From contig NZ_JABFDI010000011.1 of the NCBI RefSeq assembly GCF_013403915.1, forward strand, positions 1-64,000: DNA of 64,000 nt, written 5' to 3'. This DNA comes from Winogradskyella pacifica. GTDB taxonomy: Bacteria; Bacteroidota; Bacteroidia; Flavobacteriales; Flavobacteriaceae. How positions within the stretch are numbered: position 1 is the stretch's first letter; each line of letters opens with the position of its first letter. The notes under the pieces are model-generated. The model was not told where the DNA came from, did no database searches, and saw only the letters and a list, made by a program, of their open reading frames with translations. Both the position numbers and the translations under genes were made by a program. Below are positions 1 to 64,000 of this stretch, piece by piece.

Positions 1-142
1 GCACAGTTTAGAGGTGTTAAAAATATAGAATTTTTCCTTTTTAGATTAACAACCATTTTTGCTTAAACACAACTTTTGGTCTTGATCCATGCTCTCTCTC
101 AACAATTTTCAAATTTGTTATATTATATATACTTATAAAACA

Positions 143-174
143 CAAAAAAGCCTCAACATAAATGTTAAGGCTTC
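143..174 (-). terminator. Rho-independent terminator of the tRNA unit
   Basis: On the minus strand a stem AAGCCTTAACAT pairs imperfectly with ATGTTGAGGCTT and is followed by a T run. It begins 4 nt after the 3' end of the tRNA-Arg gene, so it most likely ends the Ser-Pro-Arg tRNA transcript. Confidence 0.75.
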
Positions 175-177
175 TTG

Positions 178-251
<74 letters not shown>

Positions 252-285
252 ATTCCAGAGTAAAACTCTAAAAATTCAATAAAAG

Positions 286-360
286 TCGGGGTGGCAGGAT
301 TCGAACCTGCGGCCTCCACGTCCCAAACGTGGCGCGATAACCGGGCTACGCTACACCCCG
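286..360 (-). tRNA. tRNA-Pro (anticodon TGG)
   Basis: Minus-strand cloverleaf with acceptor CGGGGTG/CACCCCG, anticodon arm CCACG-TTTGGGA-CGTGG giving anticodon TGG, and T-arm GCAGG-TTCGAAT-CCTGC. Discriminator A. It is the middle gene of the tRNA cluster. Confidence 0.96.
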
Positions 361-412
361 AATTGGTTATCATTAATATTACTAACAGTCGCATATGCTG
401 CAGTAAATTTTG

Positions 413-501
413 CGGAGAGACAGGGATTCGAACCCTGGGTAAGTGTTTCCACCTACGACGATTTAGCAAACCGCTCCTTTCGGCCACTCAGGCACCTCTC
501 C
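413..501 (-). tRNA. tRNA-Ser (anticodon GCT)
   Basis: Minus-strand class II tRNA of 89 nt with a long variable arm. Acceptor GGAGAGG pairs with TCTCTCC, the anticodon loop TTGCTAA gives GCT (reads AGC/AGT), and the T-arm is CAGGG-TTCGAAT-CCCTG. Discriminator G. It is the first gene of the unit, about 35 nt from the promoter. Confidence 0.96.
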
Positions 502-536
502 AATAAGCAAAAGAACATTCTCTTTAAATGCGGATG

Positions 537-567
537 CAAATGTAACTTAACATTTTAAAGAACGCAA
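537..567 (-). promoter_or_regulatory. Bacteroidota-type promoter of the tRNA cluster
   Basis: On the minus strand TTG (565-567) is followed after 20 nt by TACATTTG (544-537). This matches the known Bacteroidota housekeeping sigma pattern TTG-N19..21-TAnnTTTG. It lies just upstream of tRNA-Ser and nothing else on that strand needs it. Confidence 0.6.
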
Positions 568-640
568 CAATTTTTTTGAGTTTTTTTAAAAAATTATTGG
601 AATAATTTACATCGCATATTTAAGTGTATATTTATCAGAG

Positions 641-674
641 AGATATAAGAATTGTGTTGAAATTTCTTATATCT
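641..674. repeat. Perfect 11-bp inverted repeat upstream of the orphan ORF
   Basis: AGATATAAGAA at 641-651 and its exact reverse complement at 664-674 enclose a 12-nt loop. It lies about 50 bp upstream of the ORF at 726 and could be an operator or an RNA hairpin. There is no T run, so it is not an obvious terminator. Confidence 0.55.
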
Positions 675-1365
675 ATTTAGTGTTTGTTTTATTAAAGTGA
701 CCATTTATAAATTCTAAAGTGTTAAATGTCTAGTTATAAAAAAGATAGAGCGTTTACAGATTACGTGCATAAACATATTGCACTACCTAATATTTATAAA
801 CGCATTGATTGGCAAGAGGTTAGGTTAAAAAAGAGCTACGCTAAATTTATTGACATGACGGACGGTATTGATTACATTTTTAGAAATGGAAATGCTATAA
901 AAAGTGTACAAGAACGTTTTAGAGAAGAAAAATATAAAACCTTCAACGATTTTACAATTCGTTATAGACGCGATAAAAATAAACATGAGGATCGTAAAGA
1001 ATCTGAATATTTTAAAATGAAGGCGCATTATTTTACTTATGGTATTTTAAATTGCTCTAAAAAAGAAGTAAGCAAATCTTCAGAATTTTTGAAATATGCC
1101 ATTATCGACCTAAAAAAAGTATATGAAAAGTTAGATTCTGGCGCTATATTTATTTCTGATAATGGCCAGAATAAATGTCGAATTATAAATAATAACCGAT
1201 TAGAATGTCCTGTGAAATATAATTCAGATGGATCGTCCTCATTCTTTCCTGTTGATATTTCATTCTTGGTTAAACTTTGGGGAGGTGATATGGTTGTTGT
1301 TCAAGACGGATTTCTGTGACTGAAGAAATGAATACTAACTAGATAATAAAATGATATAAGAATTG
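642..1365. repeat. 13-bp direct repeats flanking the orphan ORF
   Basis: GATATAAGAATTG occurs at 642-654 and again at 1353-1365 in the same orientation. The two copies bracket the single ORF at 726-1319, and the right copy abuts the stop codon of the convergent methyltransferase gene. The arrangement resembles a duplication or site-specific insertion flank, but no recombinase is visible. Confidence 0.5.
726..1319 (+). CDS. Hypothetical protein, possible PD-(D/E)XK nuclease fold
   Basis: A 197-aa cytoplasmic protein with no signal peptide or membrane segment; I do not recognise a named family. Residues about 44-80 read DGIDYIF followed by SVQERFR and FTIRYRRD, then an E-rich helix with YFKMKAHYFTYGI. 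This order (Asp on one strand, Q/E-x-R/K on the next, a polar helix after it) resembles degenerate PD-(D/E)XK nucleases; that is inference from pattern only. It stands alone between the divergent tRNA cluster and a convergent methyltransferase gene, is flanked by 13-bp direct repeats, and has an inverted repeat upstream. Start ATG at 726 is the first in frame. Confidence 0.6.
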   Translation: MSSYKKDRAFTDYVHKHIALPNIYKRIDWQEVRLKKSYAKFIDMTDGIDYIFRNGNAIKSVQERFREEKYKTFNDFTIRYRRDKNKHEDRKESEYFKMKAHYFTYGILNCSKKEVSKSSEFLKYAIIDLKKVYEKLDSGAIFISDNGQNKCRIINNNRLECPVKYNSDGSSSFFPVDISFLVKLWGGDMVVVQDGFL

Positions 1366-2547
1366 CTAATATACTTTAGAGCAAATAATAATAATTTTAG
1401 AATCATTACAATCTGTAGTGAAAAAGAGATAGCTATTTCCACCATCCTTAACTTTTAGTTTTTTACGAATATCGCTTACAGAAAGCGGAAAGTTTCGAGT
1501 GGTGATGTTTGCTTTCGAGATTTTTTCTTTTGAGAATGTTTTTTTGTTGAATGGTAGGATCTTTTCAATTATAAATCGTCTACCCGGAAAATCTATAAGT
1601 GTCTCAGAAGTGTATAAATGCGAGTGTTTGTGTAACTTGTCTACATTAAGAAGCGCACTAACCGAATTAAAACTACCCGATTTTAAAACAGCAGCATTGG
1701 GTTCGTATAGATAGGTGAGGGGCTCATTGTAAGTTGCTATGGCTTCAGACTCATTGTTGAAATTAAAATTGAAATCTTGAGATTTATCTTTTTGTAAATT
1801 CACTGTTTTTACTAAAACGTTACCGTTATAATTACGCTCTAAGGTCCATAATAACTCTTTAACCTCATTGTTAACGGCCACAACATGAATTTCTTTTACA
1901 TAATTTAAATCAGAAAGTGTCGCCGATAAATCCAATAATGGCGAGGTTTTAATCATCACATTCTTAGCATATTTTAGAAATAAATCTTGATATGTTTTTA
2001 TGTTTGGTTCGCAATCTGAAAGTAGAAAGACTTTTTGCTTTGAATCGTCACGACGCGATGGATCCACATAAATCCAATCTAGCGGCGTATTAATGTGTTT
2101 TAAAGCTTTGATTCCATTTTCGTTAATGCAGATAATATTAGTAATATTGAGCGCTTCTATGTTGTGTTTTACAAGTTCGGATAATTCAGAATTAATTTCA
2201 CAATGGGTAACATGGTTTACTTGTTTTGAAAAATAATAAGCATCAACTCCAAATCCTCCTGTGAGGTCAATTAACGAATTTCCAGATACCAAGCTTGCTT
2301 TAAATTCAGCAGTTAGTTCTGAAGAGGTTTGTTCAATATTTAACCTGTTAGGGTAGTATATATTTTGTGTTGTAAACCACGTTGGTAGTTTCCTATGGCA
2401 CCGTTTTTTCGCTTCAATTTGTTCTATGATTAATTTTGAATCTACCGATTCAAAAGGAATACCTTTTAATAATAAAGCAGAAGTGTCTGAATTTATATTG
2501 TCGTTTATAAAATCTTGAATTTCGATATTTAGCAGTGTCTTATTCAA
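1366..2547 (-). CDS. THUMP-like domain class I SAM methyltransferase (PG_1098 type)
   Basis: A 393-aa protein with a Rossmann methyltransferase core. Motif I is LIDLTGGFGVDAYYF (about residues 92-106), followed by an acidic CEIN for the SAM ribose and DWIYVDPSRRD near residue 160 as the catalytic motif IV region. The C-terminal part matches what I know as the PG_1098 ferredoxin-like plus THUMP-like domain arrangement, widespread in Bacteroidota and presumed to act on RNA. The exact substrate is not known to me. It lies 7 nt downstream of the permease gene on the same strand, suggesting co-transcription. Its stop codon touches the right 13-bp direct repeat. Confidence 0.85.
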   Translation of the reverse strand: MNKTLLNIEIQDFINDNINSDTSALLLKGIPFESVDSKLIIEQIEAKKRCHRKLPTWFTTQNIYYPNRLNIEQTSSELTAEFKASLVSGNSLIDLTGGFGVDAYYFSKQVNHVTHCEINSELSELVKHNIEALNITNIICINENGIKALKHINTPLDWIYVDPSRRDDSKQKVFLLSDCEPNIKTYQDLFLKYAKNVMIKTSPLLDLSATLSDLNYVKEIHVVAVNNEVKELLWTLERNYNGNVLVKTVNLQKDKSQDFNFNFNNESEAIATYNEPLTYLYEPNAAVLKSGSFNSVSALLNVDKLHKHSHLYTSETLIDFPGRRFIIEKILPFNKKTFSKEKISKANITTRNFPLSVSDIRKKLKVKDGGNSYLFFTTDCNDSKIIIICSKVY

Positions 2548-2554
2548 TTTAAAA

Positions 2555-3643
2555 CTATAGGTTTTTGGTGAACTTCTGAACGATGTTATAATCCGATAAG
2601 AACTCTTTTAAAATTACTTTTATTGCTGTGTAAGTCGGTATCGCTACAATCATTCCTACAACACCAAATAAAATGCCTGCTATGATGATTACTAAGAAGA
2701 TTTCTAACGGATGAGATTTTACACTTTTAGAAAAAATGTAAGGCTGACTAAAGAAATTGTCTACCAATTGTGCAAAAATAAAACCAATCATCACATAGGT
2801 GGTTTTTGGTAAAATCACTTCGCTAAAGCTTTCTCCTAAATTGCTAGACATACTTAATAAAAGCATTAAAAATCCACTAACTAATGGCCCAACATAAGGC
2901 ACAAGATTAAGAAGTGCACATAAAAATGCGATAACAATAGCATTATCAATTCCAAAGACTAGTAAGACAATAGTGTATATTACGAATAAGATTAAAATTT
3001 GAAATATAAGACCTACAAAATAACGTGATAGTAAATCTTTAATGGTTGTAATTGAGCGCTTAGAACGCTCTTCGTTTCCGCTGGGAATAAATGTCATTAA
3101 ACCATCTTCAAACAACTTACTGTCTTTTAAAAAGAAGAATGAAATAAAGAGTACGGAGAACAGTCCGATGCTAAAACTGCCTAAGCCGCTAATAAAGCTA
3201 TTTAAAAAGTCTGGTATAATAGCAAAATCGAGTTTTGAAAGTAAATGTGAATCTTCTATAGATTGTTCAATATCAATATTGTTAAACTGAAAGTAGGTGA
3301 TAATTTGATCATAAAGATTTTCAATATTACCTTGTAGTTGTTCAATATTTAATAAGGCTAAATTATGACCTTGCTCAATTATTAATGGTATAAATAATCC
3401 TATAAGACCGACTAATATCCCTAGAAGTAAAACCATTGTGGTAACCACAGCAATGGTATTGTTAAATTTTAATCGCTCTCTTAAAAATAGTATAATTGGT
3501 CGGCCTATTAATGAAATAACAACAGCAAGAGCGATGTAAACAATAACAGATTGAATTTTAAATAAGAAATATAACACCAAAATTACAGCTAGAACAACCC
3601 CTAAAGCTCGTAAAATACCGTTGGCTATGATTTTTGAATTCAT
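2555..3643 (-). CDS. AI-2E transporter family (PF01594) inner-membrane protein
   Basis: A 362-aa polytopic protein with about eight hydrophobic segments: two near the N-terminus (about 10-55), one at 60-85, and a C-terminal group from about 190 to 345. The loop with LVPYVGP and the final GPLVSG/GMIVAIPTYTAIK region are typical of the AI-2E/YdiK/PerM family. Members transport autoinducer-2 in E. coli TqsA, but most, including PerM-type proteins, have unproven or ion-transport roles, so the name should not be read as quorum sensing here. The following methyltransferase gene starts 7 nt after this stop. Confidence 0.88.
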   Translation of the reverse strand: MNSKIIANGILRALGVVLAVILVLYFLFKIQSVIVYIALAVVISLIGRPIILFLRERLKFNNTIAVVTTMVLLLGILVGLIGLFIPLIIEQGHNLALLNIEQLQGNIENLYDQIITYFQFNNIDIEQSIEDSHLLSKLDFAIIPDFLNSFISGLGSFSIGLFSVLFISFFFLKDSKLFEDGLMTFIPSGNEERSKRSITTIKDLLSRYFVGLIFQILILFVIYTIVLLVFGIDNAIVIAFLCALLNLVPYVGPLVSGFLMLLLSMSSNLGESFSEVILPKTTYVMIGFIFAQLVDNFFSQPYIFSKSVKSHPLEIFLVIIIAGILFGVVGMIVAIPTYTAIKVILKEFLSDYNIVQKFTKNL

Positions 3644-3774
3644 GTGTTTGTATTTATTGTTTTAATAGGACACATGTTGTTCGCTATTAATAGTCTGCTT
3701 GATTGAAATTGCGTTTAGCAGGCTCGTTTCATGCGATAAATATACTTAAAGATGTTGAGATTAAATGTTTCAAT

Positions 3775-4284
3775 CTAAATAGCATTCAATTGTTTTGTGA
3801 TTTCATAAAGGGCAATACTAGTAGCTTGGACAACATTCATGCTGCTATTATTTCCAAACATATTAATATGAACGATAGCATCTACTTGTTCTAAAATAGC
3901 CTCAGATACTCCAAAATTTTCATCACCTAAAATTAACGCAATGGGTTGGTTGGTTTGAAGTTTAAATTCGGTTATGGGCTGACTGTTTTCTGAAATTTCT
4001 AAAGCAATGAGATAGTAGTTATTTGCCTTTAAAGTTTTTACTTGTGTTTCAATAGCGTCTTCTATACTATAATCAACATACTTTTCAGTAGAACGAGACG
4101 TCTTTGTCATCCGTTTACCTAATGGAATATCTGACCCACAAAAAATGAGTTTTTCAATACCAAAAGCATCTGCAATTCTGAATAGACTCCCAATATTTGG
4201 AGCATTGGTAACATTATCGCAAACTACTGTAATAGGAAATGTTTGTTTTTTGAAATTGGAATTGTAGTGGTTTAACTGGCTCAA
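3775..4284 (-). CDS. TrmH/SpoU family RNA 2'-O-methyltransferase
   Basis: A 169-aa SPOUT enzyme, the length of a catalytic domain without an N-terminal substrate-binding extension. All three SpoU motifs are visible: NAPNIGSLFRIADAFG (about 27-42), LILGDENFGV (about 117-126) and SMNVVQATSIALYE near the C-terminus. Members methylate a ribose 2'-OH in tRNA or rRNA using SAM through a trefoil knot. Which nucleotide is modified cannot be read from the sequence. It follows a small secreted-protein gene on the same strand and precedes the AI-2E-type permease after about 130 nt. Confidence 0.92.
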   Translation of the reverse strand: MSQLNHYNSNFKKQTFPITVVCDNVTNAPNIGSLFRIADAFGIEKLIFCGSDIPLGKRMTKTSRSTEKYVDYSIEDAIETQVKTLKANNYYLIALEISENSQPITEFKLQTNQPIALILGDENFGVSEAILEQVDAIVHINMFGNNSSMNVVQATSIALYEITKQLNAI

Positions 4285-4317
4285 AAGTTAGGTTTAAAAT
4301 TTTATTGAAAGGCTTAA

Positions 4318-4524
4318 TCAATTAATGTGAGTTGCATTTCCGCAATTATATATTGAATGATATGAATGTCCGAAGCAACATGTTATTCCTTTAGGACATT
4401 CAGCATGAAAGTTAGATAAGCCAGCGGAGTAGGTATGACTATTTATAGACTCCATAGACTGAAACGTAAAAGCAAGAACTAATAACGCAGCTGCTATTTT
4501 ATATGGTATTGAAAACTTTTTCAT
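4318..4524 (-). CDS. Small secreted cysteine-containing protein, unknown function
   Basis: A 68-aa protein starting MKKFSIPYKIAAALLVLAF, a plausible Sec signal peptide, followed by a short mature part with four cysteines (C-x5-CC and a later C) and several histidines. I do not recognise a family. The Cys/His content could allow disulfides or metal binding, but nothing proves it. The 50-nt leader carries two 12-bp direct repeats 21 bp apart. It lies downstream of the DUF4159 gene on the same strand. Confidence 0.55.
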   Translation of the reverse strand: MKKFSIPYKIAAALLVLAFTFQSMESINSHTYSAGLSNFHAECPKGITCCFGHSYHSIYNCGNATHIN

Positions 4525-4534
4525 GACTATTTAG

Positions 4535-4567
4535 TCTTTGTTCTAAGCTCTTTTATCTTTGTTCTAA
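4535..4567. repeat. Two 12-bp direct repeats, 21-bp period
   Basis: TCTTTGTTCTAA occurs at 4535-4546 and 4556-4567. The 21-bp register equals about two helical turns, and the pair lies in the leader of the small secreted ORF, as tandem operator half-sites often do. Confidence 0.5.
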
Positions 4568-4574
4568 ATAAAAA

Positions 4575-5216
4575 TTAATTCTCAAAAGCATACTTCAGAA
4601 TGTTAGCACCCATTTTTAGTGCTTTCTCTCTGACATCTTCCGGGTCATTATGTACTTCTTGGTCTTCCCAACCATCTCCTAAATCACTTTCAAGAGTAAA
4701 TAATAATACCAATCTACTATCTTGAAAAATCCCAAAAGCTTGAGGCGCTTTACCGTCGTGCTCATGGATTTTAGGTAAACCATTTGGAAATTCAAATGCC
4801 GAACTAAATATTTTGTGGTCCTTAGGAATTTCGATTAATTCATTGTTTGGAAATACTTTCTTCAGTTCTCTAGTGATGTAAGGTTCCATTCCATAATTGT
4901 CATCAATATGAAGAAACCCACCAGAAATGAGATAATTCCTTAAATTTTCAGCATCATCATCACTAAAAAACACATTACCATGACCCGTCATGTGTAAAAA
5001 AGGAAACTGAAAAACATCAATACTTCCTGCTTCTACAGTTTGAATACTTTCGTTGATGTTAGTGTCAATATTATCATTACAATACTTTACTAAATTTGGT
5101 AAAGCCGTTGGATTACTGTACCAATCGCCTCCTCCTTTATATTTTAGGATGGCGACATCTTGGGAAAACAAGAAGAGGGAAAAGAGAGAAAAGAAAAGAG
5201 AAAAAAGTACTTTCAT
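4575..5216 (-). CDS. DUF4159 domain secreted protein
   Basis: I place the start at the ATG at 5216 (a longer form begins at 5255), because MKVLFSLFFSLFSLFLFSQ is a clear Sec signal peptide; this leaves a 1-nt gap to the rsmE stop. The mature part, beginning DVAILKYKGGGDWYSNPTAL, with LHMTGHGNVFFSDDDAENLR and GGFLHIDDNYG, matches the DUF4159 domain, a class-I-glutamine-amidotransferase-like fold of unknown activity. About 213 aa, near the usual length. It appears to be the last gene of a translationally coupled ppiC-like/rsmE/DUF4159 unit. No enzymatic role is established. Confidence 0.85.
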   Translation of the reverse strand: MKVLFSLFFSLFSLFLFSQDVAILKYKGGGDWYSNPTALPNLVKYCNDNIDTNINESIQTVEAGSIDVFQFPFLHMTGHGNVFFSDDDAENLRNYLISGGFLHIDDNYGMEPYITRELKKVFPNNELIEIPKDHKIFSSAFEFPNGLPKIHEHDGKAPQAFGIFQDSRLVLLFTLESDLGDGWEDQEVHNDPEDVREKALKMGANILKYAFEN

Positions 5217-5217
5217 A

Positions 5218-5922
5218 TTATTCATTAGTATATGCCACAGAATGGCAAGCTGCAATAGCGGCCGTTTCTGTTCTTAAGCGTGTCTCACCCAAAGTTACGG
5301 GAATAAAATGGTGCTCCAAGGCCATTTCGATTTCTTTAACGCTAAAGTCTCCTTCTGGTCCAATTAAAATGATACAATCTGATGCTGTTTTTAATTGCGA
5401 TTTTAAAGATTTTTTATCTGTTTCTTCACAATGAGCAATAAAAATCTGATCTGTAAAATCTTGATTCATGAAGTCTTTAAAAGCGACTGGAGCATTTAAT
5501 TTTGGTAAATAAGATTGCAGCGATTGTTTCATTGCGGACTGAATGATTTTTTCAAAACGTTCGGTCTTCACCACTTTACGTTCGCTATGATCGCAAATGA
5601 TAGGGGTAATGGTTTCTACACCCATCTCTGTTGCTTTTTCTAAAAACCACTCGTACCTGTCGTTCATTTTTGTTGGAGCAACAGCTAAATGTAAATTATA
5701 ACCTCTTTTAGGTTGTAGGCTTTTAGAAGTAATAGCAACCGTGCAATGTTTCTGATCTGCGAATGTGATTTCTGCAGTAAACAACCAACCATTTCCATTG
5801 GTGATATGCAACGTGTCACCAATAGTTTTGCGTAAAACTTTTGCGATATGCCTGCTTTCATCTTTGTCAAAACTAAAGCTTGTATCGTTTTCAGAAATAT
5901 TTGGATTGTAAAATAATTGCAT
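5218..5922 (-). CDS. rsmE: 16S rRNA (uracil-1498-N3)-methyltransferase RsmE
   Basis: A 234-aa SPOUT methyltransferase of typical length. It shows the N-terminal PUA-like part with HIAKVLR (25-31), the conserved EKATEMGV (95-102) and ER-x2-K region, and the knot motifs IGPEGDF (187-193) and LGETRLRTETA (211-221). The enzyme methylates N3 of U1498 in helix 44 of 16S rRNA using SAM. Its ATG overlaps the preceding stop codon by one base (TAATG), so translation is probably coupled to the PpiC-like gene, and the DUF4159 gene starts one nucleotide after it ends. Confidence 0.96.
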   Translation of the reverse strand: MQLFYNPNISENDTSFSFDKDESRHIAKVLRKTIGDTLHITNGNGWLFTAEITFADQKHCTVAITSKSLQPKRGYNLHLAVAPTKMNDRYEWFLEKATEMGVETITPIICDHSERKVVKTERFEKIIQSAMKQSLQSYLPKLNAPVAFKDFMNQDFTDQIFIAHCEETDKKSLKSQLKTASDCIILIGPEGDFSVKEIEMALEHHFIPVTLGETRLRTETAAIAACHSVAYTNE

Positions 5923-6554
5923 TATTCAATATCTTCAGTGAATTTTAAGACTGTAATCTCTTCAATTGGTGTTCTGTTTTCGGTTTTAAGAACTAAATAA
6001 TATTTTTTATTTTCAACATCGTCGATAGGAAAAACATCTCCGATGTCATGATTTTCATGTATTGCCACAGCATCAAAAGCAAGAGGCATATCACCAGCTT
6101 TTATCCATCCGGTATCACCTTTTGTTTTTGCTGTATTTCCAGAAGAGTGGTGCTTTGCTAAATCTTTAAACTTATAGCCTTGTTGGTATAATGCAAAGAC
6201 CTTCTCTCGTTTTATTTTGGCTTCTTCTTCTGAAGTTTTAAACGCATCGATTATAATAATGTCAAATTTAAAATGATCCACATCAGATTTATCTACAACT
6301 TTATAAAAGGTTTTTTTAAAGTCGGTTCTTGTTACTTTTTTTCCACCTTTAGAAAGATTAAACAGGTCGTTGGCTAATCTGGTTTTATGTTTTTCTCTAT
6401 TATATGTAGATAATTTACCTTGTTTAGGTTTGTTTTCTTTTAAAAACGCCGTTGCTTCCTCTGACGTTGAAATGGAATCGAGTTGTTTTTCAAAAGACTC
6501 TTGAGAAAAACTGAATAAAGGAATTAAAAGTAAAAGTGTAAATAAATGCTTCAT
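5922..6554 (-). CDS. Secreted PpiC/SurA-like peptidyl-prolyl isomerase domain protein
   Basis: A 210-aa exported protein with the signal peptide MKHLFTLLLLIPLFSFSQ. The C-terminal ~100 residues contain TKGDTGWIKAGDMPLAFDAV followed by a GDVFPIDDVENKKYYLVLKT strand, the layout of a parvulin (PpiC-type) rotamase domain (GDLGWF..., then a closing strand with a ligand-facing loop). The N-terminal half is helical and lysine-rich. It probably acts as a periplasmic folding helper, but active residues cannot be confirmed by eye. It is the first gene of the coupled unit with rsmE. Confidence 0.7.
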   Translation of the reverse strand: MKHLFTLLLLIPLFSFSQESFEKQLDSISTSEEATAFLKENKPKQGKLSTYNREKHKTRLANDLFNLSKGGKKVTRTDFKKTFYKVVDKSDVDHFKFDIIIIDAFKTSEEEAKIKREKVFALYQQGYKFKDLAKHHSSGNTAKTKGDTGWIKAGDMPLAFDAVAIHENHDIGDVFPIDDVENKKYYLVLKTENRTPIEEITVLKFTEDIE

Positions 6555-6857
6555 AATTTAGATTTGAATTTAGTTAGATTTTGGGGTACTGCAAAGCAAC
6601 TAAATTTTAGGTTATAATTGAAGTAAAGAATGTAAGAATATTAACAGATGTTTTAACAATTTTGAAAAATAAACTCTTTTGTAATGTGCAAAAATCTTGT
6701 AGATCTAAAAATGAGACATGAATGATGACTTCTCTCTCCAAGAATTTTATTTTTTCTGAGAATCTCTGTGTACAACTTTTTCACTGAGATACTCAGAAGT
6801 AGCGGGATAATAAAAGCTAATTGGTAAATAGTGTTTTTAAGAATATAAACTCAAAAA
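6555..6857. other. Intergenic region without recognised gene
   Basis: 303 nt between tsaD and the PpiC-like gene, both on the minus strand. I find no ORF of substance, no exact TAnnTTTG element on the minus strand and no strong hairpin. It should hold the PpiC-like/rsmE promoter and the tsaD 3' end, but I cannot point to either. Confidence 0.5.
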
Positions 6858-7880
6858 TTAAATTTTCAATCGTGCCGTAGCCATGACATCAAAATCCGAA
6901 AAATCTTTCTCTAAATATTTTAAATACCCAACAATAGCAATCATGGCAGCATTATCGGTGGTGTATTCAAACTTTGGAATATAACTCGTCCATCCAAATT
7001 TTTGTTCAGCATCTTTAAGTGCTTTTCTAATACCTGAATTCGCTGAAACGCCTCCGCCAATTGCAATATGATTTATGCCAGTTTGCTTCACAGCTAGTTT
7101 TAATTTAGCCATTAAAATTCCAACGATAGTATATTGAATAGACGCACAGATATCATTTAAGTTTTCTTCAATAAAATTAGGATTTGCTTTGACTTCGCGT
7201 TGTACAAAATAGAGAATGTTCGTTTTTAATCCTGAAAAACTGAAATTCAATCCATCAACTTTTGGTTTGGTAAATTGATACGCTTTCGGGTTTCCGAGTT
7301 GCGCACGTCTGTCAATTTCTGGTCCTGCAGGATATCCTAAGCCTAAAACTTTTCCGCTTTTATCATAAGCTTCGCCAACGGCATCATCAATAGTTTCACC
7401 TATAACTTCCATGTCAAAATGACTATTCACTTTTACAATCTGCGTGTGTCCACCAGAAATAGTCATGGCTAAAAAAGGGAAAGGTGGTTTTTTATGATCT
7501 TTTTCGTCAATAAAATGGGCTAAAATATGGGCTTGCATGTGGTTGACGTCAATCAAAGGAATATCCAACCCGTAAGCCAATGATTTGGCAAAAGAGGTGC
7601 CAACTAATAAAGAGCCCATTAACCCTGGGCCTTTAGTGAAAGCTACAGCGCTTAATTGCTCCTTTTTAATTCCAGCTTTTTCTATGGCTTGGTGTACCAC
7701 TGGTACAATGTTTTGTTGGTGCGCACGCGATGCTAATTCTGGTACAACACCACCATATTCAGCATGTATTTTCTGGTCTGCAACAACATTGCTTAGAATT
7801 TGATCGTTACATAGTATTGCTGCGCTCGTGTCATCGCAAGACGACTCAATTCCGAGGATGTAAATATTTTCTTTTTTCAT
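6858..7880 (-). CDS. tsaD: tRNA N6-adenosine threonylcarbamoyltransferase TsaD
   Basis: I choose the ATG at 7880 (MKKENIYILGIESSCDDT); an upstream in-frame ATG at 7898 would add six residues of no family likeness. The ASKHA fold is clear: GIESSCDDTSAA phosphate-binding start, the iron-binding HMQAH motif near residue 114, TISGGHTQ, and GGGVSANSGIR near the C-terminus. TsaD transfers the threonylcarbamoyl group to A37 of ANN-decoding tRNAs, working with TsaB, TsaC/Sua5 and TsaE, none of which are in the window. Length about 340 aa, as expected. Confidence 0.96.
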   Translation of the reverse strand: MKKENIYILGIESSCDDTSAAILCNDQILSNVVADQKIHAEYGGVVPELASRAHQQNIVPVVHQAIEKAGIKKEQLSAVAFTKGPGLMGSLLVGTSFAKSLAYGLDIPLIDVNHMQAHILAHFIDEKDHKKPPFPFLAMTISGGHTQIVKVNSHFDMEVIGETIDDAVGEAYDKSGKVLGLGYPAGPEIDRRAQLGNPKAYQFTKPKVDGLNFSFSGLKTNILYFVQREVKANPNFIEENLNDICASIQYTIVGILMAKLKLAVKQTGINHIAIGGGVSANSGIRKALKDAEQKFGWTSYIPKFEYTTDNAAMIAIVGYLKYLEKDFSDFDVMATARLKI

Positions 7881-8206
7881 AGTCGATATTGGGCACAATA
7901 ATTGTTAATTTTACCAGTTAAAGTCCTTTTCCTTATTTAACAACGTATTGTATGGACAAAGGTAATAAGAAATCAGACCAAATGAATTTTAAAATGGTTG
8001 ATAATAAATTTGAATTATTTTTTCTTTTTAGGATATAAAAAATCTAAGCATAGCCATAGCTACGGTTCTATTTTTTTTAATGAAATAAAAAGGAAAAAGA
8101 AACTAATTTAATCGATTATTTTGAAGTTTAATTGGTGTAAAAATTAAATCTCATAAATTCTATCAAACGGATATTCAAAATAATAGGAAAAATAGTAGCA
8201 ATTATA
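7881..8206. other. Divergent intergenic region tsaD/tamB with a long imperfect hairpin
   Basis: Between divergent tsaD and tamB. Nested complementary arms are visible: TTTCTTTTT (8021-8029) with AAAAAGAAA (8094-8102), AAAAAAT (8037-8043) with ATTTTTT (8070-8076), and a central TAGC-CATA-GCTA (8051-8062). Because the flanking genes diverge, a terminator role is unlikely. The stretch just before 8207 is also open in the tamB frame from 8141. Confidence 0.5.
7957..7964 (-). promoter_or_regulatory. Candidate -7 element for tsaD
   Basis: TACCTTTG on the minus strand exactly matches TAnnTTTG and lies about 77 nt upstream of the tsaD start. The nearest TTTG (7982-7979) is only 14 nt further upstream, shorter than the usual spacing, so the assignment is tentative. 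Confidence 0.4.
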
Positions 8207-11200
8207 GTGTTGCTATTTTTTATTTTGTTTCTAGTGTTATCTATTCCAGCTGTGCAAACAAAGTTAGGGAGATATGCTACAGATAGAATTAATAGCGATT
8301 TTAAAACTAATATAAATATTGGTCGCGTTGGACTTCAGCTCAATGGGGATATTGAATTGAAAGAAATATTAATTAGAGATTATAAAAAGGATACACTGAT
8401 CAGTGTTGGGGAGTTAAATAGCTCTATAATTAGCTTTCAAAATTTATTAAATAGCAAACTCAATTTTGGAGATATTGACCTTCAGGATGTTATTTTTAAC
8501 CTAAAAACGTATAAAGGAGAATCAGATACTAATTTAGATGTCTTTGTGGCAAAGTTTGATGACGATAATCCAAGAGTTGGTCCAAGTGAGTTTTTGTTTT
8601 CATCGAGTGATGTTTCCATTGAAAATGGAATATTTAGATTAATTGATGAAAATTTAGAAACACCAGAAATATTTGAATTCACAGAACTCAATGCAAATAC
8701 CACCAACTTCTTAATTAATGGTCCTGAGGTAAGATCTCGAATTAATAAATTCAGCTTTAGAGATAGTAGAGGTATAGCCGTTAAGAACTTAATGGCAAAT
8801 TTTGAGTACACTTTAGATCATATGAGTTTTGGTGATCTTAACATTAAGTCAGAAGAATCGGAAATAAAAGGAGACTTAAGATTTGATTACAACCGAGAAG
8901 ATTTTAAGCATTTTACAGACAAGGTAAATGTGGTCGCAAGCTTTAGAGATTCTGATATTTCACTAACAGAGTTAAATGTGTTTTTTGATGAGTTTGGTAC
9001 AGACCAACATGCAGCATTTAATGCCGATTTATCAGGGACATTAAACAATCTTGAAGCTAAAAACCTCAATATAAGCACAACGACCAATACCCGAATTATT
9101 GGGGATATTACATTTAAAAACCTGTTTAGTAAAGAGGACGATAGTTTTGCTTTACAAGGAAATTTTCAAAATTTAGCGTCGAATTATAGAGACTTAACGG
9201 CTTTATTACCAAGACTATTAGGGAACTCTATTCCTAGTGTTATTTCTAAGGTTGGAAATTTTAACATAAAGGGAACATCATTTATTACCGCTAAACGTGT
9301 TGAAGCAGATTTAGAAATAGACACAGATTTGGGTTTTATAAAATCTAATTTACTGCTTACAAATATCGATAATATTGATAATGCCAATTATGTAGGAAAT
9401 ATTGTGTTGGATGAATTTAATATCGGTGAGCTCATTAATGATCCACTAGTTAAAAATGCCTCTTTAAATCTTGATGTTGATGGAAAAGGGTTTACAATTA
9501 AAAACCTAAGAACAGATGTTAAAGGAGATGTTTTTGTGTTAGACTATAACGGTTATACCTATAGAGATATAAAGCTTTCTGGTGATCTTGGAAATAGTAT
9601 TTTTAACGGAATTGTAAAAATTGAAGACCTTAATTTACAACTCGATTTTAATGGATTAGCAGATTTTTCTGAAGACCTTAAAAAATTCGACTTTAAAGCC
9701 AATGTTGGTTATGCTAACCTTAGTGAATTAAATTTTGTAACACGAGATAGTATTTCAGAATTTAGAGGTTTAGTAACCATGTCTGCAACAGGTACAACTA
9801 TAGATAATGCCGTTGGTGCCATTAATATTAAGAACACCACCTATAAAAATCAAGATAGTGATTACAGTTTTCAAGATTTTGATATTGTATCTTCTTTTGA
9901 TAATAATGAAAGAACCTTAGCCATTAATTCACCAGACATTATTAATGGTAAAATTACAGGTCAGTTTAAAACCAAGGATATATTAGGTTTGGTTGAGAAT
10001 TCTGTGGGAAGTATTTATACCAATTTTGTACCAAATGTTGTAGAAAAAGATCAGTATATCAATTTTAGATTTAACATTTATTCTAAAATCGCAACGGTGT
10101 TTTTTAAAGACCTTATTTTAGGTAAAAACACGTTTATTGAAGGACGGATAGAAACCGATGAAAAAGGGTTTGAGCTCACGTTTAATTCGCCAGAAATTAA
10201 ATTTAAAGATTACTTTGCTAATAATATTAATGTTAGTATTGATAACAGTAATCCTCTATTTAATACGTTTGTGGAAATTGATACTCTTAGTGCTGGCATT
10301 TATAACGCTTCTCAATTTAGCCTCATTAACGTTACCAAGAGGGATACTTTATTAATTAAGTCTGAATTTAAAGGAGGAACTAATAATACAGATGACTTTA
10401 ATCTAAGTCTGTTTTATACTATAGATAAAGCAAATAAATCTGTTGTGGGATTAAGAAAATCTGAAGTAAAGTTTAAAGGATTTGATTGGCTTTTAAATTC
10501 AGAAAAGGACACCTTAAATAAAGTGACTTTTGATAGAGATTTTAAAGCTTTTGATATTTTTCCAATACGAATTACACATGAGGATGAAGAAATATTAGTT
10601 TCAGGCCAAGTAAAAGACTCTATTAATAAGAACTTCAATGTAGATTTTAAAGATGTGCAATTGGTAAAAATAACACCCCGAATTGACAGTTTGGCTCTAA
10701 GAGGTATTGTAAACGGACATCTAGATGTGGTTCAGAATGCAGGCGTTTATTTACCAAAATCTAATGTAGAAGTCAGCGGGTTTTTTGTAAATGATTACGA
10801 CTTAGGAAATCTTAAAGCCAAAATAGAAGGGAATAATTCTATTACCAATTATAACGTCGATGTTACTTTAGTTAATGATAATTTAAAATCATTAGACGCA
10901 AAAGGTACCATAGATGTCGCAGAGAAGAATCCTGTAATTGATTTAAACGTTAAGTTCGAAGAGTTTTTGCTAGATCCTTTAAATCCATTGGGAGAAGGGG
11001 TTATTAATAATATAAGAGGTTTGGTTTCTGGTTATGCTAATGTAACCGGAAGCTTAAATAAACCTGCTATTTATGGGGAGCTCTTGCTCGATAGAGCGGG
11101 TATGTCCATTCCATATCTCAACGTGGATTATGGTTTTGATTTCGATTCAAAAGTATCACTAAGAGGTCAGCAGTTTATTTTTAATGATGTTTCCATGACG

Positions 11201-12619
11201 GACTCTAAATACTTTTCTAAAGGAAGTTTAAATGGCTTTATTGCACACAATAACTTTTCAGATTGGAAACTAGGTTTAGAATTAGATACCGACCGACTTT
11301 TGGTTTTAAACACAGAAGAATCTGAAGATGAATTATATTATGGTACAGGATTTATTTCAGGAAAAGCAGAAATAAAAGGGCCAACAGATCAACTCACTAT
11401 TAAAGTTATAAATGGAAGAACCGAAGCAGGAACAGAATTTTTTATACCGCTTAATGATTCTGAAAGTTTTGGTGACAACTCTTTTATTCATTTTTTAAGT
11501 CCTGAAGAGAAAGCAGCCAGAATTAAAGGAGAAATCTCAGAGCAAATTGAAGTTAAAGGTTTAGTCTTAGATTTTGATTTAAATGTCAACGAAAACGCAG
11601 TTATTGAAATTGTAATAGATAAAGAAGCAGGAAGCACTATAAAAGGACGAGGAGTAGGTGGATTAAACTTTTTAATAAATACCAACGGAACCTTCAACAT
11701 GTGGGGAGATTTTGTGGTTTACGAAGGGTTTTACAATTTTAAATACGGTGGCTTTGTAGAAAAGAAATTTAAGGTTGAACAAGGAGGAAGTATTGTATGG
11801 GAAGGTGATCCTCTAAATGCCGAACTAAACTTAAAAGCGGTTTATGAAGGCAATGCTAATCCTTCCGTTTTATTAGATAATCCTATAAATCAGAGTATCG
11901 ATGTAGAAGTCGAAATTCATTTAACAGGCAAATTAGAACAACCAGATCCACAGTTCGATTTTAGATTCCCTAATGTGAGTTCAACCGTTAAATCTGAGTT
12001 AGATTATAGGTTGTCTTCTAAGGACGAACGCGATAATCAAGCCTTAATATTTTTAGCAACAGGAGGGTTTTCTAGCAGTTTAGGAGGTGCTAACTTCACA
12101 GGGACGATTTCAGAACGATTAACAGGAATTGTAAACAACCTTTTTGGTACAAATAATGGAAATTTAGATATCGGTATTGATTTTGAATTAGGCCAAGACA
12201 CACCAGAATTACAGACTAACAATAAGTTTGGTTTAACACTTCAAACCAAAATAAGTGATAAAATATTAGTAAACGGTAAGGTAGGTGTACCATTTGGAAG
12301 TGCTAGCCAAACGGTTATTAGTGGAGATGTTCAAATAGATTTATTGCTAAATGAAGATGGTACATTAAGAGCTAAAGTATTCAATAGAGAAAATAGTATT
12401 AGAAACTTTGGTGAAGAAATTGGCTATACACAAGGTGTTGGTTTGTCTTATAATGTAGAGTTTGATTCGTTCAAAGAATTACTTCAAATTATCTTTTCGG
12501 GTAAAAACAAAAAAGATAAAAATGAAAGTAAAGAGAAGGAAAAAAAGAAGAACGATGATAATGATTTACTGCCCGCTTATATGACTATGAAGGATAAAAA
12601 GACAAAAAACAAATCTTAA
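8207..12619 (+). CDS. tamB: Translocation/assembly module protein TamB (DUF490 family)
   Basis: A 1470-aa AsmA-like protein. An N-terminal membrane anchor ending LSIPAVQTKLGRYATDRIN is followed by ~1300 residues of beta-rich repeats with regular hydrophobic alternation, then the conserved C-terminal TamB/DUF490 domain around DFVVYEGFYNFKYGG and FLATGGFSSSLGGANFTG. TamB spans the periplasm and helps move lipids or beta-barrel proteins to the outer membrane, with TamA or TamL/BamA-like partners. The first conventional start is GTG at 8207, but the frame is open upstream to 8141 and encodes INSIKRIFKIIGKIVAIIV, which looks like the true basic start of the anchor; no ATG, GTG or TTG exists there. 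The Lys-rich C-terminus is cytoplasm-like in composition but common in this family. Confidence 0.9.
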   Translation: MLLFFILFLVLSIPAVQTKLGRYATDRINSDFKTNINIGRVGLQLNGDIELKEILIRDYKKDTLISVGELNSSIISFQNLLNSKLNFGDIDLQDVIFNLKTYKGESDTNLDVFVAKFDDDNPRVGPSEFLFSSSDVSIENGIFRLIDENLETPEIFEFTELNANTTNFLINGPEVRSRINKFSFRDSRGIAVKNLMANFEYTLDHMSFGDLNIKSEESEIKGDLRFDYNREDFKHFTDKVNVVASFRDSDISLTELNVFFDEFGTDQHAAFNADLSGTLNNLEAKNLNISTTTNTRIIGDITFKNLFSKEDDSFALQGNFQNLASNYRDLTALLPRLLGNSIPSVISKVGNFNIKGTSFITAKRVEADLEIDTDLGFIKSNLLLTNIDNIDNANYVGNIVLDEFNIGELINDPLVKNASLNLDVDGKGFTIKNLRTDVKGDVFVLDYNGYTYRDIKLSGDLGNSIFNGIVKIEDLNLQLDFNGLADFSEDLKKFDFKANVGYANLSELNFVTRDSISEFRGLVTMSATGTTIDNAVGAINIKNTTYKNQDSDYSFQDFDIVSSFDNNERTLAINSPDIINGKITGQFKTKDILGLVENSVGSIYTNFVPNVVEKDQYINFRFNIYSKIATVFFKDLILGKNTFIEGRIETDEKGFELTFNSPEIKFKDYFANNINVSIDNSNPLFNTFVEIDTLSAGIYNASQFSLINVTKRDTLLIKSEFKGGTNNTDDFNLSLFYTIDKANKSVVGLRKSEVKFKGFDWLLNSEKDTLNKVTFDRDFKAFDIFPIRITHEDEEILVSGQVKDSINKNFNVDFKDVQLVKITPRIDSLALRGIVNGHLDVVQNAGVYLPKSNVEVSGFFVNDYDLGNLKAKIEGNNSITNYNVDVTLVNDNLKSLDAKGTIDVAEKNPVIDLNVKFEEFLLDPLNPLGEGVINNIRGLVSGYANVTGSLNKPAIYGELLLDRAGMSIPYLNVDYGFDFDSKVSLRGQQFIFNDVSMTDSKYFSKGSLNGFIAHNNFSDWKLGLELDTDRLLVLNTEESEDELYYGTGFISGKAEIKGPTDQLTIKVINGRTEAGTEFFIPLNDSESFGDNSFIHFLSPEEKAARIKGEISEQIEVKGLVLDFDLNVNENAVIEIVIDKEAGSTIKGRGVGGLNFLINTNGTFNMWGDFVVYEGFYNFKYGGFVEKKFKVEQGGSIVWEGDPLNAELNLKAVYEGNANPSVLLDNPINQSIDVEVEIHLTGKLEQPDPQFDFRFPNVSSTVKSELDYRLSSKDERDNQALIFLATGGFSSSLGGANFTGTISERLTGIVNNLFGTNNGNLDIGIDFELGQDTPELQTNNKFGLTLQTKISDKILVNGKVGVPFGSASQTVISGDVQIDLLLNEDGTLRAKVFNRENSIRNFGEEIGYTQGVGLSYNVEFDSFKELLQIIFSGKNKKDKNESKEKEKKKNDDNDLLPAYMTMKDKKTKNKS

Positions 12620-12755
12620 ACTCCGTAAATTCTTTCATACTTATTAAATACTTATTAACGAAAACGTTTGAATTGTTTTTTCGCTAGTTATTTTATGATA
12701 ATAGTCACTTTTTTATATATTAAGTTTCTTAATTTTACTGTAAATAATTAAGATA

Positions 12756-13742
12756 ATGCTACAAACAATAAAAAAAATAGGTGTTTTAACCTCTGGAGGA
12801 GATGCGCCAGGAATGAACGCTGCAATTAGATCTGTAGTAAGAACTTGTGCTTTTCATGATATAAAATGCTACGGTATTTATAGAGGCTATGAAGGGATGA
12901 TTGATGGGGATTTTATAGAGATGGATGCACGTAGTGTAAAAGGTATCATTAATAAAGGTGGTACGATTTTAAAATCTGCGAGATCAAAAGAATTTAGAAC
13001 AAAAGAAGGCCGACAATTAGCTTACGAGCAATTAAAAAAAGCTGGTATTGATGCTTTTGTTGTGATAGGTGGTGATGGTAGTTTTACGGGTGCCATGATA
13101 TTTAATAAGGAATTTAATTTTCCAGTAATGGGAATTCCAGGTACTATAGATAACGATATCTTTGGTACAACACATACACTTGGTTACGATACAGCTTTAA
13201 ATACAGTTGTTGAAGTTATCGATAAAATTAGAGACACAGCAAGTTCACATAACAGATTGTTTTTTGTTGAAGTGATGGGAAGAGATGTTGGGCATATTGC
13301 TTTAAATGTTGGTATTGCAGGTGGAGCAGAAGAAATTTTAATTCCTGAAGAAGATTTAGGACTAGATAGACTTGTTGAATCTTTAAAACGAAGTAAAAAA
13401 TCTGGAAAATCATCGAGTATAGTTGTAGTCGCCGAAGGGGATAAAATAGGTAAAAGTGTTTTTGAACTTAAAGATTATGTAGACCAAAATATGGAAGGGT
13501 ACGATGTTAGAGTTTCTGTACTTGGGCATATGCAACGTGGAGGTCCACCGTCTTGTTTTGATAGGGTTTTTGCAAGTAGAATGGGAGTAAAGGCTGTAGA
13601 AAGTTTAATTACAGGCAAAAGTAATTATATGGTTGGTATGAAAAACGACGTCATAGAATTAACACCATTTGATCAAGCTGTAAAAGGAAAATCAAAAATA
13701 AACAAGGAACTTTTAAGAGTTTCTGATATAATGTCAATTTAA
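12756..13742 (+). CDS. pfkA: ATP-dependent 6-phosphofructokinase
   Basis: A 328-aa PfkA of standard bacterial length. Visible motifs: GGDAPGMNAAIR (14-25, ATP phosphate binding), GGDGS (105-109; Gly after the Asp marks the ATP- rather than PPi-dependent type), TIDND (130-134, catalytic Asp) and EVMGRDVGHIAL plus GHMQRGGPPSCFDR for fructose-6-phosphate binding. It catalyses the committed step of glycolysis. It lies 33 nt upstream of gap on the same strand, so the two glycolytic genes probably share a transcript. The 136-nt spacer after tamB should hold its promoter, but I see only weak matches. Confidence 0.97.
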   Translation: MLQTIKKIGVLTSGGDAPGMNAAIRSVVRTCAFHDIKCYGIYRGYEGMIDGDFIEMDARSVKGIINKGGTILKSARSKEFRTKEGRQLAYEQLKKAGIDAFVVIGGDGSFTGAMIFNKEFNFPVMGIPGTIDNDIFGTTHTLGYDTALNTVVEVIDKIRDTASSHNRLFFVEVMGRDVGHIALNVGIAGGAEEILIPEEDLGLDRLVESLKRSKKSGKSSSIVVVAEGDKIGKSVFELKDYVDQNMEGYDVRVSVLGHMQRGGPPSCFDRVFASRMGVKAVESLITGKSNYMVGMKNDVIELTPFDQAVKGKSKINKELLRVSDIMSI

Positions 13743-13759
13743 TAACGAATAAAAATTAA

Positions 13760-14776
<1,017 letters not shown>

Positions 14777-14794
14777 GACCTAGTGTTAATTCAG

Positions 14795-14840
14795 AAAATT
14801 CCGTAGAATTATGAATTATCATAGGCTACGGAATTTTTAA
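14795..14840 (+). terminator. Terminator after gap
   Basis: AAATTCCGTAG at 14796-14806 pairs with CTACGGAATTT at 14826-14836 across a 19-nt loop, followed by further T residues. It separates pfkA-gap from the kinase-mgsA pair. Confidence 0.75.
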
Positions 14841-14854
14841 TTATATAGATTATT

Positions 14855-15718
14855 ATGATTTTAATTACAGATGGAGGTTCTACAAAATGCGACTGGATTG
14901 CTATAGATTCTAATGGCAAACAAGCCGTAGACAAAATAAGAACCAAAGGTTTAAATCCTGCTATTGTAGCAGAAAAAAAACTGAATAAAACAATTCGTAA
15001 GAGTAAAGAATTAATGGCTATTGCTAGCGATGTTACACATATTTACTTTTATGGTGCAGGCTGCGGAACAGAGAAACCAACACTGTTATTAAAATCAATT
15101 CTTGAATCTTATTTCGTTAACGCAACCGTAGAAGTTAGAGAAGATACCTATGCGGCAGTTAGAGCATGTATTAATTCTAACGATGAAGCTGCTGTAGTTT
15201 GTATACTAGGAACAGGTTCTAATTGTAGTTATTATGATGGTAAAGATTTGCACCAACGTGTAAATAGTCTTGGATTTATATTAATGGACGATGCCAGTGG
15301 AAACTATTTTGGTAAACAATTAATTAGAGATTACTACTTTAAGAAAATGCCAGATACCATTAGTGTTGCATTTGCTCATAAGCATAATTTAGATGCCGAT
15401 TTTATTAAATACAATCTTTACAAGCAAACGAATCCAAGTGCGTATTTAGCTGACCATGCCGAATTTATGTTTATCAATAAAGATTCAGAATACATTAGTA
15501 ATATTATAACTAAAGGTATTCGTCTATTTGCAGAAAACATGATTCTTCAATATAAAGAGGAATTAAAAGCAGGTGCGCCTGTTCATTTTGCAGGTTCTAT
15601 CGCCTTTTTTGGTCAACAAGAAATTAAGCAAGTAGCTAAAGAATATGGCTTTAAAGTTGGTAATTTTGTGAGACGACCAATTGAAGGCTTAGTAGACTAT
15701 CACGTGAAAAACTTGTAA
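14855..15718 (+). CDS. BadF/BadG/BcrA/BcrD-type ATPase, likely N-acetylglucosamine kinase
   Basis: A 287-aa actin-like (ASKHA) ATPase. The start MILITDGGSTKCDWIAID is the phosphate-1 motif, CILGTGSNCSYYDG the phosphate-2/adenosine region, and HFAGSIAFFG near the C-terminus the last nucleotide-binding loop. Bacteroidota homologues are usually named N-acetylglucosamine kinase; the family also contains activator ATPases of CoA-ester reductases, but none are nearby, so a sugar or muropeptide-sugar kinase is more likely. Its stop is one nucleotide from the mgsA start, so the two are surely co-translated. The upstream terminator makes this pair a separate or read-through unit. Confidence 0.8.
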   Translation: MILITDGGSTKCDWIAIDSNGKQAVDKIRTKGLNPAIVAEKKLNKTIRKSKELMAIASDVTHIYFYGAGCGTEKPTLLLKSILESYFVNATVEVREDTYAAVRACINSNDEAAVVCILGTGSNCSYYDGKDLHQRVNSLGFILMDDASGNYFGKQLIRDYYFKKMPDTISVAFAHKHNLDADFIKYNLYKQTNPSAYLADHAEFMFINKDSEYISNIITKGIRLFAENMILQYKEELKAGAPVHFAGSIAFFGQQEIKQVAKEYGFKVGNFVRRPIEGLVDYHVKNL

Positions 15719-15719
15719 T

Positions 15720-16082
15720 ATGGAAATAGCTATAATAGCTCATGATGGAAAAAAAGCTGAAATGGTTCAATTTTTAAATGAACATAGCGACGTTTTACAT
15801 CATAAAAATATTAATTTAATTTCTACAGGAACAACTGGAGAAAAAGTATCTAAAGCAGGTTTTAATGTTAATGCTTTATTATCTGGTCCTTTAGGTGGTG
15901 ATGCACAAATAGCAGCAAGAGTAGCAGAAGGAAAATGTAATATGGTACTTTTTTTTAGAGATCCATTAGATCGCCATCCGCATGAACCAGATATTCTTAT
16001 GTTAATGAGATTGTGTGATGTACACAATGTGCCATTGGCTACAAATCCGGCTACAGCAGATTTATTAATGAAGTCATTATAG
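15720..16082 (+). CDS. mgsA: Methylglyoxal synthase
   Basis: A 120-aa protein, slightly shorter than E. coli MgsA (152 aa). Family residues are all present: AHDGKK (7-12), the phosphate-binding STGTTG (35-40), GPLGGDAQI with catalytic Asp61, FFRDPL with Asp81, and HPHEPDI with His88 and Asp91 (equivalent to E. coli Asp71, Asp91, His98, Asp101). It converts dihydroxyacetone phosphate to methylglyoxal plus phosphate, a bypass used when sugar phosphates accumulate. Its position beside pfkA and gap, and coupled to a sugar kinase, fits an overflow or phosphate-recycling role in upper glycolysis. Confidence 0.96.
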   Translation: MEIAIIAHDGKKAEMVQFLNEHSDVLHHKNINLISTGTTGEKVSKAGFNVNALLSGPLGGDAQIAARVAEGKCNMVLFFRDPLDRHPHEPDILMLMRLCDVHNVPLATNPATADLLMKSL

Positions 16083-16122
16083 TCTTTTTTTAATAACGTG
16101 TTAATAAAACTACGCAAGGCTG

Positions 16123-16153
16123 TTGTAAAATTTATATTTTGGTTATATCTTTG
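16123..16153 (+). promoter_or_regulatory. Bacteroidota-type promoter of the small membrane protein gene
   Basis: TTG at 16123-16125, then a 20-nt spacer, then TATCTTTG at 16146-16153: an exact TTG-N20-TAnnTTTG match. It places transcription start about 25 nt upstream of the ATG at 16184. Confidence 0.65.
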
Positions 16154-16183
16154 TACTAACAAAACGAAAACTACACAAGAATT

Positions 16184-16366
16184 ATGTTCGACTTTGATCA
16201 ATATTTAGGATTTTTAGCATTTTTAACCATATTAACTATAGGATTTTGGTTAATGATTTTCCTTTTAACCTTTGTAGTACCATATTGGATTTTTGGTTCA
16301 GCAATGGAACGTTTTAAAGAAGTAAGAGAAGAAAAGAAAGCTAAACGTGAAGGGGTAACTCTTTAA
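16184..16366 (+). CDS. Small membrane protein, unknown function
   Basis: A 60-aa protein with one long or two closely packed hydrophobic segments (about residues 8-40, FLAFLTILTIGFWLMIFLLT onward) and a charged C-terminal tail rich in Glu/Lys/Arg (FKEVREEKKAKREG). I do not recognise a family. It has a well-matched promoter of its own and a bidirectional terminator behind it, so it is very probably a real monocistronic gene and not a chance frame. Confidence 0.7.
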   Translation: MFDFDQYLGFLAFLTILTIGFWLMIFLLTFVVPYWIFGSAMERFKEVREEKKAKREGVTL

Positions 16367-16382
16367 TAGCATTTTATGATAT

Positions 16383-16413
16383 AAAAAAAAGAGCGCAATT
16401 TGCGCTCTTTTTT
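16383..16413. terminator. Bidirectional terminator
   Basis: GAGCGCA...TGCGCTC flanked by an A run on the left and a T run on the right. It sits between the convergent genes ending at 16366 (+) and 16418 (-), so it can serve both. Confidence 0.85.
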
Positions 16414-16417
16414 GTAT

Positions 16418-17281
16418 CTAATTTTGATATATTAATATTTTCGTGTGATGATTTTCTAATATTTTTTTAGAAGTTCGATGTTGTTCTTCAAAAAAAGTAC
16501 GTGTTGTACCTTTACATATTCCATACGAATAGTGGTATTTTAATAAAGCTTCATCAAATTCGGATAAATACTTGTTTTCCGAATAGCAATTTGAAAAGTA
16601 ACTATCACAACCTAGTTCATAAGTTTTTCTAAACCACCCTAGAGTAGAAAAGAATAAGTCTTTCATCTTTTCTGCAGCAAGTTTATTTGAAAACTCACGT
16701 TGATTTACAATTCTTATAAAACTTTTGTTGATCTGGTTTTTATTATTCCAATAAATCCAATAATCAGATCTGTCGGAATTCAGCTTTGCTTCGTATTGGA
16801 AACTATTATCATCATAGATTATATAATTAGCTTCGTTTAATTCTTTTACACGAGATATACTCAACGAATCTATTTTGCTATCTAGTAATTTAGTGAATTT
16901 CATAAAATCTCTAATTACTTTATTATTTATAGTTTCTGAAAAGTAAATTTTTATTGGGGCTTTCCAATATTTCATAGGCTTCGTATCCGAAGAGTCTTTG
17001 TGAATTGGATTAAATGCTATTTTCTTATAATATTCTAAAAAAGTAGAATCCTTATATTCATAAGGAACGGGTGTGCCTTTTGGTTGTATAAGTGTTGGCA
17101 CTTTAATTAATGTATCTCCATCTCTTATTAAATAGCCAATAGAATCTATTGGTTTATATTTTTCTTTAAAAGAGGTTTTTGGGACATAATAATCTTTATG
17201 CACACTGATTTGACGATTTTGTGAAAAAACATTTAGAAAAAATAACAAATAGAATAATAAAAATATAGATGTTTTATTCAT
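16418..17281 (-). CDS. Secreted protein, paralogue of the upstream gene (DUF2927-like?)
   Basis: A 287-aa exported protein with an N-terminal signal peptide (hydrophobic 4-19, ending VFSQ). It is a paralogue of the next gene: both are about 286 aa and share the order [API/AEI]K[I/V]YF, a helix pair, an [A/E]-rich 'aNYxI' strand, then a F-F-x-[S/I]-[T/S]-LG helix and a late 'LLK-YHYSYGICKGT' segment. The last part (helix with LG, then D-x-YFSN, then DEALLKYHY) recalls DUF2927-type predicted zincin-like proteins, but no HExxH is present, so this is inference. It overlaps its paralogue by 8 nt. Function unknown. Confidence 0.65.
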   Translation of the reverse strand: MNKTSIFLLFYLLFFLNVFSQNRQISVHKDYYVPKTSFKEKYKPIDSIGYLIRDGDTLIKVPTLIQPKGTPVPYEYKDSTFLEYYKKIAFNPIHKDSSDTKPMKYWKAPIKIYFSETINNKVIRDFMKFTKLLDSKIDSLSISRVKELNEANYIIYDDNSFQYEAKLNSDRSDYWIYWNNKNQINKSFIRIVNQREFSNKLAAEKMKDLFFSTLGWFRKTYELGCDSYFSNCYSENKYLSEFDEALLKYHYSYGICKGTTRTFFEEQHRTSKKILENHHTKILIYQN

Positions 17282-18134
17282 CGGTACATAGTGTTTTAGA
17301 TTTTTTTACCAACTCATTTATTACATATGCAGAAATGGCTTGATCAAATATTTTAAGGTAATGCATTTTTAGGAGGGTTATGTCCATTTTAGATATCGTA
17401 GAACTGTTTTTATATCTAGTACTTAACAAACTAGTCTCGTCAGCACGTTCATTTACGACGAACTGACCTAAACTTATAAAGAATACTTGTTTTAGTTTTT
17501 GAAGAAGTAAGGATTTGTCTTCAAGTCGATTTAAATCAATTAGAGTAATTGCGCTATAAAACTTATAAGTATTGTCTGTTGCAATGTTGTAACTGATTCG
17601 CTTTAAAGGGTGAGTTTCTTTATAATCAGATTCATCAGCACCAAATTGAGAAATTATAGTATCGGAGGTTTTTATGACGTAATTAGATGCATCTTTATTT
17701 TTTACGAAATCTATTTTTAAATTTTTTACTTCATTTAAAGGTTTATAAAATGCAATAAACTCTTTCTTTACATCTTTAGGAATTGCAGAATCGAAATAAA
17801 CTTTAATTTCTGCATTCCATTGCCTAATTTTTAACTTTTTATTCCTACTCCAAGAATATTGAAAGACGGCTTCTTTATATTTTTTTATAATAGTATCATT
17901 AGTGTAACATTCACAAAACAGTTTTAATTCTGCTTCTGTAAGGTCATTTTTAAGATTTACTAAAGTGTCATTATCTGTTATAAAAAAATCTTCAATGCGC
18001 TCTTTTTCGGCTTTATTAAGGCTCTTAATAGAAATAAATTTTTTCTTTTTATTGAGACCTAAATCAACACCTGTCTGAGCCATGGTGCTAATTGTAAAAG
18101 ATAAAACGGTAAATAAAATTAAAAATTTAAACAT
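17274..18134 (-). CDS. Secreted protein, paralogue of the downstream gene (DUF2927-like?)
   Basis: A 286-aa protein with a signal peptide (MFKFLILFTVLSFTISTMAQ). It aligns by eye with its overlapping neighbour: AEIKVYFDSAIPKDVKKEF, DASNYVIKTSD, LKQVFFISLGQF and MDITLLKMHYLK correspond to API-KIYFSETINNKVIRDF, EANYIIYDDN, MKDLFFSTLGWF and FDEALLKYHYSYG. The pair therefore arose by tandem duplication. It lies 24 nt after the acyl-CoA carboxylase beta gene on the same strand and may be transcribed with it, although a functional link is not obvious. No catalytic motif recognised. Confidence 0.65.
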   Translation of the reverse strand: MFKFLILFTVLSFTISTMAQTGVDLGLNKKKKFISIKSLNKAEKERIEDFFITDNDTLVNLKNDLTEAELKLFCECYTNDTIIKKYKEAVFQYSWSRNKKLKIRQWNAEIKVYFDSAIPKDVKKEFIAFYKPLNEVKNLKIDFVKNKDASNYVIKTSDTIISQFGADESDYKETHPLKRISYNIATDNTYKFYSAITLIDLNRLEDKSLLLQKLKQVFFISLGQFVVNERADETSLLSTRYKNSSTISKMDITLLKMHYLKIFDQAISAYVINELVKKSKTLCTDE

Positions 18135-18158
18135 TATTTTTTTTAATAAACTGTTAAT

Positions 18159-19787
18159 TTAAACCTGTAAAACACCCATATTAAAAGGTTTCTCAATAGG
18201 AGCATGGTTAGCAGCTTCTATTCCCATAGAAATCCATGTTCTTGTGTCTAAAGGGTCAATTACTCCATCGGTCCAAATACGAGATGCGGCATAATATGGA
18301 GATACTTGGTCGTCGTATCTCGATTTAATCTTATTGAATAATTCCGCTTCTTTTTCCTTAGTGATTTTTTCTCCTCTCTTCTTAAGTGAAGCAGTTTCAA
18401 TTTGTAATAACACTTTTGCAGCAGAATTACCACTCATTACAGCGAGTTCTGCACTTGGCCATGCTGCAATTAATCTAGGGTCATACGCTTTTCCACACAT
18501 CGCATAATTTCCGGCTCCGTAACTATTACCTAATATAATCGTGAATTTTGGTACTACAGAATTACTAACCGCATTTACCATTTTGGCACCATCTTTAATG
18601 ATTCCGGAGTGTTCCGATTTACTACCAACCATAAAGCCTGTAACGTCTTGCAGGAAAACTAGAGGTATTTTCTTCTGATTGCAATTGGCAATAAAACGCG
18701 TGGCTTTATCTGCAGAGTCATTATATATAACACCGCCAAATTGCATTTCTCCTTTTGCGTTTTTTACTAATTTTCGTTGATTAGCCACAATACCAACTGC
18801 CCAACCTTCAATCCGAGCATAAGCTGTGATAATGGTTTTGCCATAATCTTCTTTGTACTCGTCAAACTCAGAGTTGTCAACCAAACGCTTAATAATCTCT
18901 TTCATATCGTATTGGTCAGCGCGACTTTTTGGAAGAATTCCATAGATATCATCCGGATTCTCTTTTGGTTTTTTAGATTCAGCTCTATTATAACCAGCTT
19001 TGTCAAAATCCCCGATCTTATCAACGAGATTTTTAATTTTATCTAAAGCATCTTTATCATCCTTTGCTTTGTAATCTGTAACTCCAGAAATTTCGCAGTG
19101 CGTTGTAGCTCCACCTAAAGTTTCATTATCAATCGTTTCGCCTATTGCAGCTTTTACTAAATAGCTTCCTGCTAAGAAAATACTTCCTGTTTTATCCACA
19201 ATGATAGCTTCATCACTCATTATCGGTAAATAAGCACCTCCAGCGACACAGCTTCCCATAATTGCCGCAATTTGGGTAATTCCCATACTACTCATTATGG
19301 CATTATTTCTAAAAATACGACCAAAATGTTCTTTGTCTGGGAAAATTTCATCTTGCATTGGTAGAAAAACACCAGCGCTATCCACCAAATAAATAATTGG
19401 TAAGCGGTTTTCAATAGCGATTTCTTGGGCGCGTAAATTCTTTTTTCCTGTAATTGGGAACCAAGCACCTGCCTTCACAGTGGCGTCATTGGCAACAACA
19501 ATGCATTGCTTTCCTTTTACATAGCCCATCTTCACAACAACACCTCCCGATGGACAGCCACCATATTGCTCATACATACCTTCACCAGCAAATGCTCCTA
19601 TTTCTATAGACTTAGCTTTAGGATCCAAAAGGTAATTAACACGTTCTCTAGCTGTCATTTTCCCTTTAGCCTTATGTTTCTCAATGCTTTTTTCTCCACC
19701 ACCGAGTTTTACTTTAACTAATCGTTTTTTAAGATCGGAAAGAAGAAGCTTATTATGGTCTTCGTTTTTATTGAATTTGATATCCAT
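18159..19787 (-). CDS. Biotin-dependent acyl-CoA carboxylase, carboxyltransferase (beta) subunit
   Basis: A 542-aa crotonase-fold carboxyltransferase. Landmarks: KGKMTARERVNYLLDP, ...LPMQDEIFPDKEHFGRIF, IAAIMGSCVAGGAYLPIMSDE (oxyanion hole glycines), IFLAGSYLVKAAIGE, GVIYNDSADKATRFI and GFMVGSKSEHSGIIKDGAKM with the second GNSYGAGNYAMCG oxyanion site. These particular variants are closest to methylcrotonyl-CoA carboxylase beta (leucine catabolism), but propionyl-CoA or broader acyl-CoA use cannot be excluded. The biotin carboxylase/BCCP alpha subunit is not in the window. Two secreted paralogues follow on the same strand. Confidence 0.9.
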   Translation of the reverse strand: MDIKFNKNEDHNKLLLSDLKKRLVKVKLGGGEKSIEKHKAKGKMTARERVNYLLDPKAKSIEIGAFAGEGMYEQYGGCPSGGVVVKMGYVKGKQCIVVANDATVKAGAWFPITGKKNLRAQEIAIENRLPIIYLVDSAGVFLPMQDEIFPDKEHFGRIFRNNAIMSSMGITQIAAIMGSCVAGGAYLPIMSDEAIIVDKTGSIFLAGSYLVKAAIGETIDNETLGGATTHCEISGVTDYKAKDDKDALDKIKNLVDKIGDFDKAGYNRAESKKPKENPDDIYGILPKSRADQYDMKEIIKRLVDNSEFDEYKEDYGKTIITAYARIEGWAVGIVANQRKLVKNAKGEMQFGGVIYNDSADKATRFIANCNQKKIPLVFLQDVTGFMVGSKSEHSGIIKDGAKMVNAVSNSVVPKFTIILGNSYGAGNYAMCGKAYDPRLIAAWPSAELAVMSGNSAAKVLLQIETASLKKRGEKITKEKEAELFNKIKSRYDDQVSPYYAASRIWTDGVIDPLDTRTWISMGIEAANHAPIEKPFNMGVLQV

Positions 19788-19918
19788 ATGAGTTGCCCAT
19801 GAAAGTGGGTGTTGTTTATGAGTTAAAACTTAGTTTTTGTTTTGTACGAATTTACAAAACGAAAAGATGTTTGGAAAGTGATTGGTTTGTAAAATAATAT
19901 TACATGGAATTATTTTCC

Positions 19919-19949
19919 TTGGAAACTAATTAGTTTTATTGTAGATTTG
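19919..19949 (+). promoter_or_regulatory. Bacteroidota-type promoter of the DoxX/FMN reductase/MarR operon
   Basis: TTG at 19919-19921, a 20-nt spacer and TAGATTTG at 19942-19949 form an exact consensus match 22 nt upstream of the DoxX-like start. It should drive the run of five closely spaced genes to the terminator at 22397. Confidence 0.65.
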
Positions 19950-19970
19950 TACCTTTAAAACAAATGAAAA

Positions 19971-20324
19971 ATGAAAAAAAATAAGATTATCTATTACGCA
20001 GCCACAGGCTTATTAACTTTGTTAATGTTGTTTTCTATTAGCATGTACTTTTTTAAACATGACGATATGGTAATCGCATTCACAAATTTTGGATATCCAG
20101 CCTATATTATTTATCCTTATGCTGTTGTTAAATTATTAGGATTGATTGTACTATGGGCACCAGGCCTAAAAACGCTAAAGGAATGGGCGTATTCCGGTTT
20201 CTTTTTTGCTTTTATTCTAGCCTTTTTTGCACATTATATGATCGGTGATGGTGAACAAATGGCAGCGGTATTAGCATTTATTTTACTGATAACATCTTAT
20301 ATCTTTTATAAAAAACTCAATTAA
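19971..20324 (+). CDS. DoxX-like four-helix membrane protein
   Basis: A 117-aa inner-membrane protein with four hydrophobic segments (about 6-27, 43-62, 70-90, 95-112) and the pattern of the DoxX/DoxD-like family: short loops, a PAYIIYPYAVVKLLG turn and a GLKTLKEWAYSGF motif. Relatives support thiol or respiratory redox functions and often sit beside oxidoreductases and MarR or pirin genes, as here. It is the first gene of a five-gene run with spacings of 2-26 nt. Confidence 0.8.
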   Translation: MKKNKIIYYAATGLLTLLMLFSISMYFFKHDDMVIAFTNFGYPAYIIYPYAVVKLLGLIVLWAPGLKTLKEWAYSGFFFAFILAFFAHYMIGDGEQMAAVLAFILLITSYIFYKKLN

Positions 20325-20348
20325 ACTTAAACACTAAAACACTAAAAC
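20325..20348 (+). repeat. Three tandem octamers before the FMN reductase start
   Basis: ACTTAAAC-ACTAAAAC-ACTAAAAC fills the 26-nt spacer immediately before the ATG at 20351. It is a short tandem repeat within a ribosome-loading region. Confidence 0.6.
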
Positions 20349-20350
20349 AA

Positions 20351-20881
20351 ATGAAGCATATCATAGTATTTGCAGGAAGTAATAGCAGCACTTCAATTAA
20401 TAAACAATTAGTCACTTACGCGTCACAATTAGTAGATGGTGTTAGTGCAACAGTATTAGATTTAAACGATTTTGAAATGCCAATATATAGTTCAGATAGA
20501 GAACAAGCCGAAGGTTTTCCTAAAGAAGCTATAGATTTTGTCAGTCACTTAAAAGGAGCAGATGGTTTTATAGTCTCTTTAGCGGAACATAACGGAGCAT
20601 ATAGTACGGCTTTTAAAAACATATTTGATTGGGCGTCTAGAGTAGAACAAAAGACATTTTTAAACAAATCTTTATTGCTTATGGCAACCTCTCCTGGCGC
20701 TAGAGGAGGGGCTTCTGTTTTAGAAATGGCTTCTGATCGTTTTCCTAGACACGATGCCAATATTGTTGCTCAATTTTCTTTACCTTCATTTTATGATAAC
20801 TTTTCTGATGGTAAGATTACAAATGAAGCCTTAAATTCAGAATTATTAAATAAAGTAAAACTATTTAAAGACAGTCTATAA
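20351..20881 (+). CDS. NADPH-dependent FMN reductase family flavoprotein
   Basis: A 176-aa flavodoxin-like protein. The FMN phosphate loop is AGSNSSTSINKQL (8-20), followed by the DLNDFEMPIYSSDREQAEGFP segment, a PSAP-like ...EHNGAYSTAFKNIFDWASR loop (flavin ring contact) and MATSPGARGG. Relatives (ChrR, YieF, SsuE-like) reduce FMN, quinones or chromate with NAD(P)H. It lies between a DoxX-like protein and a GNAT/MarR pair, suggesting a MarR-controlled redox or electrophile response. The GNAT gene starts 2 nt after its stop. Confidence 0.9.
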   Translation: MKHIIVFAGSNSSTSINKQLVTYASQLVDGVSATVLDLNDFEMPIYSSDREQAEGFPKEAIDFVSHLKGADGFIVSLAEHNGAYSTAFKNIFDWASRVEQKTFLNKSLLLMATSPGARGGASVLEMASDRFPRHDANIVAQFSLPSFYDNFSDGKITNEALNSELLNKVKLFKDSL

Positions 20882-20883
20882 TT

Positions 20884-21159
20884 ATGGAATTAAAACACGA
20901 AGAATCAAAAAATAGATTTTATCTACTAGATAATAAAAAGGAGATTGGTGAAATCGCGTATGCTAATGTTAAAGACGGTCTCATCGATATTAATCATACA
21001 GAGATTGATGTTAACTACAGAGGTCAAGATCTCGGTTTACAATTAATTAAAGCCGTTGCAGATTTCGCAAGAGAAAATAAATTAAAAGCAAGGGCAAGCT
21101 GTCCTTATGTCGCTAAAGTGTTTGGTGAGACAGATAAATATGATGACATCAAAGCCTAA
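20884..21159 (+). CDS. Small GNAT-type acetyltransferase (YjdJ/GNAT-like, PF14542 type)
   Basis: A 91-aa minimal GNAT. It has the acyl-CoA loop Y-RGQDLGLQLIKAVADFAR (R/Q-x-x-G-x-G/A position at 53-60) and the following RASCPYVAKVF strand with the Cys-Pro typical of the YjdJ group. Substrates of these small enzymes are unknown. It is embedded in the redox operon, 2 nt after the FMN reductase and 25 nt before MarR. Confidence 0.85.
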   Translation: MELKHEESKNRFYLLDNKKEIGEIAYANVKDGLIDINHTEIDVNYRGQDLGLQLIKAVADFARENKLKARASCPYVAKVFGETDKYDDIKA

Positions 21160-21184
21160 ATAGAATTTTTAAGACTATTAAAAT

Positions 21185-21622
21185 ATGGGAGATTTATCGA
21201 AAGATATTAATTCAAAATTCGAAAACTTTAAAGTAAAGGCGCTTCTGAATATTATTTATACAGCCAATTGGATTACGAGCCGTCAAAGCGAATCTTTTAA
21301 GGACTTTGGGATCTCACAACAGCAGTATAATATTTTAAGAATTTTAAGAGGAGCAAATGAGCCATTAAAAGTGCAAACCATAAAGGATCGAATGTTAGAG
21401 CGCTCGCCTAATGCAACACGATTAATGGATAAGCTATGTGCAAAACAATTAATTAAACGGTTGCCATCAGAACACGATAGGCGTGTGGTTAAAATTGAAA
21501 TTACACAGCAAGGCCTGGATTTGCTAAACACAATTCCGAGCGATATGAATAAAGAGTTAATTAAAAATTTAAGTGAAGCTGAAGCGGAACAATTAAGTGA
21601 CTTATTGGATAAAATGCGCTAG
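21185..21622 (+). CDS. MarR family transcriptional regulator
   Basis: A 145-aa winged-helix regulator. The recognition region is GISQQQYNILRILRG...VQTIKDRMLERSPNATRLMDKL, and the wing is RLPSEHDRRVVKIEITQQG with the invariant DxR. Flanking helices provide the dimer interface. MarR proteins repress neighbouring operons and are released by phenolic or oxidant ligands, so the DoxX/FMN reductase/GNAT/pirin genes are the natural targets; this is inferred from context. Only Cys76 (CAKQLI region) could be an oxidation sensor. Confidence 0.93.
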   Translation: MGDLSKDINSKFENFKVKALLNIIYTANWITSRQSESFKDFGISQQQYNILRILRGANEPLKVQTIKDRMLERSPNATRLMDKLCAKQLIKRLPSEHDRRVVKIEITQQGLDLLNTIPSDMNKELIKNLSEAEAEQLSDLLDKMR

Positions 21623-21647
21623 TAGAATTAAATAAAAGGAAATAATC

Positions 21648-22373
21648 ATGAAAAAAGTAATACATAAAGCAGACAGTAGAGGATTTGCAGATCATGGATG
21701 GTTACAAGCAAATCATTCCTTTAGTTTTGCAAGTTGGAATAATCCTGAACGCGTGCATTTCGGTGCATTAAGAGTCTTAAATGATGATGTTATTGGTCCA
21801 AAAATGGGGTTTGGAACACATTCACATGATAATATGGAGATTATAACCATACCACTAAAAGGCGTGTTAAAGCATCGTGATAATATGAACGACGATTGGC
21901 TAGCTGTTCATCCAGGTGAAGTGCAAGTAATGTCTGCAGGAACAGGCGTTCAGCATTCTGAAATTAATGGGGCGATTGATGAGCATTTAAGTTTATTTCA
22001 AATTTGGGTAATACCGCAAAAACGAAATGTAGAGCCGCGTTATGATCAGAAATTATTCAAGTCTGAAGATCGAAAAGGACAGCTTCAAACCTTAGTAACG
22101 TCTTTTGAAGATACTGATGTAGAAAGTCTTAAAATTCATCAAGATGCTAAGCTTTCAAGAATTGATTTGTCAAAAGATGAAACATTCATATATCAACTAA
22201 AAGGGAAGAGTCATGGTGTGTATGCTATGCTTATTTCTGGTAGTGTTGAAATCGAGGGTGAGACTTTAGAATCTAGAGATGCCATTGGAATTTCAGAAAC
22301 GGATAATTTCAATATAATAGCCAAAACCGATAGTGAACTATTATTTATTGAAGTTCCTATGATTAATTTTTAG
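21648..22373 (+). CDS. Pirin family protein (YhaK-like)
   Basis: A 241-aa bicupin. The N-terminal cupin has the metal ligands GTHSHDNMEI (His58, His60) and VQHSE (His102, Glu104), matching the pirin/YhaK set. HGWLQANHSFSFASW at 16-30 is the family signature. Some pirins show quercetin 2,3-dioxygenase activity and YhaK responds to nitrosative or oxidative stress; here the location after MarR in a redox operon supports a stress role. A strong terminator follows. Confidence 0.92.
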   Translation: MKKVIHKADSRGFADHGWLQANHSFSFASWNNPERVHFGALRVLNDDVIGPKMGFGTHSHDNMEIITIPLKGVLKHRDNMNDDWLAVHPGEVQVMSAGTGVQHSEINGAIDEHLSLFQIWVIPQKRNVEPRYDQKLFKSEDRKGQLQTLVTSFEDTDVESLKIHQDAKLSRIDLSKDETFIYQLKGKSHGVYAMLISGSVEIEGETLESRDAIGISETDNFNIIAKTDSELLFIEVPMINF

Positions 22374-22396
22374 TTGTTTGAAACAATTTACATTAG

Positions 22397-22426
22397 AAGC
22401 ATCACAAATAGTGATGCTTTTTTTAT
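22397..22426 (+). terminator. Rho-independent terminator after the pirin gene
   Basis: AAGCATCAC (22397-22405), loop AAATA, GTGATGCTT (22411-22419) and a T run. It ends the redox operon. Confidence 0.88.
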
Positions 22427-22476
22427 TTAAAATGCGATATTTGTAAACTAACTAACGATTAAAACTAAGATTGATT

Positions 22477-22659
22477 ATGGCAATGAATAAAAATACGGTA
22501 TTAGCTTGGGCAACATGGATTATGGTCTTTGTAGGATTAGGGTTAATTGCCCTTGGAGCATTTAGATATGATGATGTTGCAGGTTGGGGATTTGCTGCTG
22601 TTGGTGGTGGTTTTTTCTGTATAGCATGGGTTTTCAATGCTTTAAAAGGACGTGTGTAA
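22477..22659 (+). CDS. Small two-helix membrane protein (CAL67264-like)
   Basis: 60 aa from the ATG at 22477 (MAMNKNTVLAWATWIM); an in-frame TTG six bases upstream is less likely. Two hydrophobic helices (about 6-27 and 33-54) with small residues (GLGLIALGAF, GFAAVGGGFF) and a short basic end. I recall this as a conserved flavobacterial family named after a Gramella locus (CAL67264), but cannot check it. It lies 50 nt upstream of ettA. Role unknown. Confidence 0.75.
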   Translation: MAMNKNTVLAWATWIMVFVGLGLIALGAFRYDDVAGWGFAAVGGGFFCIAWVFNALKGRV

Positions 22660-22709
22660 TTAATTTGTGATGTTCAATAGTTTAACTTTACAATAAATAA
22701 CTAACAATT

Positions 22710-24401
22710 ATGAGTGACGATAAAAAAGTAATTTTTGCAATGTCTGGTCTAACAAAGACCTTTCCAGGAGCTAATACTCCTGTTTTAAAAAATATATATT
22801 TAAGTTTCTTTTATGGTGCTAAGATTGGTATTCTAGGTCTAAATGGTTCTGGTAAGTCTACACTTTTAAAGATCATAGCAGGAGTTGATAAAAACTATCA
22901 AGGTGATGTGGTTTTTCAACCGGGTTATACGGTTGGGTATTTAGAACAAGAACCGCAATTAGATGATGACAAAACGGTTATGGAAATTGTGCGCGAAGGT
23001 GCTGCAGAAACCGTTGCTATACTTGATGAATATAACAGTATTAATGATCAATTTGGTTTAGAGGAAGTGTATAGCGATGCCGATAAAATGGAAAAGCTAA
23101 TGAACCGTCAGGCAGAACTGCAAGATCAAATTGATGCTGCTAATGCTTGGGAATTAGATACTAAGTTAGAAATAGCCATGGACGCCTTAAGAACCCCAGA
23201 TGGTGATAAGAAAATTGGTGTGCTTTCTGGTGGTGAACGTCGCCGTGTAGCCTTATGTCGTTTATTATTACAAGAACCAGATGTATTATTATTAGATGAG
23301 CCTACTAACCACTTGGATGCAGAATCTGTACATTGGTTAGAGCATCATTTAGCACAATATAAAGGAACGGTTATCGCAGTAACTCACGATAGATATTTCT
23401 TAGATAATGTTGCAGGTTGGATTTTAGAACTCGATAGAGGTGAAGGAATTCCTTGGAAAGGAAATTATTCGTCTTGGTTAGATCAAAAGTCTACACGTAT
23501 GGCACAAGAAAGTAAAACAGCCTCTAAGCGTCAAAAGACATTAGAGCGTGAGCTAGATTGGGTACGTCAAGGTGCAAAAGGTCGTCAGACAAAGCAAAAA
23601 GCACGTTTGAAGAACTATGATAAATTAATGAGTCAAGATCAAAAGCAGCTTGACGAAAAATTAGAAATCTATATTCCTAATGGACCACGATTAGGAACAA
23701 ATGTAATCGAAGCTATTGGTGTTGCTAAGGGTTATGATGATAAATTACTGTACGATAATCTAAATTTCAATTTGCCTCAAGCAGGTATTGTTGGTATTAT
23801 TGGGCCAAATGGTGCTGGTAAAACGACTATTTTCAGAATGATAATGGGAGAAGAAGCATCAGATAAAGGTGAATTTAAAGTCGGAGAAACGGCTAAGATT
23901 GCATACGTTGATCAGAAACATTCTAATATTGATCCTGAAAAAACAATTTGGCAAAACTTTAGTGATGAGCAAGAATTGGTAATGATGGGTGGTAAGGAAG
24001 TAAATTCTAGAGCTTATTTAAGTCGATTTAACTTCTCTGGTGGTGAGCAAAACAAGAAAGTAAAATTGCTTTCGGGTGGTGAGCGTAACCGTTTACATCT
24101 CGCTATGACACTTAAAGAAGAAGGTAATGTATTACTTTTAGATGAGCCAACTAACGATTTAGATGTTAATACATTAAGAGCGTTAGAAGAAGGTTTAGAG
24201 AACTTTGCGGGTTGTGCTGTTGTTATTAGTCACGATAGGTGGTTCTTAGATAGAATCTGTACGCACATTTTAGCTTTTGAAGGAGATTCTCAAGTCTATT
24301 TCTTTGAAGGAGGATTTAGTGAATATGAAGAAAATAAGAAGAAACGTTTGGGTGGTGATTTAATGCCAAAACGAATTAAGTATAGAAAGTTGGTAAGGTA
24401 A
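22710..24401 (+). CDS. ettA: Energy-dependent translational throttle protein EttA (ABC-F)
   Basis: A 563-aa ABC-F ATPase with two nucleotide-binding domains and no membrane segments. Walker A motifs are GLNGSGKST and GPNGAGKTT, signature motifs LSGGERRR and LSGGERNR, Walker B motifs [11 protein letters not shown] and [11 protein letters not shown]. The linker between domains ([20 protein letters not shown] onward) is the P-site tRNA-interaction motif, and the C-terminus PKRIKYRKL is characteristic of EttA within the ABC-F group. EttA binds the ribosomal E site and gates the first elongation step according to the ATP/ADP ratio. Confidence 0.96.
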
Positions 24402-24420
24402 ATTTACCGACTATTGAAAC

Positions 24421-24453
24421 AAAAAAGAGCCAGCAAATTGCTGGCTCTTTTTT
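24421..24453. terminator. Bidirectional terminator between ettA and the small membrane genes
   Basis: GAGCCAGCA-AAT-TGCTGGCTC with A run before and T run after. It lies between ettA (ends 24401, +) and the minus-strand small ORF ending at 24461. Confidence 0.9.
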
Positions 24454-24460
24454 TTATGTT

Positions 24461-24619
24461 TTATTGATTTTCTAACTGTTTTATTTTTTCTTTCAATTTT
24501 CTAGATTTTAAATATTGTAAAGCCCATAAAATTGTCATTGTAACAAACCCAATTCCCAAAATACTTATCATTCGTTGAGAAGAGCCATCTAGAATAAGAG
24601 TAATCGCTGTTAAATTCAT
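24461..24619 (-). CDS. Small single-pass membrane protein, 52 aa
   Basis: A short frame from ATG at 24619 to TAA at 24461. The protein starts MNLTAITLILDGSSQRMI, has one hydrophobic helix (about 18-36: ISILGIGFVTMTILWAL) and ends in a basic, amphipathic tail (YLKSRKLKEKIKQLENQ). It starts 3 nt after the next upstream minus-strand ORF and its own stop lies 8 nt before a strong terminator, which supports it being real. The two proteins share a layout: one helix followed by KxKxENxKL-type tails. Function unknown. Confidence 0.55.
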   Translation of the reverse strand: MNLTAITLILDGSSQRMISILGIGFVTMTILWALQYLKSRKLKEKIKQLENQ

Positions 24620-24622
24620 TAT

Positions 24623-24847
24623 TTAATTATCACCATAAAGATGCCCGCTATGTAAATCTTCACCAGACTCTTCATAATCTTTATAAGCATTGGTTTGCAT
24701 TAATTTTTTGTTTTCCGATTTTAACTTATACATCTTAATGATGGCTATTAAAATAAAAACGAGAAAAATAGATGCTACGGCTATTAAGATCATCGTAAGC
24801 TGTGTAGTCGTCACAATCAAAGCCTTTGAAAGCAGGTTCTTATGCAT
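24623..24847 (-). CDS. Small single-pass membrane protein, 74 aa
   Basis: One strongly hydrophobic helix (about 18-40, MILIAVASIFLVFILIAII) followed by MYKLKSENKKLMQTNAYKDY and an acidic, His-containing end (EESGEDLHSGHLYGDN). The start may be the annotated ATG at 24847, which is embedded in an (AAT)n tract, or the internal Met at residue 19, which would begin the helix directly. It is coupled to the 52-aa gene after 3 nt. I do not recognise the family. Confidence 0.6.
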   Translation of the reverse strand: MHKNLLSKALIVTTTQLTMILIAVASIFLVFILIAIIKMYKLKSENKKLMQTNAYKDYEESGEDLHSGHLYGDN

Positions 24848-24863
24848 TATTATTATTATTATT
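24846..24863. repeat. Trinucleotide microsatellite (ATT)6 at a start codon
   Basis: Six perfect ATT units; on the minus strand the (AAT) tract runs directly into the ATG at 24847. Slippage would change leader length by 3 nt steps. Confidence 0.8.
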
Positions 24864-25174
24864 CGTTTTAGATTTGGGTTCTACAGCGCTAATATATAAA
24901 AAAAGTTAATGTTAAATACTTAATAGTAAATTATTTACAAACTATTAGTTTACAAACGCACCGATTAACTGTTGTATAAGTCCGTTAAACCACAGTGTTT
25001 TTAAGGTGAATATGAGGTTATTAAATTATTAAGAAATTTAATTTTCTTTCAATTTTCTGTAACAAATATTAAAAAACTGCTACCTATATTTTAGTAACTA
25101 AAGTTTTTGTAGTCTTAAAAAATTACCGAAATTGCTTAACAGAATGATGTTCAACTTTAATAACACTACACTAT
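24864..25174. other. Divergent intergenic region upstream of the AAA+ module
   Basis: No ORF of substance. It holds a direct repeat TTTACAAAC (around 24934 and 24949) and the bipartite CTGTAAC/ACCTATA element at 25057-25094. No exact TAnnTTTG promoter is visible on the plus strand, which makes the bipartite element the best promoter candidate. Confidence 0.5.
25057..25094 (+). promoter_or_regulatory. Bipartite CTGTAAC/ACCTATA motif, possible ECF-sigma promoter
   Basis: CTGTAACAAA at 25057-25066 and ACCTATA at 25082-25088. The same two blocks occur with identical spacing at 34463-34500, upstream of another gene. A GTAAC -35 block is typical of ECF-sigma promoters; the assignment is inference. 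It lies about 86 nt upstream of the module's first start codon. Confidence 0.5.
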
Positions 25175-26524
25175 ATGCCTGATGATTTTGATTTATTAGA
25201 AACCAATTCACAAGAGAAAGCTGAAAAAGTCGATGTAAATTGGGGAAAAGCCATTGACCAAATGAAGTCAAAGCTTGCTCAAGAAGATGACCCAGAAAGT
25301 CGTCAGAAAATATTAAACGCCACATTAGATAATGTGGTTGATATGGCAGAAAAAGACAGATCTACGTTATTAGATGCTATTAAGGATTTAACAGATTATC
25401 AGGACGAAGTCGGAATTATGTTTGAAGGTTTTTCAGCATTAAACGCTTCAGAACAAAAAATAATAGACGACGCTGTTAAGCGATTAGAGCGCGCAAAAGT
25501 TGAACTTGAGGATGCAAATAACAAACCAGACACTTGGTGGAATAACCTTTGGGGACGCAAAAGTAAAATAAATGATGCCGAAGCAGAACTTAAGAACGCT
25601 CAAAAAACACGTGATGCTGCAGATAATGAAGCAAAAGCAATGTTTCAGCAACGAATTGAAACAGCCGATGTTCAAACCTTATTAAATGAATTATCATTTA
25701 AGAGTCAAGCAGCGATTAAGCGTCTAAAAGACAGAGAAATTGAAATTAAGGAAGTTGAAGAAAGCCTTAAAACAGCTATTGTAGAGGCTTCTAATAATCA
25801 TACAAAAGCACTTCAAAAGAAAAAAGAAGTAGAAGATAAGCTAGAGACGGAATATGCGTTATTAAAACAAGCACGTCAAGCTTTAGAAGAAGTAGCAGAT
25901 AAGCAGTCAACTGATTATTCGGATGCTTTGAGTAAAGTAACCACTTTAGAGCAAAAAGTAGAAGAGTTAGAAGGTCTTAAGAATGCTTACACAACATTAG
26001 CTGCTTCAAAAGATAGTTTCGTACACAAGCATAACCTTACTATTAAAGTATTAACATCTTTACGTAGTAATTTACAAACGCACCGTGCAAAATTAAAGTC
26101 TGATACAGATGAGCGTTTAAAGTATTACGATGGTTATGTAGTGGCTTTAAAAGCACGTACAGATCAAGAATTTGCAGCAATCTTAGAACATTTAGGTGTT
26201 AAAACGGATGAACATATTGGAGTCACTTTAGCAGCGATGCATACCGCAAGTGCTAAAGCGCGTCAAGAAATGATGGATAATATTCCAGTGCACGAAAAAG
26301 TGATGCAGGGTGTTTATGGTAGTTATGCTGAAGCTTTACAAGAAATTCGAGAAAAAGATAAGTCTATTCAAAAGAATTTTGCTGAGCGTTACGGCATTGA
26401 TATGAAAGAAATTTTCGAAGATTACTACGCAGCAGATGCAAACGCACCTTCAGGAGGTGATGGAGGAGGAGAGCCAGCAGGTGAACCAAAGCCAGAAGCA
26501 GGAGATGATGATTTGTTAGGATAA
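25175..26524 (+). CDS. Coiled-coil protein, first gene of the AAA+ module
   Basis: A 449-aa soluble protein. Residues about 95-330 are nearly continuous heptad-type coiled coil rich in E/K/A/L (e.g. QALEEVADKQ, LEQKVEELEGLKNAYTTLAA), interrupted by a DTWWNNLWGRKSKIND segment near 118-133 that recalls an amphipathic membrane-contact stretch. The last 30 residues are disordered, Gly/Pro/Glu/Asp-rich, ending DDDLLG. No signal peptide. PspA-like or TelA-like filament proteins came to mind, but I see no diagnostic motif of either. The ATG at 25175 follows a long leader with an ECF-like element. It probably forms the structural or substrate component handled by the downstream AAA+ ATPase. Confidence 0.8.
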   Translation: MPDDFDLLETNSQEKAEKVDVNWGKAIDQMKSKLAQEDDPESRQKILNATLDNVVDMAEKDRSTLLDAIKDLTDYQDEVGIMFEGFSALNASEQKIIDDAVKRLERAKVELEDANNKPDTWWNNLWGRKSKINDAEAELKNAQKTRDAADNEAKAMFQQRIETADVQTLLNELSFKSQAAIKRLKDREIEIKEVEESLKTAIVEASNNHTKALQKKKEVEDKLETEYALLKQARQALEEVADKQSTDYSDALSKVTTLEQKVEELEGLKNAYTTLAASKDSFVHKHNLTIKVLTSLRSNLQTHRAKLKSDTDERLKYYDGYVVALKARTDQEFAAILEHLGVKTDEHIGVTLAAMHTASAKARQEMMDNIPVHEKVMQGVYGSYAEALQEIREKDKSIQKNFAERYGIDMKEIFEDYYAADANAPSGGDGGGEPAGEPKPEAGDDDLLG

Positions 26525-26529
26525 TAAGT

Positions 26530-26671
26530 AGTTGTTAGTTATCAGTATTCAGTTGGCAGTCAAATCGGGACTGAATACAGTGGCTAAAACTATATATTCA
26601 ATATCTTTTTTAAATAATATTTTTCAGGTATTCTTGGGACACTGCAAACTGAATACTGCCAACTGCCTACT
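26530..26671. repeat. Inverted pair of heptad arrays (AGTNNNN x5)
   Basis: 26530-26564 is five perfect-length heptamers AGTTGTT, AGTTATC, AGTATTC, AGTTGGC, AGTCAAA. 26637-26671 read on the minus strand is again five: AGTAGGC, AGTTGGC, AGTATTC, AGTTTGC, AGTGTCC. The arms are 35 nt each with a 72-nt spacer and can pair imperfectly. The right arm ends 3 nt before the ATG of the next gene. Confidence 0.75.
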
Positions 26672-26674
26672 AAA

Positions 26675-27721
26675 ATGATTGTAACACCATTAGATTCAGC
26701 AATATTAGATTCCAAAGAGCAATATGTATTCTATCACAAAATGATAGATTTCTCGCTGAAAGAACTCATTGTTGCTGTTCAACAAAAACAAATTTTAAAC
26801 CAACAAGAAGTACTTCTCTTTAAGCAATACAGCGATTTATTATTGTATTCTATTGAAGCTATGCGTGTAAAATACATGTATGACGATGAAGAAAACATGA
26901 AAGTCGATTTAACAGACTCTAGTTTTCCTAATTATTTAGAATTCCGTTACTTATTTAACGATTTAGCATTACGTGAAGATTATTTAGGAAAACTTACTGA
27001 CGTAGATACTTTAAAAGACGAATTTTTAGATACTTTAATGCGAAAGAAAGAACCTATAGCTAAGCGTAAGCTCTTTCAAGCAGCGTCAATAGTTTACTAT
27101 ACGTCTGCTAAAAAAGAATACATTTTTAATCGTTTTGTGCAAGGTAAAATTATAGCAGCACCAGAAGGTTCTGTTGCAGAGTATTTGGTGAGTTGGAGTT
27201 TTTATGATGTGTCTCACAACAGACCATTTATTTGCTACATGTATTTTGATTTCGATGGTAAAGATCCTTTAAAAGAACGGGATGAAATTTATAGTGCTTT
27301 AAAATCTATTGCAGACCGAGAAATGTCTTTAGATACGATGGCGTATGGTATAGATAAACGTCTTCCTAAAGTATTTCCAAAGCTCATAAAACGTGTGGAT
27401 TTAGGGCCAATTCATAACATATTTGCTAAAGACGAAAATAAAGTCACACATGCCATTTTACAAAGTATAGCAAATAAGGAAATCCCTTTAGAATCGTATG
27501 CGATTTCATTTAAAATAGATGAATTAAAATCGGCTAGCGAATTTAAAGAAGGTGGTTTTTTCAGTAAACAAACCTATCAACGTTGGGACGCTATGTTTAG
27601 ACAGCGTTATGTCTTTGCACCGCACAGAATCATACAAATGCTATATAATAAAACACCTGAAATTATGAATAAGTTAGCATTGTCGCCTATTCAGATTTCT
27701 GAATTAAAAATCGATAAATAA
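26675..27721 (+). CDS. Uncharacterised soluble protein, second gene of the AAA+ module
   Basis: A 348-aa protein with no signal peptide, membrane helix or motif that I recognise. Predicted alpha/beta: a helical N-terminal third (residues 1-80, rich in EQYVFYHKMIDFSLKEL type helices) and a mixed middle with VSWSFYDVSHNRPFICYMYFDFDGKD, then a helical region ending in PIQISELKID. The acidic YMYFDFDGKDP strand is the most distinctive stretch. Its start is tight against the right heptad array. By position it is likely a partner of the following ATPase, either an adaptor or a substrate receptor. Confidence 0.75.
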   Translation: MIVTPLDSAILDSKEQYVFYHKMIDFSLKELIVAVQQKQILNQQEVLLFKQYSDLLLYSIEAMRVKYMYDDEENMKVDLTDSSFPNYLEFRYLFNDLALREDYLGKLTDVDTLKDEFLDTLMRKKEPIAKRKLFQAASIVYYTSAKKEYIFNRFVQGKIIAAPEGSVAEYLVSWSFYDVSHNRPFICYMYFDFDGKDPLKERDEIYSALKSIADREMSLDTMAYGIDKRLPKVFPKLIKRVDLGPIHNIFAKDENKVTHAILQSIANKEIPLESYAISFKIDELKSASEFKEGGFFSKQTYQRWDAMFRQRYVFAPHRIIQMLYNKTPEIMNKLALSPIQISELKIDK

Positions 27722-27727
27722 GATGAA

Positions 27728-27785
27728 AGTTTGGAGTCTGAAGCTCGAAGATTCGAGTAAGAAAACTTTTTACTTTTCACTTTTC
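27728..27785 (+). repeat. Two adjacent heptad arrays (AGNNNNN x5, then ACTTTTN x3)
   Basis: Heptamers AGTTTGG, AGTCTGA, AGCTCGA, AGATTCG, AGTAAGA (27728-27762), then ACTTTTT, ACTTTTC, ACTTTTC (27765-27785), in register 7. They fill most of the spacer before the AAA+ gene; the end is 16 nt before its ATG. Confidence 0.7.
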
Positions 27786-27801
27786 ACCTATAACTCAATC
27801 A

Positions 27802-29757
27802 ATGGAACACAACTCAACTTTCCCTATAAAACAAAATGAATTAGATATGCTTCGCGATGAAGCAACATCATACTTAAAATCTATTCAATGGGAACAAGGT
27901 CAACGCGCTAAAAATAAAGATAACGACGCCAAAGACGAATCTATTTTATTGTATTTGTCTAGAGCCAATAACGGAAGCAATGTCAATGTCACTTCAGTTT
28001 CAAAAACCATTTTGGCTTTAAAAAAGCGTTTGCTTCCAGAATCAGTAGCACTTCCTATTTTCTTAAATCAGACATTATATGCTGTACAAGAAGGATTGAC
28101 TTTGGGTATATGGATTAAAGATTCGTACTATGATGCTTCAGGTTTATCGAGTTTAAGTGAAAATAAATCAGCTTTAGATAGTTCAGGAAGGAGAGAGTAC
28201 GAAAGCAAAATGCATACATCAACGGCTTTTATGTTGTTTGCTACAGCTTATAAAATTTTACATGATTTAAAACCGCATGCTTCAGACGATTTATCAGTGA
28301 TGAAGCAGAAGTTTGCTGGTATTCCAGAAGTGTCTTTTTTAACACCTTTAAAAGGAATTTCGTGTCAGTTGTTTTATTACGACAAGTATTTAGGTCATCC
28401 TGAAATTATAAAGTCAGATAAAGATGTTATAGATTTTACAGTGGTTTATTTTGAAGCTTTAATTGCAGAAATTCAACTACGTAAAAGCAGTTTAGAATAT
28501 ACAGAAACCGTTTCGGACCGAACGTATAAGCTTGAAAACTCAGACTTTGCAGTTTCCGGTTGGGAAAATATATTTCAAGGAACAGCAAAGAGTATAGAAT
28601 TCAACAAAATACAGTTCGAACAAATTGTCGGTAACAAGGATGCTAAACATTTTGGTCGTCGATTAACTGAACGTTTGTTAAGCTATGATATTGAAGCAAA
28701 GAAGAATCCATTTCAAGAATTAGGCGGATTTATGCCTGTTTTTATGGGTTACGGAATTCCAGGAACAGGAAAAAGTATGTTAATTGCTGCCATCGCCACC
28801 AGACTTAAAGAACATTCTGATAATTTAGATATTCCATTTTTATTCCACCCAATGCCAGATACGCTGATATCTACATTTCAAGGTGGTTCTGCCGAAAAAA
28901 TGGTAGAGTGGATGAAGCCTCTGCAAGATCCTACCAAATTAATTTTTGCACCAATTGATGATGCCGAAAATAATTTGCAAGAACGAACCGCTCAAGGAGT
29001 TTCAGCAGGTGTAAAAGAAGTGATTGGTGTATTTTTAAGATATACAGAAGGTGCTTATGCTGTGAATTACGGAAACAGTTCAATTGGTTTATTTACCAAC
29101 CTTCCAGAAATGCTAGATAAAGCGGTGATTTCTCGTGTGCAAGGTCGATTTAAAATTGATGGAGCACGCTCTGAGCACGATTTTGTAGATCAAGATTACA
29201 TCTGGTGGAAGAAGTTAAAAGATACCATGCCAGATTTTGTAAACATGAATGATCCGGAAGTTTATAAATACTTATCAGATCAGGGTTTAGCAAACAGTAT
29301 GGGCGAAATTTTGAATGCGGTTGAGCACCCTTCAGAAGAACGTGTTCATGATACGTTTAATAAAGTAGAAAAGCTTCACGAAAACAACGACCATATGTTT
29401 TATGCAGCTTTGTATAAAGAGATTCAGAAGATATTTCCGTTTTTCTCTTCAAGAGATGTTAGAAACATTCAATCTGCAATTTCATTACGATTAACAGATT
29501 TTGATTTAGAACAAGACTGGTTTGAAAATCCTGAAACCTATTTCAAAAAGGATTACGAAACGAAGTTCAATATGCTTCAAGAATTAATGAAATCGAATAT
29601 GAAAGGTTTAAACTTTTCAGATATAAGACGACAAGAAGTCATTCGCTATTTAGATAACGTAGCAACCATAGCTGATACAGACTTTAAACGAAAAGTAGAT
29701 GCGAGAGTGAATCAGATGAATATAGATAGTGAAGCTAGAGCGCAGTTTGGGAATTAA
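27802..29757 (+). CDS. AAA+ ATPase of the undescribed module
   Basis: A 651-aa soluble protein: ~300 residues of helical N-domain without known motifs, then one AAA+ core. Walker A is GYGIPGTGKSM (316-326), Walker B LIFAPIDDAEN (380-390) with an Asp-Asp-x-Glu arrangement instead of the usual Asp-Glu, a sensor-1-like SSIGLFTNLPEML stretch (426-438), and arginine-finger candidates in VISRVQGRF (442-450). GGSAEKMVEW after a phenylalanine is a pore-loop-like segment. A helical C-domain follows to residue 651. The layout suits a hexameric remodelling ATPase, not a transporter. Residues 281-286 (KHFGRR) may be an inter-domain linker. It carries no protease or nuclease domain. Confidence 0.85.
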   Translation: MEHNSTFPIKQNELDMLRDEATSYLKSIQWEQGQRAKNKDNDAKDESILLYLSRANNGSNVNVTSVSKTILALKKRLLPESVALPIFLNQTLYAVQEGLTLGIWIKDSYYDASGLSSLSENKSALDSSGRREYESKMHTSTAFMLFATAYKILHDLKPHASDDLSVMKQKFAGIPEVSFLTPLKGISCQLFYYDKYLGHPEIIKSDKDVIDFTVVYFEALIAEIQLRKSSLEYTETVSDRTYKLENSDFAVSGWENIFQGTAKSIEFNKIQFEQIVGNKDAKHFGRRLTERLLSYDIEAKKNPFQELGGFMPVFMGYGIPGTGKSMLIAAIATRLKEHSDNLDIPFLFHPMPDTLISTFQGGSAEKMVEWMKPLQDPTKLIFAPIDDAENNLQERTAQGVSAGVKEVIGVFLRYTEGAYAVNYGNSSIGLFTNLPEMLDKAVISRVQGRFKIDGARSEHDFVDQDYIWWKKLKDTMPDFVNMNDPEVYKYLSDQGLANSMGEILNAVEHPSEERVHDTFNKVEKLHENNDHMFYAALYKEIQKIFPFFSSRDVRNIQSAISLRLTDFDLEQDWFENPETYFKKDYETKFNMLQELMKSNMKGLNFSDIRRQEVIRYLDNVATIADTDFKRKVDARVNQMNIDSEARAQFGN

Positions 29758-29760
29758 ATT

Positions 29761-29788
29761 TAAAAGTGTAAAGTAAAAAGTGTGAAGT
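29761..29788 (+). repeat. Heptad array (NNNAAGT x4)
   Basis: TAAAAGT, GTAAAGT, AAAAAGT, GTGAAGT in tandem, beginning 3 nt after the AAA+ stop codon. On the opposite strand this reads ACTTNNN, like the second array at 27765-27785. Confidence 0.7.
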
Positions 29789-29790
29789 CT

Positions 29791-29818
29791 ATGTCATTCC
29801 GACACAGTGAATAACGAG
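29791..29818 (+). repeat. Degenerate member of the dispersed ATGTCA... element
   Basis: ATGTCATTCCGAC... resembles the 5' half of the element seen at 32501, 42358 and 48434, but the TGAGCGCAGTCGAA core is not preserved. Directly follows the heptad array. Confidence 0.35.
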
Positions 29819-29832
29819 CGACAATAAATTTT

Positions 29833-30420
29833 ATGAACAACCTAAAAAACATAACTAAAACAACCCTTTCAAAAGAATGGGCAAGATTAGATAGAATCGA
29901 TTATGATTATCAATTTAAAAATGGGGAATGGAAACGTTTATCACGGGAATGTTATAATCGAGGAAATGGTGCTGCGATATTACTATACAATGTAGAAAAA
30001 CAAACGGTTATTCTTACTAAACAGTTCCGTATGCCAGCTTATGAGAATAATAGTGGTGAAGGTATGTCAATTGAAGCCTGTGCAGGAGCAATTGACAATA
30101 ATGATAAGCCTTTAGAAACCATAATTAGGGAAACAGAAGAAGAGGTAGGTTATAAAATAAGTGATGCAAAACTAGTTTTAACAGCATATACATCACCTGG
30201 AGCTTTAACAGAAAAAATGTTCTTATTTATTGCAGAATATGATGAGAACATGAAATTTAGTAAAGGTGGGGGATTAGAAAGTGAAGATGAAGACATTGAA
30301 ATTCTTGAAATTCCGTTTTCAGAGGCTTTAGAAATGATTAAAAAAGAAGAGATTATTGATGCAAAAACGATTATGTTATTGCAATATGCTCAGATTAATA
30401 AAATTCTAATTCCTGAGTAG
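29833..30420 (+). CDS. Nudix hydrolase, NudK (GDP-mannose pyrophosphatase) type
   Basis: A 195-aa Nudix protein. The Nudix box runs from G85 to Y107: GAIDNND then REtEEEVGY, with Asp at the first Glu position as in NudK. The preceding EACAGAIDNNDKP and following YTSPGALTEKMFLFIAEYD are also NudK-like, and the N-terminal RLDRIDYDYQFKNG strand pair provides the dimer. NudK hydrolyses GDP-mannose and related sugar nucleotides. It sits in the middle of the AAA+ module but is bounded by repeat-containing spacers on both sides, so it may be an insertion and not a functional member. Confidence 0.88.
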   Translation: MNNLKNITKTTLSKEWARLDRIDYDYQFKNGEWKRLSRECYNRGNGAAILLYNVEKQTVILTKQFRMPAYENNSGEGMSIEACAGAIDNNDKPLETIIRETEEEVGYKISDAKLVLTAYTSPGALTEKMFLFIAEYDENMKFSKGGGLESEDEDIEILEIPFSEALEMIKKEEIIDAKTIMLLQYAQINKILIPE

Positions 30421-30550
30421 AAAGGAATGGAATGAAATAAAAAAAGAAGGTTAAATAAAACCAATGGTGTTTAGTGGGAAATAGTTTTAAAACCTATTAA
30501 TGATTTTTTGAGAGATTTAATTATAAATAATGAGATTACCGCTGAAGTTT

Positions 30551-30570
30551 ATCTTGAGCGAAGCCGAAAG
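30551..30570 (+). repeat. Dispersed repeat, variant copy (TGAGCGAAGCCGAA)
   Basis: TCTTGAGCGAAGCCGAAAG is a two-substitution variant of the core TTGAGCGCAGTCGAAAG found at 48441-48458. It lies 12 nt before the ATG at 30582. Confidence 0.55.
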
Positions 30571-30581
30571 ACAGCAACAAG

Positions 30582-31817
30582 ATGCAGAAACTAAAACAAG
30601 CCAATTTATACCGAAGCGAACTTATTCCCATTAGCGGAAAATTAGTAGAACGGTACAACAAATGCTTAAAGACTTTAGGCTTTACAGAAACAAAACTAAC
30701 ATCATTTTTTATTGATGGAGTAGGCTGGAGTCCTGAGGTTGCTGAAGAAAAAAGTAACATGCACTATCTTAATCATGGTGATGCAAATCCGCATGGGATT
30801 ATAATTTCACCATTACAAAAAGGGAAACCGGTGTATTTGCCTTTTCATTCTTTTGATAAGGAAATGATGCAACATGTTTTTAGAACGCATGGTCAAAAAA
30901 TTAATGATATTACAAGAGATTCTGCTATTTGCTTAGATTTTGATCAGAATATCGATGTGTTTTATGAGCCTTTAGATGTCTTGAAATATGATAAAATTAA
31001 TATCACATTCAAGCTTATAGATAACTTAGAACAGGTTCAAAAAGATCAGTTACATCTCGTTGATAAATTTAAAAATGGTAATAACTTTATAGATGAAGGC
31101 ATTCATCAACAATTACTAGATTCTGCAACTACTTATGGGGACTTAAGAGAAAGAGATTTAAGCTTACATCCGTTACAATTTAGAACAGATTCGTTTTACA
31201 CAAGAGCTTTTGACGGAGTGTATTTACTTCGCGATTTTATAAAACCGATAGTCGTTTTTGAAAGTAAAGAACATTATAAGGAAGCGATAAAAGATACCAT
31301 TCACGATGTGCTGATTTATCATATTGAGCAACCAGAATTAGTAGATAAGTTAAAAGATCATTTAATTATTGAATGTGATTTGGAGACGTTAGTAAAAACA
31401 CCAAATTACGATCGCGTTAAGAAGTTTGAATTAGCTCAGTTTTTAAAAGAGACTGAACATCCTATTAAGGATATTTTAAATGATAATGTATTATTTAAAA
31501 GTTATTTAAACAAAATAGACATCAATGCCAGAAAGCAAGTGATGAGTGTCGAAATATATCTCGAAAAGTTAGAACGTAGTAATGCCTATAAAATTGAAGA
31601 TATTGTAGATCAGGCCTTTTATTTTGCCTTGCATCAACCGCATTCATCGTTGTCTTCCGAGCATCGCGATTTAATTCATAAGTTACTCATTAACATTGCG
31701 CCAATGGATGTATTATTCTTGTATTGGTATGACAAAGAGCAGTTTTATATAAATTATTTGACTTGGGGTGATTCCTTTAAAGATTGGGTAATTGAAAGAA
31801 TCCGTAACAATATTTGA
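30582..31817 (+). CDS. Uncharacterised soluble protein of the AAA+ module, 411 aa
   Basis: No signal peptide or membrane helix. The N-terminal third (residues 1-120) contains CLKTLGFTETKLTSFFIDGVGWSPEVA and HGIIISPLQKGKPVYLPFHSFD, the best conserved-looking stretches; the middle has RERDLSLHPLQFRTDSFYTRAFDGVYLLRDF in segments, and the C-terminus is helical with several Trp/Tyr (MDVLFLYWYDKEQFYINYL). I cannot name the family. It shares strand, length class and spacing with the other module genes. Possible role: a second soluble partner of the ATPase or a regulator of the membrane subunits. Confidence 0.75.
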   Translation: MQKLKQANLYRSELIPISGKLVERYNKCLKTLGFTETKLTSFFIDGVGWSPEVAEEKSNMHYLNHGDANPHGIIISPLQKGKPVYLPFHSFDKEMMQHVFRTHGQKINDITRDSAICLDFDQNIDVFYEPLDVLKYDKINITFKLIDNLEQVQKDQLHLVDKFKNGNNFIDEGIHQQLLDSATTYGDLRERDLSLHPLQFRTDSFYTRAFDGVYLLRDFIKPIVVFESKEHYKEAIKDTIHDVLIYHIEQPELVDKLKDHLIIECDLETLVKTPNYDRVKKFELAQFLKETEHPIKDILNDNVLFKSYLNKIDINARKQVMSVEIYLEKLERSNAYKIEDIVDQAFYFALHQPHSSLSSEHRDLIHKLLINIAPMDVLFLYWYDKEQFYINYLTWGDSFKDWVIERIRNNI

Positions 31818-31896
31818 TAATTTTAGACTAATTTAGTAGAGCACTTTTTTTGCTCGCAAAGACGCAAAGAAAATATTAATTCAAGTTGTCAGCAAA

Positions 31897-31953
31897 CTTC
31901 TAGCTTCAAGCTTCGTGCTTCAATCTTAACTGCTTCCAACTTCTAACTTTTAC
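31897..31953 (+). repeat. Heptad array (CTTCNNN x8 with one 8-nt unit)
   Basis: CTTCTAG, CTTCAAG, CTTCGTG, CTTCAAT, CTTAACTG, CTTCCAA, CTTCTAA, CTTTTAC: 57 nt ending 4 nt before the ATG at 31958. Just before it, CTCGCAAAGACGCAAAG (from about 31854) is another motif that I recall as common between flavobacterial genes. Confidence 0.75.
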
Positions 31954-31957
31954 AACC

Positions 31958-32494
31958 ATGGGAATTGAACTCGTTATATTTATAGCCGCCATTTTATTCG
32001 GAATCTTTCTGTATTGGAGAGAGTCTAATAGCAATGCGACATATCGCTTTTTAAATAAAATAGTCAATAGTAAAGAGCTACAAATGAGTCCGGATAATCC
32101 AAAAGGATTTGTTTACCAACAATCACTTTTACCACGTATTATTTTTGTGGTTAGTTTGGTTTTGGTATCCGCGTTAATCGTAGAGTTCTTAACTCCAATT
32201 GCTGTTTTTAGTAGTTATAACGGCGTTTCTGCATTTGCATCTTTTGCCGTTGGAACACTTTTAGGAACCTATATCGCTGGTTTTGTAATTAAATCGTCTG
32301 AAGTTATTGAGGAACAAAGTGAATCCTTAGAAGACAAGTTTGATGATGTCGTTGAAAAAGGGAAAGATTTTATAGAGGATCTAAGAACCAGAGAGCCAAA
32401 AGTGGTTGAGGAAGCAAAGAAAGAAATTAAAACAGAACCTGAAGTAGAAAAGCCAAGTGCACGTGACCGTTTAAAAGATAAGGGATTAATGTAA
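31958..32494 (+). CDS. Membrane protein with charged cytoplasmic tail, AAA+ module
   Basis: 178 aa. Three hydrophobic helices: about 3-20 (IELVIFIAAILFGIFLYW), 61-84 (IIFVVSLVLVSALIVEFLTP) and 92-114 (ASFAVGTLLGTYIAGFVI). The remaining ~60 residues are a highly charged, helical tail (EEQSESLEDKFDDVVEKGKD..., KKEIKTEPEVEKPSARDRLKDKG). The tail is a natural docking site for the coiled-coil protein or the ATPase. I recognise no family. A dispersed-repeat copy begins 7 nt after its stop. Confidence 0.75.
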   Translation: MGIELVIFIAAILFGIFLYWRESNSNATYRFLNKIVNSKELQMSPDNPKGFVYQQSLLPRIIFVVSLVLVSALIVEFLTPIAVFSSYNGVSAFASFAVGTLLGTYIAGFVIKSSEVIEEQSESLEDKFDDVVEKGKDFIEDLRTREPKVVEEAKKEIKTEPEVEKPSARDRLKDKGLM

Positions 32495-32500
32495 TCCTAA

Positions 32501-32525
32501 ATGTCATACTGAGCGCAGTCGAAGT
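32501..32525 (+). repeat. Dispersed ~24-nt element, copy 1
   Basis: Begins ATGTCATACTGAGCGCAG and continues TCGAAGT. It starts 7 nt after a stop codon. The same element occurs at 42358-42382 (minus) and 48434-48458 (plus). Confidence 0.8.
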
Positions 32526-32614
32526 ATCTCATTAACATTAAAATATTTATAAAAATAACGAACAGATTGCCACAGTTGACACAAACGTCAACTTCGCAAT
32601 GATAAACAATTACT

Positions 32615-34312
32615 ATGATAAAATCATATTGGAATAAAGGCGGCAAACAAAAACGAATCACTGTTTTAGTAGTAGTGCTATTATTAGTGTTATTATTCTT
32701 TTTTAGAGATGATTATCAACCTGTTTTATTATTTCTAAGAAAGTATATTTTCATCATATTGGTAAGTGTAATACTTCTATTTTTAGGTTTACGTAAATTC
32801 AGAAAATCAGCAAAAGTAGGCAGTCGATTAGGTGTTTTAGCCTTGCTTATTGTCTTTTTTGGTGTATTATATGTTGTTGGTTGGCATTATCAAATGTATG
32901 ATTATATGAAAACGTACAATGTTTTCAAGAGTATAGATAAAGTTGAAATAAACGAATTACCACTAACCCAAAATGAACGTATTCAGCCTTTACGTAACGT
33001 TTTTTCTATGGCTAACGAAAGTGTTGGTGAAACTAAAGACGTGTCCTTACCGCATTTAGTAAGAGTAGATGGTCAGAATAAGTGGACTATGGCTATTCAG
33101 CCGAGTGAAAAGTACGTTATGCAACGTATTAGCGATAATACGGAAGAAGTGTTTTCAGTAAGTAGTACCACACCATTTCCTAGATTTTCTAATGAGAATC
33201 GTATCGATGTGACGTTTTCAATTGGTGAATCTTTAAAATTTAGTAGAAACACCTACAATGCCGTAGTGCAGCGCTTTAATCCTTGGATGCTGTTTAATCA
33301 TGAGCCTAGTGATACGTTTTATATGAAAAATGATAATGGCGAATGGGTGCAGGTGGTGAGTTTAATTAAATGGAAAGGTTTCTTTTTTCCTTATCCAAGT
33401 TTTGGAGGTGTGATGATTATTGAAAACGGAGAACATGATTTTAACGATTATATGGAGCGTATTTTAATAGGAAAAGGGACGTATGTAAGTCCAGAAGAGA
33501 TTAAAAATTACCCGTTCTTAATGAAGCAAAATACATTATCTGAAAAGGTGTCTCAACTTGAAGCCGAATCGTTAAAGTTCTTAGGTGGTTTTAGTGATCC
33601 TTTACCTTGGAATATGGAAACGGCCGTTAAGATACCGTTGATGCCAAAAGATCAGAATCAACAACCTTATGTTACTGATTTTAATTTTTCAGATTCAAAT
33701 TCAGATGCTTATAGTGGTTTATACCATTGGTTTGGGTTAGAACCCGTGGGTAATGAGCGTACTAGTTTAAGTTATAGTGTGTTTGTACCTGCTGACGGAA
33801 CAGACAAACTCTATTATTACGACCATGCGACTAAAAAACAAGGGTATGCTGGTGTTTCTGCAATGCCATTAAAAGTAAAAGAATCTCGTAAGGAATATGA
33901 TTGGACCGCCAGCACTCCTGTAGAATTTAGACCTTATATTAAAGACATCGCGGGTAGAAAGCGTATGTTTTTCTTAGGAACCATATCATCAATAAGTTCT
34001 ACAGATGCACAACAGTTTGACGGTTCTGCAACACCAGATTTAGTGTTGATAGACAGTGAATATAGAGATGTTATTTGGATAGATGTAAAACATCCAAGCA
34101 CCTGGGATGAGGAAGTTTATAAACAACTAAATGAAGCTTGGAGAGCTAGTGAGGGTATCGGTTATTTTTTTGATGAAAAACCAAAGGATGAAGATATTAT
34201 GGAGCAGCAAATGGATTCCTTAATGTCTATTCCGAGGATTGAAAATAATACCGATAAGATTAATACTTTACAGCGTCAGCTAGATTCTTTGAAGGCTGTT
34301 GGTGGACAGTAA
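32615..34312 (+). CDS. Three-helix membrane protein with large soluble domain, AAA+ module
   Basis: 565 aa. Hydrophobic segments at about 16-30 (TVLVVVLLLVLLFFF), 43-58 and 75-93, then ~450 residues that begin HYQMYDYMKTYNVFKSIDK. With a basic N-terminus the large domain probably faces the periplasm. It contains Trp/Tyr-rich strands (LIKWKGFFFPYPSFGG, DAYSGLYHWFGLEPVG, DLVLIDSEYRDVIWIDVKHP) and ends in a short coiled coil (KINTLQRQLDSLKAV). I recognise no family. It is the last gene of the module and is followed by a hairpin terminator. It may be the envelope-facing output or sensor of the system. Confidence 0.75.
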   Translation: MIKSYWNKGGKQKRITVLVVVLLLVLLFFFRDDYQPVLLFLRKYIFIILVSVILLFLGLRKFRKSAKVGSRLGVLALLIVFFGVLYVVGWHYQMYDYMKTYNVFKSIDKVEINELPLTQNERIQPLRNVFSMANESVGETKDVSLPHLVRVDGQNKWTMAIQPSEKYVMQRISDNTEEVFSVSSTTPFPRFSNENRIDVTFSIGESLKFSRNTYNAVVQRFNPWMLFNHEPSDTFYMKNDNGEWVQVVSLIKWKGFFFPYPSFGGVMIIENGEHDFNDYMERILIGKGTYVSPEEIKNYPFLMKQNTLSEKVSQLEAESLKFLGGFSDPLPWNMETAVKIPLMPKDQNQQPYVTDFNFSDSNSDAYSGLYHWFGLEPVGNERTSLSYSVFVPADGTDKLYYYDHATKKQGYAGVSAMPLKVKESRKEYDWTASTPVEFRPYIKDIAGRKRMFFLGTISSISSTDAQQFDGSATPDLVLIDSEYRDVIWIDVKHPSTWDEEVYKQLNEAWRASEGIGYFFDEKPKDEDIMEQQMDSLMSIPRIENNTDKINTLQRQLDSLKAVGGQ

Positions 34313-34337
34313 CATTTTAAAGTTATAAAATATTTTC

Positions 34338-34377
34338 AGATCTGTTAGATTTTAAAAACCTGACAGGTCTTTTTTAT
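34338..34377 (+). terminator. Palindromic hairpin/terminator (TTTTAAAAACCTGACAGG type)
   Basis: Imperfect palindrome from AGATCTGTTAGATTTT to AAAACCTGACAGGTCT followed by T6. It ends the AAA+ module. A related palindrome with the shared TTTTAAAAACCT centre lies at 46463-46489. Confidence 0.75.
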
Positions 34378-34462
34378 AAATGATATTTCAATTTGATAAA
34401 TAATTATTTTACTAAAATTACTTATTTAACATTCTGTTATTATTTCATAATCTATTAAAATA

Positions 34463-34500
34463 CTGTAACAAAACCTTCAAATTTAAGACCTATAATATAA
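34463..34500 (+). promoter_or_regulatory. Bipartite CTGTAAC/ACCTATA motif, second copy
   Basis: CTGTAACAAA at 34463-34472 and ACCTATA at 34488-34494, the same block order and spacing as at 25057-25094. It lies about 17 nt upstream of the ATG at 34511, a suitable promoter distance. Confidence 0.5.
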
Positions 34501-34510
34501 AGGTAATGTT

Positions 34511-34981
34511 ATGGGATACATGGGTTTGGGTTTGCAGAAATGGATTTATGGGATGCGTCCTCGTAAGCCATTTTCTATACAACGAAAGGGCTCATTTACT
34601 GCGGTTCCAACCTATAGTAGGGAATTTAAGCTTCAATACTCAAATAATAAAGGAAGTTATAATTTTGGAATAATATTGTTCCTTGTTATGGTGTTGGTTA
34701 TTACGTTATGTATTCCAAGTTGGTTAGACCATTCTAGGTTGCAACATAAGCAAGAATTGGCTTGGGCTATAAAGAAAGACAACGATGCTTTTAATTTTTT
34801 AATAAAATCAGGAAAGCAGCGTGTAAGTAAAGGCCGAATTTTAGGAGCATACTCCGAATTTAAACTCGCATATGCAATTAAGCCTAAAGATAAAGAGTTA
34901 AATCAATTGCTTTTAGAAACTCTAATAATTCTTTGTTTAGATTACAATAAATATTGTGATGATTTAATAAAACTAGAGTAG
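34511..34981 (+). CDS. Single-pass membrane protein with helical-repeat tail
   Basis: 156 aa. A basic N-terminal part (MGYMGLGLQKWIYGMRPRKP and KLQYSNNKGS) precedes one hydrophobic helix (about 52-73, NFGIILFLVMVLVITLCIP); the C-terminal ~80 residues look like a TPR-type helical pair (ELAWAIKKDNDAFNFLIKSG, KGRILGAYSEFKLAYAIKPK). I recall proteins with this MGYMG...KWIY...RPRK start in Flavobacteriaceae, function unknown. It shares its upstream bipartite element with the AAA+ module and is convergent with the RNA helicase gene. Confidence 0.7.
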   Translation: MGYMGLGLQKWIYGMRPRKPFSIQRKGSFTAVPTYSREFKLQYSNNKGSYNFGIILFLVMVLVITLCIPSWLDHSRLQHKQELAWAIKKDNDAFNFLIKSGKQRVSKGRILGAYSEFKLAYAIKPKDKELNQLLLETLIILCLDYNKYCDDLIKLE

Positions 34982-34987
34982 AAGCGT

Positions 34988-36337
34988 TTATTTCTTATTC
35001 CGCTGATTATAATTTTTATCACCTCTTGTTTTTGGCTTCTTATATTTTGCTGCAATTTTAAATTTGTAAGAACCACCTAAGTTTTCTTTAGAGTTCTTTT
35101 CAGATTTTTCATGAAACGCTGGTCCAGGAGCATCTTCATCACGACGTTTAATTGGGTTGTTTCGCTCACGAATTTGCGGACGCTCTTCTTCGATTAATTC
35201 TGTTGAAATCGTAACGTCTTCGGGAATCTCAAGGGTTTCAATTTTCATCTGCATTAATTCTTCAATGCGTTCTAAGCCTTCTTGCTCGCTTTCAGTAGAA
35301 AATAAAATAGTATGTCCTTCTTTTTCAGCACGACCAGTTCTACCAATTCTGTGCATGTAGTTTTCAGGATAATCGGGGGTGTCAAAATTAATAACATGAG
35401 AAACACCTTCAATATCTAAACCTCTTGCCATAACATCTGTGGCAACTAATAAGCGGTTTTCCCCTTCTCTAAATTGCTCAATACTACGCAACCTGTAATT
35501 TTGCGTTTTATTAGAGTGAATAACACAAGTTTCAGCAGGAAACAATTCTTCCAATTGATCAAAAAGACGATCTGCCATTTTCTTATAAGCCACAAAAATT
35601 AAGACTCTTGAGAATTGGTCTTTATCACGAAGCAAATGTTCTAACAGATTAACTTTAGTATAAAAATTAGGAACATTAAAACGTTCTTGTTTTATGTTTT
35701 CTAAAGGAGTACCAGAAACTGCGATTGATATTTTTGTTGGACTTTTAAAAAAGTCAGTAATTAAATCATCAACATCTTTAGTCATCGTAGCCGAATACAT
35801 AATGTTTTGACGACGCGGAGGTAAAATATCGAAAATATTAAGTAGTTGATGTCTAAAACCTAAGTCTAACATAACATCAACTTCATCAATTACTAATTTT
35901 TGAATGGACTTTAACTGTAAAACACGGCTCACAGCTAAATCATACAGTCGACCAGGAGTAGCAACAATGATGTCTTGACCTTGTGCAACAGCTTGTTTCT
36001 GTGTATTTATATTAGTACCACCGTAAACACCTAAAACACGATTGTTAATGTATTTAGAGAATTTTTCAATTTCACTAACAACTTGAACCACTAATTCACG
36101 TGTTGGTACTAAAATCAAAACTCTCGGATTTTCTTGTTGCGAAAATTTCAAATTTCTTAATATAGGCAACATATAGGCAAGGGTCTTACCAGTACCAGTT
36201 TGTGCAATACCAACGACATCTTTACCGGCAGCTACTACATTAAAAGATTCCGCCTGTATTGGAGTAGGAGTGTCAAATCCTAAATCGTCTAAAGCGTTAT
36301 ATAAAGGTGTATTTAAATTAAGGTCGTTAAAAGTCAC
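34988..36337 (-). CDS. DEAD-box type ATP-dependent RNA helicase with DEVD motif II
   Basis: 449 aa from a GTG start at 36337. Motifs: Q region FDTPTPIQ (21-28), motif I AQTGTGKT (45-52), Ia PTRELVVQV, Ib TPGR, motif II DEVD at 151-154 (instead of DEAD), SAT, IV ILIFVAYK-like, V VATDVMARGLDIEGV and VI HRIGRTGRAE. The C-terminal ~70 residues are a basic, low-complexity RNA-binding tail (KFKIAAKYKKPKTRGDKNYNQR in two parts). RhlE-like helicases act in ribosome assembly, RNA decay and cold adaptation. The motif II change is conservative (Ala to Val). Confidence 0.92.
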   Translation of the reverse strand: MTFNDLNLNTPLYNALDDLGFDTPTPIQAESFNVVAAGKDVVGIAQTGTGKTLAYMLPILRNLKFSQQENPRVLILVPTRELVVQVVSEIEKFSKYINNRVLGVYGGTNINTQKQAVAQGQDIIVATPGRLYDLAVSRVLQLKSIQKLVIDEVDVMLDLGFRHQLLNIFDILPPRRQNIMYSATMTKDVDDLITDFFKSPTKISIAVSGTPLENIKQERFNVPNFYTKVNLLEHLLRDKDQFSRVLIFVAYKKMADRLFDQLEELFPAETCVIHSNKTQNYRLRSIEQFREGENRLLVATDVMARGLDIEGVSHVINFDTPDYPENYMHRIGRTGRAEKEGHTILFSTESEQEGLERIEELMQMKIETLEIPEDVTISTELIEEERPQIRERNNPIKRRDEDAPGPAFHEKSEKNSKENLGGSYKFKIAAKYKKPKTRGDKNYNQRNKK

Positions 36338-36354
36338 GTTTCTGTTTTAAGGTG

Positions 36355-36362
36355 CAAAGATA
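36355..36362 (-). promoter_or_regulatory. -7 promoter element for the RNA helicase gene
   Basis: TATCTTTG on the minus strand matches TAnnTTTG exactly, 17 nt upstream of the GTG start. No TTG is visible at the expected upstream position. The 40-nt spacing from the TraB-like gene suggests that the helicase has its own promoter with a very short leader. Confidence 0.45.
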
Positions 36363-36377
36363 GTTGTTAATAGATAA

Positions 36378-39300
36378 CTATTTAGAGAACTCTAAAAAAT
36401 CTGTAATTAGAGACTCTATTTTAGTCATCCATTCATCATCATATTCATCCCAATAGCTTGAGGAATCATACATTTTGAATTTTGATTCTTGAGATATTTT
36501 TTCAATAGGACCAACGATACCAATATATGAAACGGTTTCACTTGGTTCCTCTTTTATATAGTTAAATTTAACCGCATAAAACGTAGTATTATCTCTATTA
36601 ATTTTTTTTAAAAACCCGATTTCATCCGGATAACCACCATCTTCACCTGCATAATTGTAAAAGGATAGCTCGGCAAACTCCTTTTCTTTAAGGAATTTTT
36701 GATCTATATTCTTTAGTTTGTTGATTTTATGAAAAGCGTCCATGATTTCAAACCTATAATATTTATCTTCTAAATATTGATTTAATAGTTCATCTGAAAT
36801 AGAGTACTCATTAAAAATTCTAGCAGTAATCGCTAATAACCGTAACCATTTGTCATCATCTCTATTTAAAAGGGTTGATGTAACGGTATTACTAATGTTA
36901 TCATCATATTTTACGGTATTTAGACTTTGTAAGTAAGCTACCATTAAATTATAATAGGTGTAATCATAATCCTCGTCGTAATCATCTTCAGGTGGAGCTA
37001 GATTAAAAAACACTTCAGCGTCTATAATTAAATAATCTAGAATCTTATTATAACTTGATTCTACAATGTTATTTGTTTCTAATTCGGAATTATATATATC
37101 ATTAGATAAATAGATAATGTCATTTCTATATTGCGTTACAGACATAAGCGATATTAGTTTATCATAATTTTCTATGGCATAGCTTAATGAGTCGTTAAAA
37201 GGTTGAAATAAACTATAGTCATATGAATCTTCTTTAGTCGGTGGATTTGAAAACAATAAAGTATTGTAAAGCGGTAAGGATTTTTCTGATTTAATAGCTG
37301 GTATAGCAATGAGTATAGCTGTTTTTAATACATCGGAAGTGCTAGATGTATTGTAAAATGATTCTAGAATATCTAAAGAGGATTCATCATTAATTAGACT
37401 GAACTCATATATAATATTAGATTTTATAACATCATCAGTTTCCTCTGAAAAAGAATAATTCAATGCGTCACTTAAAATAGGTAAATCATCTTTGTCAAAT
37501 TCATAATAATCAAATGCTTTTAAAGCTGCGTTATAGACGATTGTATCCTTAGATTTTAAATCTTCAATAATATACTTTGCTTTAGATTCGTAGATGTCAA
37601 TATCTGAAGTTACAGGTTGCACACTTATGGAAGTGAACACTTTATCTACAATACCATTATCTAACTCCTCGTCTGTAACAATGGCTTTAGAAATATGTAG
37701 CCTGTAATTATCATACCAAAATTGATTAACAACTTGGCGATTTGCGTTTTTAAACAATTTATTTCTAACGGAAAACTGAATTAAAGAATCACCGTTTCTA
37801 ACTATAATTTTTTCACTAATGATGCTATCGTTGTACTCCGTTAAGGCATTTTTATAGTCTTCGAGGAGTTTTTTATAACTACTAATTCTAAAATATTTAC
37901 CAATATTATTATAACCATATTGGTAAATGCCTCCGGAATTTGGATTTAGTGAGGTGTAATCGTAAGAATCTAGAACATTAGAATCCGTATAATCCAATGT
38001 GTCAATGACTTCTTTTACATTTTCAAACAGTTTTATTTTGAAATCTTTATTAGGGGATTCATACTCGGTAAGATCAATGTCTTCATGAGGCAGTAAAGTG
38101 AAACTATTAAAAAATTCGTCGTTAACGTTTACTTTTTCTGTTTCATTAAGTTTTTGTTTAAGTAAAAGGTAGGTTCTGTTGCCTCTAAAATAAACACGTA
38201 CAATAGAATGGAATTTATTACTAATATTTATTTCGTATTCACGCCCTTCAATATCATTCAAGTAAATGATTTTTGGTTCTGATAGTAATGTAGCACTTTG
38301 AGTTAAACTGTTTTCTGTTTCTTTAAAAGCTACTTCTGGGTTTTGGAGGAAATAGCCCAAAGGTTGGTCGTTATAGCGAATTAAATAATTGTTTGAATTA
38401 TCAGTGTCAGTGGCGATAAAAAGGTTAAGGAAATAAGGATCACCTTCTGAATCAATAGGATTAGCATGTTCTCTAGAGACATCTTTAGCGTCAACAGGTA
38501 TTTGAATTGAAAAAGCTCCTTTTTTACTTTTAAATTCTCGCCAGCCTGTAGTTTCTGGTTTTAATTCTACTCCTTCAACGGCAATTGAATTAAAGTAACG
38601 CTTAATATAATTTTCATCGATTTGATCTTGTGAAGTTTCAGCTGAGAAATAGTAGAAATGGTTATTTTTTATGATAAATCTTGCTTTTATCATATGGCCA
38701 TCAGGTAATTCAGCGGTAATATCAGAGCCAAACTGATCTGGGTCCGTTAGTTTTTCCTGTTTAATAACGATTCCTTCTCTTTTTTCGATAATATTAGAAA
38801 TCATAGTTTCTAATAAGGTGTCTATCTGAGATTGTGCTAAAGTATAGCCTGCACTAAATCCCATAAAAAGGTAGCTCGTTTCAGTGGGCATATCTCCATA
38901 ACCATAAATTGTAAACTTATCGTAATCTTGCTTAATGTTAGGAGCTTGTGGTAGTTCTAGTTGAAACCCTAAATCATTATCTGTATAGTTATACCAAAAA
39001 CCTTTTGAAGAATCGACTTTATACGTATCGGCCACTCCTGTAAATTTAGCTTCTTCAACACTGACTTTATAGCCTTCTTTTTGTAGCAATTCTATAACAT
39101 TTCCTTTTCCTACTAAATGAGCTGCTCCAACACCCGCAAATAGACTTCCTTTTTTCATGATTTCGATAATGCTAGCACTCATTACCTTATTTCTAGAAAT
39201 CATAGTCGCATCATTAATGTCATACTGATTAACAAAATCTGCAATTTTATCTAAATCACCACTAGCATAAACCTTTGTCATTATTTCCTTGGTTCTAGTA

Positions 39301-39923
39301 ATGCTATCTACATCAACGCTTAAATGGCTTAGAATTTGTTCTGTTTTCTCTTCATCGGAAAGGTTGTCAAAATAATTCATTTGATCTTTTACATTTTCCA
39401 ATCCGGTAATTGTTTTATTCATGGTGCGTGCCTGACCTAAAAGATAAAAATCTACAAAGGTAGATTTGTCATCTTCTTTATCAATATCTGGGATTAGCAT
39501 ACTAACCACACGATCTGGACTCATAATTTCAGAGTCGATTAAAGAGTATTTGTTTATCTCTTCAAACCGTTCTAAAAGACGTTTATAGTCGTCAGGGTTT
39601 AATAAATTTTTATAAAATGCGTTCGCCGTGATGTCATATTCCTTATTGATAATTGCAGTCATTAATGAGTCTGCATTAACTTCTAAAGCAAAATATTCTG
39701 TGTTTTCAATAGCAGGCATCACGGCATCACTAAAGTTAAAAACTCTAGCATCATCAATATGCATGGTTCCAAATATGTAAGAAGGAACATCTGTGTTGCC
39801 ACCTTCAATTTTCCATAACAAACTATAGCTATCGTTGTTTTGAGCAAATGCAAATTGCGATAAAAACGATAAAATTATAAAAAGACGAAATAGGTGATTG
39901 TTTTTTAAGATTTGGTAGCTCAT
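36378..39923 (-). CDS. TraB/GumN-domain protein with very long C-terminal extension
   Basis: 1181 aa, exported (signal peptide ending about residue 27, FAFAQ). Residues ~33-290 form a TraB/GumN domain: FGTMHIDD (51-58), FALEVNADS, and SLFAGVGAAHLVGKGNVIELL near 270, the Tiki-like metallo-fold with its conserved His and Glu residues. After it come at least three similar modules that begin with an aromatic 'F-x-I/L-x-L/I-P' strand (GFQLELPQAP, AFSIQIPVDA, DFKIKLFENV), then a helical HEAT-like region (about 790-1100). Ordinary TraB/GumN proteins are about 300 aa, so most of this protein is extension. It was probably anchored or retained in the periplasm; no lipobox is seen. Confidence 0.85.
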   Translation of the reverse strand: MSYQILKNNHLFRLFIILSFLSQFAFAQNNDSYSLLWKIEGGNTDVPSYIFGTMHIDDARVFNFSDAVMPAIENTEYFALEVNADSLMTAIINKEYDITANAFYKNLLNPDDYKRLLERFEEINKYSLIDSEIMSPDRVVSMLIPDIDKEDDKSTFVDFYLLGQARTMNKTITGLENVKDQMNYFDNLSDEEKTEQILSHLSVDVDSITRTKEIMTKVYASGDLDKIADFVNQYDINDATMISRNKVMSASIIEIMKKGSLFAGVGAAHLVGKGNVIELLQKEGYKVSVEEAKFTGVADTYKVDSSKGFWYNYTDNDLGFQLELPQAPNIKQDYDKFTIYGYGDMPTETSYLFMGFSAGYTLAQSQIDTLLETMISNIIEKREGIVIKQEKLTDPDQFGSDITAELPDGHMIKARFIIKNNHFYYFSAETSQDQIDENYIKRYFNSIAVEGVELKPETTGWREFKSKKGAFSIQIPVDAKDVSREHANPIDSEGDPYFLNLFIATDTDNSNNYLIRYNDQPLGYFLQNPEVAFKETENSLTQSATLLSEPKIIYLNDIEGREYEINISNKFHSIVRVYFRGNRTYLLLKQKLNETEKVNVNDEFFNSFTLLPHEDIDLTEYESPNKDFKIKLFENVKEVIDTLDYTDSNVLDSYDYTSLNPNSGGIYQYGYNNIGKYFRISSYKKLLEDYKNALTEYNDSIISEKIIVRNGDSLIQFSVRNKLFKNANRQVVNQFWYDNYRLHISKAIVTDEELDNGIVDKVFTSISVQPVTSDIDIYESKAKYIIEDLKSKDTIVYNAALKAFDYYEFDKDDLPILSDALNYSFSEETDDVIKSNIIYEFSLINDESSLDILESFYNTSSTSDVLKTAILIAIPAIKSEKSLPLYNTLLFSNPPTKEDSYDYSLFQPFNDSLSYAIENYDKLISLMSVTQYRNDIIYLSNDIYNSELETNNIVESSYNKILDYLIIDAEVFFNLAPPEDDYDEDYDYTYYNLMVAYLQSLNTVKYDDNISNTVTSTLLNRDDDKWLRLLAITARIFNEYSISDELLNQYLEDKYYRFEIMDAFHKINKLKNIDQKFLKEKEFAELSFYNYAGEDGGYPDEIGFLKKINRDNTTFYAVKFNYIKEEPSETVSYIGIVGPIEKISQESKFKMYDSSSYWDEYDDEWMTKIESLITDFLEFSK

Positions 39924-40032
39924 AGGATGGTGTTAACGTTTTGTTAAAGCAAATTAATATACTATTTTAAATAATAGGGCATTTTGCTTCAATAAAATTA
40001 AAACAACAATCTAGATTTTTAATCTAAACAAC

Positions 40033-40923
40033 TTACTGTAAGTGATTTTTGTTTATTTCAATACTGTAGCCCGCATCAAATTTTGAACCAGCCTCCAATG
40101 TTATAATCCCTTCTTTAGTTTTAATATTTTGATCTGTAGTTTCATTATCAGCAAAACCCAACCAAGGCTCAATACAAACATAAGGTGCGTTTGGTTTTGC
40201 CCAAATGCCTAAGTGTTTAAAATCTTCGAAATTTACAGTCAAAACGTTCCCTTTGGTTTTGTGCTTTAAGCTTACTATTCTCGATTTTAAATCTTTAAAA
40301 ATTAAAGCGTCTTCGTTAAATAGATCTGGTTTTAGGTTTATGTTAGTGCCTTCCGTAAATGCGGGTTTGGTTTTATCAGAAATTAATCCCGTATTCATGT
40401 TTAATAGGTGAGACTGACTGTTTTCAGATTGCTCAAATTCTAAAAAGTAATCGGTATAGTTTTCATCTTTCGAAAGCGGACAATTAAAAGCAGGATGACC
40501 TCCTAAAGAAAAATAAAGTGCTTTGTCGTCTAAATTGGTAACCGAATGTTTAATGATTAGGGTGTTTTTTGAAAGTGTATAAGTGATTTCAAATTCAAAC
40601 AAGAAAGGATAATAAGTATATAATTCTTCATTTGAAACTAATGAAAACGTAATGCTAGAATCGCTCTGATGTTTAATCGTGAAATTATCATTATGTCTTG
40701 CAAAACCATGCTTTGGCATAGGATACGTTTTGTCATTGTAGATGTATGTATCATCTTTCATGCAACCGATAATAGGAAATAAGTTTGGCGCGTGACTTCC
40801 CCAAAATTCAGGATTAGCTTGCCACATAAATTCGGTGTTATGCTTTGCTGAAGTGATGTTACATAACTCGGCACCTTTAGGTTTTATATTAATCTGTAAA
40901 AGATCATTCTTTAAACTATACAT
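40033..40923 (-). CDS. Aldose 1-epimerase family protein (LacX-like)
   Basis: I use the ATG at 40923 (MYSLKNDLLQINIKPKGAEL); an in-frame TTG at 40950 would add nine poorly matching residues. The beta-sandwich family signature is spread over GAELCNITSA, WGSHAPNLFPIIGCMKDD, PKHGFARHNDNF (with the catalytic-type His) and FSLGGHPAFNCPL, ending in YVCIEPWLGFADN (Glu near 255). Relatives mutarotate hexoses or hexose-6-phosphates; substrate cannot be read here. About 296 aa, as expected. No signal peptide, so cytoplasmic. Confidence 0.88.
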   Translation of the reverse strand: MYSLKNDLLQINIKPKGAELCNITSAKHNTEFMWQANPEFWGSHAPNLFPIIGCMKDDTYIYNDKTYPMPKHGFARHNDNFTIKHQSDSSITFSLVSNEELYTYYPFLFEFEITYTLSKNTLIIKHSVTNLDDKALYFSLGGHPAFNCPLSKDENYTDYFLEFEQSENSQSHLLNMNTGLISDKTKPAFTEGTNINLKPDLFNEDALIFKDLKSRIVSLKHKTKGNVLTVNFEDFKHLGIWAKPNAPYVCIEPWLGFADNETTDQNIKTKEGIITLEAGSKFDAGYSIEINKNHLQ

Positions 40924-41038
40924 GGATTTTATTTTTTTTGAAATATACAATTCTTATAGAACCCATGAAATTGCTTTGGATTCAAATTTATTTCCTGCCA
41001 AATTTTAATTTAGGTAAATTGCAGCAATTATATTTCTA

Positions 41039-42331
41039 TTGAGAACAACACATAGCCATCAACTTAAAAACAGTGAGACCTTTAAGCAAAATTTATTGCT
41101 TTGGAGTCAGCAATTTGACGATATCGTTTGGTTAGATTCTAATAACCATAAGAATCAGTATAGTAATTACGATGCGGTTTTGGCTGTTGATGCGTTTACA
41201 ACAATACGCACCGATTATTTTGATGCGTTTGAGCGTTTAAAGGAATATCAGACATTAACCAACGATTGGATCTTCGGTTATCTCACCTACGATTTAAAAA
41301 ACACAACAGAGCACCTAAAATCTGAAAATTATGATGGTTTAGGTTTTCCTGATTTGTATTTCTTTCAACCTAAAAAGTTGTTTTTAATTAAAGATAACCA
41401 GGTTGAAATAAAATATCTCAAAATGGTTGATGATGAGATTGAGGATGATTTATTAGAAATCGAAAAATCGAATCATCTAACCATCGAAAAATCGAACCAT
41501 CCCATCAAAATAAAACTAAGAATCCACAAAGACTCTTATTTTGAAAAAGCAACTAAAATGCTGGGTCATATTCAACGCGGTGATATTTATGAAGCTAATT
41601 TTTGCCAAGAGTTTTATGCAGAAGACAGCGAAATAAATCCATTCGAAACTTTTAATAAACTGAATGCTATTTCAAAGCCACCTTTTGCCAGTTTTTTAAA
41701 ATTTGAAGATAAATATATGATGTCTGCATCGCCAGAGCGTTATATTAAAAAGAATGGAACAACCATTATTTCGCAACCCATTAAAGGGACAGCCAAACGT
41801 TCAAACAGTACAGTTGAAGACTTAAAGCTCGCCGAAGATTTATCAAAAGACCCAAAAGAACGAAGTGAGAATATAATGATTGTCGATTTGGTTCGTAATG
41901 ATTTATCGCACACCGCTATAAAAGGCAGTGTAGAGGTGAAGGAGCTTTGTAGAGTGCATTCGTTTTTACAAGTGCATCAAATGATTTCAACAGTGCAATC
42001 TAAAGTAGAACCAGAAACAAATGCTGTAGACATCATAAGGTCCACATTTCCGATGGGAAGCATGACAGGTGTTCCAAAAATTTCAGCCATGAAAATTATT
42101 GAAAACCTCGAAGAAACAAAACGTGGTTTATATTCTGGTTCAGTGGGTTATTTCACACCAAAAGGAAATTTCGATTTTAACGTCATTATTAGAAGTATCC
42201 TTTATAATGAAACCAAAAAATACATTTCTTATTCGGTTGGAGGTGCCATCACAGCAAAAAGTGATCCTCTCAAGGAATATGAAGAATGCTTAATTAAAGC
42301 AAAAGCCATGCGCGAATCTTTAGAAGGATAG
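41039..42331 (+). CDS. pabB: Aminodeoxychorismate synthase component I (PabB-like)
   Basis: 430 aa with a TTG start at 41039 (MRTTHSHQLKNSE); no ATG is available nearby. The chorismate-utilising core is typical: HIQRGDIYEANFCQEFYAED, PPFASFLKF, ASPERYIKK, PIKGTAKRSNS, ERSENIMIVDLVRNDLS, FPMGSMTGVPKISAMKIIE and RGLYSGSVGYF. It makes 4-amino-4-deoxychorismate for folate. The short form lacking a long N-terminal domain and the PIKGTAKR lysine favour PabB over TrpE. Between the two halves there is an in-frame 24-bp tandem duplication (residues about 140-157, EIEKSNHLTIEKSNHP). Confidence 0.88.
   Translation: MRTTHSHQLKNSETFKQNLLLWSQQFDDIVWLDSNNHKNQYSNYDAVLAVDAFTTIRTDYFDAFERLKEYQTLTNDWIFGYLTYDLKNTTEHLKSENYDGLGFPDLYFFQPKKLFLIKDNQVEIKYLKMVDDEIEDDLLEIEKSNHLTIEKSNHPIKIKLRIHKDSYFEKATKMLGHIQRGDIYEANFCQEFYAEDSEINPFETFNKLNAISKPPFASFLKFEDKYMMSASPERYIKKNGTTIISQPIKGTAKRSNSTVEDLKLAEDLSKDPKERSENIMIVDLVRNDLSHTAIKGSVEVKELCRVHSFLQVHQMISTVQSKVEPETNAVDIIRSTFPMGSMTGVPKISAMKIIENLEETKRGLYSGSVGYFTPKGNFDFNVIIRSILYNETKKYISYSVGGAITAKSDPLKEYEECLIKAKAMRESLEG
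41460..41507 (+). repeat. 24-bp tandem duplication inside pabB
   Basis: Two copies of a unit beginning ATCGAAAAATCGAA at about 41460 and 41484, differing at a few positions. It keeps the frame and adds eight residues in a linker between the N-terminal and catalytic parts. Confidence 0.7.
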
Positions 42332-42357
42332 TTTTTTTAGTTGCAATTGCTATAAGC

Positions 42358-42382
42358 ACTTCGACTGCGCTCAGCGTGACAT
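42358..42382 (-). repeat. Dispersed ~24-nt element, copy 2 (minus orientation)
   Basis: Reads ATGTCACGCTGAGCGCAG then TCGAAGT on the minus strand. It lies 27 nt downstream of the pabB stop. Confidence 0.8.
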
Positions 42383-42512
42383 CTAGTTTCAATTTGTGCT
42401 TTTTCTTACAGATTTAAAAATAAAATAAAATATCATTTCATCATCTAGAAAAATCGCTATGCACATCTTCGTGCCTTCTTCGTGCAACTCTGAATAATAG
42501 TTTATTTACCCT

Positions 42513-42547
42513 AACAACTAACAACTAACAACCAACAACCAACAACC
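42513..42547 (+). repeat. Heptad array (AACAACT/C x5)
   Basis: AACAACT, AACAACT, AACAACC, AACAACC, AACAACC: five perfect-length heptamers ending 1 nt before the stop codon of the minus-strand gene at 42549. Confidence 0.85.
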
Positions 42548-42548
42548 A

Positions 42549-43238
42549 TCACTCAATATGCCGTCTAAAAGTGCGCTTAACTTTATCGAAAATCGCTTCA
42601 ACCCGCTTCTGTTCAATCTTTTTAATCTTAGCAATAGATTCAAAATCGAGTTTACCTATAATGTATAAATCCACAATATTAGAGACATTAAACGGTAGCC
42701 AGTTGTAAAGTTGTCCAAACACTCTCGGAGACTTAGATATAGATAAATCCTTAATATCAAAGGCTTTTAAAATGGAAGTTTCTTTATCTGAATATAAATG
42801 CAACGAATTCTCTTCATCCTGATGGTAAGATATATCGTTCAACTCTGTGTTTAGTATAAAATCAAAATCACCGTCAATCGTATAATCTTCATTTAGTTTA
42901 GATAATTCTTTCTTAAGAATGTCATCTGTGCTTATGGTGTTCTTATGAAATGCTTCATTTTTAAATAACACATTCATATAATTATCTACAATTCTAAATA
43001 ATTCTAATCGTATAGCCATAGCATCGGCATCCACATCAAAACCATCACTATATAAAACGATGATACTTTCGTCAATGATTCCGTTAGATGAAAACATGTT
43101 TTTTGGTAAGATGCCAGTTGTTTCAGCGATATAAATTCTATGTTTTACATATGGATGTAAATGTGGTAAAGCCGAAAGCACCTTTTTGTCAAAGGCAGTT
43201 CGTGCAGATGTTGTTGTAGATTCCTCTGATACGTTCAT
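42549..43238 (-). CDS. Uncharacterised protein with possible C-terminal helix-turn-helix
   Basis: 229 aa, acidic and soluble. The N-terminal part (FDKKVLSALPHLHPYVKHRIYIAETTG) and the middle are helical without motifs that I recognise. The last ~50 residues (WLPFNVSNIVDLYIIGKLD, FESIAKIKKIEQKRVEAIFD, KVKRTFRRHIE) have the shape of a sigma-70 region-4-like HTH: an initiating LP, a buried helix, FESIA followed by a recognition-type helix and a basic end. This is inference. An inverted repeat AAATGAC/GTCATTT lies 40 nt upstream of its start. It could be an unusual sigma-like or regulatory protein. Confidence 0.6.
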   Translation of the reverse strand: MNVSEESTTTSARTAFDKKVLSALPHLHPYVKHRIYIAETTGILPKNMFSSNGIIDESIIVLYSDGFDVDADAMAIRLELFRIVDNYMNVLFKNEAFHKNTISTDDILKKELSKLNEDYTIDGDFDFILNTELNDISYHQDEENSLHLYSDKETSILKAFDIKDLSISKSPRVFGQLYNWLPFNVSNIVDLYIIGKLDFESIAKIKKIEQKRVEAIFDKVKRTFRRHIE

Positions 43239-43278
43239 AACCTAATAATTTTAAATTCCCTTAAAGTTAATTAAAAGG

Positions 43279-43307
43279 AAATGACTTGTATATGATAATT
43301 GTCATTT
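43279..43307. promoter_or_regulatory. Inverted repeat AAATGAC-N15-GTCATTT in a divergent promoter region
   Basis: Perfect 7-bp arms at 43279-43285 and 43301-43307, between the divergent HTH-like gene and tilS. An inner partly overlapping dyad (ATGATAATTGTCAT, 43292-43305) strengthens the operator-like look. Confidence 0.45.
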
Positions 43308-43409
43308 TAACATCCGTTTAAATATGTAGATTATCATTAAGGCAATATCGCTTTCTGAATCTTCCTACAACAACATTAAAGAGTCGGTTTTAGAAACCAT
43401 AAATTTCAA

Positions 43410-43417
43410 TACCTTTG
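43410..43417 (+). promoter_or_regulatory. TAnnTTTG element directly in front of tilS
   Basis: TACCTTTG at 43410-43417 lies only 4 nt before the GTG start of tilS. If used, transcription would begin at or next to the start codon, giving a leaderless mRNA. The upstream block at 43386-43391 (GGTTTT) is only a weak match to TTTG. Confidence 0.45.
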
Positions 43418-43421
43418 AAAT

Positions 43422-44738
43422 GTGCAAAACGATTTTCAAATACATATCCATAAGAATCTTCCATTTTTAAAAGAAGGCAAGTTTATAATTGCTATTTCCG
43501 GTGGAATAGATAGCGTTGTATTGGCGCATTTATGTAAGCGTCTTAATCTTAATTTTTCGCTAGCCCATTGTAATTTCAACTTAAGAGCAGCGGAAAGCAA
43601 TAAGGATGAAGATTTTGTCCTAGAATTAGCAGAAGAATTAGATGTCGAAATTTTTATTCAGAATTTTGATACGGAAGCCTATGCGAAAGCGCATAAACGG
43701 TCTATACAAATGGCTGCGCGCGAATTGCGTTACGATTGGTTTAAAGAATTAGCAGAACAGTTAAAATTCGACTATATCTTAACAGCGCATCATGCTGATG
43801 ATAACTTGGAAACCTTTCTTATCAATTTCACAAGAGGAACCGGATTAAACGGTTTAACCGGAATCCCGATGATTAATGATAATGTTGTAAGACCCTTGTT
43901 ACCGTTTTCAAGAGCGCAAATTGAAGCCTTTGTAAATCAGGAAAGCATTTTGTGGCGGGAAGATGCGAGTAATGCTTCAAGAAAATACTTGCGGAATAAA
44001 TTACGTCACGAAGTTGTTCCGATTTTAAAGGAAATCAATCCACAATTACTAGATAGCTTTCAAAACACCATTTCTAATCTTAATGATACAGTAGGTCTCA
44101 TAGAAGATAACCTCAATAACTTTGCAGAAAGCGCTATTGTGAGTAATGATGCTTACGGAATAACTTATAAAATTTCAGAATTCAAAAAACTTAATAATCC
44201 TAAAGCCTATTTGTTTGAATTGTTTAAGGACTATGGTTTTACAGAATGGAATGATATCGTCGATTTATTAGACACGCAATCTGGTAAGTTGGTAAAATCG
44301 AATTCTCATCGTTTAATAAAGCATCGCGAGTTTTTAATCCTAACAGATTTAGGGGATTTAGAACGAAACGAAGAATCTCTATTAATCAATGACGCTGTTG
44401 AAGACATAGAAACACTAATAGGTAAGCTTTCTTTTGATACTGTTGAAGGCCTTTTTGAGGTTTCAAAAAACACAATTTTCGTTGATAAAGACCTCTTAAA
44501 ATTTCCATTAGAATTCAGACTTTGGAAAGAAGGGGATGTGTTTCAACCCTCAGGAATGACCGGTAAAAAGAAGCTGAGTAAATACCTTAAAGATGAAAAA
44601 CAGTCTTTGGTTGAAAAAGAAAATACATGGTTATTAACGTCCGATAATAAGGTCGTTTGGGTTGTCGGTAAACGTGCTGACGAACGATTTAAAGTGACAA
44701 ACAACACAAAAAACAGACTTAAAGTTGAGATTCAATAA
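43422..44738 (+). CDS. tilS: tRNA(Ile)-lysidine synthetase
   Basis: 438 aa with a GTG start at 43422, the only standard start in this frame (a stop lies two codons upstream). The N-type ATP pyrophosphatase P-loop is SGGIDS (26-31), followed by HCNFNLR, AHHADDNLETFLINFTRGTGL and the RPLL segment of the catalytic domain. The C-terminal TilS domain (FRLWKEGDVFQP, GMTGKKKLSKYLKDEK, VVWVVGKRADERFKVT) is intact. It converts C34 of tRNA-Ile(CAU) to lysidine so that it reads AUA. Essential in most bacteria. Confidence 0.95.
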   Translation: MQNDFQIHIHKNLPFLKEGKFIIAISGGIDSVVLAHLCKRLNLNFSLAHCNFNLRAAESNKDEDFVLELAEELDVEIFIQNFDTEAYAKAHKRSIQMAARELRYDWFKELAEQLKFDYILTAHHADDNLETFLINFTRGTGLNGLTGIPMINDNVVRPLLPFSRAQIEAFVNQESILWREDASNASRKYLRNKLRHEVVPILKEINPQLLDSFQNTISNLNDTVGLIEDNLNNFAESAIVSNDAYGITYKISEFKKLNNPKAYLFELFKDYGFTEWNDIVDLLDTQSGKLVKSNSHRLIKHREFLILTDLGDLERNEESLLINDAVEDIETLIGKLSFDTVEGLFEVSKNTIFVDKDLLKFPLEFRLWKEGDVFQPSGMTGKKKLSKYLKDEKQSLVEKENTWLLTSDNKVVWVVGKRADERFKVTNNTKNRLKVEIQ

Positions 44739-44744
44739 ATTGAT

Positions 44745-44767
44745 GTAAATAATTTACAATTAATTGT
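44745..44767. promoter_or_regulatory. Two overlapping perfect palindromes upstream of ade
   Basis: GTAAATAATTTAC (44745-44757) and ACAATTAATTGT (44756-44767) share two bases. They lie about 60 nt before the ade start and could be an operator, although AT-rich palindromes arise easily by chance. Confidence 0.35.
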
Positions 44768-44826
44768 TTAAGAGTATTGTGTTTTTGAATTTTAAGTGAT
44801 TATTATAATAAAATAAAACAGACAAT

Positions 44827-46449
44827 TTGATATTAAAAGGAAACATCGTAGATATTCAAAATCGAAACATCTACAAAGGGGAAGTGACTATTAAAAATGG
44901 TAAAATTGAATCTATCGTAGAAAAGGATTGTGAAGAAAATCATTTCATTTTACCCGGTTTTGTAGATGCACATATTCATATCGAAAGCTCAATGTTGGTG
45001 CCAAGTGAGTTTGCAAAGATTGCTGTAAATCACGGTACTGTTTCTACCGTTTCCGACCCGCATGAAATTGCCAATGTACTTGGAGTAAAAGGTGTCGAAT
45101 TTATGATTGAAAACGGAAAGAAAACCCCTTTTAAATTCAATTTCGGAGCACCTTCTTGTGTTCCCGCGACGAGTTTTGAATCGGCAGGAGCAGTGATTGA
45201 TTCTGATGCTATTAAAACCTTAATGGCGAATCCTGATATTAAGTATTTGGCTGAAATGATGAATTATCCCGGAGTCATTTATGATAATGCTGAAGTGCTT
45301 AAGAAAATCGAATGGGCAAAACATTACAATAAACCAGTTGATGGCCATGCGCCAGGATTACGAGGTGACGATTTAACTAAATATATTTCAGCAGGGATTT
45401 CTACAGATCATGAATGTTTCACCTATGATGAAGGTTTAGAAAAGCTTCAAAAAGGAATGAAAGTTATTATCCGTGAGGGTAGTGCCGCTAAAAACTTTAA
45501 TGCACTTATCGATTTACTAGACGAGCATTACGAAAACATGATGTTTTGTAGTGATGATAAGCATCCTGACGATTTACTATTAGGACATATAAACGAAGTT
45601 TGTGCAAGAGCTGTTGCTAAAGGTAATGATGTCTTTAAAGTATTGCAGTCAGCTTGTGTGAATCCTGTAAAGCACTATAATTTAGATGTAGGATTGTTGA
45701 ATGTTGGTGATGATGCCGATTGTATTGTTGTCGACGATTTAAAAGATTTTAAAACGCTTCAAACGTATATTAACGGTGAATTGGTTTATGATAATGGAGT
45801 GTCAAACATAAAACATGTTGATTTTCAGAATTTAAACAATTTCAAAACGGATAAAATGGAAGTTTCAGATTTTAGATTCGAATCAAATTCAAAACAAATT
45901 AGAGTTATTGAATGTTTGGATGGAGAGTTAGTAACCAATGAAATTATTGAAGATTCAACGATTGAGGATGGTAATCTAGTATCAAATTCCGAAACTGATA
46001 TTTTAAAAATGGTTGTTGTAAATCGTTATCAAAACGATACACCAGCTATAGCATTTATTAAAAATTATGGACTAAAAGAAGGTGCAATTGCGAGTTCTGT
46101 TGGTCATGACTCTCATAATATCATTGCTGTTGGTGTTTCAGATGAGGCTATTTGTAAAGCTGTGAACTTGTTAATAGAAAATGAAGGTGGTATTTGTGCA
46201 GTTTCAGATTCAGAACAAAAAGTAGTAGCACTTCCTGTGGCAGGGATTATGAGTGATAAAAGTGCTGACGTTATAGGAAAGCAATATTCCGAATTAGATA
46301 AAATGGCGAAGCAAATAGGAAGCAAGCTTCATGCACCCTATATGAGTTTGTCGTTTATGGCCTTATTGGTGATTCCAGCATTGAAATTAAGTGATAAAGG
46401 ACTTTTTGATGGAGGAAAGTTCGAGTTTACTTCGGTTGAAGTCGCTTAA
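44827..46449 (+). CDS. ade: Adenine deaminase
   Basis: 540 aa with a TTG start at 44827. It is an amidohydrolase: [15 protein letters not shown] supplies metal ligands His49 and His51, followed by [13 protein letters not shown], the GHAPGL segment, and the [11 protein letters not shown] and [17 protein letters not shown] metal and substrate regions. The C-terminal ade-specific domain ([30 protein letters not shown]) is present. It deaminates adenine to hypoxanthine in purine salvage. Length is slightly short of the B. subtilis enzyme (~577 aa) but no domain is missing. Confidence 0.94.
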
Positions 46450-46462
46450 AACCTAATTCTAT

Positions 46463-46489
46463 CCTGCGAGGTTTTAAAAACCTTGTAGG
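46463..46489 (+). repeat. Palindromic hairpin downstream of ade
   Basis: CCTGCGAGGTTTT pairs with AAAACCTTGTAGG (with G-U pairs). It begins 14 nt after the ade stop and shares the TTTTAAAAACCT centre with the hairpin at 34338. There is no long T run, so termination is uncertain. Confidence 0.65.
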
Positions 46490-46537
46490 TATAAAATTTT
46501 AACTGCTTATCTTTAAACTTTTCAAAATTTAACGACA

Positions 46538-48427
46538 ATGATATTCCAAAGAATTACGCTTTTCCTATTAATTTTTATAACACTTTCAAGTTGCAAGCCT
46601 GCAGAAACATCTTCTGTTAAAGAGATTTCGGAAGTTGCCGTTGAGACGATTTATAATCCGCAAGACCATTACACAAAGAAAGAAGTGGTGATAGCGATGC
46701 GTGATGGAATTAAGTTGCATACTACTATTTATTCGCCAAAAGACACATCCAAAATGTATCCGATGCTAATGATGCGTACGCCTTACAGCTGCAAACCTTA
46801 CGGTGAAGATGAATTCAAATCTAAAATAGGGCCGAACAAATACCTTATGGAAGAAGGTAATATTATGGTATACCAAGATGTGCGTGGACGTTGGAATAGT
46901 GAAGGGGTTTATGATAATATGCGTGCTTATATTCCTAATAAAACAGGGGTTCAAACTGATGAAGCAAGTGATACTTATGATACTATTGAATGGTTGGTAA
47001 ATAATGTTGAAAACAATAATGGTAATGTTGGAACTTACGGCATTTCATATCCTGGTTTTTATGCCACCTATTCTTTATTGGATTCTCATCCAGCTTTAAA
47101 AGCCGTGTCTCCACAAGCTTGTATTGGTGATTTCTTTTTTGATGATTTTATTCATAATGGTGCGTTTTTATTGAGTTATTGGAGAGCAACTGCTTTATTT
47201 GGAGCTATGAAACAAGAGCCAACAACTGAAGCTTGGTATGCATTTCCAGATATGGAAACAGAAGATCAACATCAGTTTTTCTTAGACCACATGCCATTAA
47301 GTAAACTGAATAAATTCTACGACAGCACTAATGTGTTTATGGAGCAAATAAAAACACATGTTACTTATGATGAGTTTTGGAAGAGTAGAGGGATTATTCA
47401 ACATTTAAAAGATATCAAGCCTGCGACGATGATTGTTGGTGGTTTGTTTGATGCTGAAGATTTATATGGGCCTTTTAATACGTATAAAGGCATTGAAGAA
47501 AATAGCGATAATTATAATACTGTTGTTTTTGGACCTTGGAGTCATGGAGATTGGGCTAGAAATAGCGAAAGACAAGTTGTTGGGAATATTCATTTTGGAG
47601 ATAGCATATCAGATCATTTTCAGAAAAATATTGAAACCAAATTTTTTAATCATTTCCTAAAAGGAGAGGCAAATGGACAAACTAATTTGCCTGAAGCACA
47701 ATTCTTTAATACAGGAACAAAAAAATGGCAGTCTTTTGACGTTTGGCCACCAGAAAATGCAACGAAGGAAAGTTATTACATGCAGCCTTATGAGCGTTTA
47801 ACAGAACAACCTAATAAAATGTATGGAGCGTCAGAATTTATAAGTGATCCTAAAAAACCTGTACCATACACGGAAGATATAAAAGTGGGTTTCACACCAA
47901 GAAAATTCATGACAGACGATCAGCGTTTCGCCTCAAGACGACCAGATGTATTAACTTTTGAAACTGAAATCTTGGAAGATGACGTTACACTTGCTGGAGA
48001 TATTCTAACAAAGTTATATGTGTCAACAACAGGAACAGCAGCAGACTGGATTGTAAAAGTGATTGATGTGTTTCCTGCAGATACTGAAAACACAGACGAT
48101 GTTCAAGATCATTTAAAGCTAAGTAATTATCATATGATGGTACGTAGTGAAGTCTTAAGAGGGCGTTTTAGAAATAGTATGTATGAGCCAGAACCGTTTG
48201 TACCTAACGAAAAAACAAAAGTGAATTTAAAGTTGCAAGATGTGTTTCATACCTTTAAAAAAGGACATAAGATTCAGGTGCAAGTTCAGAGTACGTTCTT
48301 TCCTTACATAGATGCGAATCCACAGACGTATGTCGATAACATATTTGAAGCTAAGGCATCTGATTTTAAAGTACAAACTCATAAAGTGTATAATGACTCT
48401 GCAATTGAATTTACAGTTTTAAAATAA
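46538..48427 (+). CDS. CocE/NonD family hydrolase, lipoprotein
   Basis: 629 aa with a lipoprotein signal (LFLLIFITLSSC, Cys19). An alpha/beta hydrolase of the X-Pro dipeptidyl-peptidase (S15)/CocE class: MRDGIKLHTTIYSPKD, YQDVRGRWNSEG, nucleophile Ser170 in GTYGISYPGFY, GGLFDAEDLYGP with the likely catalytic Asp, and FGPWSHGDWAR with the catalytic His. The C-terminal jelly-roll domain (FETEILEDDVTLAGDI, then RGRFRNSM) completes the fold. Relatives are alpha-amino-acid ester hydrolases, cocaine esterases and glutaryl-7-ACA acylases. Likely outer-membrane anchored and acting on peptides or esters. Confidence 0.93.
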   Translation: MIFQRITLFLLIFITLSSCKPAETSSVKEISEVAVETIYNPQDHYTKKEVVIAMRDGIKLHTTIYSPKDTSKMYPMLMMRTPYSCKPYGEDEFKSKIGPNKYLMEEGNIMVYQDVRGRWNSEGVYDNMRAYIPNKTGVQTDEASDTYDTIEWLVNNVENNNGNVGTYGISYPGFYATYSLLDSHPALKAVSPQACIGDFFFDDFIHNGAFLLSYWRATALFGAMKQEPTTEAWYAFPDMETEDQHQFFLDHMPLSKLNKFYDSTNVFMEQIKTHVTYDEFWKSRGIIQHLKDIKPATMIVGGLFDAEDLYGPFNTYKGIEENSDNYNTVVFGPWSHGDWARNSERQVVGNIHFGDSISDHFQKNIETKFFNHFLKGEANGQTNLPEAQFFNTGTKKWQSFDVWPPENATKESYYMQPYERLTEQPNKMYGASEFISDPKKPVPYTEDIKVGFTPRKFMTDDQRFASRRPDVLTFETEILEDDVTLAGDILTKLYVSTTGTAADWIVKVIDVFPADTENTDDVQDHLKLSNYHMMVRSEVLRGRFRNSMYEPEPFVPNEKTKVNLKLQDVFHTFKKGHKIQVQVQSTFFPYIDANPQTYVDNIFEAKASDFKVQTHKVYNDSAIEFTVLK

Positions 48428-48433
48428 TGTGAA

Positions 48434-48458
48434 GATGTCACCTTGAGCGCAGTCGAAA
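48434..48458 (+). repeat. Dispersed ~24-nt element, copy 3
   Basis: Begins ATGTCACCTTGAGCGCAG and continues TCGAAAG, 7 nt after the stop codon, the same distance as the copy at 32501. Confidence 0.8.
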
Positions 48459-48481
48459 GGTCGTTATAAAATAAAAAATTA

Positions 48482-49441
48482 ATGCCAATATTAGAATCAA
48501 CCTACAAACCACCATTCTGGGCTAAGAAAAGCTTTGTATCTACTGTTTTTTCTGGACTAGCTCGAAAAGTTGAAGGTGTAGAGCAAACTAGAGAACGTAT
48601 AACACTTCCAGATACCGACTTCTTAGATTTAGATTGGAGCTACGCGAAACAAAAATCTAATAAGATCATTATTCTCTTACATGGGTTAGAAGGTAATGCG
48701 CAACGACCATATATTACAGGAACAGCAAAACACTTTAACAACAATGGCATCGATGCTGTTGCTGTCAATTTTAGAGGTTGTGGTGGAGAACCTAATCTCT
48801 TGTTTCGTAGTTATCATTCTGGTGCAACTGAGGATTTAGATGCTACGGTAAAACATGTATTGTCAAAAGGAGTTTATGATGAAATCTATATTAAAGGCAT
48901 AAGCTTAGGTGCTAATATGGTTTTGAAATATGTGGGTGAAGGAAGGGAACTTCCAACGGAACTAAAGTCGGTTATTGCAGTGTCTACACCTTGTGATTTA
49001 AAAGGCTCTTGCGGAGAATTATTGAGTTTAAAAAATAAACATTACGCGATTCGATTCTTAGCGCATTTAAAAGATAAATTGAAACCAAAATTAGAGCAAT
49101 TCCCTAATAATATATCAGTTGCAGATTTTGATTCAATTAAAACTTTAATAGATTTTGACGATGTCTATACGTCAAAAGCGCATGGTTTTAAGGACGCTTT
49201 TGATTATTATGAGAAAGCCAGTTGCTTGCAATTCTTGCCAAATATAAAAGTACCGTCTTTAATAATTAATGCACTTAATGATTCCTTTTTATCTGCTGAA
49301 TGTTATCCCGTAAAAGAAGCGAAACAGAATTCTAATGTCTTTTTAGAAATGCCAAAATATGGAGGGCATGTCGGATTTATTCAAAAAGGAAAGGCTTATT
49401 ATAATGAGCAGCGTGCTTTAGAATTTGTCAGCCAAACCTAG
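48482..49441 (+). CDS. YheT-like alpha/beta hydrolase (UPF0017/AB-hydrolase family)
   Basis: 319 aa, soluble. Oxyanion LLHGLEGN, AVNFRGCGGEPN, nucleophile Ser141 in KGISLGANMVLKY, an Asp in INALNDSFLSAEC and the catalytic His in PKYGGHVGFIQKG complete the triad order. The FRSYHSGATEDL stretch is characteristic of the YheT/EMB8/ABHD1-3 group, whose bacterial members are thought to be carboxylesterases or lipases; the natural substrate is not known. It has a short spacer after the CocE-type gene, with a dispersed repeat in between. Confidence 0.92.
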   Translation: MPILESTYKPPFWAKKSFVSTVFSGLARKVEGVEQTRERITLPDTDFLDLDWSYAKQKSNKIIILLHGLEGNAQRPYITGTAKHFNNNGIDAVAVNFRGCGGEPNLLFRSYHSGATEDLDATVKHVLSKGVYDEIYIKGISLGANMVLKYVGEGRELPTELKSVIAVSTPCDLKGSCGELLSLKNKHYAIRFLAHLKDKLKPKLEQFPNNISVADFDSIKTLIDFDDVYTSKAHGFKDAFDYYEKASCLQFLPNIKVPSLIINALNDSFLSAECYPVKEAKQNSNVFLEMPKYGGHVGFIQKGKAYYNEQRALEFVSQT

Positions 49442-49480
49442 TTTACTAATATTTTCCTATTTTCGCCCAAAATCCCTACT

Positions 49481-52400
49481 ATGAAACAACTAACTACAAT
49501 TCTATTATGTGTGCTTTTTGCACAAACCGCCTTCAGTCAGATAATCGATTTCCCTGATGCTAATTTCAAGGCTAAATTGGTAAGTCAGAACCAGCCAACT
49601 ATAGACACTAACAACGATGATGAAATCTCGGTATCTGAAGCAGCTGCTGTAACTGGAAGATTAAAAATACGTGGTTATGGCGGAAGTACAGGACGAATTT
49701 CTGACCTTACAGGGATTGAGTTCTTTATAAATGCTACAATATTAGAAGCTGAGGATAATGAGTTAACCACAGTGGATTTAAGTAACAATGTGGCTTTGGT
49801 GAATATTAATTTAAATAGTAATAATTTAACTGCGGTTGATTTTTCTAATAATCCAGCATTAGAGGTTATTGATGTAGGTAGTAATAATCTAGCTAGCTTA
49901 GATGTATCGAGCAATGTAAATCTTAGAATATTGAGCTGTACAAATATGCAGATGACTGCTCTGAATGTTAACAATTGTACGCAACTTGAAGAGTTAAACT
50001 GCGCTATCAATCAATTTACAACTTTAGATTTAAGTTCTAATACAGCTTTAAAAACAATAGTTGCGCATTCACTTTCTCAACTTACCAGTTTAGACCTTTC
50101 TAATAATGTATTGTTAGAAACTATAGATTGCGGAAGTGGTGGTTTTTCTATCTTAGATGTTTCCAATAATATAGCATTAACGGAATTGCGATGTTCTTAT
50201 GGCTTGGTATCAAACCTTGTCTTTGGTTCTAATAATACAGCACTTACATATTTGGAATGTCAGCAATCACCAATATCAACGATTGACACGTCATTGCTTT
50301 CTGGCTTAAAAGATTTAATACTTAATGATAATCAATTTACGACAATTGATGTTTCTCAAAATTCAAATTTAGAAATTTTAGAGCTAGATGATAATCAGCT
50401 AACCACTATAGATATTGAAAGTAATCAGCAATTAAACACATTAAAAGTTGAAGCCAACCAATTGCAGACCGCTTATTTAAGGAATGGAAATAATAATCTT
50501 CTTACGACCTTGAGGCTTCATTACAACCCTGAATTGTACTGCGTTTTTGTAGATAATGCCAATATAAACTATGGTAACTGGTACAGAGGTGGTGCGGTGA
50601 CTTTAGTGGAAACGGAAGCAGAATGTGCTGCAGCATCAGAGGTAACGTTAATACCAGATCTAAAATTTGAAATAGAATTAATTAGTCAAGGTTATGATAC
50701 AAGTCCTTCAAATGGAGAAATTCCGACTTCAAAAATAAACACCATTACGGAATTGAATATTCAAAGCTCTAATATTACGGACTTAACAGGTATTGCCGAT
50801 TTTGCGGTCTTAGAAATACTGAGTTGCGCTTATAATAATATTGACCTTATTGATGTTTCAAGTGTTTCGACTTTAAAGCGTTTAAATGCAAATTATGCTG
50901 GTGCAGAACAAGTTATTTTGGGTGATAACCCAAATCTAACATCAGTTAGTTTAACAAGTAATAATTTGGTCTCATTAGATGTTTCTGGTTTGCCAGCATT
51001 AACAGGGATAGGGCTTGGAAATAATGATTTAACAGCGTTAGATGTTACTAATAATTTAGCGTTATCTGCATTAACGGTTTATGGTAATCCTCTTACGGTA
51101 TTAGATTTAAGAAATATTAATATTAGAACTTTAAACTGTACTAATACACTAATAGAACATTTAGATTTAAGTAATAGTACCAATATGAATATATTTTCTA
51201 TCGGTAATAACCCGAACTTAACTTACGTAAATTTTAAGAGTGGAGGAAATGATAATATTGATCAGATCTATTCAACAACATTTCCAGGGCTTCCTAATTT
51301 AGAAACTATATGTGTAGATGATGTTGGTAATTTATTAGCATTGAGAATTCAGGCACTTACAGACCAAGACATAACTCTTACAGAAGATTGTTTAAATCAA
51401 GTTACAGGAACATTGCAATACGACATTGATAATGATGGTTGTGACGCAGCAGATTTTAAAATTAAAAATCTAATGATACAGTCTCAGAGTGTTGTAGATA
51501 CTACGGCAACATTTACAAGTGTTGAAGGTGGGTACGTTAATTATGTATCGTCTAATACGTATGTCACATCGTTAGAATCTAGTCTTCCTGATTATTTTAC
51601 CGTTGTACCTCAATCGCAAACTACGGTCTTTACAGATTTTAATAATACAGAGTTGATAGATTTTTGTATTCAAGCCAATGAGATTGTAGATGATCTAAAT
51701 GTGATGTTGTTACCTGTTAATCCTGCAAGACCAGGTTTTGATGCCACGTACGAATTAATCTTTAGTAACATCGGAACAACGCAATTAGATGGTTCAGTAG
51801 CCATAACTTTTGATGACACCATGCTTAGTTTATTATCGGCTAATGAAGCGATTGCGTCGCAAACAACAAACAGTGTAACGTTTGATTTTACAGATTTAAC
51901 ACCTTTTGAATCAAGAACAATTAAGTTGGAGTTTAATGTCTTTACGCCACCTACTGTAAATAGTGATGACGTGTTGGTATTTACATCTGAAATTCTTCCT
52001 GTAAATTCAGATATCACGCCAGAAGATAATAGTTATACTTTAGAACAAATTGTGGTGAATTCGTATGATCCTAATGACAAACGTGTGTTACAAGGTTCAA
52101 CTATTTTTGAAGAAGAAAAAGGGAATTACTTAGATTATATTATTCGTTTTCAAAATACAGGAACAGCAAGTGCAATCAATGTAAGAATTGAAGATGTCTT
52201 AGACGCTAAACTCGATTGGAAAACATTACAGCCTTTGGCTTCTAGTCACGATTACACGGTTGAAGTTACAAATGAAAATAAGGTAGCGTTTATTTACGAT
52301 AACATTAATTTATTGGCACAATCTGATGATGAAGAGCTGTCGCAAGGCTACATTGCGTTTAGAATAAAGCCAAAAAATGATGTCGTTGTTGGTGATATTA

Positions 52401-52732
52401 TTGGAGGCGAAGCTGCTATTTATTTTGATTTTAATGCGCCAATTATAACTAATGCGGTAAGTACTGAAATTGTAGCACCTTTAAGTGTTAGTCAATTTCA
52501 TAAGCAATTGGTGAAGTTGTTTCCTAATCCTGCACAAAATGTTTTAGAGGTTGTGTCGAATCATATTATTGATCAATTAACAATAGTTGATATTAATGGT
52601 AGAATCCTAAAAGCAGTTGAATTGTCTAATCTAGAATACAACGTAAATGTTTCAAGTTTAACCAAGGGCGTTTACTTTTTAGAAATTAAATCTGGTACAG
52701 ATAAAACGGTTAGAAGATTTATTAAAAGCTAG
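49481..52732 (+). CDS. Secreted leucine-rich-repeat protein with T9SS type A sorting domain
   Basis: 1083 aa. Signal peptide 1-19 (LCVLFAQTAFSQ). An EF-hand/dockerin-like loop DTNNDDEISVSEA (about 42-54) precedes a first LRR block (about 60-380, repeats of the L-x-x-LDVS-N type) and a second, shorter LRR block (about 390-640). A Cys-Asp-containing module (YDIDNDGCDAADF) leads to two beta-sandwich stretches, including SYDPNDKRVLQGS and NYLDYIIRFQNTGTASAINV (a DUF11/DUF7619-like repeat domain). The C-terminus KLFPNPAQNVLEVVS ... KGVYFLEIKSGTDKTVRRFIKS is a T9SS type A sorting signal, so it is exported across the outer membrane and attached to the surface or released. Likely an adhesin or binding protein. 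Confidence 0.9.
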   Translation: MKQLTTILLCVLFAQTAFSQIIDFPDANFKAKLVSQNQPTIDTNNDDEISVSEAAAVTGRLKIRGYGGSTGRISDLTGIEFFINATILEAEDNELTTVDLSNNVALVNINLNSNNLTAVDFSNNPALEVIDVGSNNLASLDVSSNVNLRILSCTNMQMTALNVNNCTQLEELNCAINQFTTLDLSSNTALKTIVAHSLSQLTSLDLSNNVLLETIDCGSGGFSILDVSNNIALTELRCSYGLVSNLVFGSNNTALTYLECQQSPISTIDTSLLSGLKDLILNDNQFTTIDVSQNSNLEILELDDNQLTTIDIESNQQLNTLKVEANQLQTAYLRNGNNNLLTTLRLHYNPELYCVFVDNANINYGNWYRGGAVTLVETEAECAAASEVTLIPDLKFEIELISQGYDTSPSNGEIPTSKINTITELNIQSSNITDLTGIADFAVLEILSCAYNNIDLIDVSSVSTLKRLNANYAGAEQVILGDNPNLTSVSLTSNNLVSLDVSGLPALTGIGLGNNDLTALDVTNNLALSALTVYGNPLTVLDLRNINIRTLNCTNTLIEHLDLSNSTNMNIFSIGNNPNLTYVNFKSGGNDNIDQIYSTTFPGLPNLETICVDDVGNLLALRIQALTDQDITLTEDCLNQVTGTLQYDIDNDGCDAADFKIKNLMIQSQSVVDTTATFTSVEGGYVNYVSSNTYVTSLESSLPDYFTVVPQSQTTVFTDFNNTELIDFCIQANEIVDDLNVMLLPVNPARPGFDATYELIFSNIGTTQLDGSVAITFDDTMLSLLSANEAIASQTTNSVTFDFTDLTPFESRTIKLEFNVFTPPTVNSDDVLVFTSEILPVNSDITPEDNSYTLEQIVVNSYDPNDKRVLQGSTIFEEEKGNYLDYIIRFQNTGTASAINVRIEDVLDAKLDWKTLQPLASSHDYTVEVTNENKVAFIYDNINLLAQSDDEELSQGYIAFRIKPKNDVVVGDIIGGEAAIYFDFNAPIITNAVSTEIVAPLSVSQFHKQLVKLFPNPAQNVLEVVSNHIIDQLTIVDINGRILKAVELSNLEYNVNVSSLTKGVYFLEIKSGTDKTVRRFIKS

Positions 52733-52753
52733 ATTCTCTAATGTTTTATAATT

Positions 52754-52790
52754 AAAACCTTTCAAAATAACACTTTGAAAGGTTTTTTTG
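52754..52790 (+). terminator. Terminator after the first LRR/T9SS gene
   Basis: AAAACCTTTCAAA (52754-52766) pairs with TTTGAAAGGTTTT, followed by more T. It is nearly the same hairpin as the terminator after the second LRR/T9SS gene. Confidence 0.88.
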
Positions 52791-52961
52791 TTTTATATTT
52801 TAGCATTTATTTAACATTATTCCAAGCCTAACAATTTTGAACAATTGTTTTGTAGCATTAATTAATACTTATGTGTAAAGCGCATTATCAAATATTACAA
52901 ACTTAACGATCTTGTAATAGTCTTTAAACGAATTGAATATACCCTTTTTAAACCAGCCCTA

Positions 52962-55900
52962 ATGAATCTACTTAAGCTTATAATGTCAATATTTTTCTGT
53001 GTTGTAGTTGCACAATTCTCCTTTTCTCAGAATGTAAATATTCCAGATGTAAATTTTAAAACAGCCCTTTTAAATCACGATCCAGTTATTGATACCAATG
53101 GAGATCAAGAAATTCAGGTTTCAGAAGCAGCAGCTTATGCCGGAAGTCTTAATTTAGGTTCGTTAGATATTTCTGATCTTACAGGTATAGAGAGTTTTAT
53201 ATCTATTGTAGAGTTGCTATGTAATAACAATGAAATAACAGCAGTTGATTTATCAAATAATATTGCTTTACAGAAAATAGATATTGCAGCTAATGAGTTG
53301 AGTATTCTAGATGTTTCTCAGAATATTAATTTACAAGAATTGGCTTGTAATGGTAATAATATTACAGAACTAAATACAAGTTTAAATCCTAACCTTCAGA
53401 TTTTAAATGTTGCTGCAAATTCGGTTTACGAGCTCGATTTGTCAGCTAATATCGCTCTGAAAGATCTTAAATTAAATTTCACCTCTATTGTAGATCTAGA
53501 TATTACTAATAATGTTAATCTAGAGGTCTTCAGCGCCACTTATTGCTATAGCCTAAACACTATAGATTTCTCAAATAATAATTTATTAGAGCAAATTTCA
53601 TTATGGTATACTAATCAGTCTGAAATTAATGTGTCTAACATGCCAAATTTAGAACTGCTATATCTTAGAAACTTAAACCTGACGAGTGTAGATGTTTCAA
53701 ATAATATTAACTTATTTAATCTTTATGTCACTGATAATTTTATTTCGGAGCTAGATGTAAGTAATAATACCAACTTGGCCTATTTGTCTATTGATAATTT
53801 ATACGTCAATACAGTAGATGTTTCTAATAATCCTAATTTAGTATGGTTAGATCTGAGTGGTTCTCAAATAGCATCAGTAAATGCTAAGAATGGTAATAAT
53901 ACAATTTTTACATATTTCAATATCGATAATGCATCGTCTTTAGGTAGTGTTTGTGTCGATAACGTTAGCTACGCAGATGCGAATTTCACAATACCATTAA
54001 CTAGTTATTTTGCCGAAATTTGTAATCCGGATGATTGCGATGCTTTAATGGTAAATGATACACAGGGTTTTGAAACCACAACACAGCCTGGTATTGATGG
54101 GTGTTGGCGAAAATTTCCACTTTCATTGTCTAATTATTATTATGTACAAACGTTAAGCGCGGCTCATACTGGGAATAATTCTGTTGGTATGCGTGTGTCA
54201 TCTAATAATGAGGCTTTTTTAATCACTCCAGAGTTATCAGATTTTAATAGCTCTAAACGTGTGTCGTTTTGGTTGTATTCGCCAGAAAATACTGGTCTTA
54301 ATGTTGGGACAATTCTAGATCCTGACGATATTACCACATTTGAGCCCTATAGGACGATGAGCTTAAATGATGGAGAGGGGAATCAATGGCGAGAAATTCA
54401 TGTCGATTTTGAAAATTACTCAGGCGCAGCAAATCATGTAGCCTTTAAATTAAGTGGGTATTATACATTTGCTTATATTGATGATTTTATTTACGAAGAT
54501 TCACCAAATTGCATAGCGCCTATAAATGCAGAAGTCACAGAATATGCTACAGAAGCATTAATAGATTGGGCCAACTTAGGTAATGCTACAAGTTGGGATA
54601 TCGAATATGGGCCAGAAGACTTTACCTTAGGTTCAGGTACACTTGTAAATACAACATCAAAACCATTTTTATTAGAAGGACTAGAGAGTAATACCACATA
54701 TGATTTCTATATAAGATCGCAGTGTAGTAATGATGAAAATAGTGAGTGGTCGTTTTCAAGTCAATTTACAACGGCATGTCCAGCACTTGTTGCAGATTAC
54801 GCTTATGATTTTGAAGATGGTTATGGTGGTGAATTCTATAATTGCTGGGAAATATTAGGAAGTGGATATATAACTCAAGATGGAAATACAGCTGCATCTG
54901 TTGGTGCTCTTAAAATAGAAAATTCGGTTGACGGCGCTATTGTTACTCCTGAGTTATCTGAATTAAATAGTTCTAAGCGTATCAAATTTTGGTTAAAGAA
55001 TGTAGATGGAGAGTCTAATTTGGTTATTGGTACTTTATTGAACCAAAACGATATGTCAACGTTTACACCGTATCAAACCATTTCATCATTAGATTTGATA
55101 GAAGGTGAGTGGCAGCAAATTATTATAAATTTTGAGAACTATACAGGGAATGATCGTTTTATAGCGTTTAATCAGGTTCAGGTAGATAGTTATGCTGAAT
55201 TTTATATAGATGAATTTGTATATCAAAATACACCAGATTGTTTAGAGCCTGTTGATGTAGAAGTTATAGCAATAACAGATACGACAGTAGATTTAGAATG
55301 GTCAAATGCTGTAGGAGTTACAGATTGGGACATTCAATATGGTTTAGTAGATTTTGAATTAGGTTCAGGTGCTATGCTTAGTGGAACAGGAGAAAATACA
55401 ACCGTTAATAATTTATACCCAGATTCTACTTACGATATTTATATCAGATCAGATTGTGGTGGTGGTAGTTATAGTGATTGGTTTAAGCTTTACAATTTAC
55501 ATACTGATTGCGGTCTGTTTTCAGGATATTATAGTCAAGATTTTGATAGCAATGAGTTTGCCAATTGTTGGTCGCGATTACCGGTTGTAGATCCAGAAAT
55601 AAATGATACAAATATTGTAGATGGTTCTAATCAATATCCACTTGGAGGAAGTGGAAATACTATTAAATTCAATAACTATGAGCAGACAGATAATCTGTAT
55701 TTAGTATCTCCAGGGTTTAGTGATTTAAGTAATGGTACTAAACGTGTTAAGTTTTGGTTGCATCCAAGATATAGCAACGCTGATATTGTTGTAGGTACTA
55801 TGACTGATCCTGCAGGTGAAAACACTTTTACGGCAAAAGAAACTATTTTAAGTGCCGATATGCTTTACAGAGAGTGGAAGCAATTCACAATCAATTTTGA

Positions 55901-58900
55901 TGATTATTCTGGAACAGATAATTATGTAGCATTCAAAATGCAAATCGCAGATGAGCCAATAGGAGGGACTTCTATTATTTATTTAGATCGTTTTGAATAT
56001 TCAGATATTCCAACCTGTCTAACACCAAGTGATTTTGCGAATACATCAATTTCTAACGGAGCAATTGAATTGTCTTGGAGCGACCAAAGTGCCGCTACGC
56101 AATGGGAAATATTATACGGAGAAGAAGGGTTTTGGTTTGATGATGGTACATTGATTCAGGCAAATTCAAATCCTTTTAGTGTTACAGATTTACCATTAGG
56201 TGTTGTGTATGATTTTTATGTGAGATCCATTTGTGATGCAAATAGTACGAGTGATTGGTCAGATAAAGTAACAGTAGATGTAGGTTGTGGTCAATCTTAT
56301 TTTACAGGGTATACTTACGATTTTAATAGCTCATCGCTAGATGAATGTTGGACAGCTTATGAGTTTTCTTCAAACCATTATACAACATCTTTCGAAATGG
56401 TTATTGATAATAACTTTGGTGACGATGGTTACTCGGCTTACTTGGGAGATACCAGTTCATATTCTAATTATGGAGTTATGATGGTGTCACCATTGTTTAC
56501 AGATTTATCAAACGATAAAAAGATTGAGTTTTATATTAGTAATTACGATGAAGGTTTAACTGTTGGAACCATGAGTAACCCTGATGATGCTTCGACCTTT
56601 GAAGCGTTGCAAACTATTACAGGAGAAGTTGAACCTGATGTTTGGGAAAAGAGAACCGTATACTTAACGGATTATAATGGTACAGATCAATTTATAGCTT
56701 TTAGACAAAGCCGAGCTAATTATTATTCAGGTGATCAGGTGCTTATTGATGATTTTTCTTATCTACAATCTGTTGTATGTAATGTTCCTACAGCGTTAAC
56801 TTTAGATAATATTTATGACAATAGTGCAGAAATAAGTTGGACGGCAGGTGATTCAGATATAGAATACGAACTTGAGTTTGAACAATTAAATGCCTATAAT
56901 TCTGACGAGTCAATAGTGGTAACATCTAATAGTTATGTGTTAGAAAACCTTCTTGAAGGCACGGAATACGGTATTAGAGTTAGAGCAAAGTGTGAAGATG
57001 ACGAGTTGTATTCAGAGTGGACAGAAGTGATAACGTTTTTTACAACATGTCTTCCTATTGAAGGGGATTATTTTGAATCTTTTGAATTTGAAGGTGAATT
57101 AAGTCCGTGTTGGAGTGTTATTTCTAGCGATACTTATGCATATATTAGTCCTATTGAAGAATATGGAGTATTGCCTGTAAGTGGAAATCAGTTTTTAAGA
57201 TTCAATAATAATACAGGAGAAACCGAATTATATCTTGTTTCAAGACAAATATTAAATATCGATGATACTAAGCGATTACGATTTAATCTTATTTCAGATG
57301 GGAGTTTTGGTTCATCAACTTACAATCAATTAGCTATTGAGGTTGGCACAATGACAGACCCAGCAGATATTTCTACATTTACTTTAGTTGGAGATGTACA
57401 ACCTGAAGAGATGAGTGAGCTTAAAAACGACGGAAGACCACAAGCACAATGGAAAGAACACACTATTTATTTTGATAATTATACAGGAAGTGATACATAC
57501 ATCGCAATTAGGCTAGAGAATGAGAGTTCAAATAGCGATTTTTTCTTAGACGATTTTACATTTGAAAGTGTTCCAGACTGTACAGAGCCACTTTATCCAG
57601 TTGTTTTAGATGAACGTTATGATGCTGTAGATGTGCGTTGGGAGACTTATGAAAATTCAAACCCTACAGATTGGGAAATTGAATATGGTTTTTCAGATTT
57701 TGAAATAGGAAGCGGGACAATTATTACAACCAATGATAGTTCATTCTTAACGATTTCTAATCTTTTAGAAGATACGGAATATGACTTCTATATAAGAGCA
57801 AATTGTGGAAGTACATTTAGTGGATGGTCCGTAAAGCAAACTTTTAAAACAAAGTGTGAAGGTTATGAGGTTGGTTATCAAGAAGGTTTTGAAAATCATC
57901 CATTAGGCTATTTAGAACATTGTTGGACAGGTTTGTTACCACAAGTAGGATCACCATATTGGGATGAAATTGCTCAGATAAGGGTTTATGATAATAATGC
58001 TGTCTATACACCTGATTCGCATACAGGAGAGCAAGCGATATGGTTTTTAAACGAAACCAATAATCCATTGCATGAAGAAGTTTCAGAACAAACAATTTTA
58101 GTCTCGCCAAGATTAATTGATTTAGATAATTACAAGAGAATATCGTTTTGGATGTATCCACTTTCTAGCGCTTATGCAACTCCTTCAGAGGTTATTATTG
58201 GTACGATGTCAGATCCTGATGATTATACAACGTTTACACCGTATTATACAATCACAAACGCTTATGACAATGAAGATACTTGGACAAAGTTCGAGATCGA
58301 TCTAGCAAATTTCTATCTAGAGGATGAATATATAGGAATTAGACAGGCTGGAATAAACGAGCGTCAAGTTATTCTTTTTGATGATTTTGAGTATACCGAA
58401 ATCGGATGTGTTACACCAACTAATTTAGAAGCAACACAAACGGATTCTGGTGAAATTACTTTAACATGGCAAGATAATAACACGCAACAAGGACCTCAAA
58501 ATTGGGAAATTGAATATGGCCCAATTGGGTTTTCTTCAGGAAGTGGAACAGTTACGCAAGCCGATTCAAATCCTTTCGTTTTAGATGGTTTAAATACGTT
58601 TTCTAATTATGAATATCGCGTCAGAGCATATTGTAATGTCGAGAATGGTTTTAGCGACTGGAGTGTGCCTTATGCTTTTACTATAACTTGTGTAGAATCA
58701 GCACCTTTTTACGAGGATTTTGATAGTTATAATGCATATTATCAAAATTCAAATAGTGGTATTCCAAATTTCTGCTGGACAAGAAACGATCGTTCGGTTT
58801 CAGGGATTTATAATTCAGAGGGCCTTGTTGTTAGTCCTAGCTCTTCTCCAAATGTAGGTTTTGTCAATTTTTATGGTTCGGATAATTCACCTTTAGCTGG

Positions 58901-60749
58901 TGTTTTAGTTTCACCGTTTTTGTCAGATTTAGATGCAAATAAAATTCTTAAAATTTGGGTTAGAAATGAAACCACAGGGTCAGCTTATAATCAATCAGGA
59001 ATCATTATTGGTACTATGACTAATCCATTAGATAGTGAAACATTTGTGCCTTTTACCACTATTTGGGCAGATGAGGTTCCGTTATTTGGAAAAGAGTTTT
59101 TAATCGATTTTGCGTCATATACAGGAGATGCACATCATATTGCGATAAAGCATAATGAAGAAAACGATTACTCAATGGTTATGTTTGATGATATTGAATA
59201 CAAGGAAAGACCGGCGTGTTTAGAACCTATAAGTGTAGATTTCTTATCGGTTTCAGATACAAGTGTTGCGATATCTTGGGAAAATTTAGATTTAGGAGCA
59301 ACATTCGATGTAGAATATGGAATAGAAGGATTCTCTCCAGGTACAGGATTAATTGCGAGTACAAATACCAATGACATAACGATTACTGGTTTAGATGTTG
59401 AAACCACTTATGAGTTTTATGTCAGAACAAATTGTGATTCATCAGGAACAAGTGATTGGGTTGGACCAATTAATGCCACCACAGCCTGTAATGTAGAAAG
59501 TGTGCCATGGGTAGAAAATTTTGATACCATGGATGCTTATGGTCAAGGTATCTTGCCCGAGTGCTTTCAGGGTGATGATGTTTGGGTGTCTAGTAATTCC
59601 AATTTAAGTGCTTATCAAGTTGGAGATGGAGATACAGATTATCTCTACGCTATTTTTGATGAGTATGGTATTGAGGCTTACATGATAACCCCAATGTTTA
59701 ATATGCAAGCTGGTACAACGTATACGCTTTCATTTAAAATAAGAAAAGAGCAAGGGGATTATAGTTCTCAGAGTGTTAAAATTTGGACAGGTCAAGGAAA
59801 TACAACAGATGCCTTAGATAATTATATTAATTATTTTTCAGAATTTAGTTATGGTTTCTATAATTATTACACCATAGAAACAACATTTACACCAATCGTA
59901 AATGGCGATTATTCATTTTTATTAGATTTTGGGTATTCTTCTATAGTTCGTACGATCTCAGTTGATTCCTTTAGTTTAGAAGGTGAATATGAAGAACGAG
60001 TTGAGGTGGTAAATGGTACTGTTACAAGTTATGATTTTGATGGTGATAATCTTGTAGGGTTAATTTTGGAAGAAACAGAAAATACACAATGTAGGCCTGC
60101 TAATGATAATGGCGAAAATGTGATTATGATGACTGGTGGTTTAGATAATACTGCGTGGTATAACACAGGGAATGCGGATTTAAATTGGCTAGAAAATCAA
60201 AACTTTATCTCTAAAGTGAATTTTGAAGTTGATGCAACTAACGTTTCAGAATTGTTTATGAATTTCGATTTAAGACAAACGTTTTTAGATTCTAATACAG
60301 AATCTGTATTTAGAGTTGTTGTAAATGGAAACGTGCTAGAAAGTTTTAGCGCTAATAATGTAGCTGATTATCAGAATGTAGAAGTAGATCTTTCATCTTA
60401 TGCAGGAAACTCATTAAGAGTGTCCTTGCAGCAACTCGGTAAAAATAGAGATGATAAAGCCTATTTGGATAATCTTACGTTCGGAGAAGAAAGTACGCTT
60501 AGCGCTAACGATTATTTGTTTTCTGAATTTTCATTCCGTCCAAACCCAGTGAATGATCAATTGTTTTTAAGTAACTCTACAATAATAGACCGTGTTTCAA
60601 TAATGGATGTCACAGGGAGATTGTTGCGAAACATCATTATTAATAGCGAAAATGCGACAATAGATATGGCTTATTTACCATCAGCAATGTATTTTGTTGA
60701 GGTTAAAATTGGTGAGGCTATAAGAATTATTAAGGTTTTAAAAGAATAG
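52962..60749 (+). CDS. Giant secreted protein: LRR, seven jelly-roll/FN3 modules, T9SS type A signal
   Basis: 2595 aa. Signal peptide 1-23. An EF-hand-like loop (DTNGDQEIQVSEA) and an LRR block (to about 330) match the start of the preceding gene. Then come seven repeated modules of ~210-230 aa, each a jelly-roll 'choice-of-anchor'/MAM-like domain (F-x-E/D..., CW, a 'LvsP-L-DL-x-x-x-kri-FWl' strand, 'vGTMtdP-D-sTF', 'yiaiDDfxY') followed by a fibronectin type III domain that opens with C-x-x-P and contains W-x-IeYG and YdfYvRs-C. An eighth jelly-roll (VPWVENFDTMDAYG) lacks its FN3 and is followed by another beta-sandwich and the sorting domain FRPNPVNDQLFLSNSTIID...VLKE. Likely a very long surface adhesin or carbohydrate-binding fibre. 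Confidence 0.9.
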   Translation: MNLLKLIMSIFFCVVVAQFSFSQNVNIPDVNFKTALLNHDPVIDTNGDQEIQVSEAAAYAGSLNLGSLDISDLTGIESFISIVELLCNNNEITAVDLSNNIALQKIDIAANELSILDVSQNINLQELACNGNNITELNTSLNPNLQILNVAANSVYELDLSANIALKDLKLNFTSIVDLDITNNVNLEVFSATYCYSLNTIDFSNNNLLEQISLWYTNQSEINVSNMPNLELLYLRNLNLTSVDVSNNINLFNLYVTDNFISELDVSNNTNLAYLSIDNLYVNTVDVSNNPNLVWLDLSGSQIASVNAKNGNNTIFTYFNIDNASSLGSVCVDNVSYADANFTIPLTSYFAEICNPDDCDALMVNDTQGFETTTQPGIDGCWRKFPLSLSNYYYVQTLSAAHTGNNSVGMRVSSNNEAFLITPELSDFNSSKRVSFWLYSPENTGLNVGTILDPDDITTFEPYRTMSLNDGEGNQWREIHVDFENYSGAANHVAFKLSGYYTFAYIDDFIYEDSPNCIAPINAEVTEYATEALIDWANLGNATSWDIEYGPEDFTLGSGTLVNTTSKPFLLEGLESNTTYDFYIRSQCSNDENSEWSFSSQFTTACPALVADYAYDFEDGYGGEFYNCWEILGSGYITQDGNTAASVGALKIENSVDGAIVTPELSELNSSKRIKFWLKNVDGESNLVIGTLLNQNDMSTFTPYQTISSLDLIEGEWQQIIINFENYTGNDRFIAFNQVQVDSYAEFYIDEFVYQNTPDCLEPVDVEVIAITDTTVDLEWSNAVGVTDWDIQYGLVDFELGSGAMLSGTGENTTVNNLYPDSTYDIYIRSDCGGGSYSDWFKLYNLHTDCGLFSGYYSQDFDSNEFANCWSRLPVVDPEINDTNIVDGSNQYPLGGSGNTIKFNNYEQTDNLYLVSPGFSDLSNGTKRVKFWLHPRYSNADIVVGTMTDPAGENTFTAKETILSADMLYREWKQFTINFDDYSGTDNYVAFKMQIADEPIGGTSIIYLDRFEYSDIPTCLTPSDFANTSISNGAIELSWSDQSAATQWEILYGEEGFWFDDGTLIQANSNPFSVTDLPLGVVYDFYVRSICDANSTSDWSDKVTVDVGCGQSYFTGYTYDFNSSSLDECWTAYEFSSNHYTTSFEMVIDNNFGDDGYSAYLGDTSSYSNYGVMMVSPLFTDLSNDKKIEFYISNYDEGLTVGTMSNPDDASTFEALQTITGEVEPDVWEKRTVYLTDYNGTDQFIAFRQSRANYYSGDQVLIDDFSYLQSVVCNVPTALTLDNIYDNSAEISWTAGDSDIEYELEFEQLNAYNSDESIVVTSNSYVLENLLEGTEYGIRVRAKCEDDELYSEWTEVITFFTTCLPIEGDYFESFEFEGELSPCWSVISSDTYAYISPIEEYGVLPVSGNQFLRFNNNTGETELYLVSRQILNIDDTKRLRFNLISDGSFGSSTYNQLAIEVGTMTDPADISTFTLVGDVQPEEMSELKNDGRPQAQWKEHTIYFDNYTGSDTYIAIRLENESSNSDFFLDDFTFESVPDCTEPLYPVVLDERYDAVDVRWETYENSNPTDWEIEYGFSDFEIGSGTIITTNDSSFLTISNLLEDTEYDFYIRANCGSTFSGWSVKQTFKTKCEGYEVGYQEGFENHPLGYLEHCWTGLLPQVGSPYWDEIAQIRVYDNNAVYTPDSHTGEQAIWFLNETNNPLHEEVSEQTILVSPRLIDLDNYKRISFWMYPLSSAYATPSEVIIGTMSDPDDYTTFTPYYTITNAYDNEDTWTKFEIDLANFYLEDEYIGIRQAGINERQVILFDDFEYTEIGCVTPTNLEATQTDSGEITLTWQDNNTQQGPQNWEIEYGPIGFSSGSGTVTQADSNPFVLDGLNTFSNYEYRVRAYCNVENGFSDWSVPYAFTITCVESAPFYEDFDSYNAYYQNSNSGIPNFCWTRNDRSVSGIYNSEGLVVSPSSSPNVGFVNFYGSDNSPLAGVLVSPFLSDLDANKILKIWVRNETTGSAYNQSGIIIGTMTNPLDSETFVPFTTIWADEVPLFGKEFLIDFASYTGDAHHIAIKHNEENDYSMVMFDDIEYKERPACLEPISVDFLSVSDTSVAISWENLDLGATFDVEYGIEGFSPGTGLIASTNTNDITITGLDVETTYEFYVRTNCDSSGTSDWVGPINATTACNVESVPWVENFDTMDAYGQGILPECFQGDDVWVSSNSNLSAYQVGDGDTDYLYAIFDEYGIEAYMITPMFNMQAGTTYTLSFKIRKEQGDYSSQSVKIWTGQGNTTDALDNYINYFSEFSYGFYNYYTIETTFTPIVNGDYSFLLDFGYSSIVRTISVDSFSLEGEYEERVEVVNGTVTSYDFDGDNLVGLILEETENTQCRPANDNGENVIMMTGGLDNTAWYNTGNADLNWLENQNFISKVNFEVDATNVSELFMNFDLRQTFLDSNTESVFRVVVNGNVLESFSANNVADYQNVEVDLSSYAGNSLRVSLQQLGKNRDDKAYLDNLTFGEESTLSANDYLFSEFSFRPNPVNDQLFLSNSTIIDRVSIMDVTGRLLRNIIINSENATIDMAYLPSAMYFVEVKIGEAIRIIKVLKE

Positions 60750-60769
60750 ATTTTATTGTCTACAGTATG

Positions 60770-60806
60770 AAAGCCTTTCAATATTAAGTTTTGAAAGGTT
60801 TTTTTA
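60770..60806 (+). terminator. Terminator after the giant T9SS gene
   Basis: AAAGCCTTTCAA pairs with TTGAAAGGTTTT followed by a T run; almost identical in the stem to the hairpin at 52754. Confidence 0.85.
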
Positions 60807-60845
60807 TTGCATTGGTTTTCTTACATTTAAGAAAACTAATCATTC

Positions 60846-62384
60846 ATGCTTAAAAAAGTTTTCGCAAGTGCTGTTTTTGGTGTTGAGGCTTCTGTTATAA
60901 CAGTTGAGGTAAACGTAGATATTGGTGTTGGTTATCATTTAGTTGGACTTCCAGATAATGCCATTAAAGAAAGTAATTATCGTATTGCAGCTGCGCTTCA
61001 GAATAATGGTTACCGAATTCCAGGGAAAAAAATTACCATCAACATGGCTCCTGCCGATTTACGGAAAGAGGGATCAGCTTATGACTTAACCTTGGCATTA
61101 GGAATATTAGCGGCAACAAATCAAATTAAAGCAGAAAATTTAGAGGATTACCTCATTATGGGGGAATTGTCTTTGGATGGAAGTTTACAGCCTTTCAAAG
61201 GTGCTTTGCCAATGGCTGTAAAAGCGAGAGAAGAAGGGTTTAAAGGTTTTATATTGCCTATTCAAAATGCAAAAGAAGCCGCCATCGTTGATGATTTAAA
61301 AGTTTTTGGTGTCGAAAACATCATGCAGGTCATTAATCATTTCGATAAAGGTGAGCCTTTAGAGCAAACCATAATAAATACAAGAGAAGAATTTTATAAA
61401 AATTTAGATTTCCCTGAATTCGATTTTTCAGATGTTAAGGGTCAAGAGTCTATAAAGCGTTGCATGGAAATTGCAGCAGCTGGTGGTCATAATATTATTT
61501 TAATTGGTCCCCCGGGTTCGGGGAAAACCATGTTAGCAAAGCGTTTGCCAAGCATTCTGCCTCCAATGACATTGCACGAAGCTTTGGAGACTACTAAAAT
61601 TCATTCGGTTGTTGGTAGAGTAAAAGAACATACGGGTTTAATGGCACAACGGCCTTTTAGAAGTCCTCACCACACAATTTCGAACGTCGCTTTAGTCGGC
61701 GGCGGAAGTTACCCGCAACCTGGTGAAATATCCTTGTCACATAATGGAGTATTATTCTTAGATGAATTACCAGAGTTTAAACGCGAAGTTCTAGAAGTAA
61801 TGCGTCAGCCTTTGGAGGATCGAGAAGTGACAATTTCTAGAGCGAAATTTACAGTTACCTATCCATCATCATTTATGCTAGTGGCCAGTATGAACCCGAG
61901 CCCGAGCGGTTATTTTAATGATCCAGATTCGCCAATAACATCATCTCCTGCGGAAATGCAACGTTATATGGGGAAAATCTCAGGACCATTATTAGATCGA
62001 ATTGATATTCATATCGAAGTGACTCCAGTGCCTTTTGAAAAATTAGCAGACGAGCGTAATGGTGAGTCTTCAGTAGACATTAGAAAACGCGTGACTAAAG
62101 CTAGAGAACGCCAAACGGAGCGTTTTAAAGATTTGCCAAACATTCATTACAATGCACAGATGAACACTAAGCAAATACGGAGGTATTGTAAGTTAGATGA
62201 GGCTTCCATGCAGTTATTGAAATCAGCAATGGAGCGGCTAAATTTATCGGCTAGAGCTTACGATAGAATTTTAAAAGTAGGGAGAACGATCGCTGATTTA
62301 GAAGGTGCTGATGATGTTTTGGGTGCTCATATTAGTGAAGCTATTCAGTATCGCAGTTTAGATCGCGAAGGCTGGTTAGGATAG
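60846..62384 (+). CDS. comM: YifB family Mg-chelatase-like AAA ATPase (ComM)
   Basis: 512 aa. N-terminal Lon-protease-like fold domain (MLKKVFASAVFGVEASVITV, GLPDNAIKESNYRI, INMAPADLRKEGSAYDL, GELSLDGSLQP), AAA+ domain with Walker A GPPGSGKTML (221-230), Walker B GVLFLDELPEF, the conserved RPFRSPHHTISNVALVGGG and MNPSPSGY motifs, and a C-terminal Mg_chelatase_C domain with RAYDRILKVGRTIADLEG. ComM is a hexameric helicase that promotes branch migration during natural transformation; YifB proteins occur widely, and the transformation role in this organism is inferred. Confidence 0.95.
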   Translation: MLKKVFASAVFGVEASVITVEVNVDIGVGYHLVGLPDNAIKESNYRIAAALQNNGYRIPGKKITINMAPADLRKEGSAYDLTLALGILAATNQIKAENLEDYLIMGELSLDGSLQPFKGALPMAVKAREEGFKGFILPIQNAKEAAIVDDLKVFGVENIMQVINHFDKGEPLEQTIINTREEFYKNLDFPEFDFSDVKGQESIKRCMEIAAAGGHNIILIGPPGSGKTMLAKRLPSILPPMTLHEALETTKIHSVVGRVKEHTGLMAQRPFRSPHHTISNVALVGGGSYPQPGEISLSHNGVLFLDELPEFKREVLEVMRQPLEDREVTISRAKFTVTYPSSFMLVASMNPSPSGYFNDPDSPITSSPAEMQRYMGKISGPLLDRIDIHIEVTPVPFEKLADERNGESSVDIRKRVTKARERQTERFKDLPNIHYNAQMNTKQIRRYCKLDEASMQLLKSAMERLNLSARAYDRILKVGRTIADLEGADDVLGAHISEAIQYRSLDREGWLG

Positions 62385-62387
62385 TCA

Positions 62388-62407
62388 ATTCCTGCGGATG
62401 CAGGAAT
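62388..62407 (+). repeat. Hairpin after comM (ATTCCTGC-GGAT-GCAGGAAT)
   Basis: Perfect 8-bp stem with a 4-nt loop starting 4 nt after the comM stop codon. The tail is only CTCTATTT, so it may be a weak terminator or a copy of the common CCTGC...GCAGG intergenic hairpin. Confidence 0.7.
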
Positions 62408-62521
62408 CTCTATTTAATAAGCCAGTAAGTCATTTTAAGCGACAACTACGGTCAAATATTTTTTATTTTAGCCTGAGAAGCATCCATCTTCACAAAAGCC
62501 ATATTTTTAATACAACAAAAC

Positions 62522-63640
62522 ATGAACAAACTATACATACTTTCATTAATTCTATTAGCATTAAGTTGTGGTGACACAAAAGAGCATCAAAACACCACTG
62601 AATCTGCTTTAGAGACCGAAAAAATAGCAGGAACACCATCTCTAAGTCTAATTCAGGCCAATCACTTGGCGCAATTACCATTACATTGTATTAATACAGA
62701 ATACCCAAATAAACTAGGACAAACCATTGGGAGTGCTTTAGATTTAAAAACACCACAAGAGTTGCATCCAGCATTTTATGGCTGTTTCGATTGGCATTCT
62801 GCAGTTCATGGGCATTGGAGTTTGGTGTCGTTATTAAAGCAATTTCCTGATCTGGAAAATAGAGCGGAGATTGGGCGGAAATTGCTTCAAAATATATCGA
62901 AAGAAAATATAACGCAAGAATTGCTATACTTTGATGGTCAGTATAATAAATCTTTTGAACGGACCTATGGTTGGGCTTGGTTGTTAAAGTTAGCTGAAGA
63001 ATTGTACACTTGGGATAGTGATGTGGCGAGACGGTTAGAAGCTAATCTTCTACCATTAACGAATTTAATTGTTGAAAAATACTTAGAGTTTTTACCGAAA
63101 TTAAATTACCCAATTAGAGTGGGAGAACATCCAAATACGGCTTTTGGGTTGAGTTTTGCTTATGATTATGCTGTGGCTGTTGAGCATATAGAATTAAAGA
63201 CATTAATAGAACAAAGAGCGAAAGATTTCTATGAAGATGATCAAGATTGTCCTATAGAATGGGAGCCGAGCGGTTTTGATTTCTTATCTCCGTGTCTAGA
63301 GGAAGCGGCTTTAATGAAGCGTGTGTTGTCTGTAGCGGAGTTTAAAGTTTGGATAAACGATTTTATGCCAGAGCTTAGTAATGATGATTTTGATATCGCA
63401 GTCGGTGAGGTCTCGGATAGAACTGATGGAAAACTAGTTCATCTTGATGGAGTTAACTTTTCAAGAGCATGGAGTCTTAATTATATAGCTAAGGATTTGC
63501 CGGAATATAAGCATCTTCAAAATGTAGCCAATGCACATATTAATTATTCATTACCTAGTATTGTTGGAGATAGCTATGAAGGCGGACATTGGTTAGGGAG
63601 TTTTGCTATTTACGCTCTAAATTCGATAGGTAAAGAATGA
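62522..63640 (+). CDS. DUF2891 family lipoprotein
   Basis: 372 aa with a lipoprotein signal (LSLILLALSC, Cys16). The family core is HPAFYGCFDWHSAVHGHWSL, ERTYGWAWLLKLAEEL, GEHPNTAFGLSFAYDYA and PSGFDFLSPCLEEAALM with W-x-NDFMPEL, an alpha/alpha-barrel-like arrangement rich in conserved aromatic and His residues, which suggests a carbohydrate-active enzyme. The activity is unknown. Its stop codon overlaps the start of the Nramp-like gene (ATGA), so the two are translationally coupled. Confidence 0.9.
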   Translation: MNKLYILSLILLALSCGDTKEHQNTTESALETEKIAGTPSLSLIQANHLAQLPLHCINTEYPNKLGQTIGSALDLKTPQELHPAFYGCFDWHSAVHGHWSLVSLLKQFPDLENRAEIGRKLLQNISKENITQELLYFDGQYNKSFERTYGWAWLLKLAEELYTWDSDVARRLEANLLPLTNLIVEKYLEFLPKLNYPIRVGEHPNTAFGLSFAYDYAVAVEHIELKTLIEQRAKDFYEDDQDCPIEWEPSGFDFLSPCLEEAALMKRVLSVAEFKVWINDFMPELSNDDFDIAVGEVSDRTDGKLVHLDGVNFSRAWSLNYIAKDLPEYKHLQNVANAHINYSLPSIVGDSYEGGHWLGSFAIYALNSIGKE

Positions 63641-64000
63641 GGAAATTCTTTAAAAATATAGGTCCAGGTCCATTAGTTGCAGCGGCATTTATTGGTCCGG
63701 GAACAGTGACGGTTTGCACATTGGCAGGAGTCAATTTTGGTTTCGCATTATTGTGGGCAATGGCTTTATCCATTTTTGCTACCGTTATATTGCAAGAGAT
63801 GGCGGCGCGATTAGGAATCGTATCGCAAAAAGGCTTGTCTGAAATTATTAGAGAAGAAATTAAACATCCAATCGTAAAAGGCATTGCTGTATTACTAATT
63901 ATTAGTGCAATCGTTATTGGGAATGCGGCCTATGAAGCAGGGAACATTAGTGGTGGTGCTTTGGGGATGGAAGCGATTGTCGGGAATGTGGTTTGGGAAA
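63637..64000 (+). CDS. Nramp-like divalent metal transporter, N-terminal part (cut by window end)
   Basis: The first 121 codons of a gene that runs off the window. ATG at 63637 overlaps the DUF2891 stop by 4 nt. The start MRKFFKNIGPGPLVAAAFIG and the following helices (LLWAMALSIFATVILQEMAA, SEIIREE, IVIGNAAYEAGNISGG) match the first three to four segments of the Nramp family. The canonical TM1 metal-binding motif DPGN is replaced by GPGT (residues 20-23), as in a divergent Bacteroidota subgroup. Metal specificity therefore cannot be assumed to be manganese or iron. Coupling to a DUF2891 lipoprotein is notable. Confidence 0.88.
   Translation, partial: MRKFFKNIGPGPLVAAAFIGPGTVTVCTLAGVNFGFALLWAMALSIFATVILQEMAARLGIVSQKGLSEIIREEIKHPIVKGIAVLLIISAIVIGNAAYEAGNISGGALGMEAIVGNVVWE

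Follow-up and report, generated by a model that had tools for sequence, protein, structure and literature searches.

A conserved gene module pairing a classical AAA ATPase with a coiled-coil protein and membrane proteins in Winogradskyella and other bacteria

The locus analysed here raises the question of whether a run of same-strand genes for an AAA ATPase, a coiled-coil protein, soluble proteins and membrane proteins forms one functional unit and, if so, what kind of machine it might encode.

Gene content of the Winogradskyella locus

The module occupies positions 25175-34312 of the window (the whole stretch of 64 000 nucleotides of the Winogradskyella contig that was analysed). Its six ORFs, all on the + strand in the ORF list, encode products of 449, 348, 651, 411, 178 and 565 aa along the block. 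The original prediction of a six-gene same-strand block was borne out for positions and strand; its gene count was wrong, there being seven with a NUDIX hydrolase gene. The sequences that it quoted (GYGIPGTGKSM, IDDAEN and DTWWNNLWGRKSK) are all present in the translations. The features were as follows.

24421..24453, + strand: terminator-like hairpin 3' of the upstream ABC-F ATPase gene (15-pair stem, T-rich tail; consensus match only)
25175..26524, + strand: coiled-coil protein, 449 aa, core gene 1 (ORF, cross-phylum profiles)
25181..25201, + strand: its N-terminal motif DDFDLLE, residues 3-9 (residues 1-8 with mean column conservation 0.99, n=80)
25529..25567, + strand: its aromatic-basic loop DTWWNNLWGRKSK, residues 119-131, between predicted helices (alignment, helix ends)
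26507..26521, + strand: its C-terminal motif DD(L/M)L(G/S), residues 445-449 (80 aligned sequences)
26675..27721, + strand: soluble 348-aa protein, core gene 2 (ORF; no Pfam family; cross-phylum profiles)
27802..29757, + strand: classical AAA ATPase, 651 aa, core gene 3 (Pfam, cross-phylum profiles)
28747..28773, + strand: its Walker A GYGIPGTGK, residues 316-324 (G318 and P320-K324 invariant in 10/10)
28867..28890, + strand: its pore-loop-1-like ISTFQGGS, residues 356-363 (S357, Q360 and G361 invariant and 359 aromatic in 10/10)
28945..28962, + strand: its Walker B ending D386-D387 (catalytic Glu position occupied by Asp in 10/10)
29833..30420, + strand: NUDIX hydrolase, 195 aa, optional insert and no module member (TIGR00052)
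30582..31817, + strand: DUF6638 protein, 411 aa, core gene 4 (PF20343)
31958..32494, + strand: 178-aa inner-membrane protein with charged tail (hydropathy)
32456..32491, + strand: its tail end SAR(D/E)RLKDKG(L/Y)-x (conserved; deep copies have DDWRKG near the end)
32615..34312, + strand: 565-aa membrane protein with a large predicted outer domain (hydropathy)

The hairpin at 24421..24453 may separate the ABC-F gene from the module; four terminator-like sites were observed in 24300-35100 against 5.4 expected. A Bacteroidota promoter pattern matched twice in the window (3.9 expected), and 45 sigma-70-like sites were observed against 45.3 expected.

The NUDIX hydrolase belongs to TIGR00052 (YffH/AdpP family), scoring 153.5 bits where 79.55 is the cut-off. 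Its gene sits between those for the ATPase and the 411-aa protein in the window, and is present in 59 of the 80 Flavobacteriaceae loci. No NUDIX gene lies between the AAA and DUF6638 genes in the deep Bacteroidia loci L142-L145, nor in L130-L132, L134 and L136, and it is an optional insert rather than a module member.

Inheritance and gene order in Bacteroidota

Strong matches to the coiled-coil, 348-aa, 411-aa and 565-aa proteins occurred jointly in 66 of 199 Flavobacteriaceae genomes, and in 64 of those 66 the four searched components lay in order within 16 kb. One genome (G723) carried the 565-aa gene without the other three and two further genomes gave a weak partial match only; across the 199 genomes the presence pattern of these four of the six components is nearly all-or-none. 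All four were retained even in the single-contig genome G675, where they are spread over 0.85 Mb. The complete six-gene block, in order and on one strand, was found in 74 of 80 Flavobacteriaceae loci, the remaining six being 3.4-15.6 kb long with the sequence stopping inside the block. The complete loci, the near all-or-none presence and the collinearity together rule out adjacency by chance. The original prediction had taken gene order as its evidence and had turned on the genes being neighbours in related genomes, as they proved to be; order and co-presence in the 199 genomes support a single inherited module.

All six genes also occur in order, mostly tightly packed, in four genomes from three other families, and in the deep Bacteroidia loci the genes overlap or are closely spaced. 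A single-sequence search with the ATPase in 392 genomes of the phylum gave 14 matches, six of them strong, all in the same family; two of the eight weak loci were inspected and both were FtsH.

Pairwise distances of the coiled-coil, 348-aa, DUF6638 and 565-aa proteins were intercorrelated (0.59-0.74), as against 0.40-0.44 with the NUDIX insert, 0.27-0.36 with ABC-F and 0.28-0.48 with the MarR neighbour. The ATPase and the 178-aa protein correlated more weakly with the rest (0.26-0.52), and ATPase distances correlated with those of NUDIX as strongly as with the partners (0.47). Median distance was 0.14 for the ATPase and the coiled-coil protein, the loci having been picked by ATPase similarity, which lowers the ATPase's own median; it was 0.22-0.40 for the other four proteins, 0.05 for ABC-F and 0.30 for MarR.

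The core beyond Bacteroidota

The core order coiled-coil/348/AAA/411 was also found in rhizobia, on Vibrio replicons and on one 359-kb phage-like contig. Because the hmmsearch rows were circular (L130, L131, L132 and L134, which built the profiles) or came from near copies (L133 and L135), kinship was assessed by hhalign comparison of separately built profiles, in which five negative controls all remained below 1 %. Bacteroidota and Pseudomonadota profiles matched at 98.4 % for the coiled-coil protein (E 5.6e-15, 296 columns), 99.9 % for the 348-aa protein (E 4e-31) and 100 % for the AAA ATPase (E 2e-61). Kinship of the coiled-coil protein is visible by profiles only, a tblastn search of plasmids with the window protein having given no match. 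Judged from sequence, the core reaches two phyla and one probable giant-phage contig; it extends wider than Bacteroidota, the phylum considered in the original prediction, to Pseudomonadota. SMc02729-SMc02734 may possibly be the module genes of S. meliloti; a literature search on these names returned a single unannotated table row, for SMc02733.

Only Bacteroidota loci yielded the 178- and 565-aa membrane proteins. In two rhizobial loci and on the phage-like contig the membrane protein adjoining the core is DUF2333, the S. meliloti, Shinella and phage-like proteins exceeding the curated cut-off of PF10095; a membrane-protein gene is added to the core in Bacteroidota and in rhizobial/phage-like loci alike. 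DUF2333 is likewise encoded on the four core-bearing Vibrio replicons, far from the core, and in R. leguminosarum no DUF2333-like ORF was seen next to the core (read by eye).

This distribution bears on the idea of an accessory stress or conflict module, a defence or phage tool that kills or protects during infection. The patchy occurrence in Flavobacteriaceae, the rarity across the phylum at large (4 of 296 genomes with DUF6638), the Vibrio replicons and the phage-like contig all fit it. So does a weak match of IetA models to the ATPase domain (E 1.5e-5), confined, however, to residues 317-497. We consider it improbable, given an ABC-F gene no more than 4 kb upstream of the block in 63 of 80 Flavobacteriaceae loci, an ATPase carried by most of the genus (34 of 37 genomes), and the slow change of the ATPase and coiled-coil proteins (medians above, the ATPase figure lowered by locus choice). 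Moreover, no nuclease, protease or toxin domain exceeded the Pfam cut-off in the module proteins scanned, and viral occurrence amounted to one contig across five completed scans, with none of 50,697 phage records matching at E 1e-5.

The AAA ATPase

The 651-aa protein matched Pfam AAA (PF00004, E 1.1e-8) as a classical AAA, with VCP/Cdc48, Rpt (Rpt4), PCH2 and Vps4 among its profile matches and as its closest relatives of solved structure. It possesses one ATPase domain, and an N-terminal region of ~265 aa without a family. Beside the invariant Walker A and pore-loop-1-like residues, Asn433, Arg445 and Arg449 are invariant. The pore-loop-like ISTFQGGS segment was aligned beside VAT in the profile comparison, and the Walker B Asp position was aligned to the IDE of VAT. 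As the catalytic Glu is replaced by Asp in all ten sequences, ATP hydrolysis could be slow or absent. On sequence grounds the ATPase is the only module protein of known type.

The coiled-coil protein

The predicted model of the coiled-coil protein consists of helices, including a long hairpin (166-239/246-328) whose block pLDDT is 56-93, mostly >70; the model as a whole is weak (pLDDT 63, pTM 0.42). Deep Bacteroidia copies begin with SFDLLDQ in place of DDFDLLE. At the C-terminus, D445, D446 and L448 have column conservation of 1.00 and L447 of 0.89 (n=80), after a variable, acidic, glycine-rich linker (421-444) with a mean of 0.69 (n=80); in this protein and in the 178-aa protein alike, the terminal motifs are more conserved than the preceding linkers, and the conserved ends would fit a role in docking. 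Four deep Bacteroidia copies terminate in VNDLM plus one residue. DD(L/M)L cannot be a universal handle, because the Pseudomonadota and phage-like copies lack the DDLL tail. The position of the aromatic-basic loop aligned with WNILFGYKNSK-like segments in deep Bacteroidia and EKIVGIFFKKK-like segments in Pseudomonadota and the phage-like copy; we infer that the loop contacts the membrane.

The top structural neighbours of the model were ClyA-type toxin components (Z 14.1 to ~11), with F-BAR domains at Z ~9.7; ESCRT-III chains were not among the neighbours listed, which excludes nothing. These neighbours, and the aromatic-basic loop, would suit a membrane-inserting (ClyA-like) or curvature-binding (F-BAR-like) bundle that the ATPase only recycles. 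We regard this as very unlikely: for long helices, Z values up to ~13-14 may reflect a common arrangement only, unrelated coiled coils scoring alike, query TM-scores were low (0.14-0.35 among the matches listed), and hydropathy gave the coiled-coil protein no membrane segment.

Soluble partners and membrane proteins

The two soluble proteins had been taken to lack known motifs. This held for the 348-aa protein, for which Pfam gave no known family and PDB profiles a top match of E 0.019 over a short stretch; the 411-aa protein is DUF6638 (PF20343, E 3e-30, 105.9 bits against a cut-off of 27), which had been missed. The DUF6638 model is good (pLDDT 87.5, pTM 0.82) but without a convincing match (Foldseek E 0.034 in PDB and 0.28 in BFVD; top VIA match Z 4.6, rmsd 2.3 over 42 residues), and no function was therefore drawn from the fold. 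Against solved structures, the coiled-coil, 348-aa, 411-aa and 565-aa proteins had no relative worth naming, and for the 565-aa protein no PDB relative was found at E up to 1.

In the 565-aa protein, hydropathy placed three membrane segments at residues ~15-33, 37-55 and 72-90, and the stretch after the third is predicted to lie outside by the positive-inside rule. The three helices and the outward domain foreseen at the outset thus stood, with the length corrected from ~450 to 475 aa. The second membrane protein with a charged tail was likewise recovered, the 178-aa protein having three hydropathy segments (two of four scored windows overlap) and an acidic tail. The 178-aa protein gave no BLASTP match to the product of the gene at the same position in L142-L145, yet profile-profile comparison reached 97.1 % (E 5e-11); the 565-aa protein and its deep Bacteroidia copies share 35-39 % identity. 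Homology of the 565-aa protein with DUF2333 was not supported (three 565-type proteins without Pfam match; hhalign 1.8 % against three DUF2333 proteins). A DUF2333 search of 80 Bacteroidota genomes gave no match, but neither did its controls, so that the result is no evidence of absence.

The four core proteins, the coiled-coil protein included, have no membrane segment by hydropathy. Together with the distant DUF2333 of the Vibrio replicons and the absence of an adjoining copy in R. leguminosarum, this is what would be seen if the ATPase turned over the coiled-coil protein as a scaffold or cytoskeletal element of the cytoplasm, the membrane proteins being merely co-transcribed. Such an arrangement seems highly improbable, as the 565-aa gene follows the common presence pattern with one exception and the membrane genes of the deep Bacteroidia loci overlap or nearly touch the core.

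Every complete block ends with the 565-type gene, both in the 74 Flavobacteriaceae loci and in the four from deep Bacteroidia. This constancy, and the resemblance of the two constant soluble partners to adaptors, would also suit a chaperone for the assembly or switching of some channel or enzyme in the envelope, the ring acting on the 565-aa protein or DUF2333 with the coiled-coil protein as a mere scaffold or adaptor; a role of this kind on respiratory enzymes is proposed for the MoxR-type ATPase RavA with ViaA. We think such a chaperone rather unlikely: the ATPase belongs to PF00004, no MoxR or von Willebrand A model was matched at E up to 1 in the proteins scanned, and it is the membrane partner that changes between lineages, whereas the coiled-coil protein does not.

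Proposed mechanism

The module probably encodes a real cellular machine; a definite cellular job is to be expected from a classical AAA motor, near all-or-none inheritance and a reach of two phyla. Our preferred reading, put forward tentatively, is a membrane-linked, ATP-driven remodelling machine in which the AAA ATPase acts on the coiled-coil protein with the help of adaptors and a membrane anchor. The ATPase, of classical, Vps4/Cdc48/FtsH-like type, would most likely form a hexameric ring, with the coiled-coil protein as its presumed substrate. The latter would be an elongated helical bundle whose aromatic-basic loop may touch or enter the inner leaflet, and in Bacteroidota its ends (FDLL at the N-terminus, DD(L/M)L at the C-terminus after the flexible linker) could serve as handles or docking points. 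As constant cytoplasmic partners, the 348-aa and DUF6638 proteins would probably be adaptors joining ring to substrate. An anchor with a large outer domain would tie the complex to the envelope, namely the 565- and 178-aa proteins in Bacteroidota and DUF2333, in a presumed similar orientation, in rhizobia and the phage-like contig. The purpose may concern the envelope or membrane integrity. In the original prediction the ATPase would act on filaments of the coiled-coil protein, the tailed membrane protein might be a dock and the 565-aa protein a sensor or effector.

Comparison with known systems

Literature searches gave no description of the module, in agreement with the original prediction; no paper with the term DUF6638 was found, and DUF2333 appeared in one paper, as an uncharacterized member of a T6SS hcp locus. 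DUF6638 and DUF2333 are names of uncharacterized families, not of systems. The view that this is no standard defence system was also upheld, described defence families matching only the ATPase core or coiled-coil stretches. Membership of IetAS was not supported, the IetA match being limited as above and no protease domain being found in the window module proteins, nor was that of the SMC-like Wadjet/Jet and Lamassu systems (only weak LmuB/JetC coiled-coil matches; no nuclease domain in the module).

RavA-ViaA resembles the module in joining an ATPase to soluble partners and to the membrane. A RavA-ViaA/MoxR-VWA assignment was not supported by the ATPase matches given above; in addition, no VWA or MoxR match at E up to 1 was obtained with 348-type proteins from five loci or with the 411-aa protein of the window. 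By eye, TelA proteins look alike in being helical, comparable in length and equipped with a brief hydrophobic-basic stretch; that the coiled-coil protein is their kin was not supported (no PF05816 match; hhalign <1 % against four TelA proteins, with shallow profiles), and this genome has no TelA. The ATPase core is shared with Cdc48/VAT, Rpt and Vps4, from which the module ATPase differs in its single ATPase domain, its family-less ~265-aa N-terminus and its Walker B Asp. Vps4 (E 2.7e-7) ranked behind VCP/Cdc48 and Rpt4, so that only classical AAA membership is established, and no MIT domain was matched by Pfam in three ATPases scanned.

PspA_IM30 (PF04012) and Snf7 (PF03357) had no Pfam match at E up to 1 in nine aligned coiled-coil proteins, seven of them scanned in full and the nine pooled for the best 25 of 28 families; for L144 and L145 a match of very low score may lie beyond these 25. 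Of an ESCRT-III-type hairpin, the model offers a long predicted helical hairpin at low overall confidence with unspecific neighbours. If membranes or envelope complexes are remodelled, bacteria would have in the module another pathway alongside PspA/Vipp1 and dynamin-like proteins. Neighbourhoods of the PspA-AAA and Snf7-AAA kind in bacteria are described in PMC11237479, whose main text contains neither DUF6638 nor DUF2333. PspA/Vipp1/ESCRT-III with Vps4-like AAA is alike in pairing a helical coiled-coil protein with a classical AAA in an operon with membrane proteins; the module, in contrast, adds two constant extra partners. It is conceivable, if doubtful, that it represents a distinct prokaryotic class of ATP-driven membrane remodelling independent of PspA/ESCRT-III, with its own coiled-coil polymer, an Asp-type Walker B AAA ring, two dedicated adaptors and lineage-specific anchors, spread over Bacteroidota, Pseudomonadota and at least one giant phage.

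Gene block in the window

All six ORFs of the original prediction were present, on the + strand at 25175–34312, and encode a coiled-coil protein (449 aa), a 348-aa protein, an AAA ATPase (651 aa), a 411-aa protein of family DUF6638 (PF20343) and two membrane proteins of 178 and 565 aa. One gene had been overlooked, a NUDIX hydrolase, which brings the block to seven genes. Two features were added to the map:

24421–24453: terminator-like hairpin behind the preceding ABC-F gene, in a region without an excess of such sites
29833–30420, + strand: NUDIX hydrolase, YffH/AdpP family

The closest named relatives of the ATPase came from Winogradskyella species, at 98 % identity and below. Elsewhere in the window, a 1181-aa protein (36378–39923, − strand) has a TraB/PrgY/gumN domain near its N-terminus followed by a long remainder without an assigned domain. 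Two large proteins, one with leucine-rich repeats (49481–52732) and one of 2595 aa of the fibronectin type III/cleaved-adhesin type (52962–60749), carry Por-secretion-type sorting domains at their C-termini.

Conservation within the Flavobacteriaceae

An ATPase search of one genome per species confirmed 308 related stretches, the best 80 of which were kept as loci. The original prediction had proposed a check of gene-order conservation; run in these relatives, it found all six genes complete, on the same strand and in the same order in 74 of the 80 loci, the six incomplete loci being stretches of 3.4–15.6 kb that terminate within the block. An ABC-F gene lay 0.3–4 kb upstream of the block in 63 loci, and a NUDIX gene lay between the ATPase and DUF6638 genes in 59, with a wide range of identity (46–96 %). 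Within the genus, the ATPase was found in 34 of 37 genomes (the three misses being one genome 99 % complete and two 83–85 % complete).

One set of 199 Flavobacteriaceae genomes, each at least 95 % complete, was also searched with profiles for four families (411-aa, 348-aa, 565-aa and coiled-coil). All four matched strongly in one identical set of 66 of these genomes, a count that covers these four of the six components; because the genomes share ancestry, a combinatorial figure for this coincidence cannot be taken as a probability. The four were collinear on a single contig and strand, spanning <16 kb, in 64 of the 66. In G705, one of the two non-collinear genomes, the 565-aa gene sits on a separate contig; in genome G675 all four genes are retained on a single contig (C1), scattered across 0.85 Mb (1.83, 2.58 and 2.68 Mb). 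Genome G723 had a strong 565-aa-type match (contig C4, 175367–176872), and profile searches found no coiled-coil, 348-aa or DUF6638 gene there; this lone gene is possibly a remnant or has a separate role. Weak partial matches (G408, 565-aa, 1.7e-5; G729, coiled-coil, 8.6e-4) and minor second matches (G694, G727 and G732) were discarded.

Pairwise-distance correlations among the coiled-coil, 348-aa, DUF6638 and 565-aa proteins were 0.59–0.74, compared with 0.27–0.48 against NUDIX, ABC-F and MarR, and are owed in part to shared ancestry; they were weaker for the ATPase and the 178-aa protein (ATPase versus NUDIX, 0.47). A role of the module in defence is less probable, given that the locus has for the most part stayed in place across relatives and that the ATPase and coiled-coil protein evolve slowly.

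Distribution in the wider Bacteroidota

The module is rare in the wider-phylum samples: DUF6638 occurred in four of 296 genomes, and a strong ATPase match in six of 392, all six of the same family. A DUF6638 profile search of 197 genomes from the class matched five: the source genome of the window and four more, which belong to three other families. The loci of these four (L142–L145) were all read, and each had the six genes in order. With mechanical ORF starts, L145 has overlaps of 1–8 bases at all four junctions between its 348-aa and 565-aa genes, and the five junctions of L143 range from a one-base overlap to an 11-base gap; L142 resembles L143 save for a 128-base gap ahead of the ATPase, and in L144 an additional ORF of 208 aa separates the 348-aa and ATPase genes. 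Identity to the window was 43–45 % for the ATPase, 35–39 % for the 565-aa, 29–32 % for the 348-aa, 28–30 % for the 411-aa and 26–29 % for the coiled-coil protein. BLASTP gave no match between the 178-aa protein and the genes at its position in L142–L145; profile comparison did (97.1 %, E 5e-11). None of the four blocks contained a NUDIX gene, and the other distant loci read also had none at this place; it is an optional guest.

The core in Pseudomonadota and on a phage-like contig

When 72,556 plasmid records were searched by tblastn, the ATPase matched 10 (E ≤1e-3; four Sinorhizobium, four Vibrio, one Shinella and one Rhizobium), and the 411-aa protein matched the identical 10 (E ≤0.01), its match in the four Vibrio records spanning just 17 % of the protein (E 2e-4 to 3e-4). 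In all six records fetched of the 10, coiled-coil, 348-like, AAA and DUF6638 genes followed one another in that order. Four Pseudomonadota sequences alone were then compared with Bacteroidota alone, the alignments being built separately to avoid circularity. Profiles matched at 100 % for AAA (E 2e-61) and DUF6638 (2e-42), 99.9 % for the 348-aa protein (4e-31) and 98.4 % for the coiled-coil protein (6e-15). The negative controls, five mismatched pairs, all stayed <1 %.

A gene for a DUF2333 (PF10095) membrane protein adjoins the core downstream in S. meliloti and Shinella, and none was among the listed ORFs of the R. leguminosarum locus. The four core-bearing Vibrio replicons (NZ_CP062152, NZ_CP097357, NZ_CP015514 and CP099927; 0.88–0.94 Mb, typed non-mobilizable) also have a DUF2333 gene at another place, a position seen in one replicon. 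An mfd gene adjoins the core in both Vibrio replicons read. In the S. meliloti record CP090106, the ATPase is separated from DUF6638 by an ISRm16-type transposase and a small gene with an endonuclease domain (13851–15686 of the fetched locus, L131); this record is labelled pSymB, but its length of 3.7 Mb looks like that of a chromosome.

Five viral-contig scans yielded a single module-bearing contig of 359 kb, with the order DUF2333 (E 8e-91), coiled-coil, 348-like, a 0.9 kb gap, AAA and DUF6638. Judged from its neighbour genes it is likely, though not proven, to be a giant phage: they encode a spanin-like protein, a phage-type exonuclease subunit and peptide deformylase, but also SmpB and partial FliG and FliM proteins. 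The short FliG middle-domain and FliM proteins lie close to the module, at 239–1143 of the locus read (L136), and a phage-borne flagellar-switch piece would be odd. The Vibrio ATPase had no match among 50,697 phage records at E 1e-5.

The ATPase and its partner proteins

The ATPase has one classical AAA domain (residues ~313–452) after an N-terminal region of ~265 aa, for which no Pfam model was found at E ≤1 and no NCBIfam model below E 0.04. Walker A, Asn433, Arg445 and Arg449 were invariant in 10 of 10 sequences, all of which also had a pore-loop-like (I/V)SxxQG segment with an aromatic residue and Asp in place of the Walker B Glu. The same replacement occurs in the D2 ring of NSF. The closest solved relatives by profile search were a VCP-like ATPase, Cdc48, Rpt4, PCH2 and Vps4.

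The coiled-coil protein was modelled (overall pLDDT 63) as helical in its confident parts, with a two-helix hairpin of 74 and 83 residues. A loop at residues 119–131, DTWWNNLWGRKSK, lies between two predicted helices and suggests membrane contact, since its counterparts stay hydrophobic and basic. Across 80 sequences, mean column conservation was 0.69 in the linker (421–444), and D445, D446 and L448 were invariant. The final 14 residues of the 178-aa protein were more conserved than the preceding 24 (0.88 versus 0.55, 76 sequences). The DUF6638 model (pLDDT 87.5, pTM 0.82) had no convincing match among solved and viral folds. Against solved structures, the 348-, 411- and 565-aa profiles found no noteworthy relative, and coiled-coil matches were limited to keratin and designed coiled coils.

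Proposed function and comparison with known systems

Because its classical AAA ring comes with an invariably present coiled-coil protein, a constant pair of soluble partners and a lineage-specific membrane protein, the module would most likely be a machine for dismantling or reshaping an inner-membrane coiled-coil assembly. This describes a mode of action, not family membership: PspA, Snf7, TelA, MoxR and VWA domains were searched for in the module proteins and none was found. The named parts of the system are AAA, DUF6638 and DUF2333, and no description of the module was found in the open-licence PMC papers searched. The nearest published idea is that of the PspA/Snf7–AAA neighbourhoods (PMC11237479), which differs in that neither DUF6638 nor DUF2333 appears in the main text of that paper.
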